Shown here: positions 1 to 54,939 of the stretch, piece by piece | Position numbering within the stretch: position 1 is the first letter of the stretch | Layout: each line of letters starts with the position of its first letter | DNA from: Herpetosiphon giganteus | GTDB lineage: Bacteria; Chloroflexota; Chloroflexia; Chloroflexales; Herpetosiphonaceae | Reading direction: 5' to 3' | DNA length: 54,939 bases | Assembly: GCF_016907925.1 (NCBI RefSeq) | Contig: NZ_JAFBCZ010000037.1 | Location: forward strand, 1-54,939 | Made by a program: the position numbers and the translations under genes | Notes under the pieces: generated by a model | Told to the model about the DNA's origin: nothing | What the model saw: only the letters and a program-made list of their open reading frames with translations | Database searches by the model: none

Positions 1-109
1 CCCGCCACTCAGTGTGGCTGCGCAGGCCGACGACCCGGCGCGGCTGAAACGGAATTCCTGATCGTCACCCGTCTCAAAAATATTGACACGTTCCGGACTG
101 CGCTCGTTG
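1..109. other. Left flank of the CRISPR array; leader side, composition atypical
   Basis: This stretch abuts the first CRISPR repeat on the side where the leader should be, judging from repeat orientation. Bases 1-60 are about 70% GC (42 of 60 counted), clearly above the rest of the window and unlike the AT-rich leaders usual for type I arrays. A TTGACA lies at 83-88, but no matching -10 box is evident before the first repeat. One frame on the + strand stays open across the flank, so it could be the end of a coding region cut by the window edge. I cannot assign a product. Confidence 0.4.
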
Positions 110-3100
110 GTTTCAGTATCCTCTCTGCGGATCGATTAATTGGAATTTGCTGGCATTGCCTACCAGATTGTGGTCAATCGCACGTTTCAGTATCCTCTCT
201 GCGGATCGATTAATTGGAATGCCGCAAACGTGGACGCTGCGCGATGATGGTATCAAGTTTCAGTATCCTCTCTGCGGATCGATTAATTGGAATGCCTTTT
301 TTCTTCGGCTGTAAGACAATCGGGAGTGTTTCAGTATCCTCTCTGCGGATCGATTAATTGGAATGGCCACAGCGAGGACACCAGCGCATGCGCTCAAGGC
401 TGTTTCAGTATCCTCTCTGCGGATCGATTAATTGGAATATTCACCAAAGCCTCTGGGCTGAACTGCCTAAGTGTTTCAGTATCCTCTCTGCGGATCGATT
501 AATTGGAATCCGATGGCACGATGATGTCGATCAACGGCATGGCACGTTTCAGTATCCTCTCTGCGGATCGATTAATTGGAATAACGCGCCGCCGATGATT
601 AGACCGCCTGCAACTGCGTTTCAGTATCCTCTCTGCGGATCGATTAATTGGAATCTCAATTTTTTCAAGCCCTTGCTCGATCAGATCGTTTCAGTATCCT
701 CTCTGCGGATCGATTAATTGAAATACGTGCCTTCGTTTTCAGGTAGCGCGGCGTGGGCTGTTTCAGTATCCTCTATGCGGATCGATTAATTGAAATGTTG
801 CCCCAAATCAACAATGATTGCCCTGATTGCAAGTTTCAGTATCCTCTATGCGGATCGATTAATTGAAATGAGGGCGAGGTGTCGAACAAGGCTTTTGACG
901 ATTAACGTTTCAGTATCCTCTATGCGGATCGATTAATTGAAATACACATCGAAAGCAACCACCTGTTAGGAGAAAAAGTTTCAGTATCCTCTATGCGGAT
1001 CGATTAATTGAAATTCGTAGCTCCTGTAGGTTAGTTGGCTTGGTCACTTAGTTTCAGTATCCTCTATGCGGATCGATTAATTGAAATAGTTCATTTATTG
1101 CACCTCTTCAATCGCTAAGTCATGTTTCAGTATCCTCTATGCGGATCGATTAATTGAAATATGCAAGGCGTGATCACGAGCGTGGAATATGAATCAGTTT
1201 CAGTATCCTCTATGCGGATCGATTAATTGAAATATTGTGTAGTACTCGTTATAGTATGGTTTTGGTGTTTCAGTATCCTCTATGCGGATCGATTAATTGA
1301 AATGCGGGGTCGTTCTTGTTTGCGTCAACATGACCGTGTTTCAGTATCCTCTATGCGGATCGATTAATTGAAATTATCGCGCAACAGGCTGAATCCATCG
1401 TGGTCAACGCGTGTTTCAGTATCCTCTATGCGGATCGATTAATTGAAATTTCAGCTTCAGCGCTCTTGATCGACGTGGCTAGTTTCAGTATCCTCTATGC
1501 GGATCGATTAATTGAAATCGCCAAAATCGTTAGCAAACCACTTTGTACCAGTTGTTTCAGTATCCTCTATGCGGATCGATTAATTGAAATTCGGAAAGTG
1601 AGGCAACCCATGGCACACGTTCGCAAGTTTCAGTATCCTCTATGCGGATCGATTAATTGAAATCCTTGGCCGCGCCACGTTCAGTAGCTTTGACCCTAGG
1701 TTTCAGTATCCTCTATGCGGATCGATTAATTGAAATCGTTATAGCGGCGGTTGCGTTTGGCGGTCTTGCCTGTTTCAGTATCCTCTATGCGGATCGATTA
1801 ATTGAAATATAAACCAGCCGTAGACCGCTGCCATGTAGCTGAGTTTCAGTATCCTCTATGCGGATCGATTAATTGAAATGCGTTGCGCCTTGACGTTTGA
1901 TGAATTGGTCAAAATGTTTCAGTATCCTCTATGCGGATCGATTAATTGAAATATGACCGGCCTTGCTGCCGATGTGGAAGCCGCAGGCAAGTTTCAGTAT
2001 CCTCTATGCGGATCGATTAATTGAAATATTGACGCAAACAAGAACGACCCTGCTGGTTTCGACTGTTTCAGTATCCTCTATGCGGATCGATTAATTGAAA
2101 TTAATTAATGGCCGAACGTCCGCAAAGTTTACGTCAAGTTTCAGTATCCTCTATGCGGATCGATTAATTGAAATTTCCGCTCCCATTTTGAAATGTATCT
2201 GGCAACGCTGTTTCAGTATCCTCTATGCGGATCGATTAATTGAAATTTACAAAAGGGAATGCAGCGCGCGATGTTAGTGCAGTTTCAGTATCCTCTATGC
2301 GGATCGATTAATTGAAATCCGGCTTCCTCAGGAAGTGCAGGAATCGTTTCTTGTGTTTCAGTATCCTCTATGCGGATCGATTAATTGAAATTCAGATCGC
2401 ACGCCCGATTAAACAACCCATTGATCGTTTCAGTATCCTCTATGCGGATCGATTAATTGAAATAGCTTTGCGATGATACTGGCAACCTTGACCGAGCAGT
2501 TTCAGTATCCTCTATGCGGATCGATTAATTGAAATATATAGCTCGACCATAATCATGGCCCGCCTTCGCGCGTTTCAGTATCCTCTATGCGGATCGATTA
2601 ATTGAAATCACTACTTGACGCGATTACAATCGTCCGTGTTGGTGTTTCAGTATCCTCTATGCGGATCGATTAATTGAAATTCATTCCGGCGTGCATCGGG
2701 GTTGCCTCGTTGACGGTGTTTCAGTATCCTCTATGCGGATCGATTAATTGAAATCAGACGACATCAAACGCGAGCGTGTTCGGTTGTACTGTTTCAGTAT
2801 CCTCTATGCGGATCGATTAATTGAAATCTGCTTGGGCTTGGGCTTCGACTGGTTACGGTACGTTTCAGTATCCTCTATGCGGATCGATTAATTGAAATCC
2901 AGCCTTGCTGCCGTTGGGCAAGTGGTGCAGTGTTTCAGTATCCTCTATGCGGATCGATTAATTGAAATCATACGATCGTCTTTTTATCTGTGGTATACTA
3001 TCTGTGTTTCAGTATCCTCTATGCGGATCGATTAATTGAAATAAGTTTTTTATCGCAGCGGTACACACTCAAAAGAACGTTTCAGTATCCTCTATGCGGA

Positions 3101-3831
3101 TCGATTAATTGAAATTTGCCGTTGTAATAGACTTCGTAGCCGCCGATAACGTTTCAGTATCCTCTATGCGGATCGATTAATTGAAATTTCGTTGTTTGCC
3201 GCGTAGAGACGATAGAGGCGCGGTTTCAGTATCCTCTATGCGGATCGATTAATTGAAATCGATGCTTTTGGCGAAGCTTGCGCCCTTGCCCTGTTTCAGT
3301 ATCCTCTATGCGGATCGATTAATTGAAATTAAAACCAGTACATCCTGGCGATATCCGGTGGTTGCAGTTTCAGTATCCTCTATGCGGATCGATTAATTGA
3401 AATAGGAAAGTGAGGCAACACCATGAGCCACAAACGCCCGTTTCAGTATCCTCTATGCGGATCGATTAATTGAAATATTCCAGTATCTTGATAGATGATG
3501 GACTTAATGTTTCAGTATCCTCTATGCGGATCGATTAATTGAAATGAAAAAGCCTAAAAATGGGGGTGAAATAATTTCAGTTTCAGTATCCTCTATGCGG
3601 ATCGATTAATTGAAATTTTATTCGATTGTGGAGTTAAAAGCCCAAAGGTAAGTTTCAGTATCCTCTATGCGGATCGATTAATTGAAATATGAACGCTGGC
3701 AATCATTCCGCTGGCTCAAAATGTTTCAGTATCCTCTATGCGGATCGATTAATTGAAATATGCTTGGCCCTGCTGGGCAGCATTCAATATTCGGGTTTCA
3801 GTATCCTCTATGCGGATCGATTAATTGAAAT
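110..3831 (+). CRISPR. CRISPR array, 52 repeats of 37 bp and 51 spacers, type I-B associated
   Basis: Fifty-two 37-bp repeats start with GTTTCAGTATCC and recur every 69-75 bp, giving 51 spacers of about 32-38 bp. The repeat contains a short stem (ATCC pairing with GGAT) and ends in ATTGAAAT, an ATTGAAA-type 5' handle. This indicates transcription on the + strand with the leader at the left. Three repeat versions occur. R1-R8 (110-654) carry CTCTCTGCGG and end in ATTGGAAT. R9 (688-724) carries CTCTCTGCGG but ends in ATTGAAAT. R10-R52 (760-3831) carry CTCTATGCGG and end in ATTGAAAT. Spacer 17 (1304-1337) and spacer 27 (2028-2064) overlap as reverse complements, and spacers 21 and 46 share sequence. 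Repeat R52 is intact, and a possible decayed repeat core follows at 3864-3874. Confidence 0.98.
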
Positions 3832-4124
3832 CGCCGATTTGTTACGCGCTTGCGCCTAGGTAAATCCTGCGGATGCCGCATTCTACGCCGCAGCGTCAAG
3901 TGTAGCGTCTCGGTTGAAGCTTCATGCTCACGGTATCATACTCGATTCTAGGGCTGTTTCGCAACTCGAATTTTGGGCGAAAAATGGGGGGAGTTGCGAA
4001 ACAAAGCTAGGGCTTTGCAATCAGCTATATCCACATCCTAACTCGATCAATCCTCCCACATTAGCCAAAAATCAGCCCTCAATTAATCGAGTTGCGAATT
4101 CGGCGCTGCGCTGGTCAAAAAAAA
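3832..4124. other. Spacer between the array end and cas4, with a decayed repeat core and an inverted repeat
   Basis: No gene is supported in this 293-bp stretch between the last CRISPR repeat and the cas4 stop codon. At 3864-3874 the string ATCCTGCGGAT matches the repeat core with four internal bases missing, which fits a decayed trailer repeat. Perfect 12-bp inverted arms lie at 3956-3967 and 3991-4002 (GTTTCGCAACTC and its complement) with a 23-nt loop. A further GAGTTGCGAA sits at 4089-4098. At 4079-4090 the - strand reads TCGATTAATTGA, identical to 12 nt of the CRISPR repeat. There is no T-tract after the inverted repeat, so it is not a typical intrinsic terminator. Confidence 0.5.
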
Positions 4125-4721
4125 CTAAAGCACATCGTTGCAGAAGCGGCGAAATTCACAATTTACGCAAATTGCTTGTTGCTTGGGCGCTGCTGGCATC
4201 GTTTCATGGGCAATCAGCTGATGGATTTGCTCAATGCTCCGCTCCACATCATTCAGCAGCCGTTGGCCCAACGGAATTTCAACTGCCTTACGCAATGGCA
4301 AGAGGTAGCTAAATCCACGCCGAACTGGCTTTTGCAATTGTTCGGTCAGCAGCAACGCATAGGCAGCTAATTGAGCTTTGACATGGCTGCCAGGCATGCG
4401 TTCCGAGAGCTTGTATTCAACGGGAATACATTCATTTTCTGTAATGATGATTAAATCGAGCATTCCAACCAATCGATAGCGTGTTGAGCGCAGCAAGATA
4501 TCGAACTGACGCTCGCCACTCGTCAAACCATAAGTCCTTAACGAGCGCCGTTCTTCGCGGCCAATTTCTTCGCGATGACGCTCGATGCCAAGCGCCATTT
4601 TGCCAGTTATTGGCCGAACTCGCGGCAAACAATAGCGATAAAACACCACTCTCGGGCAGATTCGATACTGTTTAATGTCGGTAACTTCGAGAAAATAGCC
4701 TGCTTCATCCGTCATCATCAT
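4125..4721 (-). CDS. cas4: CRISPR-associated exonuclease Cas4
   Basis: Cas4 is a RecB-type nuclease with an iron-sulfur cluster that works with Cas1-Cas2 to trim and orient prespacers and select PAMs. The protein (198 aa) shows an N-terminal cysteine (QYRICPR). A RecB nuclease core follows, with an aspartate in LVGMLDLI and the E-x-K motif in PVEYKLSE. A C-terminal cysteine cluster (CVNCEFRRFC) completes a four-Cys iron-sulfur site. A longer upstream frame exists, but an AAGGAG site just ahead of three consecutive ATG codons (4713-4721) places the start there; the third ATG has the best spacing. The start overlaps the cas2 stop region, so translation is probably coupled. It is the last gene of the cas operon. 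Confidence 0.93.
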   Translation of the reverse strand: MMMTDEAGYFLEVTDIKQYRICPRVVFYRYCLPRVRPITGKMALGIERHREEIGREERRSLRTYGLTSGERQFDILLRSTRYRLVGMLDLIIITENECIPVEYKLSERMPGSHVKAQLAAYALLLTEQLQKPVRRGFSYLLPLRKAVEIPLGQRLLNDVERSIEQIHQLIAHETMPAAPKQQAICVNCEFRRFCNDVL

Positions 4722-5019
4722 TGCTCCTTGCGCCCCAGCCATCGTCGTCGTCGGCAACTGGTGCGGCTGGTTTGGGCTTGCCTGATGAACTGCGGCGCTC
4801 AACCCAATCTTTGGCACAAATTGGAATCAGTTCAATCGAATGTTCTTGATTGCTGACTAATTTGCTAATTTTGAGCCATAATTCTTCGCTCAGCGTGCGT
4901 GGAATATCGCCCATAAAAGCGCTATATTGAATCCGTTGCAACGCATAATCAAGGCATAAATCGGCGACTTTTGTGCGAATCCGATCATCCACAATATCGT
5001 AGATTAGTAAGGTTCGCAT
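4705..5019 (-). CDS. cas2: CRISPR-associated endoribonuclease-fold protein Cas2 with an acidic C-terminal tail
   Basis: Cas2 forms the central dimer of the Cas1-Cas2 integrase that inserts new spacers. The N-terminus (MRTLLIYDIVDDRIRTKVA) is the classic first strand of the ferredoxin-like fold with its conserved aspartate. The body continues as usual through IQYSAFMG and IELIPICAKDW. Most Cas2 proteins are about 85-95 aa and end soon after that last strand. This one runs to 104 aa with a low-complexity tail rich in Ser, Pro and Gly and ending in two acidic clusters (ADDDDGWG and SNDDDG). The tail is encoded where cas2 and cas4 overlap in different frames. The start lies 3 nt after the cas1 stop, indicating tight operon coupling. 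Confidence 0.95.
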   Translation of the reverse strand: MRTLLIYDIVDDRIRTKVADLCLDYALQRIQYSAFMGDIPRTLSEELWLKISKLVSNQEHSIELIPICAKDWVERRSSSGKPKPAAPVADDDDGWGARSNDDDG

Positions 5020-5022
5020 GGG

Positions 5023-6036
5023 CTACCACGCTGCAATAAAAGGCGTGTAGGTTTCGCGATCGCCACGCACAAAGGTTGCCAGATGGCGAGCCTGCGATTG
5101 CATAATCACCCGTAAACTGACCCGTTTTGCCTCATAGGGTTCGCTGGCTTCGAGGCGTTTAAATAAGCGCTCGCGAATCATCTCACGGGTATGTTCGCTT
5201 AATCGGCCAGTTTCATCTTGCTCAATCGTCATTTTGCGATTCACCAAGCCCAAAATGGTACGATCAACCACGGTTTGGCGAAATTCTTCAATTAAATCGA
5301 GCACTAATGAGGGCTTGCCTGGCCGATCAGTGTGCATAAAACCGCCATATGGATCAAGCCCCGCCAAAACCAAGCAGCGTTCAATTTGGCTATACAAAAT
5401 GCCATAGCCATAATTCAAGGCACTATTCAGCGGATCGCGTGCACCTTGGGTTTCGCGCCCAGGCCAATCGAGATCACACAACAATAATTCGCGTACTCCC
5501 AGCCAATAGCGCGCAGCACCACGGCCCTCGATGCTCAAGAGCATCGGTCGAATGTGCTCAAGCTGCTCAGGGAGCACGCGCTCGGCCTCAATAATATGGT
5601 CACGCATTTCAGCAATAATCGGCTGAACCCGTTCAAAACAAGCGGGGTCAGCAGTTTTACGATATTTGGCCATCATGCGCAGCAAATTATGTTGATTTTC
5701 TAATTTGCCACAGACGAAAGCCCGAGCCAGCCACGCTCCACGCGCATTTTCAAAGGCTTGGAGTTGGGCACGGCGGGTTTGGACGGTGCCAGTTAATCCA
5801 GCGCTGTAGAGTGAGGCATAGGCAGTGCCAGTGCTACTCAAAAAATGAATCGGAATTCCGTGTTCAGCACAAGCCCGCACAGCATCGGATGAAATGCCAA
5901 CTCCATACGATTCAATAATTACTTGATCGAGAATCAGCAATGGAACTTCGGCCAAGCGTTCTTTTTCGCGCATAACACGCAAGCGGCCTTGATGTTTTTG
6001 AATAAATGTGCCCCGTTCATGGACAATTAATTCCAT
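5023..6036 (-). CDS. cas1: CRISPR-associated integrase Cas1
   Basis: Cas1 is the metal-dependent integrase that joins spacers into the array with Cas2. From the ATG at 6036 the protein is 337 aa, a normal length. The beta-rich N-terminal domain is followed by the helical catalytic domain. The expected metal-binding residues are visible: Glu about 170 in IEGRGAARYW, His about 235 in GFMHTDRPGK, and Glu about 250 in LDLIEEFR. A TTG four codons upstream would also be in frame. The GGAG site six bases before the ATG at 6036 favours that start. The gene sits 18 nt after cas6 and 3 nt before cas2. Confidence 0.97.
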   Translation of the reverse strand: MELIVHERGTFIQKHQGRLRVMREKERLAEVPLLILDQVIIESYGVGISSDAVRACAEHGIPIHFLSSTGTAYASLYSAGLTGTVQTRRAQLQAFENARGAWLARAFVCGKLENQHNLLRMMAKYRKTADPACFERVQPIIAEMRDHIIEAERVLPEQLEHIRPMLLSIEGRGAARYWLGVRELLLCDLDWPGRETQGARDPLNSALNYGYGILYSQIERCLVLAGLDPYGGFMHTDRPGKPSLVLDLIEEFRQTVVDRTILGLVNRKMTIEQDETGRLSEHTREMIRERLFKRLEASEPYEAKRVSLRVIMQSQARHLATFVRGDRETYTPFIAAW

Positions 6037-6054
6037 CGTATGCTCCAAGATTGG

Positions 6055-7014
6055 TTATGAAATTCGATAAACGCCATTGCCTTTGGTGGTATCTTTGCCA
6101 ACTTGAATGACGCTGCCCCAGACCAACAGCGGCAAGAGCAACGCCAGATCGCCGCTATACTCGGCACTACCAACGAGACCGCCAATCGGGGTTTTACGGC
6201 GCTGACGTGCTGAATAACTATCAAGATCGACCCAGTGCGTATCGTTTTGGACGAGCTTAATCGCAGCTGCTGCGCCGAGAAAGGCCTGCCGTTGTTCGTA
6301 GGAAAATGGTTCGCTGCCATGCTCGCGCGCGAGGCCATCGTGGCGCTCGGTCAGGCGTTGAACAATTGGCCGTAACAGGGGCACTTTGAGCAGAATTTTT
6401 TGCTCGATAATGCGCAGTGGAGTCATAAAATGCAGCCTGATGGTCGCGTTTGAGAGCGTTTGCGCAATTTGTTCAGCATCGACCCACGTCATTGGCAAGT
6501 TGGGCGTTTGAATCCGTTGGCTTCCAGCAGCTTGAATAAGCTGGGTCTGATCGTGCAGCAATTGCACAGCGTCAACCTGCTCGACGACAAACCGCCCGCG
6601 TTCCCAATCGTTGGCGGCAACCCGTTTGCCAAGCCCATTCTGGCCCATCATATGTAAAGCCATCGCCACATAGGGAAAAAGCTTGGTTGATTGGCCAATC
6701 AAGGTCAGGCCCCAGGCAAATTGTTCATCGGGGGCGAACGAACCAGCATGATGGAGCGGTGGCCGAATCGCAAATGGCCGCGGAATGTCATTACCACGTG
6801 GCGAATCATCGCGATGCGGAGCCATTAAACTGCTCACCGGACAAGCCTGCAATAACGGGCATTCAGCACAAGTTTTGGCTGCATGATTAGTACAAAAGCG
6901 CTCCCAGAGCGCATTAAAAAACGCGCCGCGCAACGCCGCCCCAGTATGCACGTGCAACTGAAGCGGCGCAATCGCCTTAGCTTGAACGCGAATATGATGC
7001 ACGCTAAAGGTCAT
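6055..7014 (-). CDS. cas6: CRISPR pre-crRNA endoribonuclease Cas6
   Basis: Cas6 cleaves the repeat RNA to release crRNAs with an 8-nt 5' handle. The protein is 319 aa from the ATG at 7014, which follows a TTGGAG site and lies one base after the cas3 stop. The C-terminal half has the glycine-rich RAMP signature of the Cas6 C-terminal domain (GGLVGSAEYSGD, then LLVWGSVIQVGKDTTKGNG). Four N-terminal cysteines (CAECPLLQAC and an upstream C) look like a small metal-binding knuckle. The catalytic residue cannot be assigned by eye; histidines near the N-terminus (SVHHIRV) and in the middle are candidates. It is the presumed processor of both the array transcript and the crRNA-like element at 13087-13174. 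Confidence 0.92.
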   Translation of the reverse strand: MTFSVHHIRVQAKAIAPLQLHVHTGAALRGAFFNALWERFCTNHAAKTCAECPLLQACPVSSLMAPHRDDSPRGNDIPRPFAIRPPLHHAGSFAPDEQFAWGLTLIGQSTKLFPYVAMALHMMGQNGLGKRVAANDWERGRFVVEQVDAVQLLHDQTQLIQAAGSQRIQTPNLPMTWVDAEQIAQTLSNATIRLHFMTPLRIIEQKILLKVPLLRPIVQRLTERHDGLAREHGSEPFSYEQRQAFLGAAAAIKLVQNDTHWVDLDSYSARQRRKTPIGGLVGSAEYSGDLALLLPLLVWGSVIQVGKDTTKGNGVYRIS

Positions 7015-7015
7015 A

Positions 7016-9430
7016 TTAACTCCAATCATCATTAAGTGGGGCTTGCTCAAATGACAAACCACTTTCACTACTATAAGGCAAATTAATAATCCAACGTGGA
7101 TGTTTTAATGCTGCATCTTCTAAGGCGAGAATTAAACCATTTTGTTTGAATTGGGCATATTTTTGTTTACTGATGCCAACAAAATAACGACTAGATTCAA
7201 CATAGTCGTGCTTATTCAATAAATCAAGGTAGGTTGCAACAAGTGCTTGGGGAATAACATCAACATTATCGAAAAGCTGATCAAATTCATCTTCAGTTGT
7301 TTTATCGCTTTCAAAAGGGCGTAAATTATCGGCAATCGATTGAGCATTATTATAGGTTTTTTGATATTCGGCCTGCCATTGCTCAGCAATAATCGAATCT
7401 GCATAAATATTATCAAGCCATTGATCAATCAGCGATTCGTCGATAACTGTACCGTTATGTTTTTCCAACTCGTCGAGTGTAACTTGAATGATCCGGCCCT
7501 GATGATTCGGATCTTTATTGCGGCCATATACGCCTTGGCCATCACGCGGTTCGCAAAACACATGCACAGGAACAATGCCCTTGCTGCGCGACCGATTTAC
7601 CCGCCCAAAGCGTTGTAAAAGCGCCTCAAGTGGTGCTGGATCACTATACAACGTATCAAGATCAATATTTAAGCTGACTTCGATTACTTGGGTTGCAATC
7701 AAAATAAATGGTTCAGGTTGGGCTAAGCCTAATTGACAGCGTTGCATAATTATTTGTTCGAGTGCACTACGATCTTTTATCGTAAACCGACTATGAATTA
7801 ATAAAAGATCTACTTTTTCGATTCCAGCTTCATTCAAGAGTGCTAAAATTGTTTGAGCACGTCGAACTGTATTAGCACAGACCAAGACTTGCTTGCCAGC
7901 TTTGAAATCGTGAATAATCTGCTCAATACTGCTGGATGAAGTCAATTCGCCATCAAGTAATTGCAAACGATGACGAGCAAAGGCTCGAAATAAATCTTCT
8001 GATGCTTGAATAATTTGAGGCTGACCCAAGGCTGTTGATAGCTTCTCGCGAATGATTTTAGGGAATGTCGCTGACATCACAAAAAAAGTTGCCGCAAAAT
8101 GCTTGGATAAATAATTAATTAAACAAATAATCAAGGCAAGGCGTTGTGGCTCGTAGGCATGAATTTCATCGAAAATAAACCGCGCTTGGGCATAGTCGCT
8201 CAATATCGCCTCAAAGCCCTTAATTTGAAATAAAGCTTTAAGCATTTGATAGGGACTGAATACCTTTAGCGGTCGCGCATGTAAACTATTAATATTCCGT
8301 TCCCAGCGTTCTCGCTCGGCAGCTGTGCGTGAATCAAGCCCATTTTCACTCTCTAGCAAGCGTAGATATAAAACCTGCAAAGCTCGACCGTGTTGAAGAC
8401 CTACCGCTTGTTCGCCAAAGCCTTTATCTGGCTGACGTAAACGGTCAAACATAGCATTCATACTCGCTTGGAAAGGCAAGGCATAGAAAATACGCGGAAT
8501 TAATTGCTGGCCCTCACCCAAAGCCCAATACAATGCAGCTTCGGTCTTGCCGCTTCCAGTTGGCGCAATCAGCAAACATGATGCTCCATGGGCTTGAGCA
8601 CTGTGGTGCTGATGGCTATAAACTTGTTGGTCGCCGCGCAGAATCCGTTTGGCCAAGGCTTGCCAGCTTTCTTGCAGCGGCGAGGGAATGCTTGTTAAAT
8701 GCGCTGATGCCATATGATCGGCAGTGGTTGTCAAGCCGCGCAGCAAAATTAGCAGTGGAACCGGCGCATGCTCAGGCTGATCATCGAAAACTTGTTTTAA
8801 TCGATAATATTGGCGTAACCAATAGCGAATGCGGCTACATGCATCAGTTTGAACCTGCTGAATTGCCTGTTCTGAATTGGGAAATTGCAAAGGCCTAACC
8901 CCAAACGACTCAAGCCCCAACACCCTAATCCACTGGTTGGCATATTCGCTCAGCCAGCGCCACATCAACGGCACATTGGCACGATCAAATGTCGACCAAG
9001 CATCAGCGAGCACACTATCAATCAGATATTTTTCTTGAATAACGCCACGATCGCGATGATGCGAGGCAATGGCCGCAGCCAACCATGCTTGTTCATGTTT
9101 CGGAAAATTAGCAGCAATCCAATCTAAAAATGCTAATGAGATTACTTCATGGCGATGACCATTCCACGAAACACCCTGCAATTGTTGTTGAAAGCCACCA
9201 GTGGCTTTGCCAAAATCATGCAGAAAGCAGCCCCAATACAGCAGATGCCAAAGATCTGCTGTATTGGCCACAACGGTTAAATCTGGCCGATTTTTTGCCA
9301 ATTCGGCAACTTTTTTCACCACCAACCAGGTATGACGGGCCAGCGTTTCGGGAATATTATGCTCGCTACGATCAGCACTTTTGGCCAAAATGGGCATGAG
9401 GAAGTCTGGCTCAACAAAACCATCACTCAT
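7016..9430 (-). CDS. cas3: CRISPR-associated helicase-nuclease Cas3 (HD plus SF2 helicase)
   Basis: Cas3 is recruited by the type I effector complex, unwinds target DNA and degrades it. The 804-aa protein has an N-terminal HD nuclease domain with His33, His71-Asp72 (HDFGKA), His94 and His124-His125. A superfamily 2 helicase follows: Walker A near residues 289-296 (APTGSGKT), motif II DEIH at 421-424, motif III SAT at 453-455, and motif VI QRFGRVNR at 606-613. Domain order and length match intact HD-helicase Cas3. The start is five bases after the cas5 stop, with an AGGAGG site inside the end of cas5. All key motifs are present, so interference is likely functional. Confidence 0.97.
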   Translation of the reverse strand: MSDGFVEPDFLMPILAKSADRSEHNIPETLARHTWLVVKKVAELAKNRPDLTVVANTADLWHLLYWGCFLHDFGKATGGFQQQLQGVSWNGHRHEVISLAFLDWIAANFPKHEQAWLAAAIASHHRDRGVIQEKYLIDSVLADAWSTFDRANVPLMWRWLSEYANQWIRVLGLESFGVRPLQFPNSEQAIQQVQTDACSRIRYWLRQYYRLKQVFDDQPEHAPVPLLILLRGLTTTADHMASAHLTSIPSPLQESWQALAKRILRGDQQVYSHQHHSAQAHGASCLLIAPTGSGKTEAALYWALGEGQQLIPRIFYALPFQASMNAMFDRLRQPDKGFGEQAVGLQHGRALQVLYLRLLESENGLDSRTAAERERWERNINSLHARPLKVFSPYQMLKALFQIKGFEAILSDYAQARFIFDEIHAYEPQRLALIICLINYLSKHFAATFFVMSATFPKIIREKLSTALGQPQIIQASEDLFRAFARHRLQLLDGELTSSSSIEQIIHDFKAGKQVLVCANTVRRAQTILALLNEAGIEKVDLLLIHSRFTIKDRSALEQIIMQRCQLGLAQPEPFILIATQVIEVSLNIDLDTLYSDPAPLEALLQRFGRVNRSRSKGIVPVHVFCEPRDGQGVYGRNKDPNHQGRIIQVTLDELEKHNGTVIDESLIDQWLDNIYADSIIAEQWQAEYQKTYNNAQSIADNLRPFESDKTTEDEFDQLFDNVDVIPQALVATYLDLLNKHDYVESSRYFVGISKQKYAQFKQNGLILALEDAALKHPRWIINLPYSSESGLSFEQAPLNDDWS

Positions 9431-9435
9431 TTAAC

Positions 9436-10152
9436 CTAGCCTCCTAGAAATGAATGAAAAATCAACCCACGCGCAAAGCCATTGGCGGTAACTTCCTCAG
9501 GATCAGCTAGATAATGATCGTGCTCGAAGTGGAGAAAGTTGGCATGGTTTGAATAAATTCGCCGATTCAATGTGACATAGCGCTCCCAGATTGGCTGCCG
9601 ATCATTGTAGTAATCCAACATGCGAGGCATTAATGTGACAAGGCCACTTGGAATCCGAGTCGCCATCTCAAACGGCAGCAATGTATGTTCAAGATAAATC
9701 TGATCGCGCGGTTCTAATGTGACCGTTGTTACCGACCGATAACTAAATAAATCTTGCGAACGGCCTAAAACGACGGCGTAGTGGGGGCTTTTAAACGCAG
9801 CGAGCAGATCAACGCGGTTGAGATACAAGGTTAGGCGTGGTTGAAACAGAATTTTACGCTGAAAGGGATTCACATTGCCTTCAAGCACCTTCGGGTAGTT
9901 GGTTTGGGGCAATTTGCCCGATGAAGCCGAAAGCACATGAATATGCTCTAAATCTTCAGCCTCGCCAGCATAGGTAAAATGGTAGGCAAATTGAATTCCG
10001 CTGGGGTCAATCCAATCACCAACTGCTGAGCAAATATGGCCATAAATTGTTGCGGGCGGCGGCATAGTAAAACTTGGCTGCACGCTTAATGCAAAGTGGG
10101 GGTAGCGGAAGGACGTAACTACGCCCTCCGCCACAATTTTCAAAACATCCAT
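9436..10152 (-). CDS. cas5: Type I-B Cascade subunit Cas5 (Cas5t-like)
   Basis: Cas5 caps the 5' handle of the crRNA in the effector complex. The 238-aa protein opens with MDVLKIVAEGVVTSFRYP and continues to PPPATIYGHICSAVGDW. This is the conserved N-terminal RAMP-like strand-helix pattern of Cas5t proteins of Tneap-type I-B systems. A longer in-frame start exists upstream. The AGGAG seven bases before the ATG at 10152 and the 10-nt spacing from the cas7 stop support the shorter start. Its close packing between cas7 and cas3 fits co-translation of the complex subunits. Confidence 0.93.
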   Translation of the reverse strand: MDVLKIVAEGVVTSFRYPHFALSVQPSFTMPPPATIYGHICSAVGDWIDPSGIQFAYHFTYAGEAEDLEHIHVLSASSGKLPQTNYPKVLEGNVNPFQRKILFQPRLTLYLNRVDLLAAFKSPHYAVVLGRSQDLFSYRSVTTVTLEPRDQIYLEHTLLPFEMATRIPSGLVTLMPRMLDYYNDRQPIWERYVTLNRRIYSNHANFLHFEHDHYLADPEEVTANGFARGLIFHSFLGG

Positions 10153-10162
10153 CAATCTGCTC

Positions 10163-11224
10163 CTATTCCATCCAGTGATGGTTTTCGGCGACCAAAATGC
10201 TTTCGGCAAAGTTCAAGAAGGCTTCGCGAGGATGACTTAATTGAATCGGCGCAGACGAGTTGGCAAGATAGCTTTCAAAGGCTTGGCGTTCTTGATCGTT
10301 GTAGCCGCGCACCCAGCCCACATATACCGGCGAAAGCAGTTCATCGGCAAATACGCGCAAGGCTTCATCAAGCGCAGCTGTATTGATCGTTGGCTTGCCC
10401 CGATCGGTTGTGGTCACAACATGATTGAAAATATGATTACCGCCCTTGGTGACTGCAAAAATCGTCAAGACTGGCGCGACATCGGTGTAGTGCAAGGTTT
10501 GCTTGGCTCCACCTTCGAGATGCGCCATGCCTTCAAACAGGGTTTTAACCCGCTGTTGGCGTACTTCTAAAGGCAAACGATAGGCTTTGGCTTGCTCAAG
10601 GTGTTCAAGTTGTTGCTGTTTGGCCAGCCCTTCGCGCACCGAATCGAGGTTGCGGAAACCAGTTTTGTTGCGGTAGGAAAAAGTGCCAGCAGCCCGCAAA
10701 TCAAGCGACCATAAGCCCTTCAAGGTTGCACGATAAAATTGATGGACATGGGGAACTGGATCACCTTCGTGGCGCGACATCGTACCAAAATCTTTCACAA
10801 TTTTGACTGATTTCATTGCTACCAACGTTCCAACCCGAAATGGTGAAACCCTAGTGATCGTGTCGGTTGTTTCAGTCGCTTGATTTAAGTCACGCTTAGG
10901 TTTTGCTGATTCTTTTTTGGATGGCGCACGCATGTAGCCAAACAAATCGTCATCCCACCATTTCATAGGGTTGGCATCAGTATAGGCAATTTTATCTTCA
11001 CGATATATTGGAGAAGCAACCCAAACAGGAAAACGATCCTCCAAAGTCGTACGCAGCCAATAGCGGAAAGCTTGGGCAGAAACGTAGGGGTAATCGCCAT
11101 CACCATAAACCTGAATATGTTTGACTCCAACGGTATTAGCATCACGTTCTTTTTCAATACCACCAAGATTATTTAATGCTGATGCTGAGGCATCGATCAA
11201 GAGTAATCCCGTAACAAAGGCCAT
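10163..11224 (-). CDS. cas7: Type I-B Cascade backbone subunit Cas7 (Cst2/DevR-like)
   Basis: Cas7 forms the helical backbone that coats the crRNA spacer. The 353-aa product begins MAFVTGLLLIDASASALNN and has the conserved DANTVGVKHI and YPYVSAQAFRYWLR segments. These are typical of the Cst2/DevR branch of Cas7. An AGGAGG site eight bases ahead fixes the start. The 46-nt gap to cas8 is the largest in the operon and shows no terminator-like hairpin. The same family in Myxococcus is named for development (DevR), but here the full cas context argues for a CRISPR role. Confidence 0.94.
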   Translation of the reverse strand: MAFVTGLLLIDASASALNNLGGIEKERDANTVGVKHIQVYGDGDYPYVSAQAFRYWLRTTLEDRFPVWVASPIYREDKIAYTDANPMKWWDDDLFGYMRAPSKKESAKPKRDLNQATETTDTITRVSPFRVGTLVAMKSVKIVKDFGTMSRHEGDPVPHVHQFYRATLKGLWSLDLRAAGTFSYRNKTGFRNLDSVREGLAKQQQLEHLEQAKAYRLPLEVRQQRVKTLFEGMAHLEGGAKQTLHYTDVAPVLTIFAVTKGGNHIFNHVVTTTDRGKPTINTAALDEALRVFADELLSPVYVGWVRGYNDQERQAFESYLANSSAPIQLSHPREAFLNFAESILVAENHHWME

Positions 11225-11270
11225 TGTACAATCCTCCTAAATTAGTATAAATCGTGATTAATTTCGACTA

Positions 11271-12734
11271 TTAATGTTTTGGTTCAGGTCGTTCAGGCAG
11301 TGCATCTGGATTCTGTCCCAACCAATCCTTTAATTGTTCGATTATGCGAATTAGTACCAGATCGCGTGATAAGCGCCAATCATGGTGTTTATCACTGTAT
11401 TGGCGTTCAAACACATCTACATATTCATCAATCGTAAATAATGGCTCTTTAGTTACGCGCACATAATCTTCATTAGATTTAATCAATCCTTGACGAAAAT
11501 TAGTATAATCAGATTCACCAGCAAATGTCCGAAAAAAGCGTTTACCGTTTTCAGCACGAATATAATTGGCCAATTTATCACCAAATTGCTTAATCCGTTC
11601 GATCCGCAGATCATCCATCAGAAAAACCTCCCTTAGAAAAAGCTCAACCACCGGAAAATCGATCAAATGATAGGTATCATGCAAGTAATAGCGTGATTGA
11701 ATATCATCATCAATCCTAGTCAAATATGGCATTTTGAGAAAATATCTACGTATAAAGTATTTGGCATTGTTAGGTAGATCAAACATATCTTCATAAAAAT
11801 AATTACGGCGTGGCACAAAATCATTATTTGATTTTTTACCAGCGCTTTGCTCCCACGAGCTATGGACTAATTGATTCCATTGCTTTGGGGAATGGCCTTT
11901 AGCTTTGATCATAAAATGAATAGTTTCATGTGGTAGCTCATAAATTGCTAGACTTGGTGTTTTACCATTGTTCAGGTTGTAGGCTACAATACTGGTAATT
12001 TGGTCATCATCAACGTAATTTTCGCGTTCGGCTTGAATTTCAAACAGTGTCTCAATTAATAAGGTTTTTGGAGAGCGCACTTCGCCTGGAATCCGATCAT
12101 CGCCGGCAATATGCGCGTGCCCAATCTTGAGCTTGTTCCGCTGATAAAAGGTTTTAGCAAAATTTAAGGTTAGGCGTGGGTTAGCCGAGTGCACTACCAG
12201 AATGCCATTGCCGGCTTTGGCGCTCCCCAGTGGGAAGGCTTGTAAGGCCAATAAGGCGATGCCCGAAACTGGCAACCCAGCATTACCATTGGGAAAAAAG
12301 TTGATCGTATCATCCCCTTGCAATAAGGGAATTTGCGCCCGTGCTGCTCGGCCAACAGTTAATGTATTTGATAAAACCTCTGCAACCGCTGGCTCGCCAG
12401 TAAAAACACAACGGTGCTCGCTGGTGCTTGGTTGTTGCCATTGGCGCAAGTGAGCATCGGCCAATTTTTTGCGGGTTGCGCGGCGAGTTGCCCGCTGTTC
12501 GTCAGTCAATTGCGGCTTATCGGGGTTGTAAGCATCTTGGATAAACCAGGCATTGCTGGTAAATGCAACGGTGAGAAACGAGCGCAAAGGATTTACCACA
12601 AACTCAGCCTCAAGATAGGCCGCCACGGTTTCAAGATCATCGGCAGTAACCGCCGTGATGCTATTTTTATTGACGTGGGCGGCAATCGTGGCAAAACCAA
12701 CATCTACCAGCGGATGCCCAGTTTCCTTAAGCAT
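11271..12734 (-). CDS. cas8b: Type I-B Cascade large subunit Cas8 (Cst1-like)
   Basis: The large subunit recognises the PAM and helps recruit Cas3. The 487-aa protein is the expected size and position, first of the Cascade genes. The segment NFFPNGNAGLPVSGIALLAL and the following PLGSAK region resemble the Cst1 (Cas8a1/Cas8b) family. That family is named for paired CxxC motifs. Here only a single cysteine remains at the first site (RCVFTGEP) and no second pair is visible, so zinc binding may have been lost. An AGGAGG seven bases before the ATG supports the start. Family assignment rests on short motifs and gene order, so the exact subtype label is less certain than the role. Confidence 0.85.
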   Translation of the reverse strand: MLKETGHPLVDVGFATIAAHVNKNSITAVTADDLETVAAYLEAEFVVNPLRSFLTVAFTSNAWFIQDAYNPDKPQLTDEQRATRRATRKKLADAHLRQWQQPSTSEHRCVFTGEPAVAEVLSNTLTVGRAARAQIPLLQGDDTINFFPNGNAGLPVSGIALLALQAFPLGSAKAGNGILVVHSANPRLTLNFAKTFYQRNKLKIGHAHIAGDDRIPGEVRSPKTLLIETLFEIQAERENYVDDDQITSIVAYNLNNGKTPSLAIYELPHETIHFMIKAKGHSPKQWNQLVHSSWEQSAGKKSNNDFVPRRNYFYEDMFDLPNNAKYFIRRYFLKMPYLTRIDDDIQSRYYLHDTYHLIDFPVVELFLREVFLMDDLRIERIKQFGDKLANYIRAENGKRFFRTFAGESDYTNFRQGLIKSNEDYVRVTKEPLFTIDEYVDVFERQYSDKHHDWRLSRDLVLIRIIEQLKDWLGQNPDALPERPEPKH

Positions 12735-12736
12735 GG

Positions 12737-12979
12737 TTAAACCTCCTTTTGAACTTTCAATCCATATTGGTTAGCAAATCCATAGATGAATGGAATTTGC
12801 GATTCCTGAAGAACTAACCAATAGATAGCGCCAATCCAATGACCAGTCGCCAATGGAAAAGCTTGACGGAAGAGTTTCAATAATTGCTCAAATTGACCTT
12901 TCTGCCCGATCTTTTCAAAGCGTAGACCAATCCGACCTTGTTCCAAGTCTTTCAAAACAGCTAGCGGTTGTGGCTTCAT
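12737..12979 (-). CDS. Small protein of unknown function, first ORF of the cas operon
   Basis: This 80-aa ORF has a strong ribosome site (GGAGG four bases before the ATG) and its stop lies two bases before the cas8 ATG, with the cas8 ribosome site overlapping its end. It is therefore probably translated and coupled to cas8. The sequence starts MKPQPLAVLKDLEQGR and has a hydrophobic helix-like middle (HWIGAIYWLVLQES). I do not recognise a family. Possible roles are a small effector subunit, a regulator or a small toxin, but none is shown by sequence. Its position directly downstream of the crRNA-like element and cas promoter makes it the first product controlled by them. Confidence 0.65.
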   Translation of the reverse strand: MKPQPLAVLKDLEQGRIGLRFEKIGQKGQFEQLLKLFRQAFPLATGHWIGAIYWLVLQESQIPFIYGFANQYGLKVQKEV

Positions 12980-13026
12980 ATACCCTCCAAAGTAAGCGTT
13001 GAAAGCATTTTACCACACTTTCAGCC

Positions 13027-13049
13027 TTATCGTAGGATAATTTAAATCA
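13027..13049 (-). promoter_or_regulatory. Seed-match site and copy 1 of a direct repeat in the cas promoter
   Basis: On the - strand ATCCTACGATA (13038-13028) is identical to 11 nt of the spacer-like segment at 13131-13121. It overlaps the predicted -10 box. The identity extends outward as a direct repeat of about 22 bp (copy 2 at 13121-13142), with one substitution and one inserted base. It may be the DNA target of the crRNA-like RNA, or an operator for the adjacent WYL regulator. Confidence 0.6.
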
Positions 13050-13063
13050 ACAAAATTTGTCAA
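13034..13063 (-). promoter_or_regulatory. Predicted promoter of the cas operon
   Basis: Reading the - strand, a perfect -35 box TTGACA (13063-13058) is followed after 18 bases by TATCCT (13039-13034), a 4/6 match to the -10 consensus. The predicted transcript would begin near 13027 and precede the first ATG (12979) by about 50 nt. The -10 lies inside the 11-nt sequence that is repeated in the spacer-like part of the upstream mini-CRISPR. Confidence 0.6.
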
Positions 13064-13086
13064 ACTTATGAATTTCCTATATACTC

Positions 13087-13174
13087 ATCCTAACTAGTGA
13101 CGCGCTGAGCGTACTGAAACTATCGTAGGATTATTTACAATCACCATCGATCCGTTGAGGATACTTTTCTGAGT
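13087..13174 (-). ncRNA. Degenerate mini-CRISPR; candidate crRNA-like cas-regulating RNA (CreR type)
   Basis: On the - strand, directly after the WYL stop codon, a degenerate repeat (about 13174-13133) contains GTATCCTC, then CGGATCGAT, then ATTG and AAAT. These are the same blocks as the local CRISPR repeat, in the same order, with small indels. The ATCC/GGAT stem is kept. A 12-nt spacer-like segment (13132-13121) follows. Next comes a second degenerate repeat starting with an exact GTTTCAGTA (13120-13112), whose stem is rewritten as ACGC pairing with GCGT at the same place. Cas6 could thus process it to a short crRNA. Its segment matches 11 nt at the cas -10 region. Known CreR and CreA RNAs have this design. 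Expression and a dedicated promoter are not shown; read-through from the WYL gene is possible. Confidence 0.65.
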
Positions 13175-13175
13175 G

Positions 13176-14177
13176 CTACTCGTCCGTATACAACTCTAAG
13201 GCTGCTTGTAATTCGTCGACCATCTCCTGGCGAAATGCCAGCGGCCATTCAACTGCAACATCGCGGCCCCAACCTCGCACCCATGGCCGCATTTCCAAGG
13301 TGCTCCCAACCCGCACCCCATAGCGACAACCACCATTGGGCAAATCTTCAATAACTTGGCTGGGATGCCAAATTGTTTCTTTGACCCGATGGGCAACGGC
13401 TGGTGAAAAAAGCAAACGTACATCAACCGGATCTTCGCCTTCAGCAGGCCAGATAATGCCCCAAGCATTGCCAAGCCGCTCTTGTGGATCAAATGACACG
13501 GGAATTTCAAACGTATCGAATACCCGTAAATTAGCTGTAGCAATCCGTTCAAGCTTGAAAGTGCGAATCGCATTCGACTTACTATCGTGGCCAATTACAT
13601 AGGTTGAGTAGCCAATGCCCGATACTTCTAAATAGTAAGGTGAGATAGTCCGCTGCTCCCAATTGCTATATTTGGATTTAGCTGAGAGATAGGTTACCTC
13701 GACTCTGCATTGATCAGCCCAAGCTCGGGCAAAGGTTTCAAAAATTTTCGTAAACCCAGCATCTGCTGGGCGCTGGCGGACAACATTCGCTGCCTGTTGA
13801 ATATGTAAACCAATATTGCGATGATTATTGGCCAAAGCACTGCCAAGTTTATCTAAAGCAGAAACAACATAGGGATTATGTTTATCGCTTTGTTTAGAAA
13901 GTAACCTTGCAGCTAGATAAAATGCTAATGCTTCGCGTAAATTAATTGGTAAGCGATGAATATAGCGATCGCGATCCAAATACCAGCGCGAGCCAGCTTG
14001 ATAAATCGGTTCACCTTCTTGTTCCATAAACTTCAAATCTTTGTAAATTTGGGTTCGATGAATATCAAAGTGTTCAGCAATCTCAATGACCTTTGCACCT
14101 TGGTTGCCACATTCATAGAGGTAGCGGGCAATTCCATATAAGCGGGCAGCTCTTGCTCGTAGGCGATCATCGCTCAT
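13176..14177 (-). CDS. WYL-domain transcriptional regulator with HTH, cas-linked
   Basis: The 333-aa protein has an N-terminal winged HTH of the DeoR/HTH_11 type (VIEIAEHFDIHRTQIYKDLKFME, residues about 25-50). The middle resembles a WYL sensing domain, with the key segment as GIGYSTYVIGHD rather than a strict WYL, followed by FKLERI. A WCX-like C-terminal part ends in PWVRGWGRDVAVEWP. WYL proteins next to CRISPR loci often act as regulators that sense nucleic acid or nucleotide ligands. The gene lies upstream of, and in the same direction as, the cas operon, with 196 bp between its stop and the first ORF. It may bind the 22-bp direct repeats in that gap. Confidence 0.88.
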   Translation of the reverse strand: MSDDRLRARAARLYGIARYLYECGNQGAKVIEIAEHFDIHRTQIYKDLKFMEQEGEPIYQAGSRWYLDRDRYIHRLPINLREALAFYLAARLLSKQSDKHNPYVVSALDKLGSALANNHRNIGLHIQQAANVVRQRPADAGFTKIFETFARAWADQCRVEVTYLSAKSKYSNWEQRTISPYYLEVSGIGYSTYVIGHDSKSNAIRTFKLERIATANLRVFDTFEIPVSFDPQERLGNAWGIIWPAEGEDPVDVRLLFSPAVAHRVKETIWHPSQVIEDLPNGGCRYGVRVGSTLEMRPWVRGWGRDVAVEWPLAFRQEMVDELQAALELYTDE

Positions 14178-14248
14178 GAGGCCAACCTCACACTAGGCAG
14201 CTTTTGTATACCAAATATAGCATAGTGTAGCGCAAAATATTGCAAAAT

Positions 14249-14467
14249 TTAATCCCAGTAATCTAATGTAGCGATTCTTAATCGGTTGTTAAATTCATCA
14301 AACTTCACTTTTTTCTCAATCTCTGGTAAATCGCGGAGGATTGTGGAGTTGGGCACATCAAGTAATTTGGCAAGTTCAGCGGGAGTTACGCCATCAGGAT
14401 CGGCTTGACGTACCAGTTCAACAATTTTAGCGTGACGTTCTTGTTTTGCCTTTTTGTTGCCAAACAT
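14249..14467 (-). CDS. Small HTH DNA-binding protein
   Basis: This 72-aa protein is almost entirely one helix-turn-helix domain. A basic N-terminus (MFGNKKAKQERHAKI) is followed by DGVTPAELAKLLDVPNSTILRDLPEIEKK, a DeoR/HTH_11-like reading pattern, and then a short wing. A TAGGAG site precedes the ATG. It ends 71 bp upstream of the WYL gene on the same strand, so the two may be cotranscribed and regulate the cas locus together. No ligand domain is present. Confidence 0.75.
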   Translation of the reverse strand: MFGNKKAKQERHAKIVELVRQADPDGVTPAELAKLLDVPNSTILRDLPEIEKKVKFDEFNNRLRIATLDYWD

Positions 14468-14516
14468 AAGCGGCTCCTATGCTAATTGAATTGTTTAGGC
14501 ATAGGTTAAACTGCGG

Positions 14517-14537
14517 TTGTAGTAACTAACGCTACAA
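14517..14537. promoter_or_regulatory. Short dyad upstream of the small HTH gene
   Basis: Arms TTGTAG (14517-14522) and CTACAA (14532-14537) are separated by nine bases, 50 bp upstream of the HTH gene. The size and place fit an autoregulatory operator, but the arms are short. Confidence 0.3.
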
Positions 14538-14707
14538 TTTTTGAGCAGAATGTTGCTAAAATGCTCGTGATTTTAAATTAATTGAGGCTGAACAGGCGAG
14601 GAATCTATGAATTTGGCCGCTCAGTTTCACGCGTTGGCCTAAAACACGGGTGCTCCACTAAATCATTTAGCGGAGCACTGAGGCAATTGTCGTTGGTTGG
14701 CGGTAGT

Positions 14708-15088
14708 TTAGAGGGCCAACAAGGCGGTGGTGCGGGTGCGCAAGGCAATTCCCATCAAAAAGAAGCCGAGCAAGCCATAGATTAATGCTTCAAAGCGATT
14801 ATCGCGGCCACGGGTGAAGGCAAAGGTGGCCGGAATCGAAATAACCGCGACTGCTGCATACAAAATATGAAACAGATCACGCTGCGGGCGAGCGCCACCA
14901 ATGTAGAGCAAAATCCCGACAATTGCCTCAACAATCACCAAGCCTTCGCCAATCACCAACGCACCCCAAAAATCACCAGTTATCGAGCGCCCAGTAAAAA
15001 AGATAAAACAACCCCAAATACCAATAATGATCATAAAGAGCATAAAGGCAATTTGCAGCCGATCGTGCAAGAGATATAAGATGTTCAT
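14708..15088 (-). CDS. Small integral membrane protein
   Basis: The 126-aa protein has about four hydrophobic segments: IAFMLFMIIIGIWGCFIFF, WGALVIGEGLVIVEAIVGIL, ILYAAVAVISIPATFAF and ALIYGLLGFFLMGIAL, separated by short charged loops. It has no signal peptide beyond its first membrane helix. I recognise no named family. The gene stands alone between the HTH gene and a dispersed palindromic repeat; function is unknown. Confidence 0.75.
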   Translation of the reverse strand: MNILYLLHDRLQIAFMLFMIIIGIWGCFIFFTGRSITGDFWGALVIGEGLVIVEAIVGILLYIGGARPQRDLFHILYAAVAVISIPATFAFTRGRDNRFEALIYGLLGFFLMGIALRTRTTALLAL

Positions 15089-15110
15089 TGAAAGTCCTTT
15101 TCTAGGGGTC

Positions 15111-15286
15111 AGGTGTAATAGTTCATCAGGTTAACCACGTTTTGATCCCCTCACCCCCTAGACCCCTCTCCCGCCCGCGAGGCGAGGGGGAACCACGAGA
15201 CCTATGCTCCCCTCGCCCGCGTTCAGTGGGCGAGGGGCTGGGGGTGAGGGCATGCACCTCGTTGTCAATCCAATGAACCATTACAG
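15111..15286. repeat. Dispersed palindromic element, copy A
   Basis: A GC-rich inverted repeat core (15147-15252) begins CCCCTCACCCCCTAG and ends with the near-complement GGCTGGGGGTGAGGGC. The inverted similarity continues outward: GTAATAGTTCATCAGG on the left matches, with changes, the complement of the right flank around 15265-15285. The whole element is about 175 bp with no ORF, as expected for a MITE-like unit. Related copies lie at 32362-32553 and 49172-49308. Confidence 0.75.
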
Positions 15287-15385
15287 TCAGGGGTTAGGGA
15301 TGAGGGATCAGGAGTAGAGCGAGAGGGTCACATTACTTGACGATCTTACCCTGACCTCTGACCCCTAATCTCTGCCCCCTTGTTC

Positions 15386-15730
15386 CTACCCTGCCAACTT
15401 TTGGCGCAGTGCCGCAATTTCGCGCTCAATATCGGCCACATAATTATCGAGCCAGCCAGGAGCCGAAGCGCCCAATTGATTTTGACGCATCCGCAAACGG
15501 CGCAATTCGCGTTCGTTTTGGCGCAATTGCTCGCTCAGCGATGGTGCATATGGCTCGGGAATTGGCTCGGCCAAAGCTGAATCGGGCACTTCATCCAAAT
15601 ATTGCACCACTAATTCGCTGACCAAATCGCTAACTTCCATCGCACGCGCCCGACACAACCGCTCCAACCGCTCACGTTGTTCAGCAGGCAAGATAACTCG
15701 ACAGGGCAAAGTAAAGAAACCGTCGCTCAT
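15386..15730 (-). CDS. Ribbon-helix-helix protein with C-terminal coiled coil
   Basis: The 114-aa product starts MSDGFFTLPCRVILPAEQ. The strand-helix-helix pattern CRVILPAEQRERLERL followed by MEVSDLVSELVVQYL is typical of CopG/Arc-type ribbon-helix-helix domains. The C-terminal half (SLSEQLRQNERELRRLRMRQ and VADIEREIAALRQKL) is a heptad-rich coiled coil. The ATG overlaps the stop of the upstream membrane protein (ATGA), with GGAGG ahead, so the two are translationally coupled. DNA binding is inferred from the fold only. Confidence 0.65.
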   Translation of the reverse strand: MSDGFFTLPCRVILPAEQRERLERLCRARAMEVSDLVSELVVQYLDEVPDSALAEPIPEPYAPSLSEQLRQNERELRRLRMRQNQLGASAPGWLDNYVADIEREIAALRQKLAG

Positions 15731-17811
15731 GATTCCTCCGTTGCGGCTGGCCGCCACACACTGATAAGGAGCAAGCTCCACCAGAGATATATCATATCAC
15801 CGCCGAGCATAGTTTGGTCAAGCATGCCATGAATGATTAAATCGGCGAGCATGGCCAACGCAACGTAGCGCAAGGCTTCGCTGCTACGCAACCAGCGCCA
15901 GATTTGCCAAGCAAGCATGGCCAAAACCACCAGCAAGCCTAATAAACCTAGTTGCAACCAAACATCAAGCAACAGATTATGCGGATGGGCCAAGGTCAAA
16001 AAGCGAATTTGTGGAATGCCATAGCGGCTTGGCTCAAGGTGAGCAAATTGATCTAAGCCAAAGCCCAGCAGCGGGTGATCCTGCACGGCGCGCCAGGCTG
16101 AAGCCCAAATTTCTTGGCGAGCTGAACCAGTGCCTTCGCCTAGCCGCAGCACCCGCGCCAACAAACTGGGCTGAATCAAGCCAAAGCCCACTAAGCCAAC
16201 AAGCGCCACGCCACCAGCGCTAAGCAGCAAACGCCAACGTCGTTGCAACACTAACACCAACGCAATTGCCCCAATTACGCCCAGCCATGCCCCGCGCGTG
16301 AAGGTCAACAATACGCCGCAGCTCAGTGGAATACTCAACAGCCAGGCAGCTTGGCGCTGTTGCAGCGATTCAGCGCTCAAGGCCAAGGCCACGCTGCCAG
16401 CCAAACCAGCGCCCAAATACACGCCGAGTGCGGTCGAGCTAGGCAATAGGCCGATTAAGCGCGGCACGCCGGTGGTCGCCCAAACGCCTTCGCCCAAAGC
16501 AAAGCGCACCAAGCCATCGCCTGCGATCCAGGCCGCCATTATGCTGTAGCTCCAGAGCATGCTTTGGGGCTTGACGCGCTGAGTCGCCAATAAACCAAGC
16601 GCCAGCAAGGCCCACAATGCTGGCTCGACGATGGTGCGGCGCAGTTCGCGCAAGGCGGTGGCGCGTTCAACCAAGCCGCTTGAGCTAAAACTAAGCCCAG
16701 CGGCTAGCAGCAAGCCCAGCCCAAGCGCAATAACTGGCCAATGCCAACGCACTTTGAGCCAGCTTAATTGCGGGCGCTCGCCTTGAAACCAGCGCCAAAT
16801 CACGTGCAAACTAAGCCATACGCAGCTAATGCCAAACAAGGTTTCGTTGAGCGGAAAGCTGAGATTGCCAACTAAGCGCGCCCGATAATAGAGCGGAATC
16901 GCCAGCAAGGGCAAGCATGTGGCCAAACTTGGGCGCAGCATAATCAGGCCAACTAATGCCAATAACCCAAGCCCAGCCAACGGCCAAGGTAAGCCAAACC
17001 ACGCGGCGAAGGCCACGCCAGCAGCTAAAAACAGCCAATCGGCGACCAAGACTTGGCGCAAAACCCACCACAACAAGCCTGCCAAACCTAACGCCAAGCT
17101 AATGGCCAAGGCCCAACGCCACCATGGGCGCTGCGTTGTTTGGCTGGCGCTGGTTTGTTGCAAGGTTTGCGCATATTGGTCGAGCGCTTGGCGATAGGTT
17201 TGGTCGAGTTCACGCAATTGGCGCTGGCTATAACTAGCCCGCCCAACTTCAATCGCCGCTTCGGTTGCTTGATCGAGTGTGCCTGTGCTAATTGTCATCG
17301 CGCGGGTTTGAAAATATGCGCTGCTTGGAGCCAGCCAATCGCCTCGCGTGCCAAGCGGCGGCGGATACAATTTAAGCTGCTCGACGATTGGCCATGTGGC
17401 AGAACGCAATTGCTCGGACAAGGCTCCCAAATCGCGGGTTTGGCCCATCAAGGCAGCATCGTAGGCCTGCAAGGCTTGGCGCTCTTGTTCAGCAGCCAAC
17501 GAAGCTTGAGCCAGCAAATTCACATCATCGGCCAAGGCTTGACGGGCTTGAGCTTGTTGGTCGGGGCGAAGTTGGGCTAATTGCACGCCACGCCGCTCGA
17601 AATCACCGCGCTCGCCATCAAGCACTGCTGCTGCCGCAACCGCAATTTGGCGTTGTTCTGCCTGCTGATTGAGCGTCGTTAAGCTCGATTGTACCAAGGC
17701 AGCCGGCGCATTGGCATTCGATAAGGCTGGCATTGGCAAAAGCAACGTCCAGAAACAAAGGCCAACGACGAGCAAAGCCAGCACCCGATCAAACTGGCGC
17801 ATATGAGCCAT
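15727..17811 (-). CDS. O-antigen ligase/polymerase-like membrane protein
   Basis: The 694-aa protein has one N-terminal membrane helix (LALLVVGLCFWTLLLPMP), then about 190 residues of predicted extracytoplasmic alpha-helical sequence rich in Ala, Gln and Glu, then about twelve further hydrophobic helices. The C-terminal part has the Wzy/WaaL (O-antigen ligase) pattern: SCGVLLTFTRGAWLGVIGA, then the histidine motif LAHPHNLLLDVWLQLGLLGL. Such proteins polymerise or ligate surface polysaccharide at the membrane. The long helical insert after the first helix is not part of the usual family architecture. The ATG at 17811 follows a GGAAAG site. It is coupled to the ribbon-helix-helix gene downstream. 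The substrate is unknown. Confidence 0.75.
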   Translation of the reverse strand: MAHMRQFDRVLALLVVGLCFWTLLLPMPALSNANAPAALVQSSLTTLNQQAEQRQIAVAAAAVLDGERGDFERRGVQLAQLRPDQQAQARQALADDVNLLAQASLAAEQERQALQAYDAALMGQTRDLGALSEQLRSATWPIVEQLKLYPPPLGTRGDWLAPSSAYFQTRAMTISTGTLDQATEAAIEVGRASYSQRQLRELDQTYRQALDQYAQTLQQTSASQTTQRPWWRWALAISLALGLAGLLWWVLRQVLVADWLFLAAGVAFAAWFGLPWPLAGLGLLALVGLIMLRPSLATCLPLLAIPLYYRARLVGNLSFPLNETLFGISCVWLSLHVIWRWFQGERPQLSWLKVRWHWPVIALGLGLLLAAGLSFSSSGLVERATALRELRRTIVEPALWALLALGLLATQRVKPQSMLWSYSIMAAWIAGDGLVRFALGEGVWATTGVPRLIGLLPSSTALGVYLGAGLAGSVALALSAESLQQRQAAWLLSIPLSCGVLLTFTRGAWLGVIGAIALVLVLQRRWRLLLSAGGVALVGLVGFGLIQPSLLARVLRLGEGTGSARQEIWASAWRAVQDHPLLGFGLDQFAHLEPSRYGIPQIRFLTLAHPHNLLLDVWLQLGLLGLLVVLAMLAWQIWRWLRSSEALRYVALAMLADLIIHGMLDQTMLGGDMIYLWWSLLLISVWRPAATEES

Positions 17812-17985
17812 AGACAACTATCTTTCCAAATTTCTATACCACATCATGGCGCTGCTATCCCACTCCAAGCAAGCAGCGCGCCAATTAAGGTGGGAGCAAA
17901 CATCCTGCGGGTTAATCCTGCTTGCAGGGGTTATCGCCAGCTCCGAAATAGGCTAGGATCAGCAACGGTTCATATGTGCTGAACC

Positions 17986-18375
17986 CTAGACATCAAACGA
18001 CGCTTTGGATTGTTGCACCAAGACGCTTGCAACATCAGGTGGCTGCCAATCGGCAGGTTTTAGCTGTTTGCCATCGGCACGGCGCGGGCCTGTAGTTTTG
18101 GCTAAATTTGCCCGATGCACTTCGGCAAATACCGGATTAAGCTCGATGCCATAGGCAAGGCATAGGCCATAGGTAACATACAGTAAATCAGCGGCTTCTT
18201 GAGCAATAGCCACGAGATCGCCAGCGGCAAGCGCCGCCTGAAGCTCGGTATATTCTTCCTGAAGTAATGTTTGGCGCAACACTTGCACAGCGACAGATGG
18301 GAGTTGAGGGCTATCTGGCAACTCCATTCCAATCGCCTCGTGAAATGCACGCACCGCAGCGCTATGATCTGGCAT
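17986..18375 (-). CDS. MazG-like nucleoside triphosphate pyrophosphohydrolase
   Basis: The 129-aa protein carries the all-alpha NTP-PPase metal-binding pattern, with EEYTEL in one helix and EAADLLYV in the next (the ExxE...ExxD signature). It matches single-domain MazG/phosphoribosyl-ATP-pyrophosphatase-like proteins, which hydrolyse nucleoside triphosphates to monophosphate and pyrophosphate. The ending (RRADGKQLKPADWQPPD) is common to this subgroup. GAGG six bases before the ATG at 18375 supports the start. It stands alone; the exact nucleotide substrate cannot be told. Confidence 0.8.
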   Translation of the reverse strand: MPDHSAAVRAFHEAIGMELPDSPQLPSVAVQVLRQTLLQEEYTELQAALAAGDLVAIAQEAADLLYVTYGLCLAYGIELNPVFAEVHRANLAKTTGPRRADGKQLKPADWQPPDVASVLVQQSKASFDV

Positions 18376-18493
18376 CGTCAACCTCGAACCAATGAACCGC
18401 GCTTATCCTACCCGTGATCAGCGAATGCTGCAACTGACGGCCCCGTTTTTGCCGTCGTATTCGCATGACAGTCCTAGTTCGGAGCCTTTTCGC

Positions 18494-18898
18494 ATGACAA
18501 TGTACTCACGCCAGATTGATGCGCAGACCCGTACTGCGCAATTCTCCTTAGATCCACGTGGGATCTTATGGATCATCTCGCTCCCTGCAGCCCAAGAAAC
18601 GCCTGCTGACGCGACTGAAAATGTAGCAGTCATGCAACGGCTCTTGGCCAATCGGCCAAACAGTGCGGTTATTCTCGATATGCGGGCCTTAGAAGCGATC
18701 GATCGCGAAGCTCGTCATATTTATACTAATAGCGATGCGAAGTTTCCCTCGCGCGGCTTAGCAATCGTGGTCGAATCGGCAACAAGTCGGATTACCGGCA
18801 ACTTGTATATGACGATTAGCCGTGGCAGTGGCCGCCCAACCAGAATGTTTCAAACTCCCGCCGATGCTGAAATTTGGGCGGTGAATCAGCTTAACTAA
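18494..18898 (+). CDS. Small alpha/beta protein, possibly STAS/SpoIIAA-like
   Basis: The predicted 134-aa protein alternates strands and helices (GILWIISLP, SAVILDMRAL, RGLAIVVES). This resembles SpoIIAA/STAS-type domains, including a central hydrophobic strand followed by a helix with an aspartate. A longer frame extends upstream, but GGAG nine bases before the ATG at 18494 supports this start. A strong terminator follows directly. No catalytic motif is visible; assignment is structural intuition only. Confidence 0.5.
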   Translation: MTMYSRQIDAQTRTAQFSLDPRGILWIISLPAAQETPADATENVAVMQRLLANRPNSAVILDMRALEAIDREARHIYTNSDAKFPSRGLAIVVESATSRITGNLYMTISRGSGRPTRMFQTPADAEIWAVNQLN

Positions 18899-18914
18899 TT
18901 AAAAAGTGTTAGGC

Positions 18915-18947
18915 AAGGGGATGCGGGCATGCTCGCATCCCCTTTTG
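18915..18947 (+). terminator. Rho-independent terminator
   Basis: A perfect 11-bp stem (AAGGGGATGCG at 18915-18925 with CGCATCCCCTT at 18934-18944), an eight-base loop and a short T-rich tail lie 16 bp after the small alpha/beta gene. Confidence 0.85.
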
Positions 18948-19062
18948 TGGTTAATCGCACCCATGCTGCAAGCTGCAAAACTTGCATAAACTGAAAATTT
19001 GGTGCACGATCAGCCCATCTTACTGTTTTTTCAGGCGATTAATTGCCCAAGCAAGAGGCGTT

Positions 19063-20397
19063 ATGCGTATAACCCGTGAACTCGAAAATCAGTATCATAA
19101 GCTGGATTCATCGTTATGGTTTCGACCAACGCTGATCGCAATTGGTTCAGCGATTTTGGCCTTTATCACCGTCGAGTTTGATCGCGTTTTCGATGTTGAT
19201 CGGGTGTTTTTTTTACGGGCTGGAATCGACGATGCACGGGCGATTCTTTCATCGGTCACGAGTTCGATGTTGACCGTGACAACGGTTACGTTTTCGATCA
19301 TTATGGTGGCCTTGGTGTTAGCCTCGCAGCAATTTTCGCCACGGATTATTCGTAATGTGATGCGCGATACGCCTTCGCAGTATGTTTTAGGCACATTTAT
19401 TGGGACATTTATCTATAGTTTGCTGGTGTTAGGCCAGATTAACGATCAAGCAGCGTTAATTTTTGTGCCGATTCTCTCACTTGCCACGAGCATTCTGCTC
19501 ACGCTTTTGAGTATTGTGGCCTTTATCTATTTTGTGCACCACATTGCCGAGACAATTCAAGCCAGCGTGTTAATTGCCCGCGCAGCTGAACGCACAATCG
19601 ATGTTTTAGATCGACGCTTCCCAGAAACCTTGGGCCATGCAATGGAGCACATCCCAGCGCCGCCAACCCCCAGCACACCCTCAACCACAATTCACAATCC
19701 CAAAGGTGGCTATATTCAGGCGATCGATCCAGTGCCATTGTTGGCGTTAGCCCAGCGTTTCGATGTTGTCGTTTATATGGATCGTGCGGTCGGCGATTTT
19801 GTGCCAACTGGGAATCCATTATTACACATGTTCCCTCAACGGCAGCTTGATCGCGATGCGATCGCTGAATTTCAAGATGTGTTTGAGTTTGGCTTAGAGC
19901 GCACGTTGTTTGATGATGTGTTGTTTGGCATTCGCCAACTGGTTGATATTGCGCTTAAAGCGATTTCGCCTGCGGTGAATGACCCAAGCACGGCCATTAA
20001 TGCGATCGATTTATTGAGCGATGTGCTAGCCCAGGCCATTCGTCGCCCTGAGCAATCGCCATGTCGCTACGATGAATTTGATCAGCTACGGGTGGTTGCA
20101 AACACAATTACGTTTCGTCAGATGTTGGGCACTGCCATCAACCAAATTCGGCAATATGCCAAAAGCGAAATTGCAGTAACTGCGCGCTTGTTGGTGTTGT
20201 TGAATGAAGTTGCCTTAGCGAGCAACGACCAAGAGCGTCGTGCAATGCTCTGGGAGCAAGCATGCATCATCACGCGGGGAGCCGATCAAGGAATTAGTGA
20301 TCCCTATGATCGGGCCTATATTAACGAGCATTTGCAAACCCTCGCCAACACTTTAGCAATTTCAGCTGCGCAACGCATTACACTGACAGTTGGCTAA
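19063..20397 (+). CDS. DUF2254-family membrane protein
   Basis: The 444-aa protein has membrane helices near the N-terminus (LIAIGSAILAFITVEF, then TVTTVTFSIIMVALVLASQ, then YVLGTFIGTFIYSLLVLG and LATSILLTLLSIVAFIYFV). A large soluble C-terminal domain contains ALKAISPAVNDPSTAINAID, a hallmark stretch of DUF2254 proteins. Biochemical function is unknown for the family. GAGG four bases before the ATG at 19063 supports this start over an upstream one. Its last 20 bp overlap the end of the convergent GGDEF gene. Confidence 0.85.
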   Translation: MRITRELENQYHKLDSSLWFRPTLIAIGSAILAFITVEFDRVFDVDRVFFLRAGIDDARAILSSVTSSMLTVTTVTFSIIMVALVLASQQFSPRIIRNVMRDTPSQYVLGTFIGTFIYSLLVLGQINDQAALIFVPILSLATSILLTLLSIVAFIYFVHHIAETIQASVLIARAAERTIDVLDRRFPETLGHAMEHIPAPPTPSTPSTTIHNPKGGYIQAIDPVPLLALAQRFDVVVYMDRAVGDFVPTGNPLLHMFPQRQLDRDAIAEFQDVFEFGLERTLFDDVLFGIRQLVDIALKAISPAVNDPSTAINAIDLLSDVLAQAIRRPEQSPCRYDEFDQLRVVANTITFRQMLGTAINQIRQYAKSEIAVTARLLVLLNEVALASNDQERRAMLWEQACIITRGADQGISDPYDRAYINEHLQTLANTLAISAAQRITLTVG

Positions 20398-22180
20398 TTG
20401 CTGGATCGAAGCGCTCGACTGTATAGCAATTGCGGCCTGCGGCCTTCGAGCGATACAAGGCTTGATCGGCGGTTTGAGTCAGCCGTTCAGCCTCATTAAT
20501 TGTCTCAGTCCAAGCAATGCCAAGGCTAATCGTAACAGTGACAGCGGTTTGTTTGAGCACATATGGCGTGTTGGCAATCGCGGTGCGCAAGCGCTCGGCA
20601 ATAACGATTGCCTCTTGGATTGAGGTATGCGGCAAAAAGACCAAAAACTCTTCGCCCCCGTAGCGCCCAAATACATCGCTATGGCGCAGCACCAAGCGCG
20701 CTCGTTGAGCAATGCCGCGCAACACTTCATCGCCGCTATCATGGCCATAGGTGTCGTTAATCGTTTTGAAGAAATCAATATCAAACATAATACAGGCCCA
20801 GCCTTGATGCTCTGCTGGTTGATGTTGGAGTGCTTGCTCAATTTGCTCGTAGAGGCCGCGCCGATTGAGAATCTCGGTTAGCGAATCAGTTTTGGCCCAT
20901 TCGGTCAACTGCAAGTTAATTTGTTGAATATCGGCTAATTGCTGGTGTAAATCATCGTTTTGTAAATGATAGAGTGCAGCTTGATTGCGTGCTTCATCTA
21001 AACGATACATTGTTTGCAGCACTTGCATACGACGCACCGATTGCTCGTTAAAAACCGTATCTTTTAATTCATAATAGTGTTTATAGTGTTTTAATGAGGC
21101 TTTAAAATCGCCCAAAGCTTCGTATGTATCAGCCAAGGCTTGATGAATTCGATAGACTTTTTGTTGATTGGTGCTTGGGTTGATCGAAATTAGCGCTTGT
21201 TCCAGAATGACACGGGCATTTTGATAGTGCTTAATCTGATTGAGCAACACACCATGGCGAATTAATGCTTCGATTGCTTCATGGCTATTATTTGAGGCAC
21301 ATGCTAATTCATAGGCATAGGTAAAATGCTCAATTGCTTGATTGGATTGCGCCAGTCCAGCATAGGCCAAACCCAAATTATTATGACACTCAGCTTGGCC
21401 TTGTTGCCAATCAATTTCGTGATACAGCGCTAGCGCTTGTTCGCCATAGCCAACTGCCTGCTCAAATTGGCGCAGGGCACAAGCGGCACGCCCGCTATTA
21501 TCGAGGATTTCGGCGCGCATGCGTAGGTGGGCCGGAAATTGGGTCATTGCTTCGAGCAAACGCAAGCCATGGGCCAATTCATCAAGCGCAATTTCTGGGC
21601 TTTGCAATTCGCAATGCAAAAAGCCCAGATTATTGCAAATCAAGGCTTCATACCATTGATCATTTAATTGGACAGCATCGCGCTTGGCGCGCAACAAATA
21701 TTGCAACGCCTCGGTATAATTGCCCAACACAATCAGCAACACACCCAACGCATTATGTACAGCTGCGCTATGAATGCCACTTGCCAAAAAGGCATCGCTA
21801 TCTTCGGTGCCAAGCGAGGCCGATTGAAAACTGGTATCCAAAATATCGAGCCAATGCGGGTCGGGCTGGCGTGGCGGGGTCAGCTGGCACAATTTACTGG
21901 CGCGAAAAAGATAGGTCAAGGCCTGATGATACGATTGTTCGCTAAAGAGCAGCTTGGAGCGCCAATAAAAACAATCGATCAAGCCTTGGGTGTAGGGCTT
22001 ACCATCGTCGCCAGCCATGCGCGCCAAGCCCTCGGCCTGATGATTGAGCGCCCAAGCCTGTTCATGGTCAACTAAACGCAATTCGGCAACTAATCGGTTC
22101 AGCACATCGACATGCTGCATTGGGTTATGAATTTCGGCCAATGCAGCATGTAACGCTGCTAAAGTTGTTGCATGCTTCAT
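20378..22180 (-). CDS. TPR-GGDEF diguanylate cyclase
   Basis: The 600-aa protein combines an N-terminal array of tetratricopeptide repeats (for example AECHNNLGLAYAGLAQSNQA and ALADTYEALGDFKASLKHY), a coiled linker, and a C-terminal GGDEF domain. The domain shows MFDIDFFKTINDTYGHD, then the active-site loop YGGEEF (GGEEF variant, catalytically competent in this family), then TVTISLGIAW. It should make cyclic di-GMP from GTP, with the TPR part sensing a protein partner. There is no membrane segment. No clear ribosome site was found; a GTG three codons upstream is an alternative start. Confidence 0.88.
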   Translation of the reverse strand: MKHATTLAALHAALAEIHNPMQHVDVLNRLVAELRLVDHEQAWALNHQAEGLARMAGDDGKPYTQGLIDCFYWRSKLLFSEQSYHQALTYLFRASKLCQLTPPRQPDPHWLDILDTSFQSASLGTEDSDAFLASGIHSAAVHNALGVLLIVLGNYTEALQYLLRAKRDAVQLNDQWYEALICNNLGFLHCELQSPEIALDELAHGLRLLEAMTQFPAHLRMRAEILDNSGRAACALRQFEQAVGYGEQALALYHEIDWQQGQAECHNNLGLAYAGLAQSNQAIEHFTYAYELACASNNSHEAIEALIRHGVLLNQIKHYQNARVILEQALISINPSTNQQKVYRIHQALADTYEALGDFKASLKHYKHYYELKDTVFNEQSVRRMQVLQTMYRLDEARNQAALYHLQNDDLHQQLADIQQINLQLTEWAKTDSLTEILNRRGLYEQIEQALQHQPAEHQGWACIMFDIDFFKTINDTYGHDSGDEVLRGIAQRARLVLRHSDVFGRYGGEEFLVFLPHTSIQEAIVIAERLRTAIANTPYVLKQTAVTVTISLGIAWTETINEAERLTQTADQALYRSKAAGRNCYTVERFDPAISQLSV

Positions 22181-22283
22181 GCTTGCCACGCAGTGTAATG
22201 ATTAAAAATTCGTTGCATGCATCATAGTGGCTCATGGCAATTGATGCAACTTGGGAGTGGTGTTTTTTTGAAGGTGGTGTTTG

Positions 22284-23066
22284 CTACAATGGCTCGCGCA
22301 ACCACCACCACGCTTCATTAGCCACCGCCGCGTGTTGTAAGCTGGCAAGTTTGTCGGGCGCAACCAGCCAATCTTCGAAGGCAGCTCGGCTACAGAGCAA
22401 CGCTGCTCCCGCTGGCATGCCGCGCTGTTCAAGCAATTTCAGCACATGCTCTAAACCATGCGCGCTCAATTCGGGCACGGCCTCAGCTGCATAAGCATCG
22501 AAGGTCGTCACATAGGCGATTTGGCCATTATGCAATTCAGCAAGCAAGCCAATCGCCAATTGCTCAGCATCAAACACGCACAGCGCAAGCCCAGCCTCTG
22601 AGCCAAGTTGCGCCAAAAATTGCTCAATCCCAGCATACGTCCAATGGTTCCAGTGGCCTGCTGGCGGCGGCACGGTTACATAGCCTTGGCCCTCGCCCCA
22701 CAACAGCGAATACACCAGATGATAGTAGGCAGGCATGCTTAGGCCGCGTTGTTCCGGCTGTTGCGCTTGGCGGGCAACGTCGGCCAAATGCTGCTTGCTG
22801 ATCACATGCACCCGATCCCAACGGCCTTCGCTGGCCAATTCTTCGGCCAAGGCTTGCGGCGTGGTTGCCAGCTGGCCCGTAATTTCACGCTGAATTTGAT
22901 TGTTGCTATCCACCGCGCGCAAAATCTGTTGGCCATCGTGAAGCACATACAGGCCATGTTCGCCAGGCCTTGCTGCCTGGAAGTATTTACCAACTTCGAT
23001 AAAGCGCCCAATATTGCGCCATGTGATTGGATCAAGATCCAACACCTGCCAGAAACGATCAATCAT
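22284..23066 (-). CDS. Unknown protein coupled to the GH35 gene
   Basis: The 260-aa protein begins MIDRFWQVLDLDPITWRN and is soluble, with no signal peptide. Its ATG overlaps the end of the beta-galactosidase gene by a few bases, so translation is coupled. Internal segments such as HLVYSLLWGEGQGYVTVPPP and LALCVFDAEQLAIGLLAEL suggest an alpha/beta fold, but I recognise no family. The operon position suggests a role linked to the sugar unit upstream; this is inference. Confidence 0.65.
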   Translation of the reverse strand: MIDRFWQVLDLDPITWRNIGRFIEVGKYFQAARPGEHGLYVLHDGQQILRAVDSNNQIQREITGQLATTPQALAEELASEGRWDRVHVISKQHLADVARQAQQPEQRGLSMPAYYHLVYSLLWGEGQGYVTVPPPAGHWNHWTYAGIEQFLAQLGSEAGLALCVFDAEQLAIGLLAELHNGQIAYVTTFDAYAAEAVPELSAHGLEHVLKLLEQRGMPAGAALLCSRAAFEDWLVAPDKLASLQHAAVANEAWWWLREPL

Positions 23067-25077
23067 GCTGCACCTCAACAATGGCAATCGTGTAGGCTGC
23101 TAGGCTAAGCGGGTGCTGTGGTTGCAATGCAGCGCCTTCGAATGCTCCCCAGATGCTGGTTAAGCGCACTGGCTGGGCAAAATCCAAGCTTGAGTTGATG
23201 GCTTCGGCGGTTGGATTAGCAATAAACACTATCTCGCGACCTTGATAGTGATGGCTGGTAACCGCCAGCTGTTGATGTTGTGGACGCACGGGTAAACCAG
23301 CGGCCAGTTCGGCACAAAACGGGCCTAATTCGGCCTGACTAAGTAGGCCCAAATGGCCAGCACCCAAAGCAACTTGACGCTTGCCCGCCAATTGATCAGC
23401 CAAGATCGTACAAGGTTGAAAATATTCGTCAAGGGTTGGTAAGGTTGGGCCAAGCCAGACCGTCGCTCCGGCTTCGGCAGCCTGCAACAAGCGTTGTTGA
23501 TCGGCGTTGCTCATCCAATCGACGCTTTGGGCAAACACCAATTTATAGTCGGCAATACGAGTGCTGCGCAAATGGCTATCGCTCAAATCGTAATCGATAT
23601 GGTTGATTTCGAGCGTGCGTCGCAACGAGCCATACCAACTTTGAGGATCAAAATCGTCGCTTTCAGCTTCCAGATCCGTGCCAAAACCCAAATCTAATTC
23701 GACCCGATTGAGCGCTGGCGGTAGCCCCAACAGATCAACATGGCCATAGTGCAAAGTCGAGGTTGCTGCTCGGTAGCGGCCTAGATCATAGCTCATCAGC
23801 ACCAACGCCTCTGGCTTGCGCTGAAAGTTCCACCATTGTTGCTGCTGCAAAAAGCCCAGCAAACGCTCGAAGAATTGGGCATATTCTGGCCGATAATCGC
23901 CATGGCGGGTGATTGGGCAGGCCAGCCAACGATCGCGCTCGACCAACATATAGAAATTAAAGGCTTTGACTCCATACATGAGTGCCGCCAAGCTCACAAA
24001 CTCAGTTTCGGCTGGCATTGGAGTCATGGCGTGGTGAATCCACAAGCCGCTGCCAAACTCAGGGATGAAGGGCAAGCGGGTCGTGCCAGCCATATAACGC
24101 ACCAAGGTTGTCGCACCATCAAAGCCTTGCGGTTGGCGGTAATAATTGATCCCAACCCAATCGACATGGCCGTTGGCTTCCATGGCGTTAATATCGAGCG
24201 GCGTGCGATATTGAAAGGCTACGTCGTGGAACAAGGGCACATCAACTACGCCGCGCTCGCGCAGCATATCGGCCATGGTGGCGACAATCCAATTCACATG
24301 CACTTCTTTGTAGCGTACCCAATCGAGGTGGGCAATCAAATCGGGGCGGCTGGCAATATCTGCATCGCGCGGTGCAACCACCGCCTCAAAGCTGGCATAA
24401 TTGGTGGCGTAGGCGTGATTCAATTCCTCGATTGCGCCATATTGCTCAGCCAACATTGCTTGATACAAGGCCAACGCCGAGGGGCTATAATCGGTGGCGT
24501 AGGCTTGCTCATGAAACATATAGCAGGTTTCATTATCGCTTTGCACCGCCACAATTGGCCCATGCGGCGCAAGTTGCGGCACAATCACTTGGCACATGTG
24601 GTCGAACCACACGCCAACTGCGGCCATATATTCGGGGCTGGTATACGATGGCACCGGAAATTGATGCGGCGGATGCAAGCCGGCTGCCAAGCTAAAATGC
24701 AACGTATCGAGCGCAGTGCGGGCCTGCATCGCGGGATCATCCAAAATCCATTTGGGAAAGCCAAAATCGGTCAGTTCGGCGTTGATCAATGGACCAGGCC
24801 GGACAATTAACCAGATTGCGCGTTCATAGCATAGCCGAATAAAGGCCGCCAAATCCTTGCGCGGATCGATTTGGCCCCAATCGTATTCGCCGGGAGCGGT
24901 TTCATGCACGCCCCAAGGAATGTAAGTTTCGACCATGGAAAAACCAAGCGCTTTGGCTTGGTCGAGAATGTATTCCCAGCGGTCGCGCTCTAAGCGCCAA
25001 TAGTGGATAGTGCCGGAATAAACCGGCACCTCCTGACCATTGACGGCGAGACCATTGGCAGTTAGCGTGACGCTCAT
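23059..25077 (-). CDS. Beta-galactosidase, GH35-like
   Basis: The 672-aa protein has a TIM-barrel start typical of clan A retaining glycosidases. VYSGTIHYWRLERDRW, TYIPWGVHET and RPGPLINAEL follow the GH35 pattern. The acid/base glutamate is probably Glu183 (VQSDNETC) and the nucleophile Glu340 (IPEFGSG). It should release terminal beta-galactose or a related sugar. No signal peptide is visible, so it acts in the cytoplasm on imported oligosaccharide. The start overlaps the oppF stop (ATGA) with GGAGG ahead, which ties it to the transporter genes. GH42 is a less likely alternative. Confidence 0.85.
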   Translation of the reverse strand: MSVTLTANGLAVNGQEVPVYSGTIHYWRLERDRWEYILDQAKALGFSMVETYIPWGVHETAPGEYDWGQIDPRKDLAAFIRLCYERAIWLIVRPGPLINAELTDFGFPKWILDDPAMQARTALDTLHFSLAAGLHPPHQFPVPSYTSPEYMAAVGVWFDHMCQVIVPQLAPHGPIVAVQSDNETCYMFHEQAYATDYSPSALALYQAMLAEQYGAIEELNHAYATNYASFEAVVAPRDADIASRPDLIAHLDWVRYKEVHVNWIVATMADMLRERGVVDVPLFHDVAFQYRTPLDINAMEANGHVDWVGINYYRQPQGFDGATTLVRYMAGTTRLPFIPEFGSGLWIHHAMTPMPAETEFVSLAALMYGVKAFNFYMLVERDRWLACPITRHGDYRPEYAQFFERLLGFLQQQQWWNFQRKPEALVLMSYDLGRYRAATSTLHYGHVDLLGLPPALNRVELDLGFGTDLEAESDDFDPQSWYGSLRRTLEINHIDYDLSDSHLRSTRIADYKLVFAQSVDWMSNADQQRLLQAAEAGATVWLGPTLPTLDEYFQPCTILADQLAGKRQVALGAGHLGLLSQAELGPFCAELAAGLPVRPQHQQLAVTSHHYQGREIVFIANPTAEAINSSLDFAQPVRLTSIWGAFEGAALQPQHPLSLAAYTIAIVEVQHD

Positions 25078-26117
25078 GCCGCAGTTCCTCCGCTACCCTC
25101 ACCATATAAATGGCAACGAACCCAGTGATTTGGCGCAATCGTTTGCACATCGGGCATAACCTTGCGACAGACATCCATAACTTGGGGGCAACGCGCCGCA
25201 AACGGGCAACCAGGCGGCGGGTCGATCAACGAAGGTGGCTCACCACGGGCCACAACTTCACGCTGCCCAAGCGCAACTTCAGGGTTCGGCACCGCTGAAA
25301 GCAAGAGTTTGGTATAGGGATGGGCCGGATTGCCGATCAATTCATCGCTATCGGCACCTTCCATCATTTGGCCCGCATACAATACCATAATCCGGTCGGC
25401 AAAATAGCGAGCGCTGGCAATATCGTGGGTAATGTAGAGGTAGCCAATCCCAATTTCTTTTTTGAGCTTGGCCATCAGGTTCAGCACACCAATCCGAATC
25501 GAGACATCGAGCATCGAAATTGGTTCATCGGCCAGCACAATTTCGGGATCGACTGCCAAAGCGCGAGCAATGGCAACCCGCTGACGTTGGCCGCCAGAAA
25601 GCTCGTGGGGATATTTGTTGGCAATATCGGCGGGCGGATTAAGGCCGACCGTCGCCAACAACTCGTGCACGCGCGGCAACAAATCGCTGCGCCGCTCAAC
25701 TTTATGGTGAATCTGCAGCGGGCGCATAATGTGGTGGGCAACTGAGTGCGTTGGATTCATCGAACCAAACGGATCTTGGAAGATCATCTGCACGCCGCTG
25801 CGGTAGCTGAGCGAGGCACCACGTTTTTCAGTTTGCAAGACATTTTGGCCACGGAATAAAATCTCGCCCCTGGTTGGCTCCATCAAGCGCGCAATCAAAC
25901 GGGCGGTTGTGCTTTTACCGCTGCCCGATTCGCCCACGACCGCCAGCACCTCGCCACGGCGAATTGCAAACGACACATCAGTTAAGGCATGCACATGTTT
26001 GCTGCGAAACATGCCACCAACTGGAAAGTGTTTGGTCAAATTGCGCACTTCGAGCACCACAGGGTCGGGAGATTGGGCTAATTGCCACTGCTCAGCAGTT
26101 AACACAGTTTTGGTCAT
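25074..26117 (-). CDS. Opp/Dpp-type ABC transporter ATPase (OppF/DppF-like)
   Basis: The 347-aa ATPase has Walker A GESGSGKST, Q-loop MIFQDPFGSMNP, signature LSGGQRQR and Walker B IVLADEP. The C-terminal Opp extension contains a cysteine cluster (PPGCPFAARCPQVMDVCR) like that of family members with an iron-sulfur site. It energises import together with the next ATPase. GAGG six bases before the ATG at 26117 supports the start. It sits in the unit with permeases, binding protein and GH35, so the cargo is more likely oligosaccharide than peptide. Confidence 0.9.
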   Translation of the reverse strand: MTKTVLTAEQWQLAQSPDPVVLEVRNLTKHFPVGGMFRSKHVHALTDVSFAIRRGEVLAVVGESGSGKSTTARLIARLMEPTRGEILFRGQNVLQTEKRGASLSYRSGVQMIFQDPFGSMNPTHSVAHHIMRPLQIHHKVERRSDLLPRVHELLATVGLNPPADIANKYPHELSGGQRQRVAIARALAVDPEIVLADEPISMLDVSIRIGVLNLMAKLKKEIGIGYLYITHDIASARYFADRIMVLYAGQMMEGADSDELIGNPAHPYTKLLLSAVPNPEVALGQREVVARGEPPSLIDPPPGCPFAARCPQVMDVCRKVMPDVQTIAPNHWVRCHLYGEGSGGTAA

Positions 26118-26125
26118 GACGCACC

Positions 26126-27139
26126 TCAATACAAGTGACAAGCCACAAAATGGCCTGGTTCAACTTCGCGTAGGCTTGGCTGTTGCAGTGGACATGGGGC
26201 AAAGGCCTTGGAACAGCGTGGGTGGAAACGGCAACCGCTTGGTGGTTCGAGCATATTTGGCGGCGAACCAGGAATCCCAGTTAGGGTTTCCTTGGGGCCA
26301 ACCAAGGCTGGGAACGAGGCCATCAAGCCTTGGGTATAGGGATGCAGCGGCTTGTTGAATAGCTCATGAGCATTGGTGGTTTCGACAATCTCACCAGCGT
26401 ACATCACGCCGATGCGGTCGGAAAACTCAACCATCAGCGATAAGTCGTGGGTGATGAACAAAATCGAGAAACCAAGCTCTTTTTTGAGATACTCGATTTG
26501 CTGCATAATATCTTTTTGGACGACCACATCGAGCGCGGTGGTTGGCTCGTCCATAATCATCAATTGTGGTTTGAGCGCAAGCGCGACCGCAATCACCACC
26601 CGTTGGCGCATCCCGCCGGAAAGCTGATGCGGATAATCATCAACCCGATTGCGATCAATCCCCACAATATCGAGCAATTCGGCAGCTCGATCTTTGGCTT
26701 GTTGCTTGGTGGTTTTGGGCTGATGGCGCTGAATCACATCGGCAATTTGTTCGCCAACGGTCAAAACGGGGTTGAGGGCGTTCATGGCGCTCTGAAACAC
26801 CATCGAAACATCACGCCAACGGAAGGCTTCGAGGCCATCCATATCCATTTCGAGCACATCGTCGCCATCGAACAGCACATTGCCACCAGTAATCACCGCG
26901 GGCGAGTGCAAAATACGCATAATCGCGTGGGCGATCGTCGATTTACCGCTGCCCGATTCGCCAGCAAGGCCAAACACTTCACCTTGGCCGATGCTGAACG
27001 AAACGTGCGAAACCGCTTGAACAGGCCCGCGCAAGGTCTGGTATTCGACCGAAAGATCCTGAACATCGAGCAACGGCTCAGCCGCACTACTTGCGGACGA
27101 CTGGGGTGACAAGGACGTTGGCACGGTTGCGCTTGCCAT
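26126..27139 (-). CDS. Opp/Dpp-type ABC transporter ATPase (OppD/DppD-like)
   Basis: The 337-aa partner ATPase shows Walker A GESGSGKST, Q-loop MVFQSAMNALNP, signature LSGGMRQR and Walker B LMIMDEPTTALD. The C-terminal oligopeptide/dipeptide-type extension has the cysteine pattern CRFHPRCSKAFAPC. AGGAG seven bases before the ATG at 27139 sets the start. The coding region overlaps the end of the upstream permease gene by about 50 bp, an unusually long overlap. Confidence 0.9.
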   Translation of the reverse strand: MASATVPTSLSPQSSASSAAEPLLDVQDLSVEYQTLRGPVQAVSHVSFSIGQGEVFGLAGESGSGKSTIAHAIMRILHSPAVITGGNVLFDGDDVLEMDMDGLEAFRWRDVSMVFQSAMNALNPVLTVGEQIADVIQRHQPKTTKQQAKDRAAELLDIVGIDRNRVDDYPHQLSGGMRQRVVIAVALALKPQLMIMDEPTTALDVVVQKDIMQQIEYLKKELGFSILFITHDLSLMVEFSDRIGVMYAGEIVETTNAHELFNKPLHPYTQGLMASFPALVGPKETLTGIPGSPPNMLEPPSGCRFHPRCSKAFAPCPLQQPSLREVEPGHFVACHLY

Positions 27140-28091
27140 GAGTAGTCTCCTTTTCGGCACGTAAGCGAGGGTTGGTAATTTCGTCGAGGGCATAGTTAAG
27201 CATGGTCAAGGCAAAGGCACACAAGGCAATACAAATGCCGACTGGAACGAATGTCCACCACGCGCCAGTCAAAATGCCGGCATTATTTTGCGCCCAGTAG
27301 AGCATCGTGCCCCAGCTGGTCGTGCCAACATCGGTCAAGCCAAGGAAGGCCAAACCAACATCAGCGCCAATCGCATAGACCGTCGAACCAACCATGCTGC
27401 CCACAAACACCGAGGACATATTTGGCAAGACTTCGCTAAACAAAATTCGCGGTGTGCGTTCACCGCTGACGACTGAGGCCGCGATAAAATCTTTGGCCCG
27501 CAGCGAAAGCACTTGCGAACGCATCACGCGGGCAGGCCAGGCCCAACCAGTGAGCGTCAAAACCATCACCACCGTCACTGGCCCCGGCTTGAGAAAGGCC
27601 GCGAGAATAACCAGCAACGGCATGCCCGGGATAATCAACATCACATTGGTCAACAGCGACAGCAGATCATCGACCCAGCCGCCAAGATAGCCAGCTGTGA
27701 GACCGATAATTGTGCCCACAATTGTTGAGGCGATGCCAACGCTAAGGCCAACGCTGAGCGATAAGCGTGCACCCCAGATTAGCTGGCGAAAGACATCTTG
27801 GCCTTGGCCAGTTGTACCGAGTAAGAAGGTTTTGCCACCAGGAGCGGGCTTATCAGCGACCCACGCCGGAGCTAAGTGAGCACGGCTTTCCATCTTCTTG
27901 GGGTTGCCTGGGGCAATCCATGGTGCTAGTAAGGCCACCATAATGAAGAAAAACAGAATGCTTACGCCAAGCATGGCTTTGCGATTGCGCACAAAAGCCC
28001 GTAGCAAGGGCCAGCGAGCGAGCCAAGGCCGAGCGATTTTGGTTGCTTCGCTGGACTTTGAGACCAAGGTTTTTTCAGGGGTTGCTTGCAT
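27087..28091 (-). CDS. ABC transporter permease (OppC/DppC-like)
   Basis: The 334-aa permease has an N-terminal helix (AMLGVSILFFFIMVALLAPW), the periplasmic segment typical of OppC/DppC, and five further helices. The EAA-like cytoplasmic loop is ASVVSGERTPRILFSEVLPN. The ATG at 28091 follows AGGAG. It pairs with the OppB-like permease upstream to form the channel of the sugar transporter. Its 3' end overlaps the oppD-like gene. Confidence 0.9.
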   Translation of the reverse strand: MQATPEKTLVSKSSEATKIARPWLARWPLLRAFVRNRKAMLGVSILFFFIMVALLAPWIAPGNPKKMESRAHLAPAWVADKPAPGGKTFLLGTTGQGQDVFRQLIWGARLSLSVGLSVGIASTIVGTIIGLTAGYLGGWVDDLLSLLTNVMLIIPGMPLLVILAAFLKPGPVTVVMVLTLTGWAWPARVMRSQVLSLRAKDFIAASVVSGERTPRILFSEVLPNMSSVFVGSMVGSTVYAIGADVGLAFLGLTDVGTTSWGTMLYWAQNNAGILTGAWWTFVPVGICIALCAFALTMLNYALDEITNPRLRAEKETTHGKRNRANVLVTPVVRK

Positions 28092-28101
28092 GGCACTACT
28101 C

Positions 28102-29079
28102 CTAACGTCGAGTGCGTGGGTCGAGCCACACATACAAAATGTCAACCAAGAAATTGGCTCCAAGCACCGCAAAGGTAATCATCAAAAACAAACCCTGCAT
28201 CAATGGATAATCCAAGTTGCGCACTGCTTGCAACAACAAATAGCCCAAACCTGGATACGCAAAGATGATTTCGGTCAGCAAGGAGCCGCTGAGCACAAAG
28301 CCAAGCGCCATGCCAAACGAAGTAACGTTGGGCAACAAGGCGTTGCGGGCTGCATAACTAAACATGATCCGTTTTTGCGATAAACCCTTGGCCTGCGCCA
28401 TGGTGATGTAATCCTCGGAGAGAATCCCGACCATCGTATTGCGCATGCCAAGCATCCAACCGCCGATCGAAGCCAGCACAATACAGCTTGCTGGCAAAAT
28501 CATGTGCGTAACCACGCTTTTTATAAAGGTGAGGCTGCCCCAATTGACCGATAGCGCATCGCTATAGGCGTGGCGTAAGGGGAACCAGCCTGCTTGAAAG
28601 GCAAGGAAATACAGCGCAAGCATCGCCAAAAAGAAGTAGGGGAATGCGCCGATGAAGGTCAATAGTGGTGGAGCGACTGAATCGAGAATACCGTTACGCC
28701 GCCAAGCGCCGATAATTCCCAACACATTACCGAAGAAAAAGCTAATCACGGTGGCTAAACCAGCCAGCAAAATCGTCCACATAAAGCCAGTAGCAATCAC
28801 AGTTGTAACTGGTGCCGGAAAGAAGTTGATTGAGATGCCGAACTCTCCGCGACTCAAACTCTTCAAATAGGTGAAATATTGTTCGAGCAAAGGGGCATCG
28901 CTTAGGCCATAAGCTTTGCGCAGCGAATCGATTTCTTCAGGGCGGAGTTTGCCTTGAAAACGGGCGAAGATGGCAGAGGCTGGGTCACCAGGCATAAGCC
29001 GTGGCAGGTAGAAATTGACGGTAAGCGAGACCCAAGCCGCGACCGCGTAAAAGCCCAGCCGTCGCAACAAGAAACGCAT
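28102..29079 (-). CDS. ABC transporter permease (OppB/DppB-like)
   Basis: The 325-aa protein begins MRFLLRRLGFYAVAAWVS and has the conserved N-terminal FYLPRLMPGDPA of OppB/DppB, then six membrane helices. The coupling loop is AQAKGLSQKRIMFSYAARNALLP. AGGAAG precedes the ATG at 29079. It lies ten bases upstream of the OppC-like gene and 85 bp after the binding-protein gene. Confidence 0.9.
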   Translation of the reverse strand: MRFLLRRLGFYAVAAWVSLTVNFYLPRLMPGDPASAIFARFQGKLRPEEIDSLRKAYGLSDAPLLEQYFTYLKSLSRGEFGISINFFPAPVTTVIATGFMWTILLAGLATVISFFFGNVLGIIGAWRRNGILDSVAPPLLTFIGAFPYFFLAMLALYFLAFQAGWFPLRHAYSDALSVNWGSLTFIKSVVTHMILPASCIVLASIGGWMLGMRNTMVGILSEDYITMAQAKGLSQKRIMFSYAARNALLPNVTSFGMALGFVLSGSLLTEIIFAYPGLGYLLLQAVRNLDYPLMQGLFLMITFAVLGANFLVDILYVWLDPRTRR

Positions 29080-29164
29080 GGTTCTTCCTTTCAGGGTTTC
29101 GCGCCTGGGTCGGGTTGGTGCTGGAGCCATAATGGCTCCAGCACACGACCAAACCAGACACTGC

Positions 29165-30958
29165 TTATTTTGGTTTGATGTTGGTCAAGAGGATCAAGCG
29201 GTCGGGTTGGGCGAACGATGAAAGCAAGACATATGGGTTTTCGGCGGTTGGGAAGTTGGTAAAGCGTTTGGTGTTGTACTCGCCCCAGTAGATGTTTGGC
29301 ATAATTGGAATAGCTGGAGCTTCTTGAACGAAGATCATCTGAATTTCGTTCATAATTTTCTTTTGTTCGGCTGGGTCTGAGGTTTTGACAAATTGTGAGT
29401 ACAATTCATCGACCTTTGGATTGCCATAGCGGTGCCAGTTGTCGCCGTTGGCTTCGCCAACAGGAGTATCGGCGGTTTCGCCCGACATCAAGCCGCGATA
29501 GAATTGCAATGGCGTTGGGGCATTGTTGCTCCAGCCAATCGACATATCAAACTCGCCCTTTTGGACTTTATCGAACCAAGCGCTAAAGTCGTAGGTGCGG
29601 GTGGTGGCGTTGATGCCAATTTCCTTCAAGCTTTCAGCAATGATTTGGTCGGCGGTTACCCAGTCGGTCCAGCCTGAAACCACGTTGATGTCGTAGGTCA
29701 TTGGCTTGCCATCTGGCAACACGCGGATGCCATCAGCACCACGGGTCAAGCCAGCTTCATCCAACATTTTGTTGGCTTTTTCAACATCGAATTTGACCCA
29801 ATCGCCAGCAGCAACAGCTTCAGGATTTTTCCAATCAGCAAATGAATCGGGCAAACCGGTTGCATCTGATGGTGAGTTGTAGCTGTAGGTAGCGATTTCG
29901 GTAATTTGTTGGCGATCAAAGCCCATGCTGATTGCTTTGCGCACGTTGGGATCGTTGAACGGAGCCTTGGTGGTGTTCAACAGCAACATCACTGGCGCAT
30001 TGACTGGTGGGAACCAGTAGTGGTTGTTTTCTGGATCTTTGGCGACATAGGTATTTTCAACATCAGGAATGAAGTTGCTGGCCAAGTCGTTTTCGCCATT
30101 GATCGTTGCCAAGTTGGCAGCATCGTTGCTTGGGTAGGCTGGTTGGCGAATGCCATCGATGTATGGCTTGCCAGCTTGCCAGTAGTTTGGATTCTTGCCA
30201 AGCTCCCAAATTTGGTCTTGGAAGCGCACGATTTCGGTGAATGGGCCGCTGGCCACAGGAGTTTCGTTGGTGAAGGTCACAGGATCAGCGATCTTGCTCC
30301 AAATATGTTCTGGCACAATCATTTGATGGCCAATATCATACATGGCGATGGTTGAAACTTCTTTGAACTTCACGACAACTTTGTTGCCATCGGCAGTAAC
30401 CGTATCGATGAAACGCATTGCAGCGCGGCCATTGCCTTGCAGCTTTTCGTTATCTTTCATCAAGTTGAGGGTGTAGACAACATCTTTTGAAGTCAAAGCT
30501 TCGCCGTCTGACCATTTTACGCCATCGCGGATGGTGAAGGTCAACTCGGTGTTATCGCTATTCCAAGCCCATTCGGTGGCGAGCCATGGCTCAATTTTGC
30601 CGGTTGCAATGTTATAAATAAACATTGGTTCGTAGATGCCGGCGGCGGTTGGCCAACGGTTATCGCTGGCAAATGGGTTGAAGTTGCGCACCCAAGTTGA
30701 TTGTTGTTGGTCAGAAACCGTCAAAAATACTTTGCCATCGCTGCTCGTGGAACCGGTATCTGTGGTTGCCGCAGCAGTTGGTTCGGCGGTTGCATCGGTG
30801 CTGCCGGTGGCAGGAGCTTCTGTTGCAGTAGCGGCTGGAGCGGTTGTGCTTTGTCCTTGAGTTGCTTGTGGCGTGAGGGTTGACGCATCACCACATGCGG
30901 CCAACATGCTGGTAAAGATAATAACCAGCATCATCAACGCAGGAAACCGTAGCTTCAT
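29165..30958 (-). CDS. Solute-binding lipoprotein, family 5 (Opp/Dpp type)
   Basis: The 597-aa protein has a lipoprotein signal peptide with lipobox LAAC (cysteine at residue 22), then a low-complexity Ala/Thr/Glu linker. A family 5 extracellular solute-binding domain follows (WAWNSDNTELTFTIRDGVKWSDG, then ALTSKDVVYTLNLM). It should be tethered to the membrane outside and deliver substrate to the two permeases downstream. The neighbouring LacI regulator and GH35 enzyme suggest a galactoside or other oligosaccharide ligand; family 5 also binds peptides, so this is inference. Confidence 0.9.
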   Translation of the reverse strand: MKLRFPALMMLVIIFTSMLAACGDASTLTPQATQGQSTTAPAATATEAPATGSTDATAEPTAAATTDTGSTSSDGKVFLTVSDQQQSTWVRNFNPFASDNRWPTAAGIYEPMFIYNIATGKIEPWLATEWAWNSDNTELTFTIRDGVKWSDGEALTSKDVVYTLNLMKDNEKLQGNGRAAMRFIDTVTADGNKVVVKFKEVSTIAMYDIGHQMIVPEHIWSKIADPVTFTNETPVASGPFTEIVRFQDQIWELGKNPNYWQAGKPYIDGIRQPAYPSNDAANLATINGENDLASNFIPDVENTYVAKDPENNHYWFPPVNAPVMLLLNTTKAPFNDPNVRKAISMGFDRQQITEIATYSYNSPSDATGLPDSFADWKNPEAVAAGDWVKFDVEKANKMLDEAGLTRGADGIRVLPDGKPMTYDINVVSGWTDWVTADQIIAESLKEIGINATTRTYDFSAWFDKVQKGEFDMSIGWSNNAPTPLQFYRGLMSGETADTPVGEANGDNWHRYGNPKVDELYSQFVKTSDPAEQKKIMNEIQMIFVQEAPAIPIMPNIYWGEYNTKRFTNFPTAENPYVLLSSFAQPDRLILLTNIKPK

Positions 30959-30980
30959 GGTGGATACCCTTTCTGTATGC

Positions 30981-30996
30981 GATAGATCGTTCTATC
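30981..30996. promoter_or_regulatory. Small palindrome upstream of the binding-protein gene
   Basis: GATAGA and TCTATC form 6-bp arms around a four-base centre, 23 bp upstream of the lipoprotein ATG. It could be an operator or a short 5' hairpin. It does not match the LacI-type sites upstream of the regulator. Confidence 0.3.
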
Positions 30997-31054
30997 CACA
31001 CACCCGCGCTGGTCGGTGGGCCCTACTTTCCAGGCGGGCGACAACTTTGTCGCG

Positions 31055-32140
31055 TTACACGTTCCGAGGAACGTCGCACGATTGGCGAATGATCAAGGTG
31101 GTTGGCAAAATGCTACGCTCAATCGGTTGCTCAGGATTATTCATCCGCACGAGCAACATTCGAACAGCTTCGCGCCCTAGTTGTTCTAATGGCTGGGCGA
31201 CCGTCGTCAGTGGCGGTGCTACCTGCGAGGCTTGCGCAATGTTGTCAAAGCCAATCACCGAGATGTCACTTGGAATCCGCAATCCGGCATCGCGAACTGC
31301 TTCCATCACCCCAAAGGCCATAACATCGTTCGAGGCAAAAATTGCTGTTGGCGGTTCTGGTAGCCGCAACAAGCTTTGCGCTCCACTATAGCCTCCTGGT
31401 TGATAGAACGTCCCCTCATAAACCAATTGCGGATCGACAGGCAAGCCATGGTCACGCAAGGCTGCTTGATAGCCACTCAGGCGATCTTGCGAGCTGAGCA
31501 TGTCCATCATGCCTGTGATAAAGCCAATCCGTCGATGACCAAGCTCAATCAGGTAGCGCGTGGCATCATAGCCACCTTGCCAATTCGTCGTAATTACGAC
31601 TGGCGTGCGCTCATCAAGCCCTTGATGATCGATCAGGACATAGGGAAACTGGGTTTGATCAAGGGTTTCTAAGTAGGCTTCGAGGTTTTCTGGTAAAACC
31701 AACAGCAGCCCATCGGTCATCCCTTGGATCAAATTGTTGACGTAAATCCGTTCTTTGATTTTGCGGCGATGGGTAGTGTAGAGCATCAAGTTGTATTGCG
31801 CTGCACTCAGTGCATCATCAATACCTTTGACGATTTCGCCCATATAGCTTGAGCCAAGATCACGCACCAACAACCCAACTGCGTATGAACGCCCGCCAGC
31901 CAAACTTCTGGCCTGCTGGTTGACGACATAGCCCAAGCTTGTAATCGCTTTCAACACACGTTCACGGGTATCCGATTTAACATATTCTTTGTTATTGACT
32001 ACCCGCGAAACTGTTGCATACGATACCCCGGCCTCACGCGCCACATCCATAATCGTGGTGCTGCTTAGGCCATTGCCGTTACTACGGCGGCTCCGGGGTG
32101 TTTTGAGGGTTTGGGTTGCTTGGTCGAGTTTCTTGCTCAT
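31055..32140 (-). CDS. LacI-family transcriptional regulator
   Basis: The 361-aa protein has a basic N-terminal extension, then the LacI HTH and hinge (TTIMDVAREAGVSYATVSRVVN, then KAITSLGYVVNQQARSLAGG), then a periplasmic-binding-like sensor domain (GLLVRDLGSSYMGEIVKGID, IGFITGMMDM, AIFASNDVMAFG). It probably represses the transporter/GH35 unit downstream until a sugar inducer binds. It is transcribed in the same direction as that unit. Two LacI-type operators lie just upstream, which suggests autoregulation. The spacing to the nearest AAGG is long (about 11 bases), so the start is moderately sure. Confidence 0.92.
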   Translation of the reverse strand: MSKKLDQATQTLKTPRSRRSNGNGLSSTTIMDVAREAGVSYATVSRVVNNKEYVKSDTRERVLKAITSLGYVVNQQARSLAGGRSYAVGLLVRDLGSSYMGEIVKGIDDALSAAQYNLMLYTTHRRKIKERIYVNNLIQGMTDGLLLVLPENLEAYLETLDQTQFPYVLIDHQGLDERTPVVITTNWQGGYDATRYLIELGHRRIGFITGMMDMLSSQDRLSGYQAALRDHGLPVDPQLVYEGTFYQPGGYSGAQSLLRLPEPPTAIFASNDVMAFGVMEAVRDAGLRIPSDISVIGFDNIAQASQVAPPLTTVAQPLEQLGREAVRMLLVRMNNPEQPIERSILPTTLIIRQSCDVPRNV

Positions 32141-32179
32141 TGCGTTGTGCGCCTTTGCATCTGCGAACCAGATTGTGAT

Positions 32180-32193
32180 TGTAAGCACTTACA
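32180..32193. promoter_or_regulatory. LacI-type operator 1 upstream of the lacI-like gene
   Basis: TGTAAGCACTTACA has perfect 6-bp arms (TGTAAG/CTTACA) and lies 40 bp before the regulator ATG. It resembles the second site at 32245-32258, supporting autoregulation. Confidence 0.55.
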
Positions 32194-32244
32194 GAAATGT
32201 TGTGGGGTTTTGCACCTAGAGAGGCTTGTTTGGGTTTTTATTTA

Positions 32245-32258
32245 TGCAAACGCTTACA
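32245..32258. promoter_or_regulatory. LacI-type operator 2
   Basis: TGCAAACGCTTACA fits the general LacI/CcpA operator form TGnAAnCGnTnnCA with the central CG. It lies about 105 bp upstream of the regulator ATG, 65 bp (centre to centre) from operator 1. Confidence 0.6.
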
Positions 32259-32361
32259 GAAAAAGATTGTAAACCATGGGCTGCACTTCGTCAAGTGGCT
32301 AGAAAATGTCACTATGTAGGTAGGGAACTGGCTACAGGCGATGGGCGATGGGCTATCGGGA

Positions 32362-32553
32362 ATTGGATTGGCAACCATGTCCCCTCACCCCCCAGCCCCC
32401 TCTCCCACTGGACGCGGGCGAGGGGGAGCACCCAGGTTCACCACGCAGAGCGACAGAACCACGCGATGAAAGCCCCTCGCCCGCCACGTGGGAGAGGGGT
32501 TGGGGTGAGGGGATCAGGCGGTTGTTAACCTGATGTACCAGTACAGCTATGAG
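32362..32553. repeat. Dispersed palindromic element, copy B, within a gene-free stretch
   Basis: The core runs from CCCCTCACCCCCCAGCCC near 32380 to GGGGTTGGGGTGAGGGGA near 32512, an imperfect inverted repeat of about 135 bp related to copies A and C. Flanks also match copy A (GGATTGGCAACCATGT on the left; the complement of CTGTACTGGTACATCAGG on the right). The rest of 32264-32780 shows only fragments of common intergenic repeats (GATAGCCCATAGCC, TGCTCTTCGTGAA) and no supported gene. Confidence 0.7.
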
Positions 32554-32780
32554 CTATCGGAACAAGTATTGGAATTTCAAACAATCCCCGATAGCCCATA
32601 GCCATTCTTCGTGCTCTTCGTGAATCAATTGCTTGGGCAGTATGTTCTATGCTCTTTGTTCTATGTTCTCTGCTTGGCCAAATCCGTCCGCTGATTGGCA
32701 CGATCGAGCCTTGTAGCCACGATTGCTGCCAGCTATGCTTATGGCCAGATCGTTGTTATAAACCAATTTGAGGATGCAGT

Positions 32781-33755
32781 ATGACTGAGATTAGCAGGCC
32801 AATTTATGTGTTGCTGTTGCCAGCTGTGCAATTGCTCGATTGCGCTGGACCAAGCCAAGTATTTCACGAAGCAAGCTTGCAAGGCGCAGGCTATCAATTA
32901 CAGTTTTGTGGTATAGATTCTAGCGTCGTTAGCGCCCAAGGTTTAGTGCTGCAAACCCAATCGGGCTTAGCAACATTACAGCCTGAGGCAACAATTTTAA
33001 TTCCAGGGGTGCAACTTGATGCCTATGCAAACCAAGCGCAGCCAATCGATCCTGCGATCATTCATTGGCTGCAAACTGCGGCCACGCTTGGTTGCCGAAT
33101 CGCGGCAATTTGTAGTGGAGCATTTGTGCTGGGCGAGGCTGGTCTGCTCGATCAGCGCGCATGTACCACCCATTGGTCTGCGATTGAACTCTTGCAGCAG
33201 CGCTACCCCAAAGCCAATGTTCGAGCCAATGTGTTATACATTCAAGCTGGGCAAATTATCACTAGCGCAGGCATCAGCACAGGGATCGATTTGGCGCTTG
33301 CGCTGGTTGAGCAAGATTATGGCTCATTAATTGTCGCCAAAATTGCCCGTCAATTAGTGCTGTATTTGCGGCGCAGCGGCCAACAAGCTCAACACAGCAT
33401 CTATTTGCAATATCGCAATCATCTGCATCTCGGGGTGCATCGTGCCCAAGATTATTTGGCTGAGCACGTTAGCGACGCAATTAGCCTCGAACAATTGGCC
33501 GAAATTGCCAAACTCAGCGTGCGTTCGCTCAATCGAGCGTTTCGTGCAAGCATTGGCCTAACCCCAATTGGCTATCAGCAACAGCTGCGGCTCGAACTTG
33601 CTGCGACCTTACTCAATAATCCGGCTTGGAGCATTGAGCAGGTTGCGCAAGAGGTAGGCTTTAGTGATGCGCGCCATTTTCGGCGGCTTTGGCAGCGCAA
33701 TTTTGGCACAACGCCCACGCAACATCGCCATCATCAGGAGTCAGTTTCATGTTAA
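32781..33755 (+). CDS. GlxA-type AraC-family regulator with DJ-1/PfpI domain
   Basis: The 324-aa protein joins an N-terminal DJ-1/PfpI-like domain (residues about 8-190, with the nucleophile-elbow-like AAICSGAFVLGEAGLL and ACTTHW) to a C-terminal AraC HTH pair (SLEQLAEIAKLSVRSLNRAF and SIEQVAQEVGFSDARHFRRL). This is the GlxA-like architecture. The DJ-1 part usually serves as sensor. GAGG seven bases before the ATG supports the start. The gene overlaps the next one by seven bases, so the regulator and the membrane DJ-1 protein are probably made together. Confidence 0.9.
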   Translation: MTEISRPIYVLLLPAVQLLDCAGPSQVFHEASLQGAGYQLQFCGIDSSVVSAQGLVLQTQSGLATLQPEATILIPGVQLDAYANQAQPIDPAIIHWLQTAATLGCRIAAICSGAFVLGEAGLLDQRACTTHWSAIELLQQRYPKANVRANVLYIQAGQIITSAGISTGIDLALALVEQDYGSLIVAKIARQLVLYLRRSGQQAQHSIYLQYRNHLHLGVHRAQDYLAEHVSDAISLEQLAEIAKLSVRSLNRAFRASIGLTPIGYQQQLRLELAATLLNNPAWSIEQVAQEVGFSDARHFRRLWQRNFGTTPTQHRHHQESVSC

Positions 33756-35077
33756 AACGTCTTTTGCGCAGCATGAGCTACTTGCTGCTCGCCTGCCTGC
33801 CATTAGCACTTGCCGCCAGCGTTGGCAGCTATTACTCAATGCAAATTGCCATGAGTATGCGCAATAATAACCCCAACATTCAAATACAACCAAAGCACCA
33901 CGATGCCCAAAAACCTACTACGCTGATAGTGCTAGGCAATACAGTCAGCGAAATTACCGATGTGCTCGCGCCCTATGCCTTATTAGCCAAAACTGGCCTG
34001 TACAATTTGTATATTGTCGCTGAAACAACGAGTTTGCGTAGCTTGAGCGGTGGACTGGATGTGCTGCCTGATCACTCGTTTGCGAGCGTAGCGGCGCTGC
34101 TTGATCAACCGCCAGCGCTGATTATCGTGCCAGCAATTACCGAGATTCAAGCTCACGAAAATCAGCCAGTTTTGGCATGGCTACGCCAACAACGCCAGTC
34201 AGCCAGCGTATTAATGGCGTGGTGCACTGGCGCTGAAGTTCTGGCCGAAAGCGGCTTGCTTGATGGATTGCCTGCCACGGCACATTGGGCCGATCTTGCT
34301 CGTTTGGCGCAGCGTTATCCACAGGTACAATGGCAAAGCAATCAACGTTATGTCGATACAAATCAGCAAATCATCACCACGGCTGGGCTAACCTCAGGGA
34401 TTGATGCAACTCTGTATTTTTTGCAAAAAACCCATGGTTCAGTAGTGATCCAACAACTTGGCCAAGCAATTAATTATGCAGATCAGCGTTATCTTGCAAG
34501 CGCTACCATGCAAGCCTATCGCATTGCATCAAGCGATAGCGTGTATCTGCTAAATGCAGCATTCTATTGGCCTAAACAGACCATGGGCATTTGGCTTGAG
34601 CAGGGAATTGACGAGCTAGCGCTAGCGGCGTTTTTTGATGTTTATACTGGTTCGTGGGTCTATGATTTTCGTACAATTGCTGCTGAGCCAAGCATTCGTT
34701 CAGCCCATGGCGTGCAATTGATTCCACGCTTTCAGGCTGATGCAGCCCCGACAATTGATAGTTTGCTCAGCTTTGGGGCAAATCAACCAGCCAAAACATG
34801 GGCGCAACAGCATAACATCGGCTATGAACGCATCGATTTGGCGCAAAATAGCAATTATTTTGGCTTGGCACTTGGCCGATTTGCGACAGATCAAGATCAA
34901 GCAAGTGCACGTTTTGCCGCCAAACGCACGGAATATCGCCAGCCATTAGCCTTGCGGGGCGCAAGTTGGCCGTGGCGAACACTAGGATGGATAGGAATTT
35001 GGCTTGGGGTTGGCTTGGGGGCGTGCTACGGACGGTGGCGGATCAGCAAGCGCAAATCCGCCACCACGAAAACTTAA
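33749..35077 (+). CDS. Membrane-anchored DJ-1/PfpI-domain protein
   Basis: The 442-aa protein has an N-terminal membrane helix (YLLLACLPLALAASVGSYYS). A DJ-1/PfpI domain follows with the cysteine elbow VLMAWCTGAEVLAESGLL and the paired histidine ATAHW. A second alpha/beta half of unclear type comes next, then a C-terminal membrane helix (GWIGIWLGVGLGACYG) ending in basic residues. The domain parallels the sensor of the overlapping AraC regulator. AGGAG eight bases before the ATG at 33749 supports the start. Its stop abuts the end of the convergent GH1 gene. Function is unknown; a sensor or protease-like role are both possible. Confidence 0.75.
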   Translation: MLKRLLRSMSYLLLACLPLALAASVGSYYSMQIAMSMRNNNPNIQIQPKHHDAQKPTTLIVLGNTVSEITDVLAPYALLAKTGLYNLYIVAETTSLRSLSGGLDVLPDHSFASVAALLDQPPALIIVPAITEIQAHENQPVLAWLRQQRQSASVLMAWCTGAEVLAESGLLDGLPATAHWADLARLAQRYPQVQWQSNQRYVDTNQQIITTAGLTSGIDATLYFLQKTHGSVVIQQLGQAINYADQRYLASATMQAYRIASSDSVYLLNAAFYWPKQTMGIWLEQGIDELALAAFFDVYTGSWVYDFRTIAAEPSIRSAHGVQLIPRFQADAAPTIDSLLSFGANQPAKTWAQQHNIGYERIDLAQNSNYFGLALGRFATDQDQASARFAAKRTEYRQPLALRGASWPWRTLGWIGIWLGVGLGACYGRWRISKRKSATTKT

Positions 35078-36436
35078 TTAGGCTAAAACTTCCAATGGTT
35101 GCACTGCATTGGCCTTGACCACGCGGCTATACCAGTGGGCGCTGGCCTTGGGAATCCGTTCTTGGGTTTCGTAATTGACCCAAACCACGCCGAAGCGTTG
35201 GCTATAGCCCTTGGCCCATTCAAAGTTATCCATCAACGACCAAACGAAATAGCCAGCCAAGGGCACGCCAGCGGCGATTGCATCGGAGCAAACGCTCAAG
35301 TGATCGTGCAAATACTGAGTGCGGCGGGTGTCGTTGACTTCACCATTGGCATCAGGGCCATCGTTGTAGCTAGCACCATTTTCAGTCACATAAATTTTGC
35401 CTGGGTTGTAGGCAAATGCCAAGCGCTTGAGCAAATCGCCTAAGCCTTGAGGATAAACTTCCCAGCCAATATCAGTGTATTCCGAATCCAGTTTGGGTGC
35501 GGTGCCAGTTTTGGGATCGTGAAGCACAGCGCGGCTGTAGTAGTTTACGCCCAAGAAATCGGTGGTTGCGGCCATGGCCTTGTAATCGCCGTCTTGGACG
35601 AAATCGAGGCCATTGGGCAAATAACCAAGCTCAGTGTAATCGCGCACCATATCGGCGGGATACTCGCGGCCATACACTGGGTCGAGGAACCAGCGATTGA
35701 AGAAGCCATCGAAATGGCGGGTGGCATTAAGATCTTCGGTGCTGCGCGAGGCAGGCATGGCTGGCGTAAAGTTCAGGGTAATCCCAACGCTTGCTTGGGG
35801 AACGTTGCGCCGAATCACATCGACGGCCCAGCCGTGGGAAAGCAACAAGTGGTGGCTGGCCTTGAGGCCATCGTTCCAATTTTTGCGGCCTGGAGCATGT
35901 TCGCCATTTTGGTAGCCGAGCAAACCAGCGCACCATGGCTCGTTATGGGTAATCCAATCCTTGACCGTATCGCCCAAAGCGCGGCTAACCGCATCGGCGT
36001 ATTCGACAAAGGCTTCAGCGGTGGCGCGCACTGGCCAGCCGCCTTGCTCTTCGAGAATTTGGGGCAAATCCCAGTGATAGAGCGTTACAAATGGCCGAAT
36101 ATTATGTTGCAAAAGTTCATCAACCAAGCGTCGATAGAAATCCAAGCCTGCCTGATTGACCGCACCGCGTCCGTTTGGCAAGACGCGCGGCCAAGCCACC
36201 GAAAAACGATAGGCTTGCAAGCCCAAACGTGCCATCAAAGCTACGTCATCACGATAGCGATTGTAATGGTCGCAGGCAATATCACCATTTGATTGATCAA
36301 GAATAGCGCCAGGTTGTTTGCAAAAACGATCCCAAATTGATTCGCTACGGCCATCGGCAAACGCAGCGCCCTCAATTTGATACGACGATGTAGCGGAACC
36401 CCAGAGGAAATCGGAAGGAAAAGCACGCTGAGTCAT
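35078..36436 (-). CDS. Beta-glucosidase, GH1 family
   Basis: The 452-aa enzyme is a full-length GH1: FLWGSATSSYQIEGA at the N-terminus, TLYHWDLPQ, the acid/base motif THNEPW, the nucleophile motif YVTENGASY, and SLMDNFEWAKGYSQRFG near the end. It hydrolyses beta-glucosides or galactosides with retention, in the cytoplasm since no signal peptide is seen. GGAG nine bases before the ATG at 36436 supports the start. It has its own predicted promoter and a LacI-type operator upstream, separate from the GH35 unit. Confidence 0.95.
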   Translation of the reverse strand: MTQRAFPSDFLWGSATSSYQIEGAAFADGRSESIWDRFCKQPGAILDQSNGDIACDHYNRYRDDVALMARLGLQAYRFSVAWPRVLPNGRGAVNQAGLDFYRRLVDELLQHNIRPFVTLYHWDLPQILEEQGGWPVRATAEAFVEYADAVSRALGDTVKDWITHNEPWCAGLLGYQNGEHAPGRKNWNDGLKASHHLLLSHGWAVDVIRRNVPQASVGITLNFTPAMPASRSTEDLNATRHFDGFFNRWFLDPVYGREYPADMVRDYTELGYLPNGLDFVQDGDYKAMAATTDFLGVNYYSRAVLHDPKTGTAPKLDSEYTDIGWEVYPQGLGDLLKRLAFAYNPGKIYVTENGASYNDGPDANGEVNDTRRTQYLHDHLSVCSDAIAAGVPLAGYFVWSLMDNFEWAKGYSQRFGVVWVNYETQERIPKASAHWYSRVVKANAVQPLEVLA

Positions 36437-36500
36437 GCCGGAGTACTCCTTACAGACATGCAGTGTCTGCATACTCTAGCCGCATTGCCCCACGCCCGCT

Positions 36501-36529
36501 ATTGTACGGTAGGTTGCGACGCTTGGCAA
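36501..36529 (-). promoter_or_regulatory. Predicted promoter of the GH1 gene
   Basis: On the - strand TTGCCA (36529-36524) and TACAAT (36506-36501) are separated by 17 bases, a good sigma-70-type match, about 65 bp upstream of the GH1 ATG. Confidence 0.6.
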
Positions 36530-36565
36530 TGGGCTTTTTTGCTTGATTTCGCTTAAAACCACGTT

Positions 36566-36579
36566 TGGAACCGGTTTCA
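36566..36579. promoter_or_regulatory. LacI-type operator upstream of the GH1 gene
   Basis: TGGAACCGGTTTCA is a near-perfect palindrome with the central CG typical of LacI-family operators. It lies 37 bp upstream of the predicted -35 box of the GH1 gene. It differs from the sites at 32180 and 32245, so another family member may bind it. Confidence 0.5.
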
Positions 36580-36784
36580 GAGCGTATCTTAGCAGATTCA
36601 GCCTCTTTTCACAACAATCGCATGAGCAAGATGATTAAATCATGCTAGCACTTGGGCGAATATGTTTTATTGGCGAACAAACTGATTGAAGCAAAGATTT
36701 TGTGTTAAGCGCAATCGTTTTTGTTGCTCACATTCGTGCTAATCAATTGTCAATTCGATTGATCGGATTCATGCCTATGTGATT

Positions 36785-37215
36785 GTTTCGCCACCCTTCC
36801 GTCCCGCCTCTAGGCGGGAGACGCAGGGGGTTTCGCGCGAGGGGTCGGGGGTCAGGGGCTAGGGATCGGAAGCCCGTGCTGTGCCAACCATCTGTTGCCA
36901 ACCCCAATGATTTTCCGCTAGCTGCACGCCAAAATTGATGCTATTAGTGCTTCGTGTTCTTCGCGGTTACACAACGCCCAATCCCCGATCCCCAATAACT
37001 GATCCCTAATCATCGTTTCGCCACCCTTCCGTCCCGCCTCCAGGCGGGAGACGCAGGAGGTTTTCAGCCCCCTGCACCCCCAAATGTTTCTCCGTGGACT
37101 GTTTTGCGCTATCTGCACGTCAAAATTTTCCTTTCCGCTGTTTAACGCAGCGGCGCAGAGCAACCGAAGGATGAGGGATGAATCCAAGAGCCAATAGCCA
37201 ATAGCCAATAGCCCC
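36785..37215. repeat. Gene-free stretch of dispersed intergenic repeats
   Basis: The gap 36580-37268 holds no supported gene. It contains a partial unit at 36787-36835 (CCACCCTTCCGTCCCGCC followed by its hairpin partner). A longer unit at about 37015-37190 is strongly similar, in inverted orientation, to about 50070-50245. Strings such as CAATAGCCAATAGCC and CTGACCCCTAGCCCC repeat around it. No coding or RNA gene signal was seen. Confidence 0.65.
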
Positions 37216-37268
37216 AGCTTCGTGTTCTTCGCGATCTTCGCGGTTGCTTGGTTCCCGATCCCTGACCC

Positions 37269-37940
37269 CTAGCCCCTAACACCTGACCCCTGATAAAAAT
37301 CGCAAATCTCGGTGAGTGGGCAGCGCTCGCAGGCTGGGCGTTGGGCATGGCAAATTTGGCGGCCATGGAGCAAGACACTGACATGAAACTGGTACATTTG
37401 ATCGTCAGGCACAACTGCTTCTAGCAAATCGTGCGCTGCATCTGCCGAAACTTTGGGGCCGATCATGCCAATGCGTTTGGCCACGCGATGAATATGAGTA
37501 TCGACGATCATGGCTGGCTGGTTGCAGGCAAAACAGAGCACGCAGCCAGCAGTTTTGGGGCCAATGCCAGGCAAGGCCGTCAACCAAGCACGCGCCTCGT
37601 GAAGGCTCAAATCGCGCAAAAAATCGAGGCTAAATTCACCGCGTTGCTCTAAAATGACAGCCAAGGTATTTTGAATGCGGGCCGCTTTGATTTTGGCCAA
37701 GCCGCCAACCCGAATCGTCTCCTCAAGCTCGCTTGCTTCGGCGTTGAGCACTGCGGCCCAGCTTGGATAACGTCCTTTGAGTTCGCGAAAGGCCCGCCCA
37801 CTATTGCGATCAGAGGTATTTTGCGAAAGAATCGTTAAAACCAATTCATCAAGCGGATCGCGTTGGGTGTGTAGCACCCGTGGCCCAAAGCGTTCGCGCA
37901 AAATCTGCAAAGTTTGCAGCACTTTCTCAGGGTTAACCAT
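37269..37940 (-). CDS. nth: Endonuclease III (base excision repair DNA glycosylase/AP lyase)
   Basis: The 223-aa protein removes oxidised pyrimidines and nicks AP sites. It has the helix-hairpin-helix LPGIGPKTAG with catalytic Lys129, the catalytic Asp147 in MIVDTHIHR, and the C-terminal 4Fe-4S pattern Cys197-x6-Cys204-x2-Cys207-x5-Cys213. Length fits the family. A longer upstream frame exists, but AAGGA six bases before the ATG at 37940 sets the start. The gene stands alone. Confidence 0.94.
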   Translation of the reverse strand: MVNPEKVLQTLQILRERFGPRVLHTQRDPLDELVLTILSQNTSDRNSGRAFRELKGRYPSWAAVLNAEASELEETIRVGGLAKIKAARIQNTLAVILEQRGEFSLDFLRDLSLHEARAWLTALPGIGPKTAGCVLCFACNQPAMIVDTHIHRVAKRIGMIGPKVSADAAHDLLEAVVPDDQMYQFHVSVLLHGRQICHAQRPACERCPLTEICDFYQGSGVRG

Positions 37941-38172
37941 TTCTATTCCTTCTGGGTTGCAATTGGCCGCAAAGCCGAGCGGCGCATCACCATTTAATAA
38001 CGATGAATCAGCATGGAGCTTAATCATTATATCGTGTTTGTAGAGCAAACTTTACTGCAAAAAATTATCTCCCATCATTGACGATTAATTTAACTAGCGC
38101 ATGGTTCATTGCAAGCGGTTCCATGCTATGATGACATGTGCCGCAGGCAACAACACAAGGAGCAAGATTGGC

Positions 38173-38775
38173 ATGACACCCAAACGACCAGGATTTAGTG
38201 TGTGTGTGTTCTGTGGTTCGCGCAATGGAGCGCAGCCCGACTATAGCAATGCTGCTAGGGAACTTGGAATCGCGACCGCGCAACGTGGGTTCGGTTTAGT
38301 CTATGGTGGTTCTTCAAATGGCTTGATGGGCATCTTGGCGAATAGCGCGCTCGAAGCTGGCGGCTATGTCGAGGGCATTATTCCCGATGGCCTGTTTTTA
38401 AAAGAAGTTGCCCACCCCCGTTTATCGCAACGCTTTGTTGTGCGCAGTATGCACGAACGCAAAGCAATGATGGCCGAACGCTCAAACGCCTTTATCGCGC
38501 TTCCCGGTGGTTTAGGCACGTTCGAGGAATTATTTGAGATTTTAACCTGGGCCCAGCTTGGCATTCACGCCAAACCAATTGTGGTCTGGAATGTCCAAGG
38601 CTATTACGACCCGCTGCTGACATTCATCGAAGCGGCGGTCAGCCAAGGCTTTGTGGCTCCAGAACATCGGCGCTTTATCTCAATTCGCACAACGCTTGAT
38701 GAAGTGCTCCACGATGTGACCAATTTCAAAGCGCCAACCAGCATTGCCAAATGGCTCGAACGCGATGAATTGTAA
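38173..38775 (+). CDS. LOG-family protein (nucleotide 5'-monophosphate phosphoribohydrolase-like)
   Basis: The 200-aa protein starts with the Rossmann-like SVCVFCGSRNG and has the family hallmark PGGLGTFEE plus RSMHERKAMMAERS. LOG proteins release cytokinin-type bases or other purines from ribose monophosphate; many bacterial members have housekeeping roles. AAGGAG precedes the ATG at 38173 by ten bases. A terminator follows. Confidence 0.9.
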   Translation: MTPKRPGFSVCVFCGSRNGAQPDYSNAARELGIATAQRGFGLVYGGSSNGLMGILANSALEAGGYVEGIIPDGLFLKEVAHPRLSQRFVVRSMHERKAMMAERSNAFIALPGGLGTFEELFEILTWAQLGIHAKPIVVWNVQGYYDPLLTFIEAAVSQGFVAPEHRRFISIRTTLDEVLHDVTNFKAPTSIAKWLERDEL

Positions 38776-38817
38776 ACCCACCTCGCAATTACCCCACGCT
38801 GCTTAAAAATGCAACTA

Positions 38818-38861
38818 GGGGCCGGAATAAGCAAGCATTCCAGCCCCCAGTCAGGTTTTTT
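38818..38861. terminator. Terminator between convergent genes, probably bidirectional
   Basis: Stem GGGGCCGGAAT (38818-38828) pairs, with one mismatch, with ATTCCAGCCCC (38837-38847). A run of T follows on the + strand near 38856, and T-rich sequence follows on the - strand. It lies between the LOG gene and the end of the giant secreted-protein gene. Confidence 0.7.
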
Positions 38862-38906
38862 ATAGTGATGCCCGTGCCCGCAAACGAGCAAGCGCAATCA
38901 GCAAAC

Positions 38907-41900
38907 TTAGCGATTAACCATAATCACCGGTGCATAGATCGTCGTGTTAATCGCCCACTTGTAGACACTCCCCGAACAGAAATCGGTCGATTTTGTGCCA
39001 GTACCGTTATCGTCGGTGGCCACCCGCAGAGTTGCACTCAAGGGGGCATTGGCCCAGGTATAGTTGAGCGTACGCGAAGCCCCAACCGCCAACGGCTGAT
39101 CCAGCACAAAGCTTTGTAAGGCCGTATTGCCGTGATACAGGGTCAATGGCATGCCCGCCGGAATGGCCACATTCCCACTCGCATTCTCCAAAATAATGCT
39201 AATTTGGGTGTTTTGTTGAACGACGCGTACTAAGAGTCCATTATCGCGACACATGGCATACAACACCACTTCATCACAACCCTGGCCTTGGTTATCGTCA
39301 GTCACACAAACCTTGGTAGCATATTTGCCAATTGCGGCATAGGTATGGTCTGCGCTGGCAGCTGTTACTTGGGCAGCCAGCGGCAGCGTATCAATCACCC
39401 CATCGCCCCAATCAATGCTGGCGGTCTTGGTATCGTTGGCAAATGGATCGCTCAAGGCCAAATCAAGGGTAAATTGCTCGTTATAGATTTGGAATTGATC
39501 AGGGCCAGCAGCAACCATTGGCGCAACATTGCGCACAATCACCGTGCCATTCAGAATCGTTTCGCCGCCATCATCATCAAGAATCTTGACCGCAACTGGA
39601 CGGGTCGTGGTTCCATCAATCGAGCGGGCATCAAAGCGCGTAATTGCCGTGTTCGAATCGTCGAACGCCCCATCGTTATCCAAATCCCAGGCCACGCTCA
39701 ATGGATCGTAGCTGGTTCCAGCATCGTCGATCATTACTGCAAGCACGCCAAACTCGCCTTCGTTGACAACCATGGTGTTGGTAAACAGCCCAGTTGGGGC
39801 CAAATTCGCCACACTGAGATTGGCACTCGTGGCAGTTACAGCGCTCGCTTCATCGGCCAAGGCGGTTGCTTGAATGCTGATTGGCGTACCAGCGTCGTCC
39901 TCAGGATAGAGAATGCCAATCGTTGCGGTCAAACTTGCTCCAGGTGCAAGCATCAATTGCTCAGGCAGCTCCAACACATTGCCAATCCGCAGCTCAACAA
40001 TATCGGCTTCGGCTGGCAAATCAAGTTCGATTTGTAGATTATTGGCGGTGGCTGAGCCTTGGTTGACGATCGTCACCAGATATTCAACTGCTTCGCCTTC
40101 GTTGATTGCGCTCCGATTTGGCGTAATCGTGACGGCTAAATCAGCAGCAGCTGCAACCTCAGCGAAGGTGTAAACGGCATTATTGTTCAAATCCTCATCA
40201 TACGAATCGCTATCAACGGCGACCAAGGTTTCCAGATATTCCCGTTGATCAGGATTAATCTTGAGCGTCACCGCAACCGTTGCAACCTGACCAACTGCCA
40301 AACTTCCCAACTGACAACTGACCAATTCAGCTTCTTGAACACAGCCAACGCTGGCAGTATGCAAACTTGTACCTGCTGGGAGATAGAATTCCAAGACCGT
40401 TTCGGCTGCAACCGATGGCCCAAGATTGGTGATTGTCGCGGTAAGGGTGGCCAATTCGCCAGCATTCACCACGTCTGCATAATCAACCGTCAAATCGAGA
40501 TCCGATAAACGTTCGACCGTAAAGGCCACTTCGCCACGATTATCAATTGCTGAGGTTTCGCTATAAATTGTTGTATCGTTGACCAACAACTCACTAGTAT
40601 GTGAGATCAAGGAGCCTTCAGCAACATCGGGCTTGACCTGCCAAGTCAGCGTTTTGGCGCTATTTTGGCTGCCAGCGGCAATATCGCCAATGCTACAACT
40701 CAAGCTAGTTGTCGTACCATTCGTTGCCACGCCACAGCCATCAGCATCAGCAAGCGTCACCAATGTATTATTCAGCATGCGTTCAGTTACGATGACATCA
40801 CGCGCTGGATTAAGGCTGATATTCTTCGGTGCAAGGATGTAGCTGTAGCTTTCGCCGGCAACCACATAGCCTTCAGTCAAACCCTCGTAGCCCATCGCCA
40901 CGTCGGTCGTCAGTTCGTTGGCTTGAACCGTGACATACAATGGAATCGTTTGGGTATAGCCAGCGCTCGCCGCATGCACCAAGACTTCGTAGCTACCAGG
41001 AGCAGTATCAATCAATGGGCTTAGTTGCAGATTGACCAGTTGCCCAACTTCAGCAGTAGCACTCGACAAGCTAGCAAAGAACAATGGCTGATCGGATTTC
41101 TGTTCAATAGTAAGTTCAATTGGCTGATTCCAATCATTGCCATCGACCGTCAAAACATAGGGCGCGCCAACTTCATGCGGTCGAGCCGCTTGATTCTCAA
41201 CTGCTTCGACATAGAAGCCAGTTACTGCAAGATTAAGGGTTTTGGTGTAGGCATGTTCATTATCAAAAGCCAACAAGGTAATTGGGTAATCGCCATACTC
41301 AAGATCAAGCGTATCGGTAAGAATCAAGCGCGTTTTTTCGCCTGGCATAAAGCTTGAGCGGGTGAATGACCAATCAACACCAGCTGGCATATCTACCACA
41401 TCAACGAAAACCTCATCACGTTCGCTAAATTGATAGGTTGCATCAATCTCAACGCTGGTGCTATTGAAATTCGTCAGGGTCAGATTATCGACACTGGTGC
41501 GCAGGCTAAAGTCTGGTTCGCGCACCGTCACTGGAATACTGAGATAGCGCTCGCTGCCATTCGACAAGGCCACCAAGGTCACGGTGTAAGTTCCACCAAG
41601 CAAACTGGCGGCTGGGGTTAGCACCACGCTCGATTGAACTCCAACCAAGGTTGGGGTCAGAATTGGCGTGTTAATTTGGGCTGCAAAGCCTTCAGGCAAT
41701 TCGGCAATTTCCAAAAACACTTGCTCTGGATAAGGATTGACACTCGAAGCAATCGTCAAATTGCTTGTGCCTGCCACGCCAGCATCCAAGGTTAATCCAC
41801 TTGGATTGGCACTGATGCTGAATGGCGCAACCAATGGCGTTGCCGCAGCAAAGCTCGACTCCGACGTTCGACCTGTACCTGAATCGTAGCCAACGATCAT

Positions 41901-44900
41901 CACATCGTAGGCCTCGCCACCAGTTAAGCCGGTCACGATTTGCGTGCCAGCATCCCCAACATCAATAATCGCGAGATCCTCATCAAATTGATCGTTTTGG
42001 CTGCGAACATGAATTTCATAGCCATCAATATCAGGGTTTGGATGCGGTTCCCAAGCAATATCCAAGCTGCCATAGCCTGGCGTAATCACGGTGGTGCTCG
42101 TCCAAGTCGGCGGCAATTCGTGCAACACGCTCACCGTATTGGGGAAGTATTGACGGCTTGGTGGATTTTGACCATCGTTGACTTCGAGCCACAGGTTGTA
42201 AACGCCACTCTTGAGCGAGGAAAGATCTAGCGTTTCGCTAGCGTTTTGGACGCCTTCGGCGTAATCGAAGCTTGCTAACGGATAGCCACCAAACTTCGTT
42301 ACCGTCCCAACATCAACCGTAATCGTCTCGGTGGCCATAATGCCATCGGCACGCAAGAAGTTATTGGTTTTGGTATAGCTCGCCGTATCGGTGATCGTAT
42401 CTTGGCTAGCATAAATTGTTGCGGTTGCGGTGTAAGGCGTGCTTTGCATCCATGCCAAATCAACAAGATTATTGCTGTCGTTCTGGTTACTAACTGCCAA
42501 TTTTTCAATTGGCGGGCCATAGACCGTGCCGCTAATATTGATAATAAAATCGAAGGCTGGCGCACGTTGCAAGACCAATTTCCACTGACCAAGGTCTGCA
42601 TTGGTCACATTCAGGCTGGTTTGAATCATTGGCGGTGACGTGAGGTCAGGTGCTTGAGTGATTGGGTCGCGAATATCGCGTGGATCAACAAACACTTCAT
42701 TAAAGGTCACGTTGCCTGAAGGATTGCTGCCGGTAATGCGCAAGCCATCAGGCCGCACCAAACTCACCTGCAAATCGCTATCGCTGACCGAGCGTAACAT
42801 ACTCAACATCAAATCGCCAGGCCGAGTCATTTCGACCGTGCTGATAATAATTTCTTGATTGTTGAAGCTGTAGTCGTTGAACAAGGCTGTATCTTCAGCA
42901 CTTAGGCTCGCCCGATTGAGTTGCTGTTTGGCGTTCAAATCGTGCAAATATTGCGCGCGGCGCAGCGATGGAGCATCGATCAAACGATAATCATCAACAT
43001 TGCCAACACTAAATCGGCCATTGGTATCAACATAAATTCCATAGTTGGCTCCGGCAATATTGACGCTGGCTTTGAAGCCCCACGTATCGCCATTGCCCCG
43101 CTTGAACTTGCCAAACTCCATGCCTGCGCCAATAAAGAAATCGTCGCTGGGAATGCGCAAACAGACTTCACGGGTGCGGAATGGCAGCCAAACCCGCCAA
43201 CAACTATCGACCAAGGCCCCGCGTTTAACCCCAACTTCGCCATAGATGCGCCCAACCAAGTTGAATGCACCATCTTTGGTCCAGGCAGTCAGTTTCATAT
43301 TGCCACGGGCAATCACAGCGTTAATATTCATTTCGGCGGTAAACAAGAAGGGCACTGCGCCATCGGTAAAGCGCATTTTGGCACTCGCACGAGCTGCTTC
43401 AAACATCGAGAAAATCTTCATCGATGCGCCGATGCCAATCTCAAATTTATAGGGGTTTTTGACATATTCCATCGACATATTGCCATCGGCTGTGACGGCA
43501 CGGAAGCTACCAATCCCCATTTTGCTTTCGATTGTGGCCTTCATTTCGATTTTGGTCACATTGCTGGTCAGGGTTACCGTACCCTCAATCCGCGTTAGAT
43601 CAAAGCCACTTGTCCCCAAGGGAATCGTACACTTGAGCACGACACCAACTTTGCGCAATTGGAAGGCATTAATCGCATCTGCCGAAGCAGGCACAATCCG
43701 CATTGCCACGGTTTGATTGCTGCCAGCAAAAATCTCGACGCTCACGCCGAGACCGCTACAGCCAGCGCCACTTGCATTGGGCAATTTCAACTCACCGCCA
43801 GCAGCGATGATCCAGCCATTGCCTTCTTTCTTGAGCGTGCCTTCGAGGCTCAGCGACATATCGCCAACTTTAATTTCTGGCAATTTGAACGAGCCACCGC
43901 CAATCGAAAAGCCTTCTTTGGAAATCTCAATATTGTAGACCGAGACCGATAAGCCGCCCCATTCTTTGGGGATTGCAAATGTGGCTTCGCGGGCTTTAAC
44001 CGTGCCGTTTTCGATGCTCGCTTCTTTGATTGCCAGCTTCATGCCTGCAATCGTCAACTCGAAACTATCGACGCTGCCAGTTACTTTGCCATCTTTATCG
44101 ATCTGGACCATACCTTCAGCTTCGGCAGTTTGCGAGGCGAGGGTGATTGAAACTTTGCCAGCAAACACAAAGCTATACGATTTATCTTGCTTGAAATCAA
44201 GCCCCAGCGTGCCCGAAATTGTGACTGAATTAGTTGGGCTTGGTTCGCCATTTTCTTTGCCAATCGTAAATTTGACCGGGATTTTGACCGCCGCATCGCC
44301 AAATGAAAGCCCATTCTCGTCAATCACCACTTTGGTGAGAATGATTTTGGTACTGCCAAGAAACGCTGGCAAGGTCAGACTGGCTGAGTTGGTTGAAAAG
44401 CGTTGGGTGTTGAATTCAACATTTTTCAATTCGAGCTTCGAACTGGCCACGGTCAGGGTTAATTCTTTGAGTTTGCCAGAGAACTTGCCCTTTTTATCCC
44501 ATTTGGCGCTGAATTTGGTTTCCATTTCGCTGCTCTTGATCAGCACTTTGAGCGTGCCTTCAAGCTCTAGTTCCATGGCAGCATCGGTAATCGGGTTGGT
44601 GACTACAAACTTAACTTTATTTTTAGTAAAGCGAATGCTCTCGCCAAGCCCAAAATCGGGCAAATCGCTAGCAATCGCGCCTTCGCCAATCGCAAAGCCA
44701 TTTTTGGTGATTGAAACCTTCTTGACTGTGATGGTTAATTTCTTATCTTCTTTTTTCTTATCGCCTTCTGTTGCTGCGGCCCGAGCTGCGGCTTTTGGCT
44801 CTTGCTTCTTCTCCGATGGGAAGGTAATGGTAAAACTGGCTTCATCAACCTTCAAGCCCGAATTACTAATCACCACATCTTTCATTTCGAGATCATGGCC

Positions 44901-47111
44901 GGCAATTTTAAGCTCAAGTTTTTTGATTGTGCCTTTGACGTTGCCTTGCCAATCGATTTTGAGTTCAACCGGAATTTTGCGATCGTTACTGGCGACATGT
45001 AAATCAAGCGTACTATCAATCTGGAGGCTAAAGCCATCCTTGCTATCGTACATGATCGTGGCGGAGTTTTTGATAAAGGCGATTGCTGGAGTATACGCTC
45101 CGGTTTGGCTCAACGCAGCTGTTTGAGCCAAAAGACTGGTTGAACTCAGTGGATTGGTGCTCGTCGTCGGTTTACCTAAGGGGTAAATATTGGGCAAGGG
45201 AATTTTCACCCCAACCCCGCCAAAGGTAATTGATTTTGAGGTTACTTCGATCTGCGCGACAATCCCAGTTAGCTCACCAAGCTGCTTGGGCATGGTTAAT
45301 AGCGCTTGCTTGACTTTAATTTTATCGCCGCTGAAGGTCGCATCTTTTACTTTGACCTTCAAGCCAGCAAAGAACATTTCAAACTCGTTGATTTTGGCTT
45401 CGCCCTTGCCACCTGGCTTAATCAGCCCAGTCACGCGCAAGGTATTCTGCTTCACCGTGCCTGAAACAGGATTTGTACCTGTGAGAATGCCGCTTGGTTG
45501 CAGCAAGGTGGTAGTAGTGATTTTGGTGGTAGGGGTTAAATTCGAGGTGGTGGTAATGCCAGGCAACGAGACCTTGAGTTCGGTCATAAAGCCCGCTTCA
45601 CCAGACAGAATTGCCACATCGCTGATCACGGCGCTGCCTAAAAGTTGGAAGCCAGCCAAATGCTTAATTGTTGGCGTAATTGTGGGGCTTGGCGTGATAA
45701 ATGGCTTGTCTTTGCTCACATCAATTTCAAAATCGCCCTTGAACAAGGGAAAATTTTCTTCAATTTGCGAGACACTGCCATAGGTTGTCACGATCGTTGG
45801 CGTACCAACCGCATCCCATTTAATTTTATCATCTGGCCCGAGGCGCAGGTGATAGGTATATTTGCCATTCTTTTTAAAGCCAATTTCGACCGCGCCCGAA
45901 GCCTCGGTCTCGCCAAAAAACGTTGTAAATTCTTCAGCCGCAATCACAATCTTGCCAACCTCTTGTTGGGTTCGCTTGGTTGAGGTAACAGCTGTAGTCA
46001 CTTTAATCGAGGCTAGTTTGGTATCAGGGTTGATAATTAATGAATCTTTGACCGTCAGGGTGCTGGTTAAAATGCCATTACCCTTCATTTTTACCGGGAT
46101 TTCATAACTTTTGGTTTGATTAACATTCAAATTGCCAACCGTACAAATCACCTGATCAACATCTTTGAGCAGACAACCATTGACTGGCGCTTGAAAAATA
46201 CCATTTGCTGGCAAACGCTGGGTCATTTCAACCGCTGAGGCAGCTTGACCACCAGTATTGCTAATCGTCACCGTGTAGGTGATCAACTCATCAAAACTTG
46301 TTGCTAAAGGAGCAGTTGCAGTAATTGCCAACTTGGCGTATGGCGTTTGAACTGGATTATTGATCGCCACTTGGGGTTGAATCCGCAACCCGCTAAAATT
46401 GGCTTCTGCCTGCTGGCTTGGCAAGCTGGCCAAAAATTGGCTCATTGCTGGGCTGCTTGGCGTAACCGAGCGGGCTTTCGGTCGAGCTGGGCTACTTGGC
46501 AAGGCTGGGACAAATACGGTTTCCGCCGGATCAAGCGCTGGCTCGACAACTGTAAGTGTTGGAGTTTCAGTGCGGGGCGAGTTTACAATCACTGCTGGCA
46601 TCTGCGCAGCAGCGAGGGCATCGAATTCTTGGGCAAAGGCCTGCGGGTTAGTATCAGGGCGGGCAGTCATCTGCCAGGTTGCGCCAATCGCCGCTTGATT
46701 ATTTTCCCACAAATAGGCATCAGCTTGGAGCGCCGAGCTGACTGCTGGATCATTAACGCTTGGTTGCATTGGCAAGCCCAGCGCCACCCGATTAAGATAA
46801 TAGCTAATTTGCTCCTCGATCGCTTTATCGCCAGCGATCTCGGGCAAGGTGCCATTAAATACATCTTGGACAGCCAATAAGGCAGCTTCTTGAAATAAAT
46901 CAGGATCAGTAGCGGCAACGCGTTGCAAGTAGGGGTCGAGCGCTTCGGTTTTGCCACGAATTAAGCCAGTTGCTTGGGCTTGGGCGGGCAAGGCGGCAGC
47001 AGGGTTGGGAGCTGCAGACGATGTTTGGGGATGGACTACCAATTGAAGGCCCAACAATAGGATTAAGCTCAGGCGAACAGCCCGGGCAAACCGACTGGTT
47101 TCACGAATCAT
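38907..47111 (-). CDS. Giant secreted multidomain repeat protein (2734 aa)
   Basis: From the ATG at 47111 (GGGAG five bases ahead) the protein has a signal peptide (VRLSLILLLGLQLVVHPQTSSA). A DUF11-like domain lies near residue 290. From about 550 to 1100 there are at least four repeats of roughly 130-175 residues. Each has a beta-rich stretch, then lLkIAGxxLxxK, then a turn ending in GFxIGxGxxxxP (near 630, 807, 940, 1070). A beta-rich region with four cysteines comes next, then a fibronectin type III-like domain near 1670. Several Ig-like/DUF11 domains span about 2130-2350, and a PKD-like domain lies near 2560 (SIDWGDGVIDT). It should be exported and act at the surface or as an adhesin/matrix protein. 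No LPxTG-type sorting signal is visible. Confidence 0.85.
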   Translation of the reverse strand: MIRETSRFARAVRLSLILLLGLQLVVHPQTSSAAPNPAAALPAQAQATGLIRGKTEALDPYLQRVAATDPDLFQEAALLAVQDVFNGTLPEIAGDKAIEEQISYYLNRVALGLPMQPSVNDPAVSSALQADAYLWENNQAAIGATWQMTARPDTNPQAFAQEFDALAAAQMPAVIVNSPRTETPTLTVVEPALDPAETVFVPALPSSPARPKARSVTPSSPAMSQFLASLPSQQAEANFSGLRIQPQVAINNPVQTPYAKLAITATAPLATSFDELITYTVTISNTGGQAASAVEMTQRLPANGIFQAPVNGCLLKDVDQVICTVGNLNVNQTKSYEIPVKMKGNGILTSTLTVKDSLIINPDTKLASIKVTTAVTSTKRTQQEVGKIVIAAEEFTTFFGETEASGAVEIGFKKNGKYTYHLRLGPDDKIKWDAVGTPTIVTTYGSVSQIEENFPLFKGDFEIDVSKDKPFITPSPTITPTIKHLAGFQLLGSAVISDVAILSGEAGFMTELKVSLPGITTTSNLTPTTKITTTTLLQPSGILTGTNPVSGTVKQNTLRVTGLIKPGGKGEAKINEFEMFFAGLKVKVKDATFSGDKIKVKQALLTMPKQLGELTGIVAQIEVTSKSITFGGVGVKIPLPNIYPLGKPTTSTNPLSSTSLLAQTAALSQTGAYTPAIAFIKNSATIMYDSKDGFSLQIDSTLDLHVASNDRKIPVELKIDWQGNVKGTIKKLELKIAGHDLEMKDVVISNSGLKVDEASFTITFPSEKKQEPKAAARAAATEGDKKKEDKKLTITVKKVSITKNGFAIGEGAIASDLPDFGLGESIRFTKNKVKFVVTNPITDAAMELELEGTLKVLIKSSEMETKFSAKWDKKGKFSGKLKELTLTVASSKLELKNVEFNTQRFSTNSASLTLPAFLGSTKIILTKVVIDENGLSFGDAAVKIPVKFTIGKENGEPSPTNSVTISGTLGLDFKQDKSYSFVFAGKVSITLASQTAEAEGMVQIDKDGKVTGSVDSFELTIAGMKLAIKEASIENGTVKAREATFAIPKEWGGLSVSVYNIEISKEGFSIGGGSFKLPEIKVGDMSLSLEGTLKKEGNGWIIAAGGELKLPNASGAGCSGLGVSVEIFAGSNQTVAMRIVPASADAINAFQLRKVGVVLKCTIPLGTSGFDLTRIEGTVTLTSNVTKIEMKATIESKMGIGSFRAVTADGNMSMEYVKNPYKFEIGIGASMKIFSMFEAARASAKMRFTDGAVPFLFTAEMNINAVIARGNMKLTAWTKDGAFNLVGRIYGEVGVKRGALVDSCWRVWLPFRTREVCLRIPSDDFFIGAGMEFGKFKRGNGDTWGFKASVNIAGANYGIYVDTNGRFSVGNVDDYRLIDAPSLRRAQYLHDLNAKQQLNRASLSAEDTALFNDYSFNNQEIIISTVEMTRPGDLMLSMLRSVSDSDLQVSLVRPDGLRITGSNPSGNVTFNEVFVDPRDIRDPITQAPDLTSPPMIQTSLNVTNADLGQWKLVLQRAPAFDFIINISGTVYGPPIEKLAVSNQNDSNNLVDLAWMQSTPYTATATIYASQDTITDTASYTKTNNFLRADGIMATETITVDVGTVTKFGGYPLASFDYAEGVQNASETLDLSSLKSGVYNLWLEVNDGQNPPSRQYFPNTVSVLHELPPTWTSTTVITPGYGSLDIAWEPHPNPDIDGYEIHVRSQNDQFDEDLAIIDVGDAGTQIVTGLTGGEAYDVMIVGYDSGTGRTSESSFAAATPLVAPFSISANPSGLTLDAGVAGTSNLTIASSVNPYPEQVFLEIAELPEGFAAQINTPILTPTLVGVQSSVVLTPAASLLGGTYTVTLVALSNGSERYLSIPVTVREPDFSLRTSVDNLTLTNFNSTSVEIDATYQFSERDEVFVDVVDMPAGVDWSFTRSSFMPGEKTRLILTDTLDLEYGDYPITLLAFDNEHAYTKTLNLAVTGFYVEAVENQAARPHEVGAPYVLTVDGNDWNQPIELTIEQKSDQPLFFASLSSATAEVGQLVNLQLSPLIDTAPGSYEVLVHAASAGYTQTIPLYVTVQANELTTDVAMGYEGLTEGYVVAGESYSYILAPKNISLNPARDVIVTERMLNNTLVTLADADGCGVATNGTTTSLSCSIGDIAAGSQNSAKTLTWQVKPDVAEGSLISHTSELLVNDTTIYSETSAIDNRGEVAFTVERLSDLDLTVDYADVVNAGELATLTATITNLGPSVAAETVLEFYLPAGTSLHTASVGCVQEAELVSCQLGSLAVGQVATVAVTLKINPDQREYLETLVAVDSDSYDEDLNNNAVYTFAEVAAAADLAVTITPNRSAINEGEAVEYLVTIVNQGSATANNLQIELDLPAEADIVELRIGNVLELPEQLMLAPGASLTATIGILYPEDDAGTPISIQATALADEASAVTATSANLSVANLAPTGLFTNTMVVNEGEFGVLAVMIDDAGTSYDPLSVAWDLDNDGAFDDSNTAITRFDARSIDGTTTRPVAVKILDDDGGETILNGTVIVRNVAPMVAAGPDQFQIYNEQFTLDLALSDPFANDTKTASIDWGDGVIDTLPLAAQVTAASADHTYAAIGKYATKVCVTDDNQGQGCDEVVLYAMCRDNGLLVRVVQQNTQISIILENASGNVAIPAGMPLTLYHGNTALQSFVLDQPLAVGASRTLNYTWANAPLSATLRVATDDNGTGTKSTDFCSGSVYKWAINTTIYAPVIMVNR

Positions 47112-47410
47112 AGAAGCTCCCTTATTAATACCACCAAGCCTACAATTGAACCCAAACAAGGCCCTGAAAAAAGGCACACTCAAATAGCCAGCAGGCTTAA
47201 GCGCTTGTGCCGAGAAAACGAATTAAACAAAGCTGTTGCGATGAGATAGCGACAACAATACGCCTATTACCAACGCCTGCCTATAGGCTATTCGTCCTAT
47301 CGAGCAATTTATCCCCCATAGCACCAACAAGCACTATAATGAAGCATGGACTAATGACGCATAGCTTGCTCCGACGAGTGTTGATCTCAGCCACAAATGA
47401 GGTGTTGCGC

Positions 47411-48235
47411 ATGTTTACGGTTGGTGAATTCGCCAGAATTGCTCAAGTTTCGAAGCGTTTTTTGCGCTACTACGATGAATTAGGCCTATTTCCACCAGCA
47501 ACTATTGATCATAGTAATGGTCGGCGCTATTACAGTGCCGAGCAATTGCCTGCATTAAATCGCATTTTGGTGCTCAAAGATTTGGGCTTTTCGCTTGAAC
47601 AGATTCGCGATTTAACCCACGATCAAATTTCTGCCGACCAAATGCAAGGCCTCTTGCGCCAGAAAAAAGCTGAAATCGAGGCCCATCTGCGCGAAGAAAT
47701 GCAACGCATTCAGCGCATAGAATCGCGGCTGAATGCGTTTAACGATTTCGATAAGCCGCTAAATGTTGTGCTCAAGCCAATGCCCAGCCAAGCAGTGCTC
47801 AGCACCCGCATCGTCGCCGAAAATTTCGAATCCGGGTTGCAGGCAATTCAACAAATTCGCCAACATTTGCCAACCAGCAAACGCTATGGCATGTGTTTTT
47901 GCATTTGCCAAACTCACAATGACTCGCTGTTTGATATGGATCTCGAAATTGGCTGTTTTATTGAGCAACCTGCGCATGCTCCGGTCAAGATTTCCCAGCA
48001 ACTTCAATTAAGCTTTGATCAACACCCAGCCAACGAACTCATGGCCACCAGCGTTGTGCAAGGCCCAATTGAAAAAATTCTGACCAGTTATGAGCAGATT
48101 GGGCGTTGGGCCGAACTTAATGGCTATCGCCCAACCGCCCTGCCACGTGAAATTTCGCTGCGCTTGCCCGAAAACCCCGATGGCAGCGATTTACTGACCG
48201 AAGTGCAATTTCCAATCGAGCCAATTCAAAAATGA
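47411..48235 (+). CDS. MerR-family regulator with GyrI-like effector domain
   Basis: The 274-aa protein has a MerR winged helix (MFTVGEFARIAQVSKRFLRYYDELGLFPPA with SNGRRYYSAEQL), a dimerisation coiled coil, and a C-terminal domain resembling GyrI-like small-molecule sensors (VLKPMPSQAVLSTRIV, then EVQFPIEPI). GAGG eight bases before the ATG at 47411 supports this start over longer frames. A MerR-type promoter lies between it and the oxidoreductase gene downstream, so it probably activates that gene in response to a hydrophobic or toxic compound. Confidence 0.9.
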   Translation: MFTVGEFARIAQVSKRFLRYYDELGLFPPATIDHSNGRRYYSAEQLPALNRILVLKDLGFSLEQIRDLTHDQISADQMQGLLRQKKAEIEAHLREEMQRIQRIESRLNAFNDFDKPLNVVLKPMPSQAVLSTRIVAENFESGLQAIQQIRQHLPTSKRYGMCFCICQTHNDSLFDMDLEIGCFIEQPAHAPVKISQQLQLSFDQHPANELMATSVVQGPIEKILTSYEQIGRWAELNGYRPTALPREISLRLPENPDGSDLLTEVQFPIEPIQK

Positions 48236-48263
48236 ATATCTGATGAGTGCGCCAAAATAGGGC

Positions 48264-48294
48264 TTGCAGTTAACGTTACGTGAAGATTTAGACT
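48264..48294 (+). promoter_or_regulatory. MerR-type promoter with 19-bp spacer
   Basis: TTGCAG (48264-48269) and TAGACT (48289-48294) are separated by 19 bases. The spacer holds an AACGTT-centred dyad-like sequence (TTAACGTTACGTGAA). Over-long spacers with an operator between the boxes are the hallmark of MerR-activated promoters. It drives the oxidoreductase gene at 48329. Confidence 0.65.
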
Positions 48295-48328
48295 GCTCAT
48301 GGATTTGATTTTCTAGTGAGGAAAACCC

Positions 48329-49174
48329 ATGACAGCGAATAATCTGATTTTGGTAACTGGCGGCACTGGCAAAACTGGCAAACGAATTGTTGAGCGTTTA
48401 CAAGCGCAAGGCCATAACGTGCGGGTTGGCTCACGTTCAGCCAGCCCCAGCTTTGATTGGGATGATCAACAACCATGGCCCGCAGCCTTGGCCGATGTCC
48501 AAAGCGTCTACCTCAGCTACCAACCAGATCTAGCCGTGCCCAGTGCCATCGAAACGATTCGTGCATTCAGCCAATTGGCCGTCGCCAGCGGAGTCAAGCA
48601 TTTGGTGCTGTTATCTGGGCGCGGCGAAGCTGCCGCTCAAGCATGCGAGCAAGTCGTTCAAACCTCAGGAATCGCTTGGACGATTGTGCGAGCTAGCTGG
48701 TTTATGCAAAATTTCAGCGAATCGTTTTTTCATGAGCCGTTACTGAATGGCCAAATCTTCTTGCCTGCCAGCGAGGTCAAAGAGCCATTTATTGATGCAG
48801 ATGATATTGCCGATGTTGCAATCGCCGCCTTGAATGATGTGCAAACTCATGCTGGCCAACTCTACGAAGTGACTGGGCCACGCTTAATGACCTTTGCTGA
48901 AGCAGTGAACGAAATTGCCCAAGCCAATGGTAGCCCAATCGATTATCAGCCAATTCCAATCGAAGCCTATATTAGGGCCTTGCACGAGCAACAATGGCCC
49001 GCCGACATGATTTGGTTAGTCGAATTTTTGTTTCGCGAAGTGCTCGATGGTCGCAATGCCTACCTCAGCGATGGAGTCGAACGCGCGTTAGGTCGCCAGC
49101 CCAATGATTTCAGCAATTATGCCCGTGAAGCAGCAGCCCGTGGTGTTTGGCAACTTGCTAGCATAAATCGCTAA
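48329..49174 (+). CDS. NmrA-like NAD(P)-binding oxidoreductase
   Basis: The 281-aa protein begins with a Rossmann fold (NLILVTGGTGKTGKRIVERL, an NmrA-type glycine motif), followed by VKHLVLLSGRG and ASWFMQNFSESF. It belongs to the NmrA/azoreductase-like atypical short-chain dehydrogenases, which bind NAD(P)H and may reduce quinones or act as redox sensors. GAGG precedes the ATG. It is the first gene after the MerR-type promoter. Its stop codon is formed by the first bases of a palindromic repeat element. Confidence 0.85.
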   Translation: MTANNLILVTGGTGKTGKRIVERLQAQGHNVRVGSRSASPSFDWDDQQPWPAALADVQSVYLSYQPDLAVPSAIETIRAFSQLAVASGVKHLVLLSGRGEAAAQACEQVVQTSGIAWTIVRASWFMQNFSESFFHEPLLNGQIFLPASEVKEPFIDADDIADVAIAALNDVQTHAGQLYEVTGPRLMTFAEAVNEIAQANGSPIDYQPIPIEAYIRALHEQQWPADMIWLVEFLFREVLDGRNAYLSDGVERALGRQPNDFSNYAREAAARGVWQLASINR

Positions 49175-49308
49175 ATGCCCTCACCCCCAGCCCCCTCGCC
49201 CACTGAAACGCGGGCGAGGGAGAGAGCCATTGTTCACCGACGAATTGTGCAAGAACCAGCGGGTTAAAGCCTCGCGCCACGAGAGAGGGGTTGGGGTGAG
49301 GGCATTTA
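49172..49308. repeat. Dispersed palindromic element, copy C
   Basis: A 137-bp element has 16-bp near-perfect inverted ends (TAAATGCCCTCACCCC on the left; GGGGTGAGGGCATTTA on the right) and a GC-rich interior like copies A and B. It fills nearly all the space between the oxidoreductase and flavodoxin genes and supplies the stop codon of the former. Confidence 0.8.
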
Positions 49309-49327
49309 ATTTTGGAAGGAGTTTGGT

Positions 49328-49852
49328 ATGGCGAATCCAACAATCCTCGTAACCTATGCCAGTCGCGGCGGCTCCACGATTGGCGTAGCCGAAACGATCG
49401 CCAATGTGCTCGCTGCACAAGGTTTGAACGTCGAGCTTGTACCAATGCAACAAGTGCGCGATTTGAGTCGCTATCAGGCAGTCGTGGCGGGCAGTGCGAT
49501 TCATAAAAATCGGTGGTTGCCAGAGGCGTTGGCCTTCGTCAAGCAGCATCAAACTGCATTACAAACCAAACCCTTTGCTGCCTTTTTGACCTGTTTGGCC
49601 CTGGCAATGACCAAGCAACCAGCCAAAACCAGCGCCGAAGTGGCCGAATGGCTGCAACCTGTGCGCAATTTGGTGCAGCCCCAGAGCGAAGGTATGTTTG
49701 CTGGCGTGCTTGATCTCAGCAAAATCAGCTTAGGTTATCGACTCTTATTTCGCGCTGCAATGCTCGTGCGGCGCTGGCGCGAAGGCGATTATCGCAATTG
49801 GTCAGCAATTGAAGCGTGGGCCGCTGGCTTGCCAAAACAACTTTCGATGTAA
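49328..49852 (+). CDS. Flavodoxin-domain protein (HemG/flavodoxin-like)
   Basis: The 174-aa protein has the FMN phosphate-binding start TILVTYASRGGSTIGVAETIA and VVAGSAIHKNRWLPEAL. This is the pattern of the single-domain flavodoxin family that includes HemG protoporphyrinogen oxidase. It probably transfers electrons via FMN. GGAAGGAG precedes the ATG. It follows the NmrA-like oxidoreductase on the same strand, separated only by the repeat element, so the pair may have been one redox operon. Confidence 0.85.
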   Translation: MANPTILVTYASRGGSTIGVAETIANVLAAQGLNVELVPMQQVRDLSRYQAVVAGSAIHKNRWLPEALAFVKQHQTALQTKPFAAFLTCLALAMTKQPAKTSAEVAEWLQPVRNLVQPQSEGMFAGVLDLSKISLGYRLLFRAAMLVRRWREGDYRNWSAIEAWAAGLPKQLSM

Positions 49853-50591
49853 CCATTTTTAACCACGAAGAGCACGAAGGACACGAAGCTGGGGCTATAG
49901 GATGTTGGATCTTGGCTCTTGGATTCATCCCTCATCCTTTATCATTCATCCTTCGGTTGTTCTGCGCCGCTGCGTTAAACATCTGATCCACGAAGCGCAC
50001 GAATATCACGAAAGTTGGTTTTTTAGCCACGAATTCCACGAAAGGCTATAGTCTATTGGCTATTGGCAATTGGATTCATCCCTCATCCTTCGGTTGCTCT
50101 GCGCCGCTGCGTTAAACAGCGGAAAGGAAAATTTTGGTGAGCAGCCAGCGGAAGAACAATCCACGGAGAAACATTTGGGGGTGCAGGGGGCTGAAAACCC
50201 CCTGCGTTTCCCGCCGGGGCGGGACGGAAGGGTGGCGAAACAGGCTTTGGGGATCGGTTGGAAGTGATCAGGAACCAAGCAACCGCGAAGAACGCGAAGA
50301 ACACGAAGCGCATTTGAGCCACAAATTCCACGAAAGGCTGTTGGCTGTTGAATCCATTGCAATCCCAAAAATGTTCCGATAGCCCATAGCCCATAGCCTT
50401 ATTTCTCTGCGCCTCTGCGTTAAACATCTGATCCACGAAGCGCACGAAGGAACACGAAGGGGCCGAAGCCACGAATTGCACGAACAATGTTCCGCTAGTC
50501 TATAGCCCATAGCCTGACCCCTGGCCCCTTTATCCCTCATAATTCATCCTTCATCCTTTTCTCTGACCCCTGACCGCTCATCGCTACGCGA
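49853..50591. repeat. Gene-free stretch of intergenic repeats
   Basis: No gene is supported here. The stretch contains repeated short strings (CACGAAGAGCACGAAGG, TAGCCCATAGCC, ATTCATCCCTCATCCTT). A unit of about 175 bp at roughly 50070-50245 is inverted relative to 37015-37190, including TTTGGGGGTGCAGGGGGC and a GC-rich hairpin around 50200. Confidence 0.65.
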
Positions 50592-51659
50592 TCAATGCTT
50601 CAGCCGCGGATCAAGCGCATCGCGCAAACCATCACCCAGCAAATTAAAGCCCAGCACGGTCAGCATAATCGCAATCCCCGGGAACAGCGCATACCACCAT
50701 TGGCCAGTGCCAACATACTCACGGGCAGTTGATAGCATCGAACCCCATTCAGGTCGCGGCGGTTGTGCGCCAAGCCCCAAAAAGCCCAACGCCGCCACAC
50801 TGGTAATCGATGAAGCTACGCTCAAGGTCATTTGCACCAAAATGGGAGTTAAGCTGTTGGGCAAAATATGGCGCATCAGCATCCGAGTGCGGCTCACTCC
50901 AACCGCTTCGGCAGCGTGAATATACTCTTGATTGCGCACGCTCAACACCGCCGCCCGTGCAATCCGCCCGAAAATTGGTACTTCGATTACGGCCACCGCC
51001 AACATCGCATTGAACAACGGCGGGTCAAAGATCGTTTGCAAAATTGGCAGGTTGGTAATTTGTTGGCTAAATTTATACGAAAACGATTCACGATTATTGC
51101 TGATTGCGGTCAAAGCAATTGCCAGCAGAATCGACGGAAAGGCCAGCAAAATATCCATCAGCCATGTCGTAATCGTATCGATAATGCCGCCGAAAAAGCC
51201 TGAAACCAGGCCCAGCAGCGAGCCAAAAATAACCGCCAAAACCACCGCAAACGTGCCAACCGTCAGCGAAATTGGCGCACCATGCAACACCCGAATAAAG
51301 ATGTCGCGGCCTAGTTGGTCGGTGCCGAATGGACGTTCAAAACGTCCCCACGGCGTATCTTTGCGCGCTTTATCGATGCTTTTCTTGGCAGCGTCGGCGC
51401 GCTCTTCTTGGCTCATCAGCCACGATGGCGGCTGCAATTTATTGGCGGTATCACGATTGAGGGTTTGGTCGAGTGGTTGCACAATCGGCGTGATAATCGC
51501 AATCGCAAACAAAAAGGCACAAATCGCCAGCCCCATTATGCCAACCGTGCTACTCAATAGCCGCCGCCGAGCATCACTCCAGAGCGAACGCGGCTTGCGC
51601 AACAGTAACGCTTGATCGCTCGTCGGTTTATTGGTGATAGTTGGTTCAGTTGTCGCCAT
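50592..51659 (-). CDS. ABC transporter permease (OppC/DppC-like), second system
   Basis: The 355-aa permease has the OppC/DppC layout: a cytoplasmic N-terminus, helix GIMGLAICAFLFAIAIITPI, the segment WGRFERPFGTDQLGRDIFIR, five further helices, and the loop EAVGVSRTRMLMRHILPN. AAGGGTG precedes the ATG at 51659. It is the last gene of the second transporter unit within the window. No ATPase gene follows; a repeat-rich stretch does. Confidence 0.9.
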   Translation of the reverse strand: MATTEPTITNKPTSDQALLLRKPRSLWSDARRRLLSSTVGIMGLAICAFLFAIAIITPIVQPLDQTLNRDTANKLQPPSWLMSQEERADAAKKSIDKARKDTPWGRFERPFGTDQLGRDIFIRVLHGAPISLTVGTFAVVLAVIFGSLLGLVSGFFGGIIDTITTWLMDILLAFPSILLAIALTAISNNRESFSYKFSQQITNLPILQTIFDPPLFNAMLAVAVIEVPIFGRIARAAVLSVRNQEYIHAAEAVGVSRTRMLMRHILPNSLTPILVQMTLSVASSITSVAALGFLGLGAQPPRPEWGSMLSTAREYVGTGQWWYALFPGIAIMLTVLGFNLLGDGLRDALDPRLKH

Positions 51660-51699
51660 AGTCACCCTTTACTAGCCCAGTGCAAAACGCCGAGCAGCG

Positions 51700-52740
51700 T
51701 TATTTAAATTGAATCCGTGGGTCAAAGAAGCGGTAGGAAATATCAACCAAGGTATTGATCAACACAAACACTAGCGAAACAAACATCACGCCACTTTGCA
51801 CCACTGGATAATCGCGCGCCAAAATGCCATCGAGCAACCAACGCCCAATGCCTGGCCACGAAAAAACCGTTTCAGTCAAAACGGCTCCGCCCAGCAAAAA
51901 GCCCAGTTGCAGCCCAATTACCGTAATCACCGGAATCAGGGCATTGCGCAAGCCATGGCGCAAAATCGTAATCCGCGCCGATAAACCTTTGGCCCGCGCG
52001 GTGCGAATGTAATCTTGATAGAGCACTTCGAGCATCGCCGAACGCGTCATACGCGCAATGCTGGCCAGCGGCACAGTTGCCAAGGCGAGGCTCGGCATAA
52101 TCAAATGTTTAAAGGCATTCGTGAATATGTCAAATCGCCCAAGTAACAAGCCATCGAGCAAATACAGGCCCGTAATTGGCTTAAATGTGCCATGCAAGCT
52201 GGTATCAAGCCGCAAACTGGGGTCGAGCCATTTGAGCTTGACCGAGAACAAATATTGCATCATCAAGCCAAGCCAGAAAATGGGGATTGAAACGCCCAGC
52301 AGCGCCACAATCATACTGCCAGCATCAAGCAACGAGCCACGTTTGGTCGCCGAAACCACGCCCGTGGTGACTCCAACCACGACCGCAATCAACAAGGCGC
52401 TCAGCGCCAATTCAATTGTCGCTGGAAAACGCTCCTTTAATTCTTTGGAGATTGCTTGGCGGGTTTTGATCGAATCGCCAAAATCGCCAGTGGCAAAATT
52501 GGTGATATAGGTTACATATTGGCTTTCAAAAACATTGCCGCCCTCAAAATTGAGGTATAAGGGCCGATCAAGCTTGAGTTTGGTGCGCAGAGCTGCGCGT
52601 TGTTCAGGGGTTGAACGTTCGCCCAAAATAATAATCGCGGGATCACCGGGGATGGTGCGCAACAGAGTAAAAACCAGCAGTGAAATGCCAAGCAGGACGG
52701 GAATAATGCCAAGCAGCCGACGAAAAATATACCCAAGCAT
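51700..52740 (-). CDS. ABC transporter permease (OppB/DppB-like), second system
   Basis: The 346-aa protein begins MLGYIFRRLLGIIPVLLGIS with the conserved TIPGDPAIIILG of DppB/OppB. It has six helices and the coupling loop ARAKGLSARITILRHGLRNAL. AGGA seven bases before the ATG supports the start. It lies 63 bp after the binding protein and 40 bp before the OppC-like gene. Confidence 0.9.
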   Translation of the reverse strand: MLGYIFRRLLGIIPVLLGISLLVFTLLRTIPGDPAIIILGERSTPEQRAALRTKLKLDRPLYLNFEGGNVFESQYVTYITNFATGDFGDSIKTRQAISKELKERFPATIELALSALLIAVVVGVTTGVVSATKRGSLLDAGSMIVALLGVSIPIFWLGLMMQYLFSVKLKWLDPSLRLDTSLHGTFKPITGLYLLDGLLLGRFDIFTNAFKHLIMPSLALATVPLASIARMTRSAMLEVLYQDYIRTARAKGLSARITILRHGLRNALIPVITVIGLQLGFLLGGAVLTETVFSWPGIGRWLLDGILARDYPVVQSGVMFVSLVFVLINTLVDISYRFFDPRIQFK

Positions 52741-52803
52741 GCATTCTTCCTTACTATACGCCGCTTGTTAAGGGCTAACAAGCGGCGTAGGCTCGGCTAT
52801 TGG

Positions 52804-54591
52804 TTATTTGGTGATCGAAATTGGCGCGAAGGATTCGCCACCAGTTGGGTTTGGCACCCAACCTTGCAGAGATTTCTTGGCTGCCAAGACTGGGGGAGCA
52901 TGAACGATTGGAATCCGTGGCAAATCGGTGTTAATCAACTTGCCAGCTTCTTGGAACAATTTGATCGATTCGGCAGGTGTGGTTGCGCCACCAGCATCAG
53001 CCAGCAACTTCCAAACTTCTTCGTTGGCATAGCCAGCTTCGTCGGCGTTACCTGGGCCAAAGTGGGTGAACAAGAAGTTGTTTGGGTCGCCATAGTCGCC
53101 CGTCCAACCCAACATCACCATGCCGTTTTTCAGGCCAGCATCCCAGTTATCGAGGTAGACACCCCAATCTTCGGTTTTGAGTTCAACCTTGATCCCAACG
53201 TCGGAGAGTTGGGCGGCGTAGAGTTCGGCCACCGACTTTGCATCGGGGTAGTAAGGCCGTGAAACCGGCATATACCACAATTCCAAAGGCAATTCGGTGC
53301 CATCGGTCAAGACCATGGTGCTAAAGCCATCGGCATAGCCAGCTTCGGCCAACAAGGCTTTGGCTTTGTCAGGGTCATAGGCATATGACTCTAAATCGCT
53401 TGGGCGATAATCCGACAAGCCATCGGGCAAGAAGTCGTCGGCAATCGAGCCAACGCCACCATATGAGGCATCGAGAATTTCTTGCTTGTTGATTGCATAG
53501 GCCACTGCTTGACGAACTTTCACATCGTTAAATGGCTTATTGTTGATGTTCAACGACAAGTAAGCGATGTTGAACGGAGTCAAATCGACAACTTGCAACT
53601 CGGCGCTCGAAGCGATTTTATCGCGGCTATCGGCGCTCAAGTTGATCGTGAAATCAATCGTGCCAGCTTCTAGCTCGGCCAAGCGTTGGGGAGCTTCGGC
53701 AATAAAGCGTACAACCACACCTGGCATTTTGGCCTTGTCGCCCCAATAGTCTTCGTTGCGCACCAAGGTAATGCTTTGGCCAGCATCCCAGCGCTCGAAT
53801 TTGAAGGGGCCAGTGCCAACGCCGCCAACTTCAGGCGAGCCATATTTTTCTTTGGCAGCTTTCACCGCTTCTGGCGATGAAATCCCGAAGTACGAAGCAG
53901 CCAAATAGCTTGGCAACAACGGCACAGGGCGGGTCAAGACAAACTTGACCGTGGTTGGATCAACCGCCACAACTTCTTTGAAAGCGCTGTTGGCATCGCC
54001 AGCATAGCCACCAAAGATGTCGGGCACGATGTTGTATTGCTTGCCCTCGGCACGGAAGCCAAACTCAAAATCGGGCACGAACAAGCGCTGGAAGTTGAAG
54101 ACAACTGCATCAGCATTGAAGTCGGTGCCATCTGAGAATTTGACCCCTTCGCGCAGGGTAAACGTCCACTCGGTCGAGTCGGCGTTTGGTTCCCATTTGG
54201 TCGCCAATTCTGGCTGTACGTCCAAGGTGCCTGGCTTGAAACCAAGCAATGATTCCTGGATCTGGCGGGTCACGATCAAGGCTGTGCCAGTCGTGGTATC
54301 CATTGAATCGAGCGAATCTGGCTCGCCCGAACCACCAAAGACCAAATAATCATCGGCATTGCCAGCGGTTGGAGCCTCGGTTGCGGCAGCGGCTTCGGTT
54401 GGCGTGGCTGCGGCGGTGTCATCTGTAGGAGCGGTAGTTGCGGCGGCAGTGGGTTCGCCACCAGTCGCAGGAGTTGAAGCAACGGTGGCAGTTGGGGTGG
54501 CACTTGCGCCACAGGCGGCAATCAGCGGTATCATCAATACCAGCAGCAAGAGCCAGCCAATCGAACGCTTACCCGGTTTACGGAAAGACAT
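52804..54591 (-). CDS. Solute-binding lipoprotein, family 5 (Opp/Dpp type), second system
   Basis: The 595-aa protein has a lipoprotein signal with lipobox IAAC (LLLLVLMIPLIAACGAS), an Ala/Thr-rich linker, and a family 5 solute-binding domain (STEWTFTLREGVKFSDGTDFN, then RNEDYWGDKAKMPGV). AAGGAGG precedes the ATG. It should feed peptides, sugars or nickel-type ligands to the two permeases downstream; the ligand cannot be told. A good promoter lies upstream. Confidence 0.9.
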   Translation of the reverse strand: MSFRKPGKRSIGWLLLLVLMIPLIAACGASATPTATVASTPATGGEPTAAATTAPTDDTAAATPTEAAAATEAPTAGNADDYLVFGGSGEPDSLDSMDTTTGTALIVTRQIQESLLGFKPGTLDVQPELATKWEPNADSTEWTFTLREGVKFSDGTDFNADAVVFNFQRLFVPDFEFGFRAEGKQYNIVPDIFGGYAGDANSAFKEVVAVDPTTVKFVLTRPVPLLPSYLAASYFGISSPEAVKAAKEKYGSPEVGGVGTGPFKFERWDAGQSITLVRNEDYWGDKAKMPGVVVRFIAEAPQRLAELEAGTIDFTINLSADSRDKIASSAELQVVDLTPFNIAYLSLNINNKPFNDVKVRQAVAYAINKQEILDASYGGVGSIADDFLPDGLSDYRPSDLESYAYDPDKAKALLAEAGYADGFSTMVLTDGTELPLELWYMPVSRPYYPDAKSVAELYAAQLSDVGIKVELKTEDWGVYLDNWDAGLKNGMVMLGWTGDYGDPNNFLFTHFGPGNADEAGYANEEVWKLLADAGGATTPAESIKLFQEAGKLINTDLPRIPIVHAPPVLAAKKSLQGWVPNPTGGESFAPISITK

Positions 54592-54670
54592 GAGACCTCC
54601 TTAAGCTAGGCGTTCCTACGATAGTCTTACACTCGTCATCTCCACTGATCCAGAGCGGTGCGGTGCTCGT

Positions 54671-54699
54671 ATTATAGGGCAAAATCCATGTGGGGTAAA
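54671..54699 (-). promoter_or_regulatory. Predicted promoter of the second transporter unit
   Basis: On the - strand TTTACC (54699-54694) and a perfect TATAAT (54676-54671) are separated by 17 bases, about 80 bp upstream of the lipoprotein ATG. Confidence 0.65.
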
Positions 54700-54939
54700 A
54701 TCTCGTTAATCTATTATGATTAAATTAAGATCGTAATCCCCATGCTACTGCTGATATTTCTGTGTTCATTCGCGCTGCTTGGGGAGCAAAATCAGTTTGT
54801 TACTCAGCATTGTTGATCACCACCCTTCCGTCCCGCCTCCAGGCGTTTAAGGGCGGACAGGGACGCTCAACCAGGGGATACAGCACGACCTCGGTTTGGT
54901 ATACTGGATGGTGACGAAACCAAACCCAGAGCAAAACCG
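54700..54939. other. Right-end intergenic sequence with a partial dispersed repeat
   Basis: No gene is supported to the window edge. A partial copy of the intergenic unit (CCACCCTTCCGTCCCGCC) occurs at about 54821-54845, the same motif as at 36787 and 37021. Confidence 0.5.

Follow-up and report, generated by a model that had tools for sequence, protein, structure and literature searches.

A candidate CreR-type mini-CRISPR between a WYL regulator gene and the type I-B cas operon of Herpetosiphon giganteus

The window, that is the whole stretch of DNA analysed, is a contig of 54,939 bases whose minus strand carries a type I-B cas operon in the order cas8b, cas7, cas5, cas3, cas6, cas1, cas2 and cas4. 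The first cas gene, cas8b, occupies 11271..12734, the genes from cas7 to cas4 follow at 4125..11224. Directly upstream on the same strand lies a gene for a WYL-domain regulator (13176..14177), its open reading frame ending at 13176. The gap between the WYL gene and cas8b holds a candidate mini-CRISPR unit as well as orf80, an orphan gene of 80 amino acids. In H. aurantiacus the spacing between the WYL gene and cas8b is 18 bp, and the whole segment with unit and orf80 is absent. A small HTH gene (14249-14467) is located further upstream, near the WYL gene. It is preceded on the minus strand by the palindrome TTGTAG-N9-CTACAA (14517-14537), the H. aurantiacus counterpart of which (L001:4626-4646) reads TTGTCG-N9-CGACAA; both arms have changed together. 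This palindrome is probably the operator of the HTH/WYL pair. A large open reading frame of 2758 amino acids was observed at 38907-47183 on the minus strand. Rfam models at gathering scores had no match within the window.

The orphan gene orf80 (12737..12979, minus strand) heads the operon behind the promoter matched by the candidate guide; 2 nt separate its stop from the start of cas8b. It appears coding-like: its own frame scores 0.25 per codon, the five other frames from -0.62 to -0.01. Across 158 genomes, the top match outside the own genome had an E value of 0.006, not above noise, and no match was obtained in phages, plasmids or Pfam; the Pfam search thus gave no KilA-N domain. A structure model had low confidence (mean pLDDT 56.2). 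The operon leader contains a mini-ORF of 33 nt and 10 codons (12976-13008, minus strand). Its stop overlaps the orf80 start, and inspection by eye revealed no clear Shine-Dalgarno sequence.

The CRISPR array of the window comprises 52 repeats (110..3831) with the crRNA sense on the minus strand. Variant repeats are located at the low-coordinate end, as is expected for the leader-distal end. A second array of seven repeats of the same family was present on another contig of the genome, C20 (L060:10749-11209); in the 13 kb covered around it, none of eight proteins from the cas region of the window had a match. From both arrays and from H. aurantiacus 154 spacers of 32-38 nt were collected. The 57 spacers of the own genome were searched against 158 genomes of the class, scoring two first-look candidates per listed genome, and roughly half of those of H. 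aurantiacus (1,911 letters) against the six genomes of the genus. Spacers of these two origins had matches in other Herpetosiphon genomes (L073-L075, L079, L080, L085-L087, L089, L090, L092 and L093), one of them perfect in the alignment. One H. aurantiacus spacer matched the plasmid of its own genome (G043:C2:76855-76887). Spacers and protospacers were aligned in both senses, and the side of the conserved flank identifies ACTGAAAC as the handle of the crRNA. Fourteen protospacers of 13 spacers with at most six mismatches gave the PAM, mostly CCC and partly CCT, the triplets being CCC (8), CCT (2), ACC, GCC, CTC and CAC (1 each); matches with at least seven mismatches were left out of this count, namely c0 (CTG), hb4 and hb71 (both CCT), two w46 rows (GCA and CTT) and w35. 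Read in the crRNA sense, the repeat ends in the same handle in 11 other genomes with arrays seen.

The crRNAs accordingly read ATTTCAATTAATCGATCCGCATAGAGGAT followed by the handle ACTGAAAC, and since the protospacer flank fixes this handle, the RNA of the candidate unit is predicted from the plus strand, divergent from the cas operon. An earlier note on this DNA had proposed a mini-CRISPR upstream of the cas operon and had placed it on the minus strand, which turns out to be the antisense. This minus-strand reading, with other boundaries, was also the first one followed here, and was rejected once the protospacers had fixed the orientation. In that reading the target would have AAT beside it, as every spacer has from its repeat, and the first nucleotide of the guide would be mismatched. 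On the plus strand the flank is CCT, a triplet of 2 of the 14 protospacers, and the first 18 nt have mismatches at positions 12 and 18 only. With the strand the order of the repeats is reversed as well, the "second" repeat of the note being psiR1 and its "first" psiR2, and the RNA that it expected from 13174 down to 13087 gives way to a predicted transcript running up the plus strand from about 13092. The orientation of the repeat should be fixed by the PAM before such units are read.

The two degenerate repeats flanking a 12-nt segment, as described in the note, were recovered by alignment between the WYL gene and the cas operon. The block near 13133-13169, psiR2, reached a score of 35 against the array repeat, a value attained by none of 2000 shuffles and none of 1004 background stretches. 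The psiR1 block (13084..13120) was less similar to the local repeat, with a score of 20 that 180 of 2000 shuffles and 54 of 1004 background stretches also attained. Against the repeat of G056, a genome of the same order, it scored 38, and 0 of 2000 shuffles came up to this; the G056 repeat had been selected after the repeats of several relatives had been viewed. On the plus strand psiR1 consists of the stem ACGC/GCGT with the loop GCTGA (13100-13112) and the intact 8-nt handle ACTGAAAC (13113-13120), all eight positions being conserved. In psiR2 the stem is ATCC/GGAT with the loop GTTGA (13150-13162), and the handle is worn to ACTTTTCT (13163-13170). An intact handle in psiR1 and a lost one in psiR2 agree with the rule described for CreA RNAs (PMC9458426). 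Degenerate repeats outside the array and beside the cas operon are a feature of CreR units, while the near-identical repeats and the 32-38 nt spacers of an ordinary array are missing here.

The note had also pointed to the unusual stem of psiR1, and this stem indeed pairs, one pair being a double change absent from every other aligned repeat. The alignment consisted of 11 distinct repeats, typed by hand from the arrays and the candidate unit. All stem cells paired (44/44), more than in any of 500 shuffles, and both the count of cells carrying a double change and the covariation score of the stem were likewise above all 500. The numbers of pairs with double changes (reached by 131 of 500 shuffles) and of pair types (450 of 500) in this alignment were not above the shuffles, nor was the fold of the whole RNA (z 0.43). 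Seven single repeats folded alone had z values from -0.28 to -1.72. When psiR1 is folded by itself, the predicted minimum structure leaves the handle partly paired.

The nominal spacer between the repeats (13121-13132) has 12 nt, in comparison to 32-38 nt in the arrays. Together with the first 5 nt of psiR2 it forms the candidate guide (13121..13137, plus strand), which matches the predicted cas promoter at nt 1-11 and 13-17. The target TATCGTAGGATAATTTAA (13028..13045, plus strand) covers the predicted -10 box of the cas promoter and is bordered by the PAM CCT (13025..13027), as CreR targets are by theirs. Sixteen of the first 18 nt match; the mismatches at 12 and 18 are both multiples of six, and the match fades past position 18. 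By arithmetic, two random mismatches in 18 positions would both fall on multiples of six in 3 of 153 cases. A recurrence of 11 nt at the cas -10 region had been reported in the note. It holds, as TATCGTAGGAT has exactly two exact copies in the genome of 6,159,747 bases, at 13028 and 13121, but the further match at nt 13-17 and the PAM had been missed. The copy at 13121 begins exactly at the junction of handle and guide, and the other adjoins the PAM.

Several counts describe how much of this match is expected by chance. The combination of seed and CC-N PAM, CCNTATCGNAGGAT, has one site without mismatch in the 6.16-Mb genome and 11 more with one mismatch. Tested against the promoter at the ten seed positions, 59 of 109,528 17-mers from the window match, many of them from array repeats. 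A CC PAM accompanies only two of the 59, namely the guide and a site at 29173. All 15 positions (1-5, 7-11 and 13-17) are matched by two of the 109,528 17-mers, the guide and its own complement. In 200,000 shuffled promoters the seed occurred eight times, and once together with a CC PAM.

Two promoters were predicted in this region. The putative creR promoter (13057..13085, plus strand) has the -35 box TTGTCA, 17 nt spacing and the -10 box TATACT, with a transcription start inferred near 13092; that of the orf80-cas operon (13034..13063, minus strand) has TTGACA, 18 nt and TATCCT. Each agrees with the consensus in 10 of 12 positions. They are divergent and their -35 boxes overlap, thus they probably compete. 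Three promoter-like sites were present in the 451 bases scanned, in comparison to 0.6 in shuffles. In 230 nt scanned on the plus strand the sole terminator-like site was located at 13356-13371, about 190 nt past psiR2 (1 versus a shuffle mean of 0.4), and transcription of creR would head for the 3' end of the WYL gene. The minus strand had no terminator-like site from the promoter to the cas8b start; three weak ones were found early in cas8b (3 in the scanned region versus a shuffle mean of 1.7).

The two-repeat mini-CRISPR on the plus strand quite probably encodes a CreR-type RNA with which Cascade represses the orf80-cas8b operon. The sequence itself holds the repeats, the handle, the stem, the match between guide and target, the PAM and the promoters as consensus matches; transcription, processing, binding and repression are what we infer from them. 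Transcription would start at the creR promoter on the plus strand. Cas6 would cut after the stem of psiR1, leaving the handle, and a second time in psiR2, yielding a predicted mature RNA of about 50 nt (about 13113-13162). Loaded Cascade would recognize the CCT, and guide nt 1-5, 7-11 and 13-17 would pair over the cas -10 box, blocking transcription from orf80-cas8b onward; this pairing is presumably too short for cutting by Cas3. The block would be lifted if Cascade is lost, if anti-CRISPR proteins act or if crRNAs are abundant. A block of the operon promoter by Cascade is expected by analogy with the type I-B CreA (PMC8501985) and the Acinetobacter CreA (PMC10097628) as they are described there. 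The autoregulation of the cas promoter by a CreR-type RNA suggested in the note is thus in its core the best-supported reading, with another strand, repeat order and RNA. Typical for CreR is a guide whose seed matches the promoter of its own cas operon in part; in the present case this operon starts with orf80, and its promoter is predicted from the consensus. Points against the CreR reading are the minority PAM, the 12-nt nominal spacer, the distance of the plus-strand terminator, the pairing of the handle in the psiR1 fold, the terminator-like sites early in cas8b, a first gene that is not a cas gene, the absence of the unit from H. aurantiacus, and the failure to find it in the other cas loci searched.

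Of 158 genomes of the class, 28 had a relative of cas8b, as did 29 of 400 genomes sampled from the phylum; both counts include the own genome. The comparison covered the cas loci of 26 further genomes in the class and of nine outside it, some of them short contigs, and left out G118 with its weak cas8 match. A comparable unit was not found in the cas loci of these 35 genomes under strict or looser rules, in a search that requires the handle ACTGAAAC, which is present in the arrays of only 11 of the searched genomes; units with other handles would escape it. In 432,834 unmasked bases (29 stretches and the window) the exact handle occurred 13 times outside arrays, and only that of the window was combined with seed and PAM. 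With up to two mismatches in the handle (2917 sites in the same stretches and the window), four matches with PAM lay outside the window and were set aside as chance. A match in L109, one of the nine loci outside the class, sits at the array of that locus and is not a second unit. Under looser rules without a PAM rule, a full seed match within 1000 bp occurred at 8 of 335 handle-like sites; the seven outside the window had neither an exact handle nor a CC PAM and were rejected, the one in L105 lying within a coding sequence. IMG/VR contained no exact copy of handle plus seed. The absence from the searched relatives counts against a deep conservation of the unit.

Some other observations were made in these loci. 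At another of these seven sites, about 1.8 kb upstream of cas8 in L108 (genome G317), a direct repeat TTCCC(C/T)CATGTTCTCCCC was present in two copies 83 bp apart, the first behind ACTGAAGC; it is probably not a pair of guide and target, the flank being AAC. An element of 38 bp upstream of cas8 in G064 (L035:9474-9585) occurs in two copies 36 bp apart, resembling a duplicated unit of repeat length with an insert of spacer length in between; G065 (L063) has a single copy (92 %). Compared by eye the element is unlike the repeat of G064 itself, and was set aside. The cas8b relative in L015 (genome G012) was read with two internal stop codons and may be broken or misassembled.

In an alternative we regard as unlikely, the guide is a CreA-type antitoxin that represses a toxin, either a CreP-like orf80 protein or the leader RNA, so that loss of Cascade poisons the cell and the repression of cas genes is a side effect or a second role. 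This would suit orf80, a coding-like first gene behind the target without a relative above noise, in a segment absent from H. aurantiacus. The Acinetobacter creTA described in PMC10097628 also occupies an intergenic stretch of some 400 bp that a related strain lacks, and its creA is divergent from a 33-bp mini-ORF, comparable to the 33-nt mini-ORF at 12976-13008. This mini-ORF, however, has no clear Shine-Dalgarno sequence by eye, and orf80 has no Pfam match, the KilA-N domain named as typical of CreP (PMC12737573) not being seen. With 2 nt between orf80 and cas8b and no terminator-like site on the minus strand before cas8b, repression should extend to the cas genes irrespective of whether orf80 encodes a toxin. 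Both functions may also be united in one guide, for which the chances are likewise low: orf80 would be a CRISPR-guarded toxin as first gene of the cas operon, and a minimal guide would set cas expression and poison Cascade-disabled cells. Such a dual role would be packed into a 12-nt spacer with pairing completed by the repeat, and a single promoter whose -35 box overlaps that of the guide promoter.

A decayed mini-CRISPR that has lost transcription or processing, the promoter match being a leftover or chance, is very improbable; both repeats are strongly degenerate and the unit was not found in relatives, but degeneration has spared handle, stem, guide and PAM, one stem change is compensated, and the promoter match is not expected by chance. 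Least credible is TATCGTAGGAT as operator of a protein regulator with incidental repeat blocks: the WYL and HTH genes lie upstream and the copy in the promoter, TATCGTAGGATA, forms an imperfect palindrome (10/12 by eye), but the genome has no further exact copy of the motif, it is not found within one mismatch upstream of the WYL/HTH genes of either strain, where a different palindrome with covarying arms occupies the site, and its copies fall precisely at the handle-guide junction and beside the PAM.

If the CreR reading is true, RNA-guided autoregulation of cas genes extends to a type I-B system of the Chloroflexota. The unit would be a compact natural example, with a nominal spacer of 12 nt and the rest of the guide taken from the second repeat. 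It also makes a testable prediction on the minimal pairing for repression by Cascade without cutting. The distinctive variant seen by the note in the short spacer is weakened by the continuation of the pairing into psiR2 and by the 20-nt psiS described in PMC10097628. CreR RNAs are presented in a review as crRNA-like regulators of cas operons of type I and type V-A systems (PMC12737573), and they are also named in PMC12948488. The class is thus known, and the Herpetosiphon unit would be a new case of it with predicted processing and repression; among the titles and abstracts listed on CreR, Herpetosiphon CRISPR or Chloroflexota Cre systems, none describes it. The unit resembles the CreR of the review (PMC12737573) in the mini-CRISPR beside the cas operon, the guide with a partial match to the cas promoter and the expected repression by Cascade. 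It differs from the CreR outlined there by the nominal spacer of 12 nt with psiR2 completing the pairing and by an orphan gene before cas8b. The type I-B CreTA of Haloarcula hubeiense/hispanica, according to PMC8501985, shares the arrangement psiR1-psiS-psiR2, a seed of nt 1-5 and 7-11 beside the PAM and a handle better kept in psiR1, and in H. hubeiense creTA is also located upstream of the cas operon. The target reported for it is a toxin promoter (PMC8501985), whereas the promoter targeted here drives orf80 and the cas genes. The CreTA of Acinetobacter sp. WCHA45, as described in PMC10097628, is similar in its strain-variable intergenic region, the shortened psiS of 20 nt, the CC PAM, the divergent layout and the critical role of nt 2-5, 7-9 and 13-17. 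In the account of PMC10097628 it differs by belonging to subtype I-F, by a toxin that is an RNA with a mini-ORF, and by a target other than the cas promoter.
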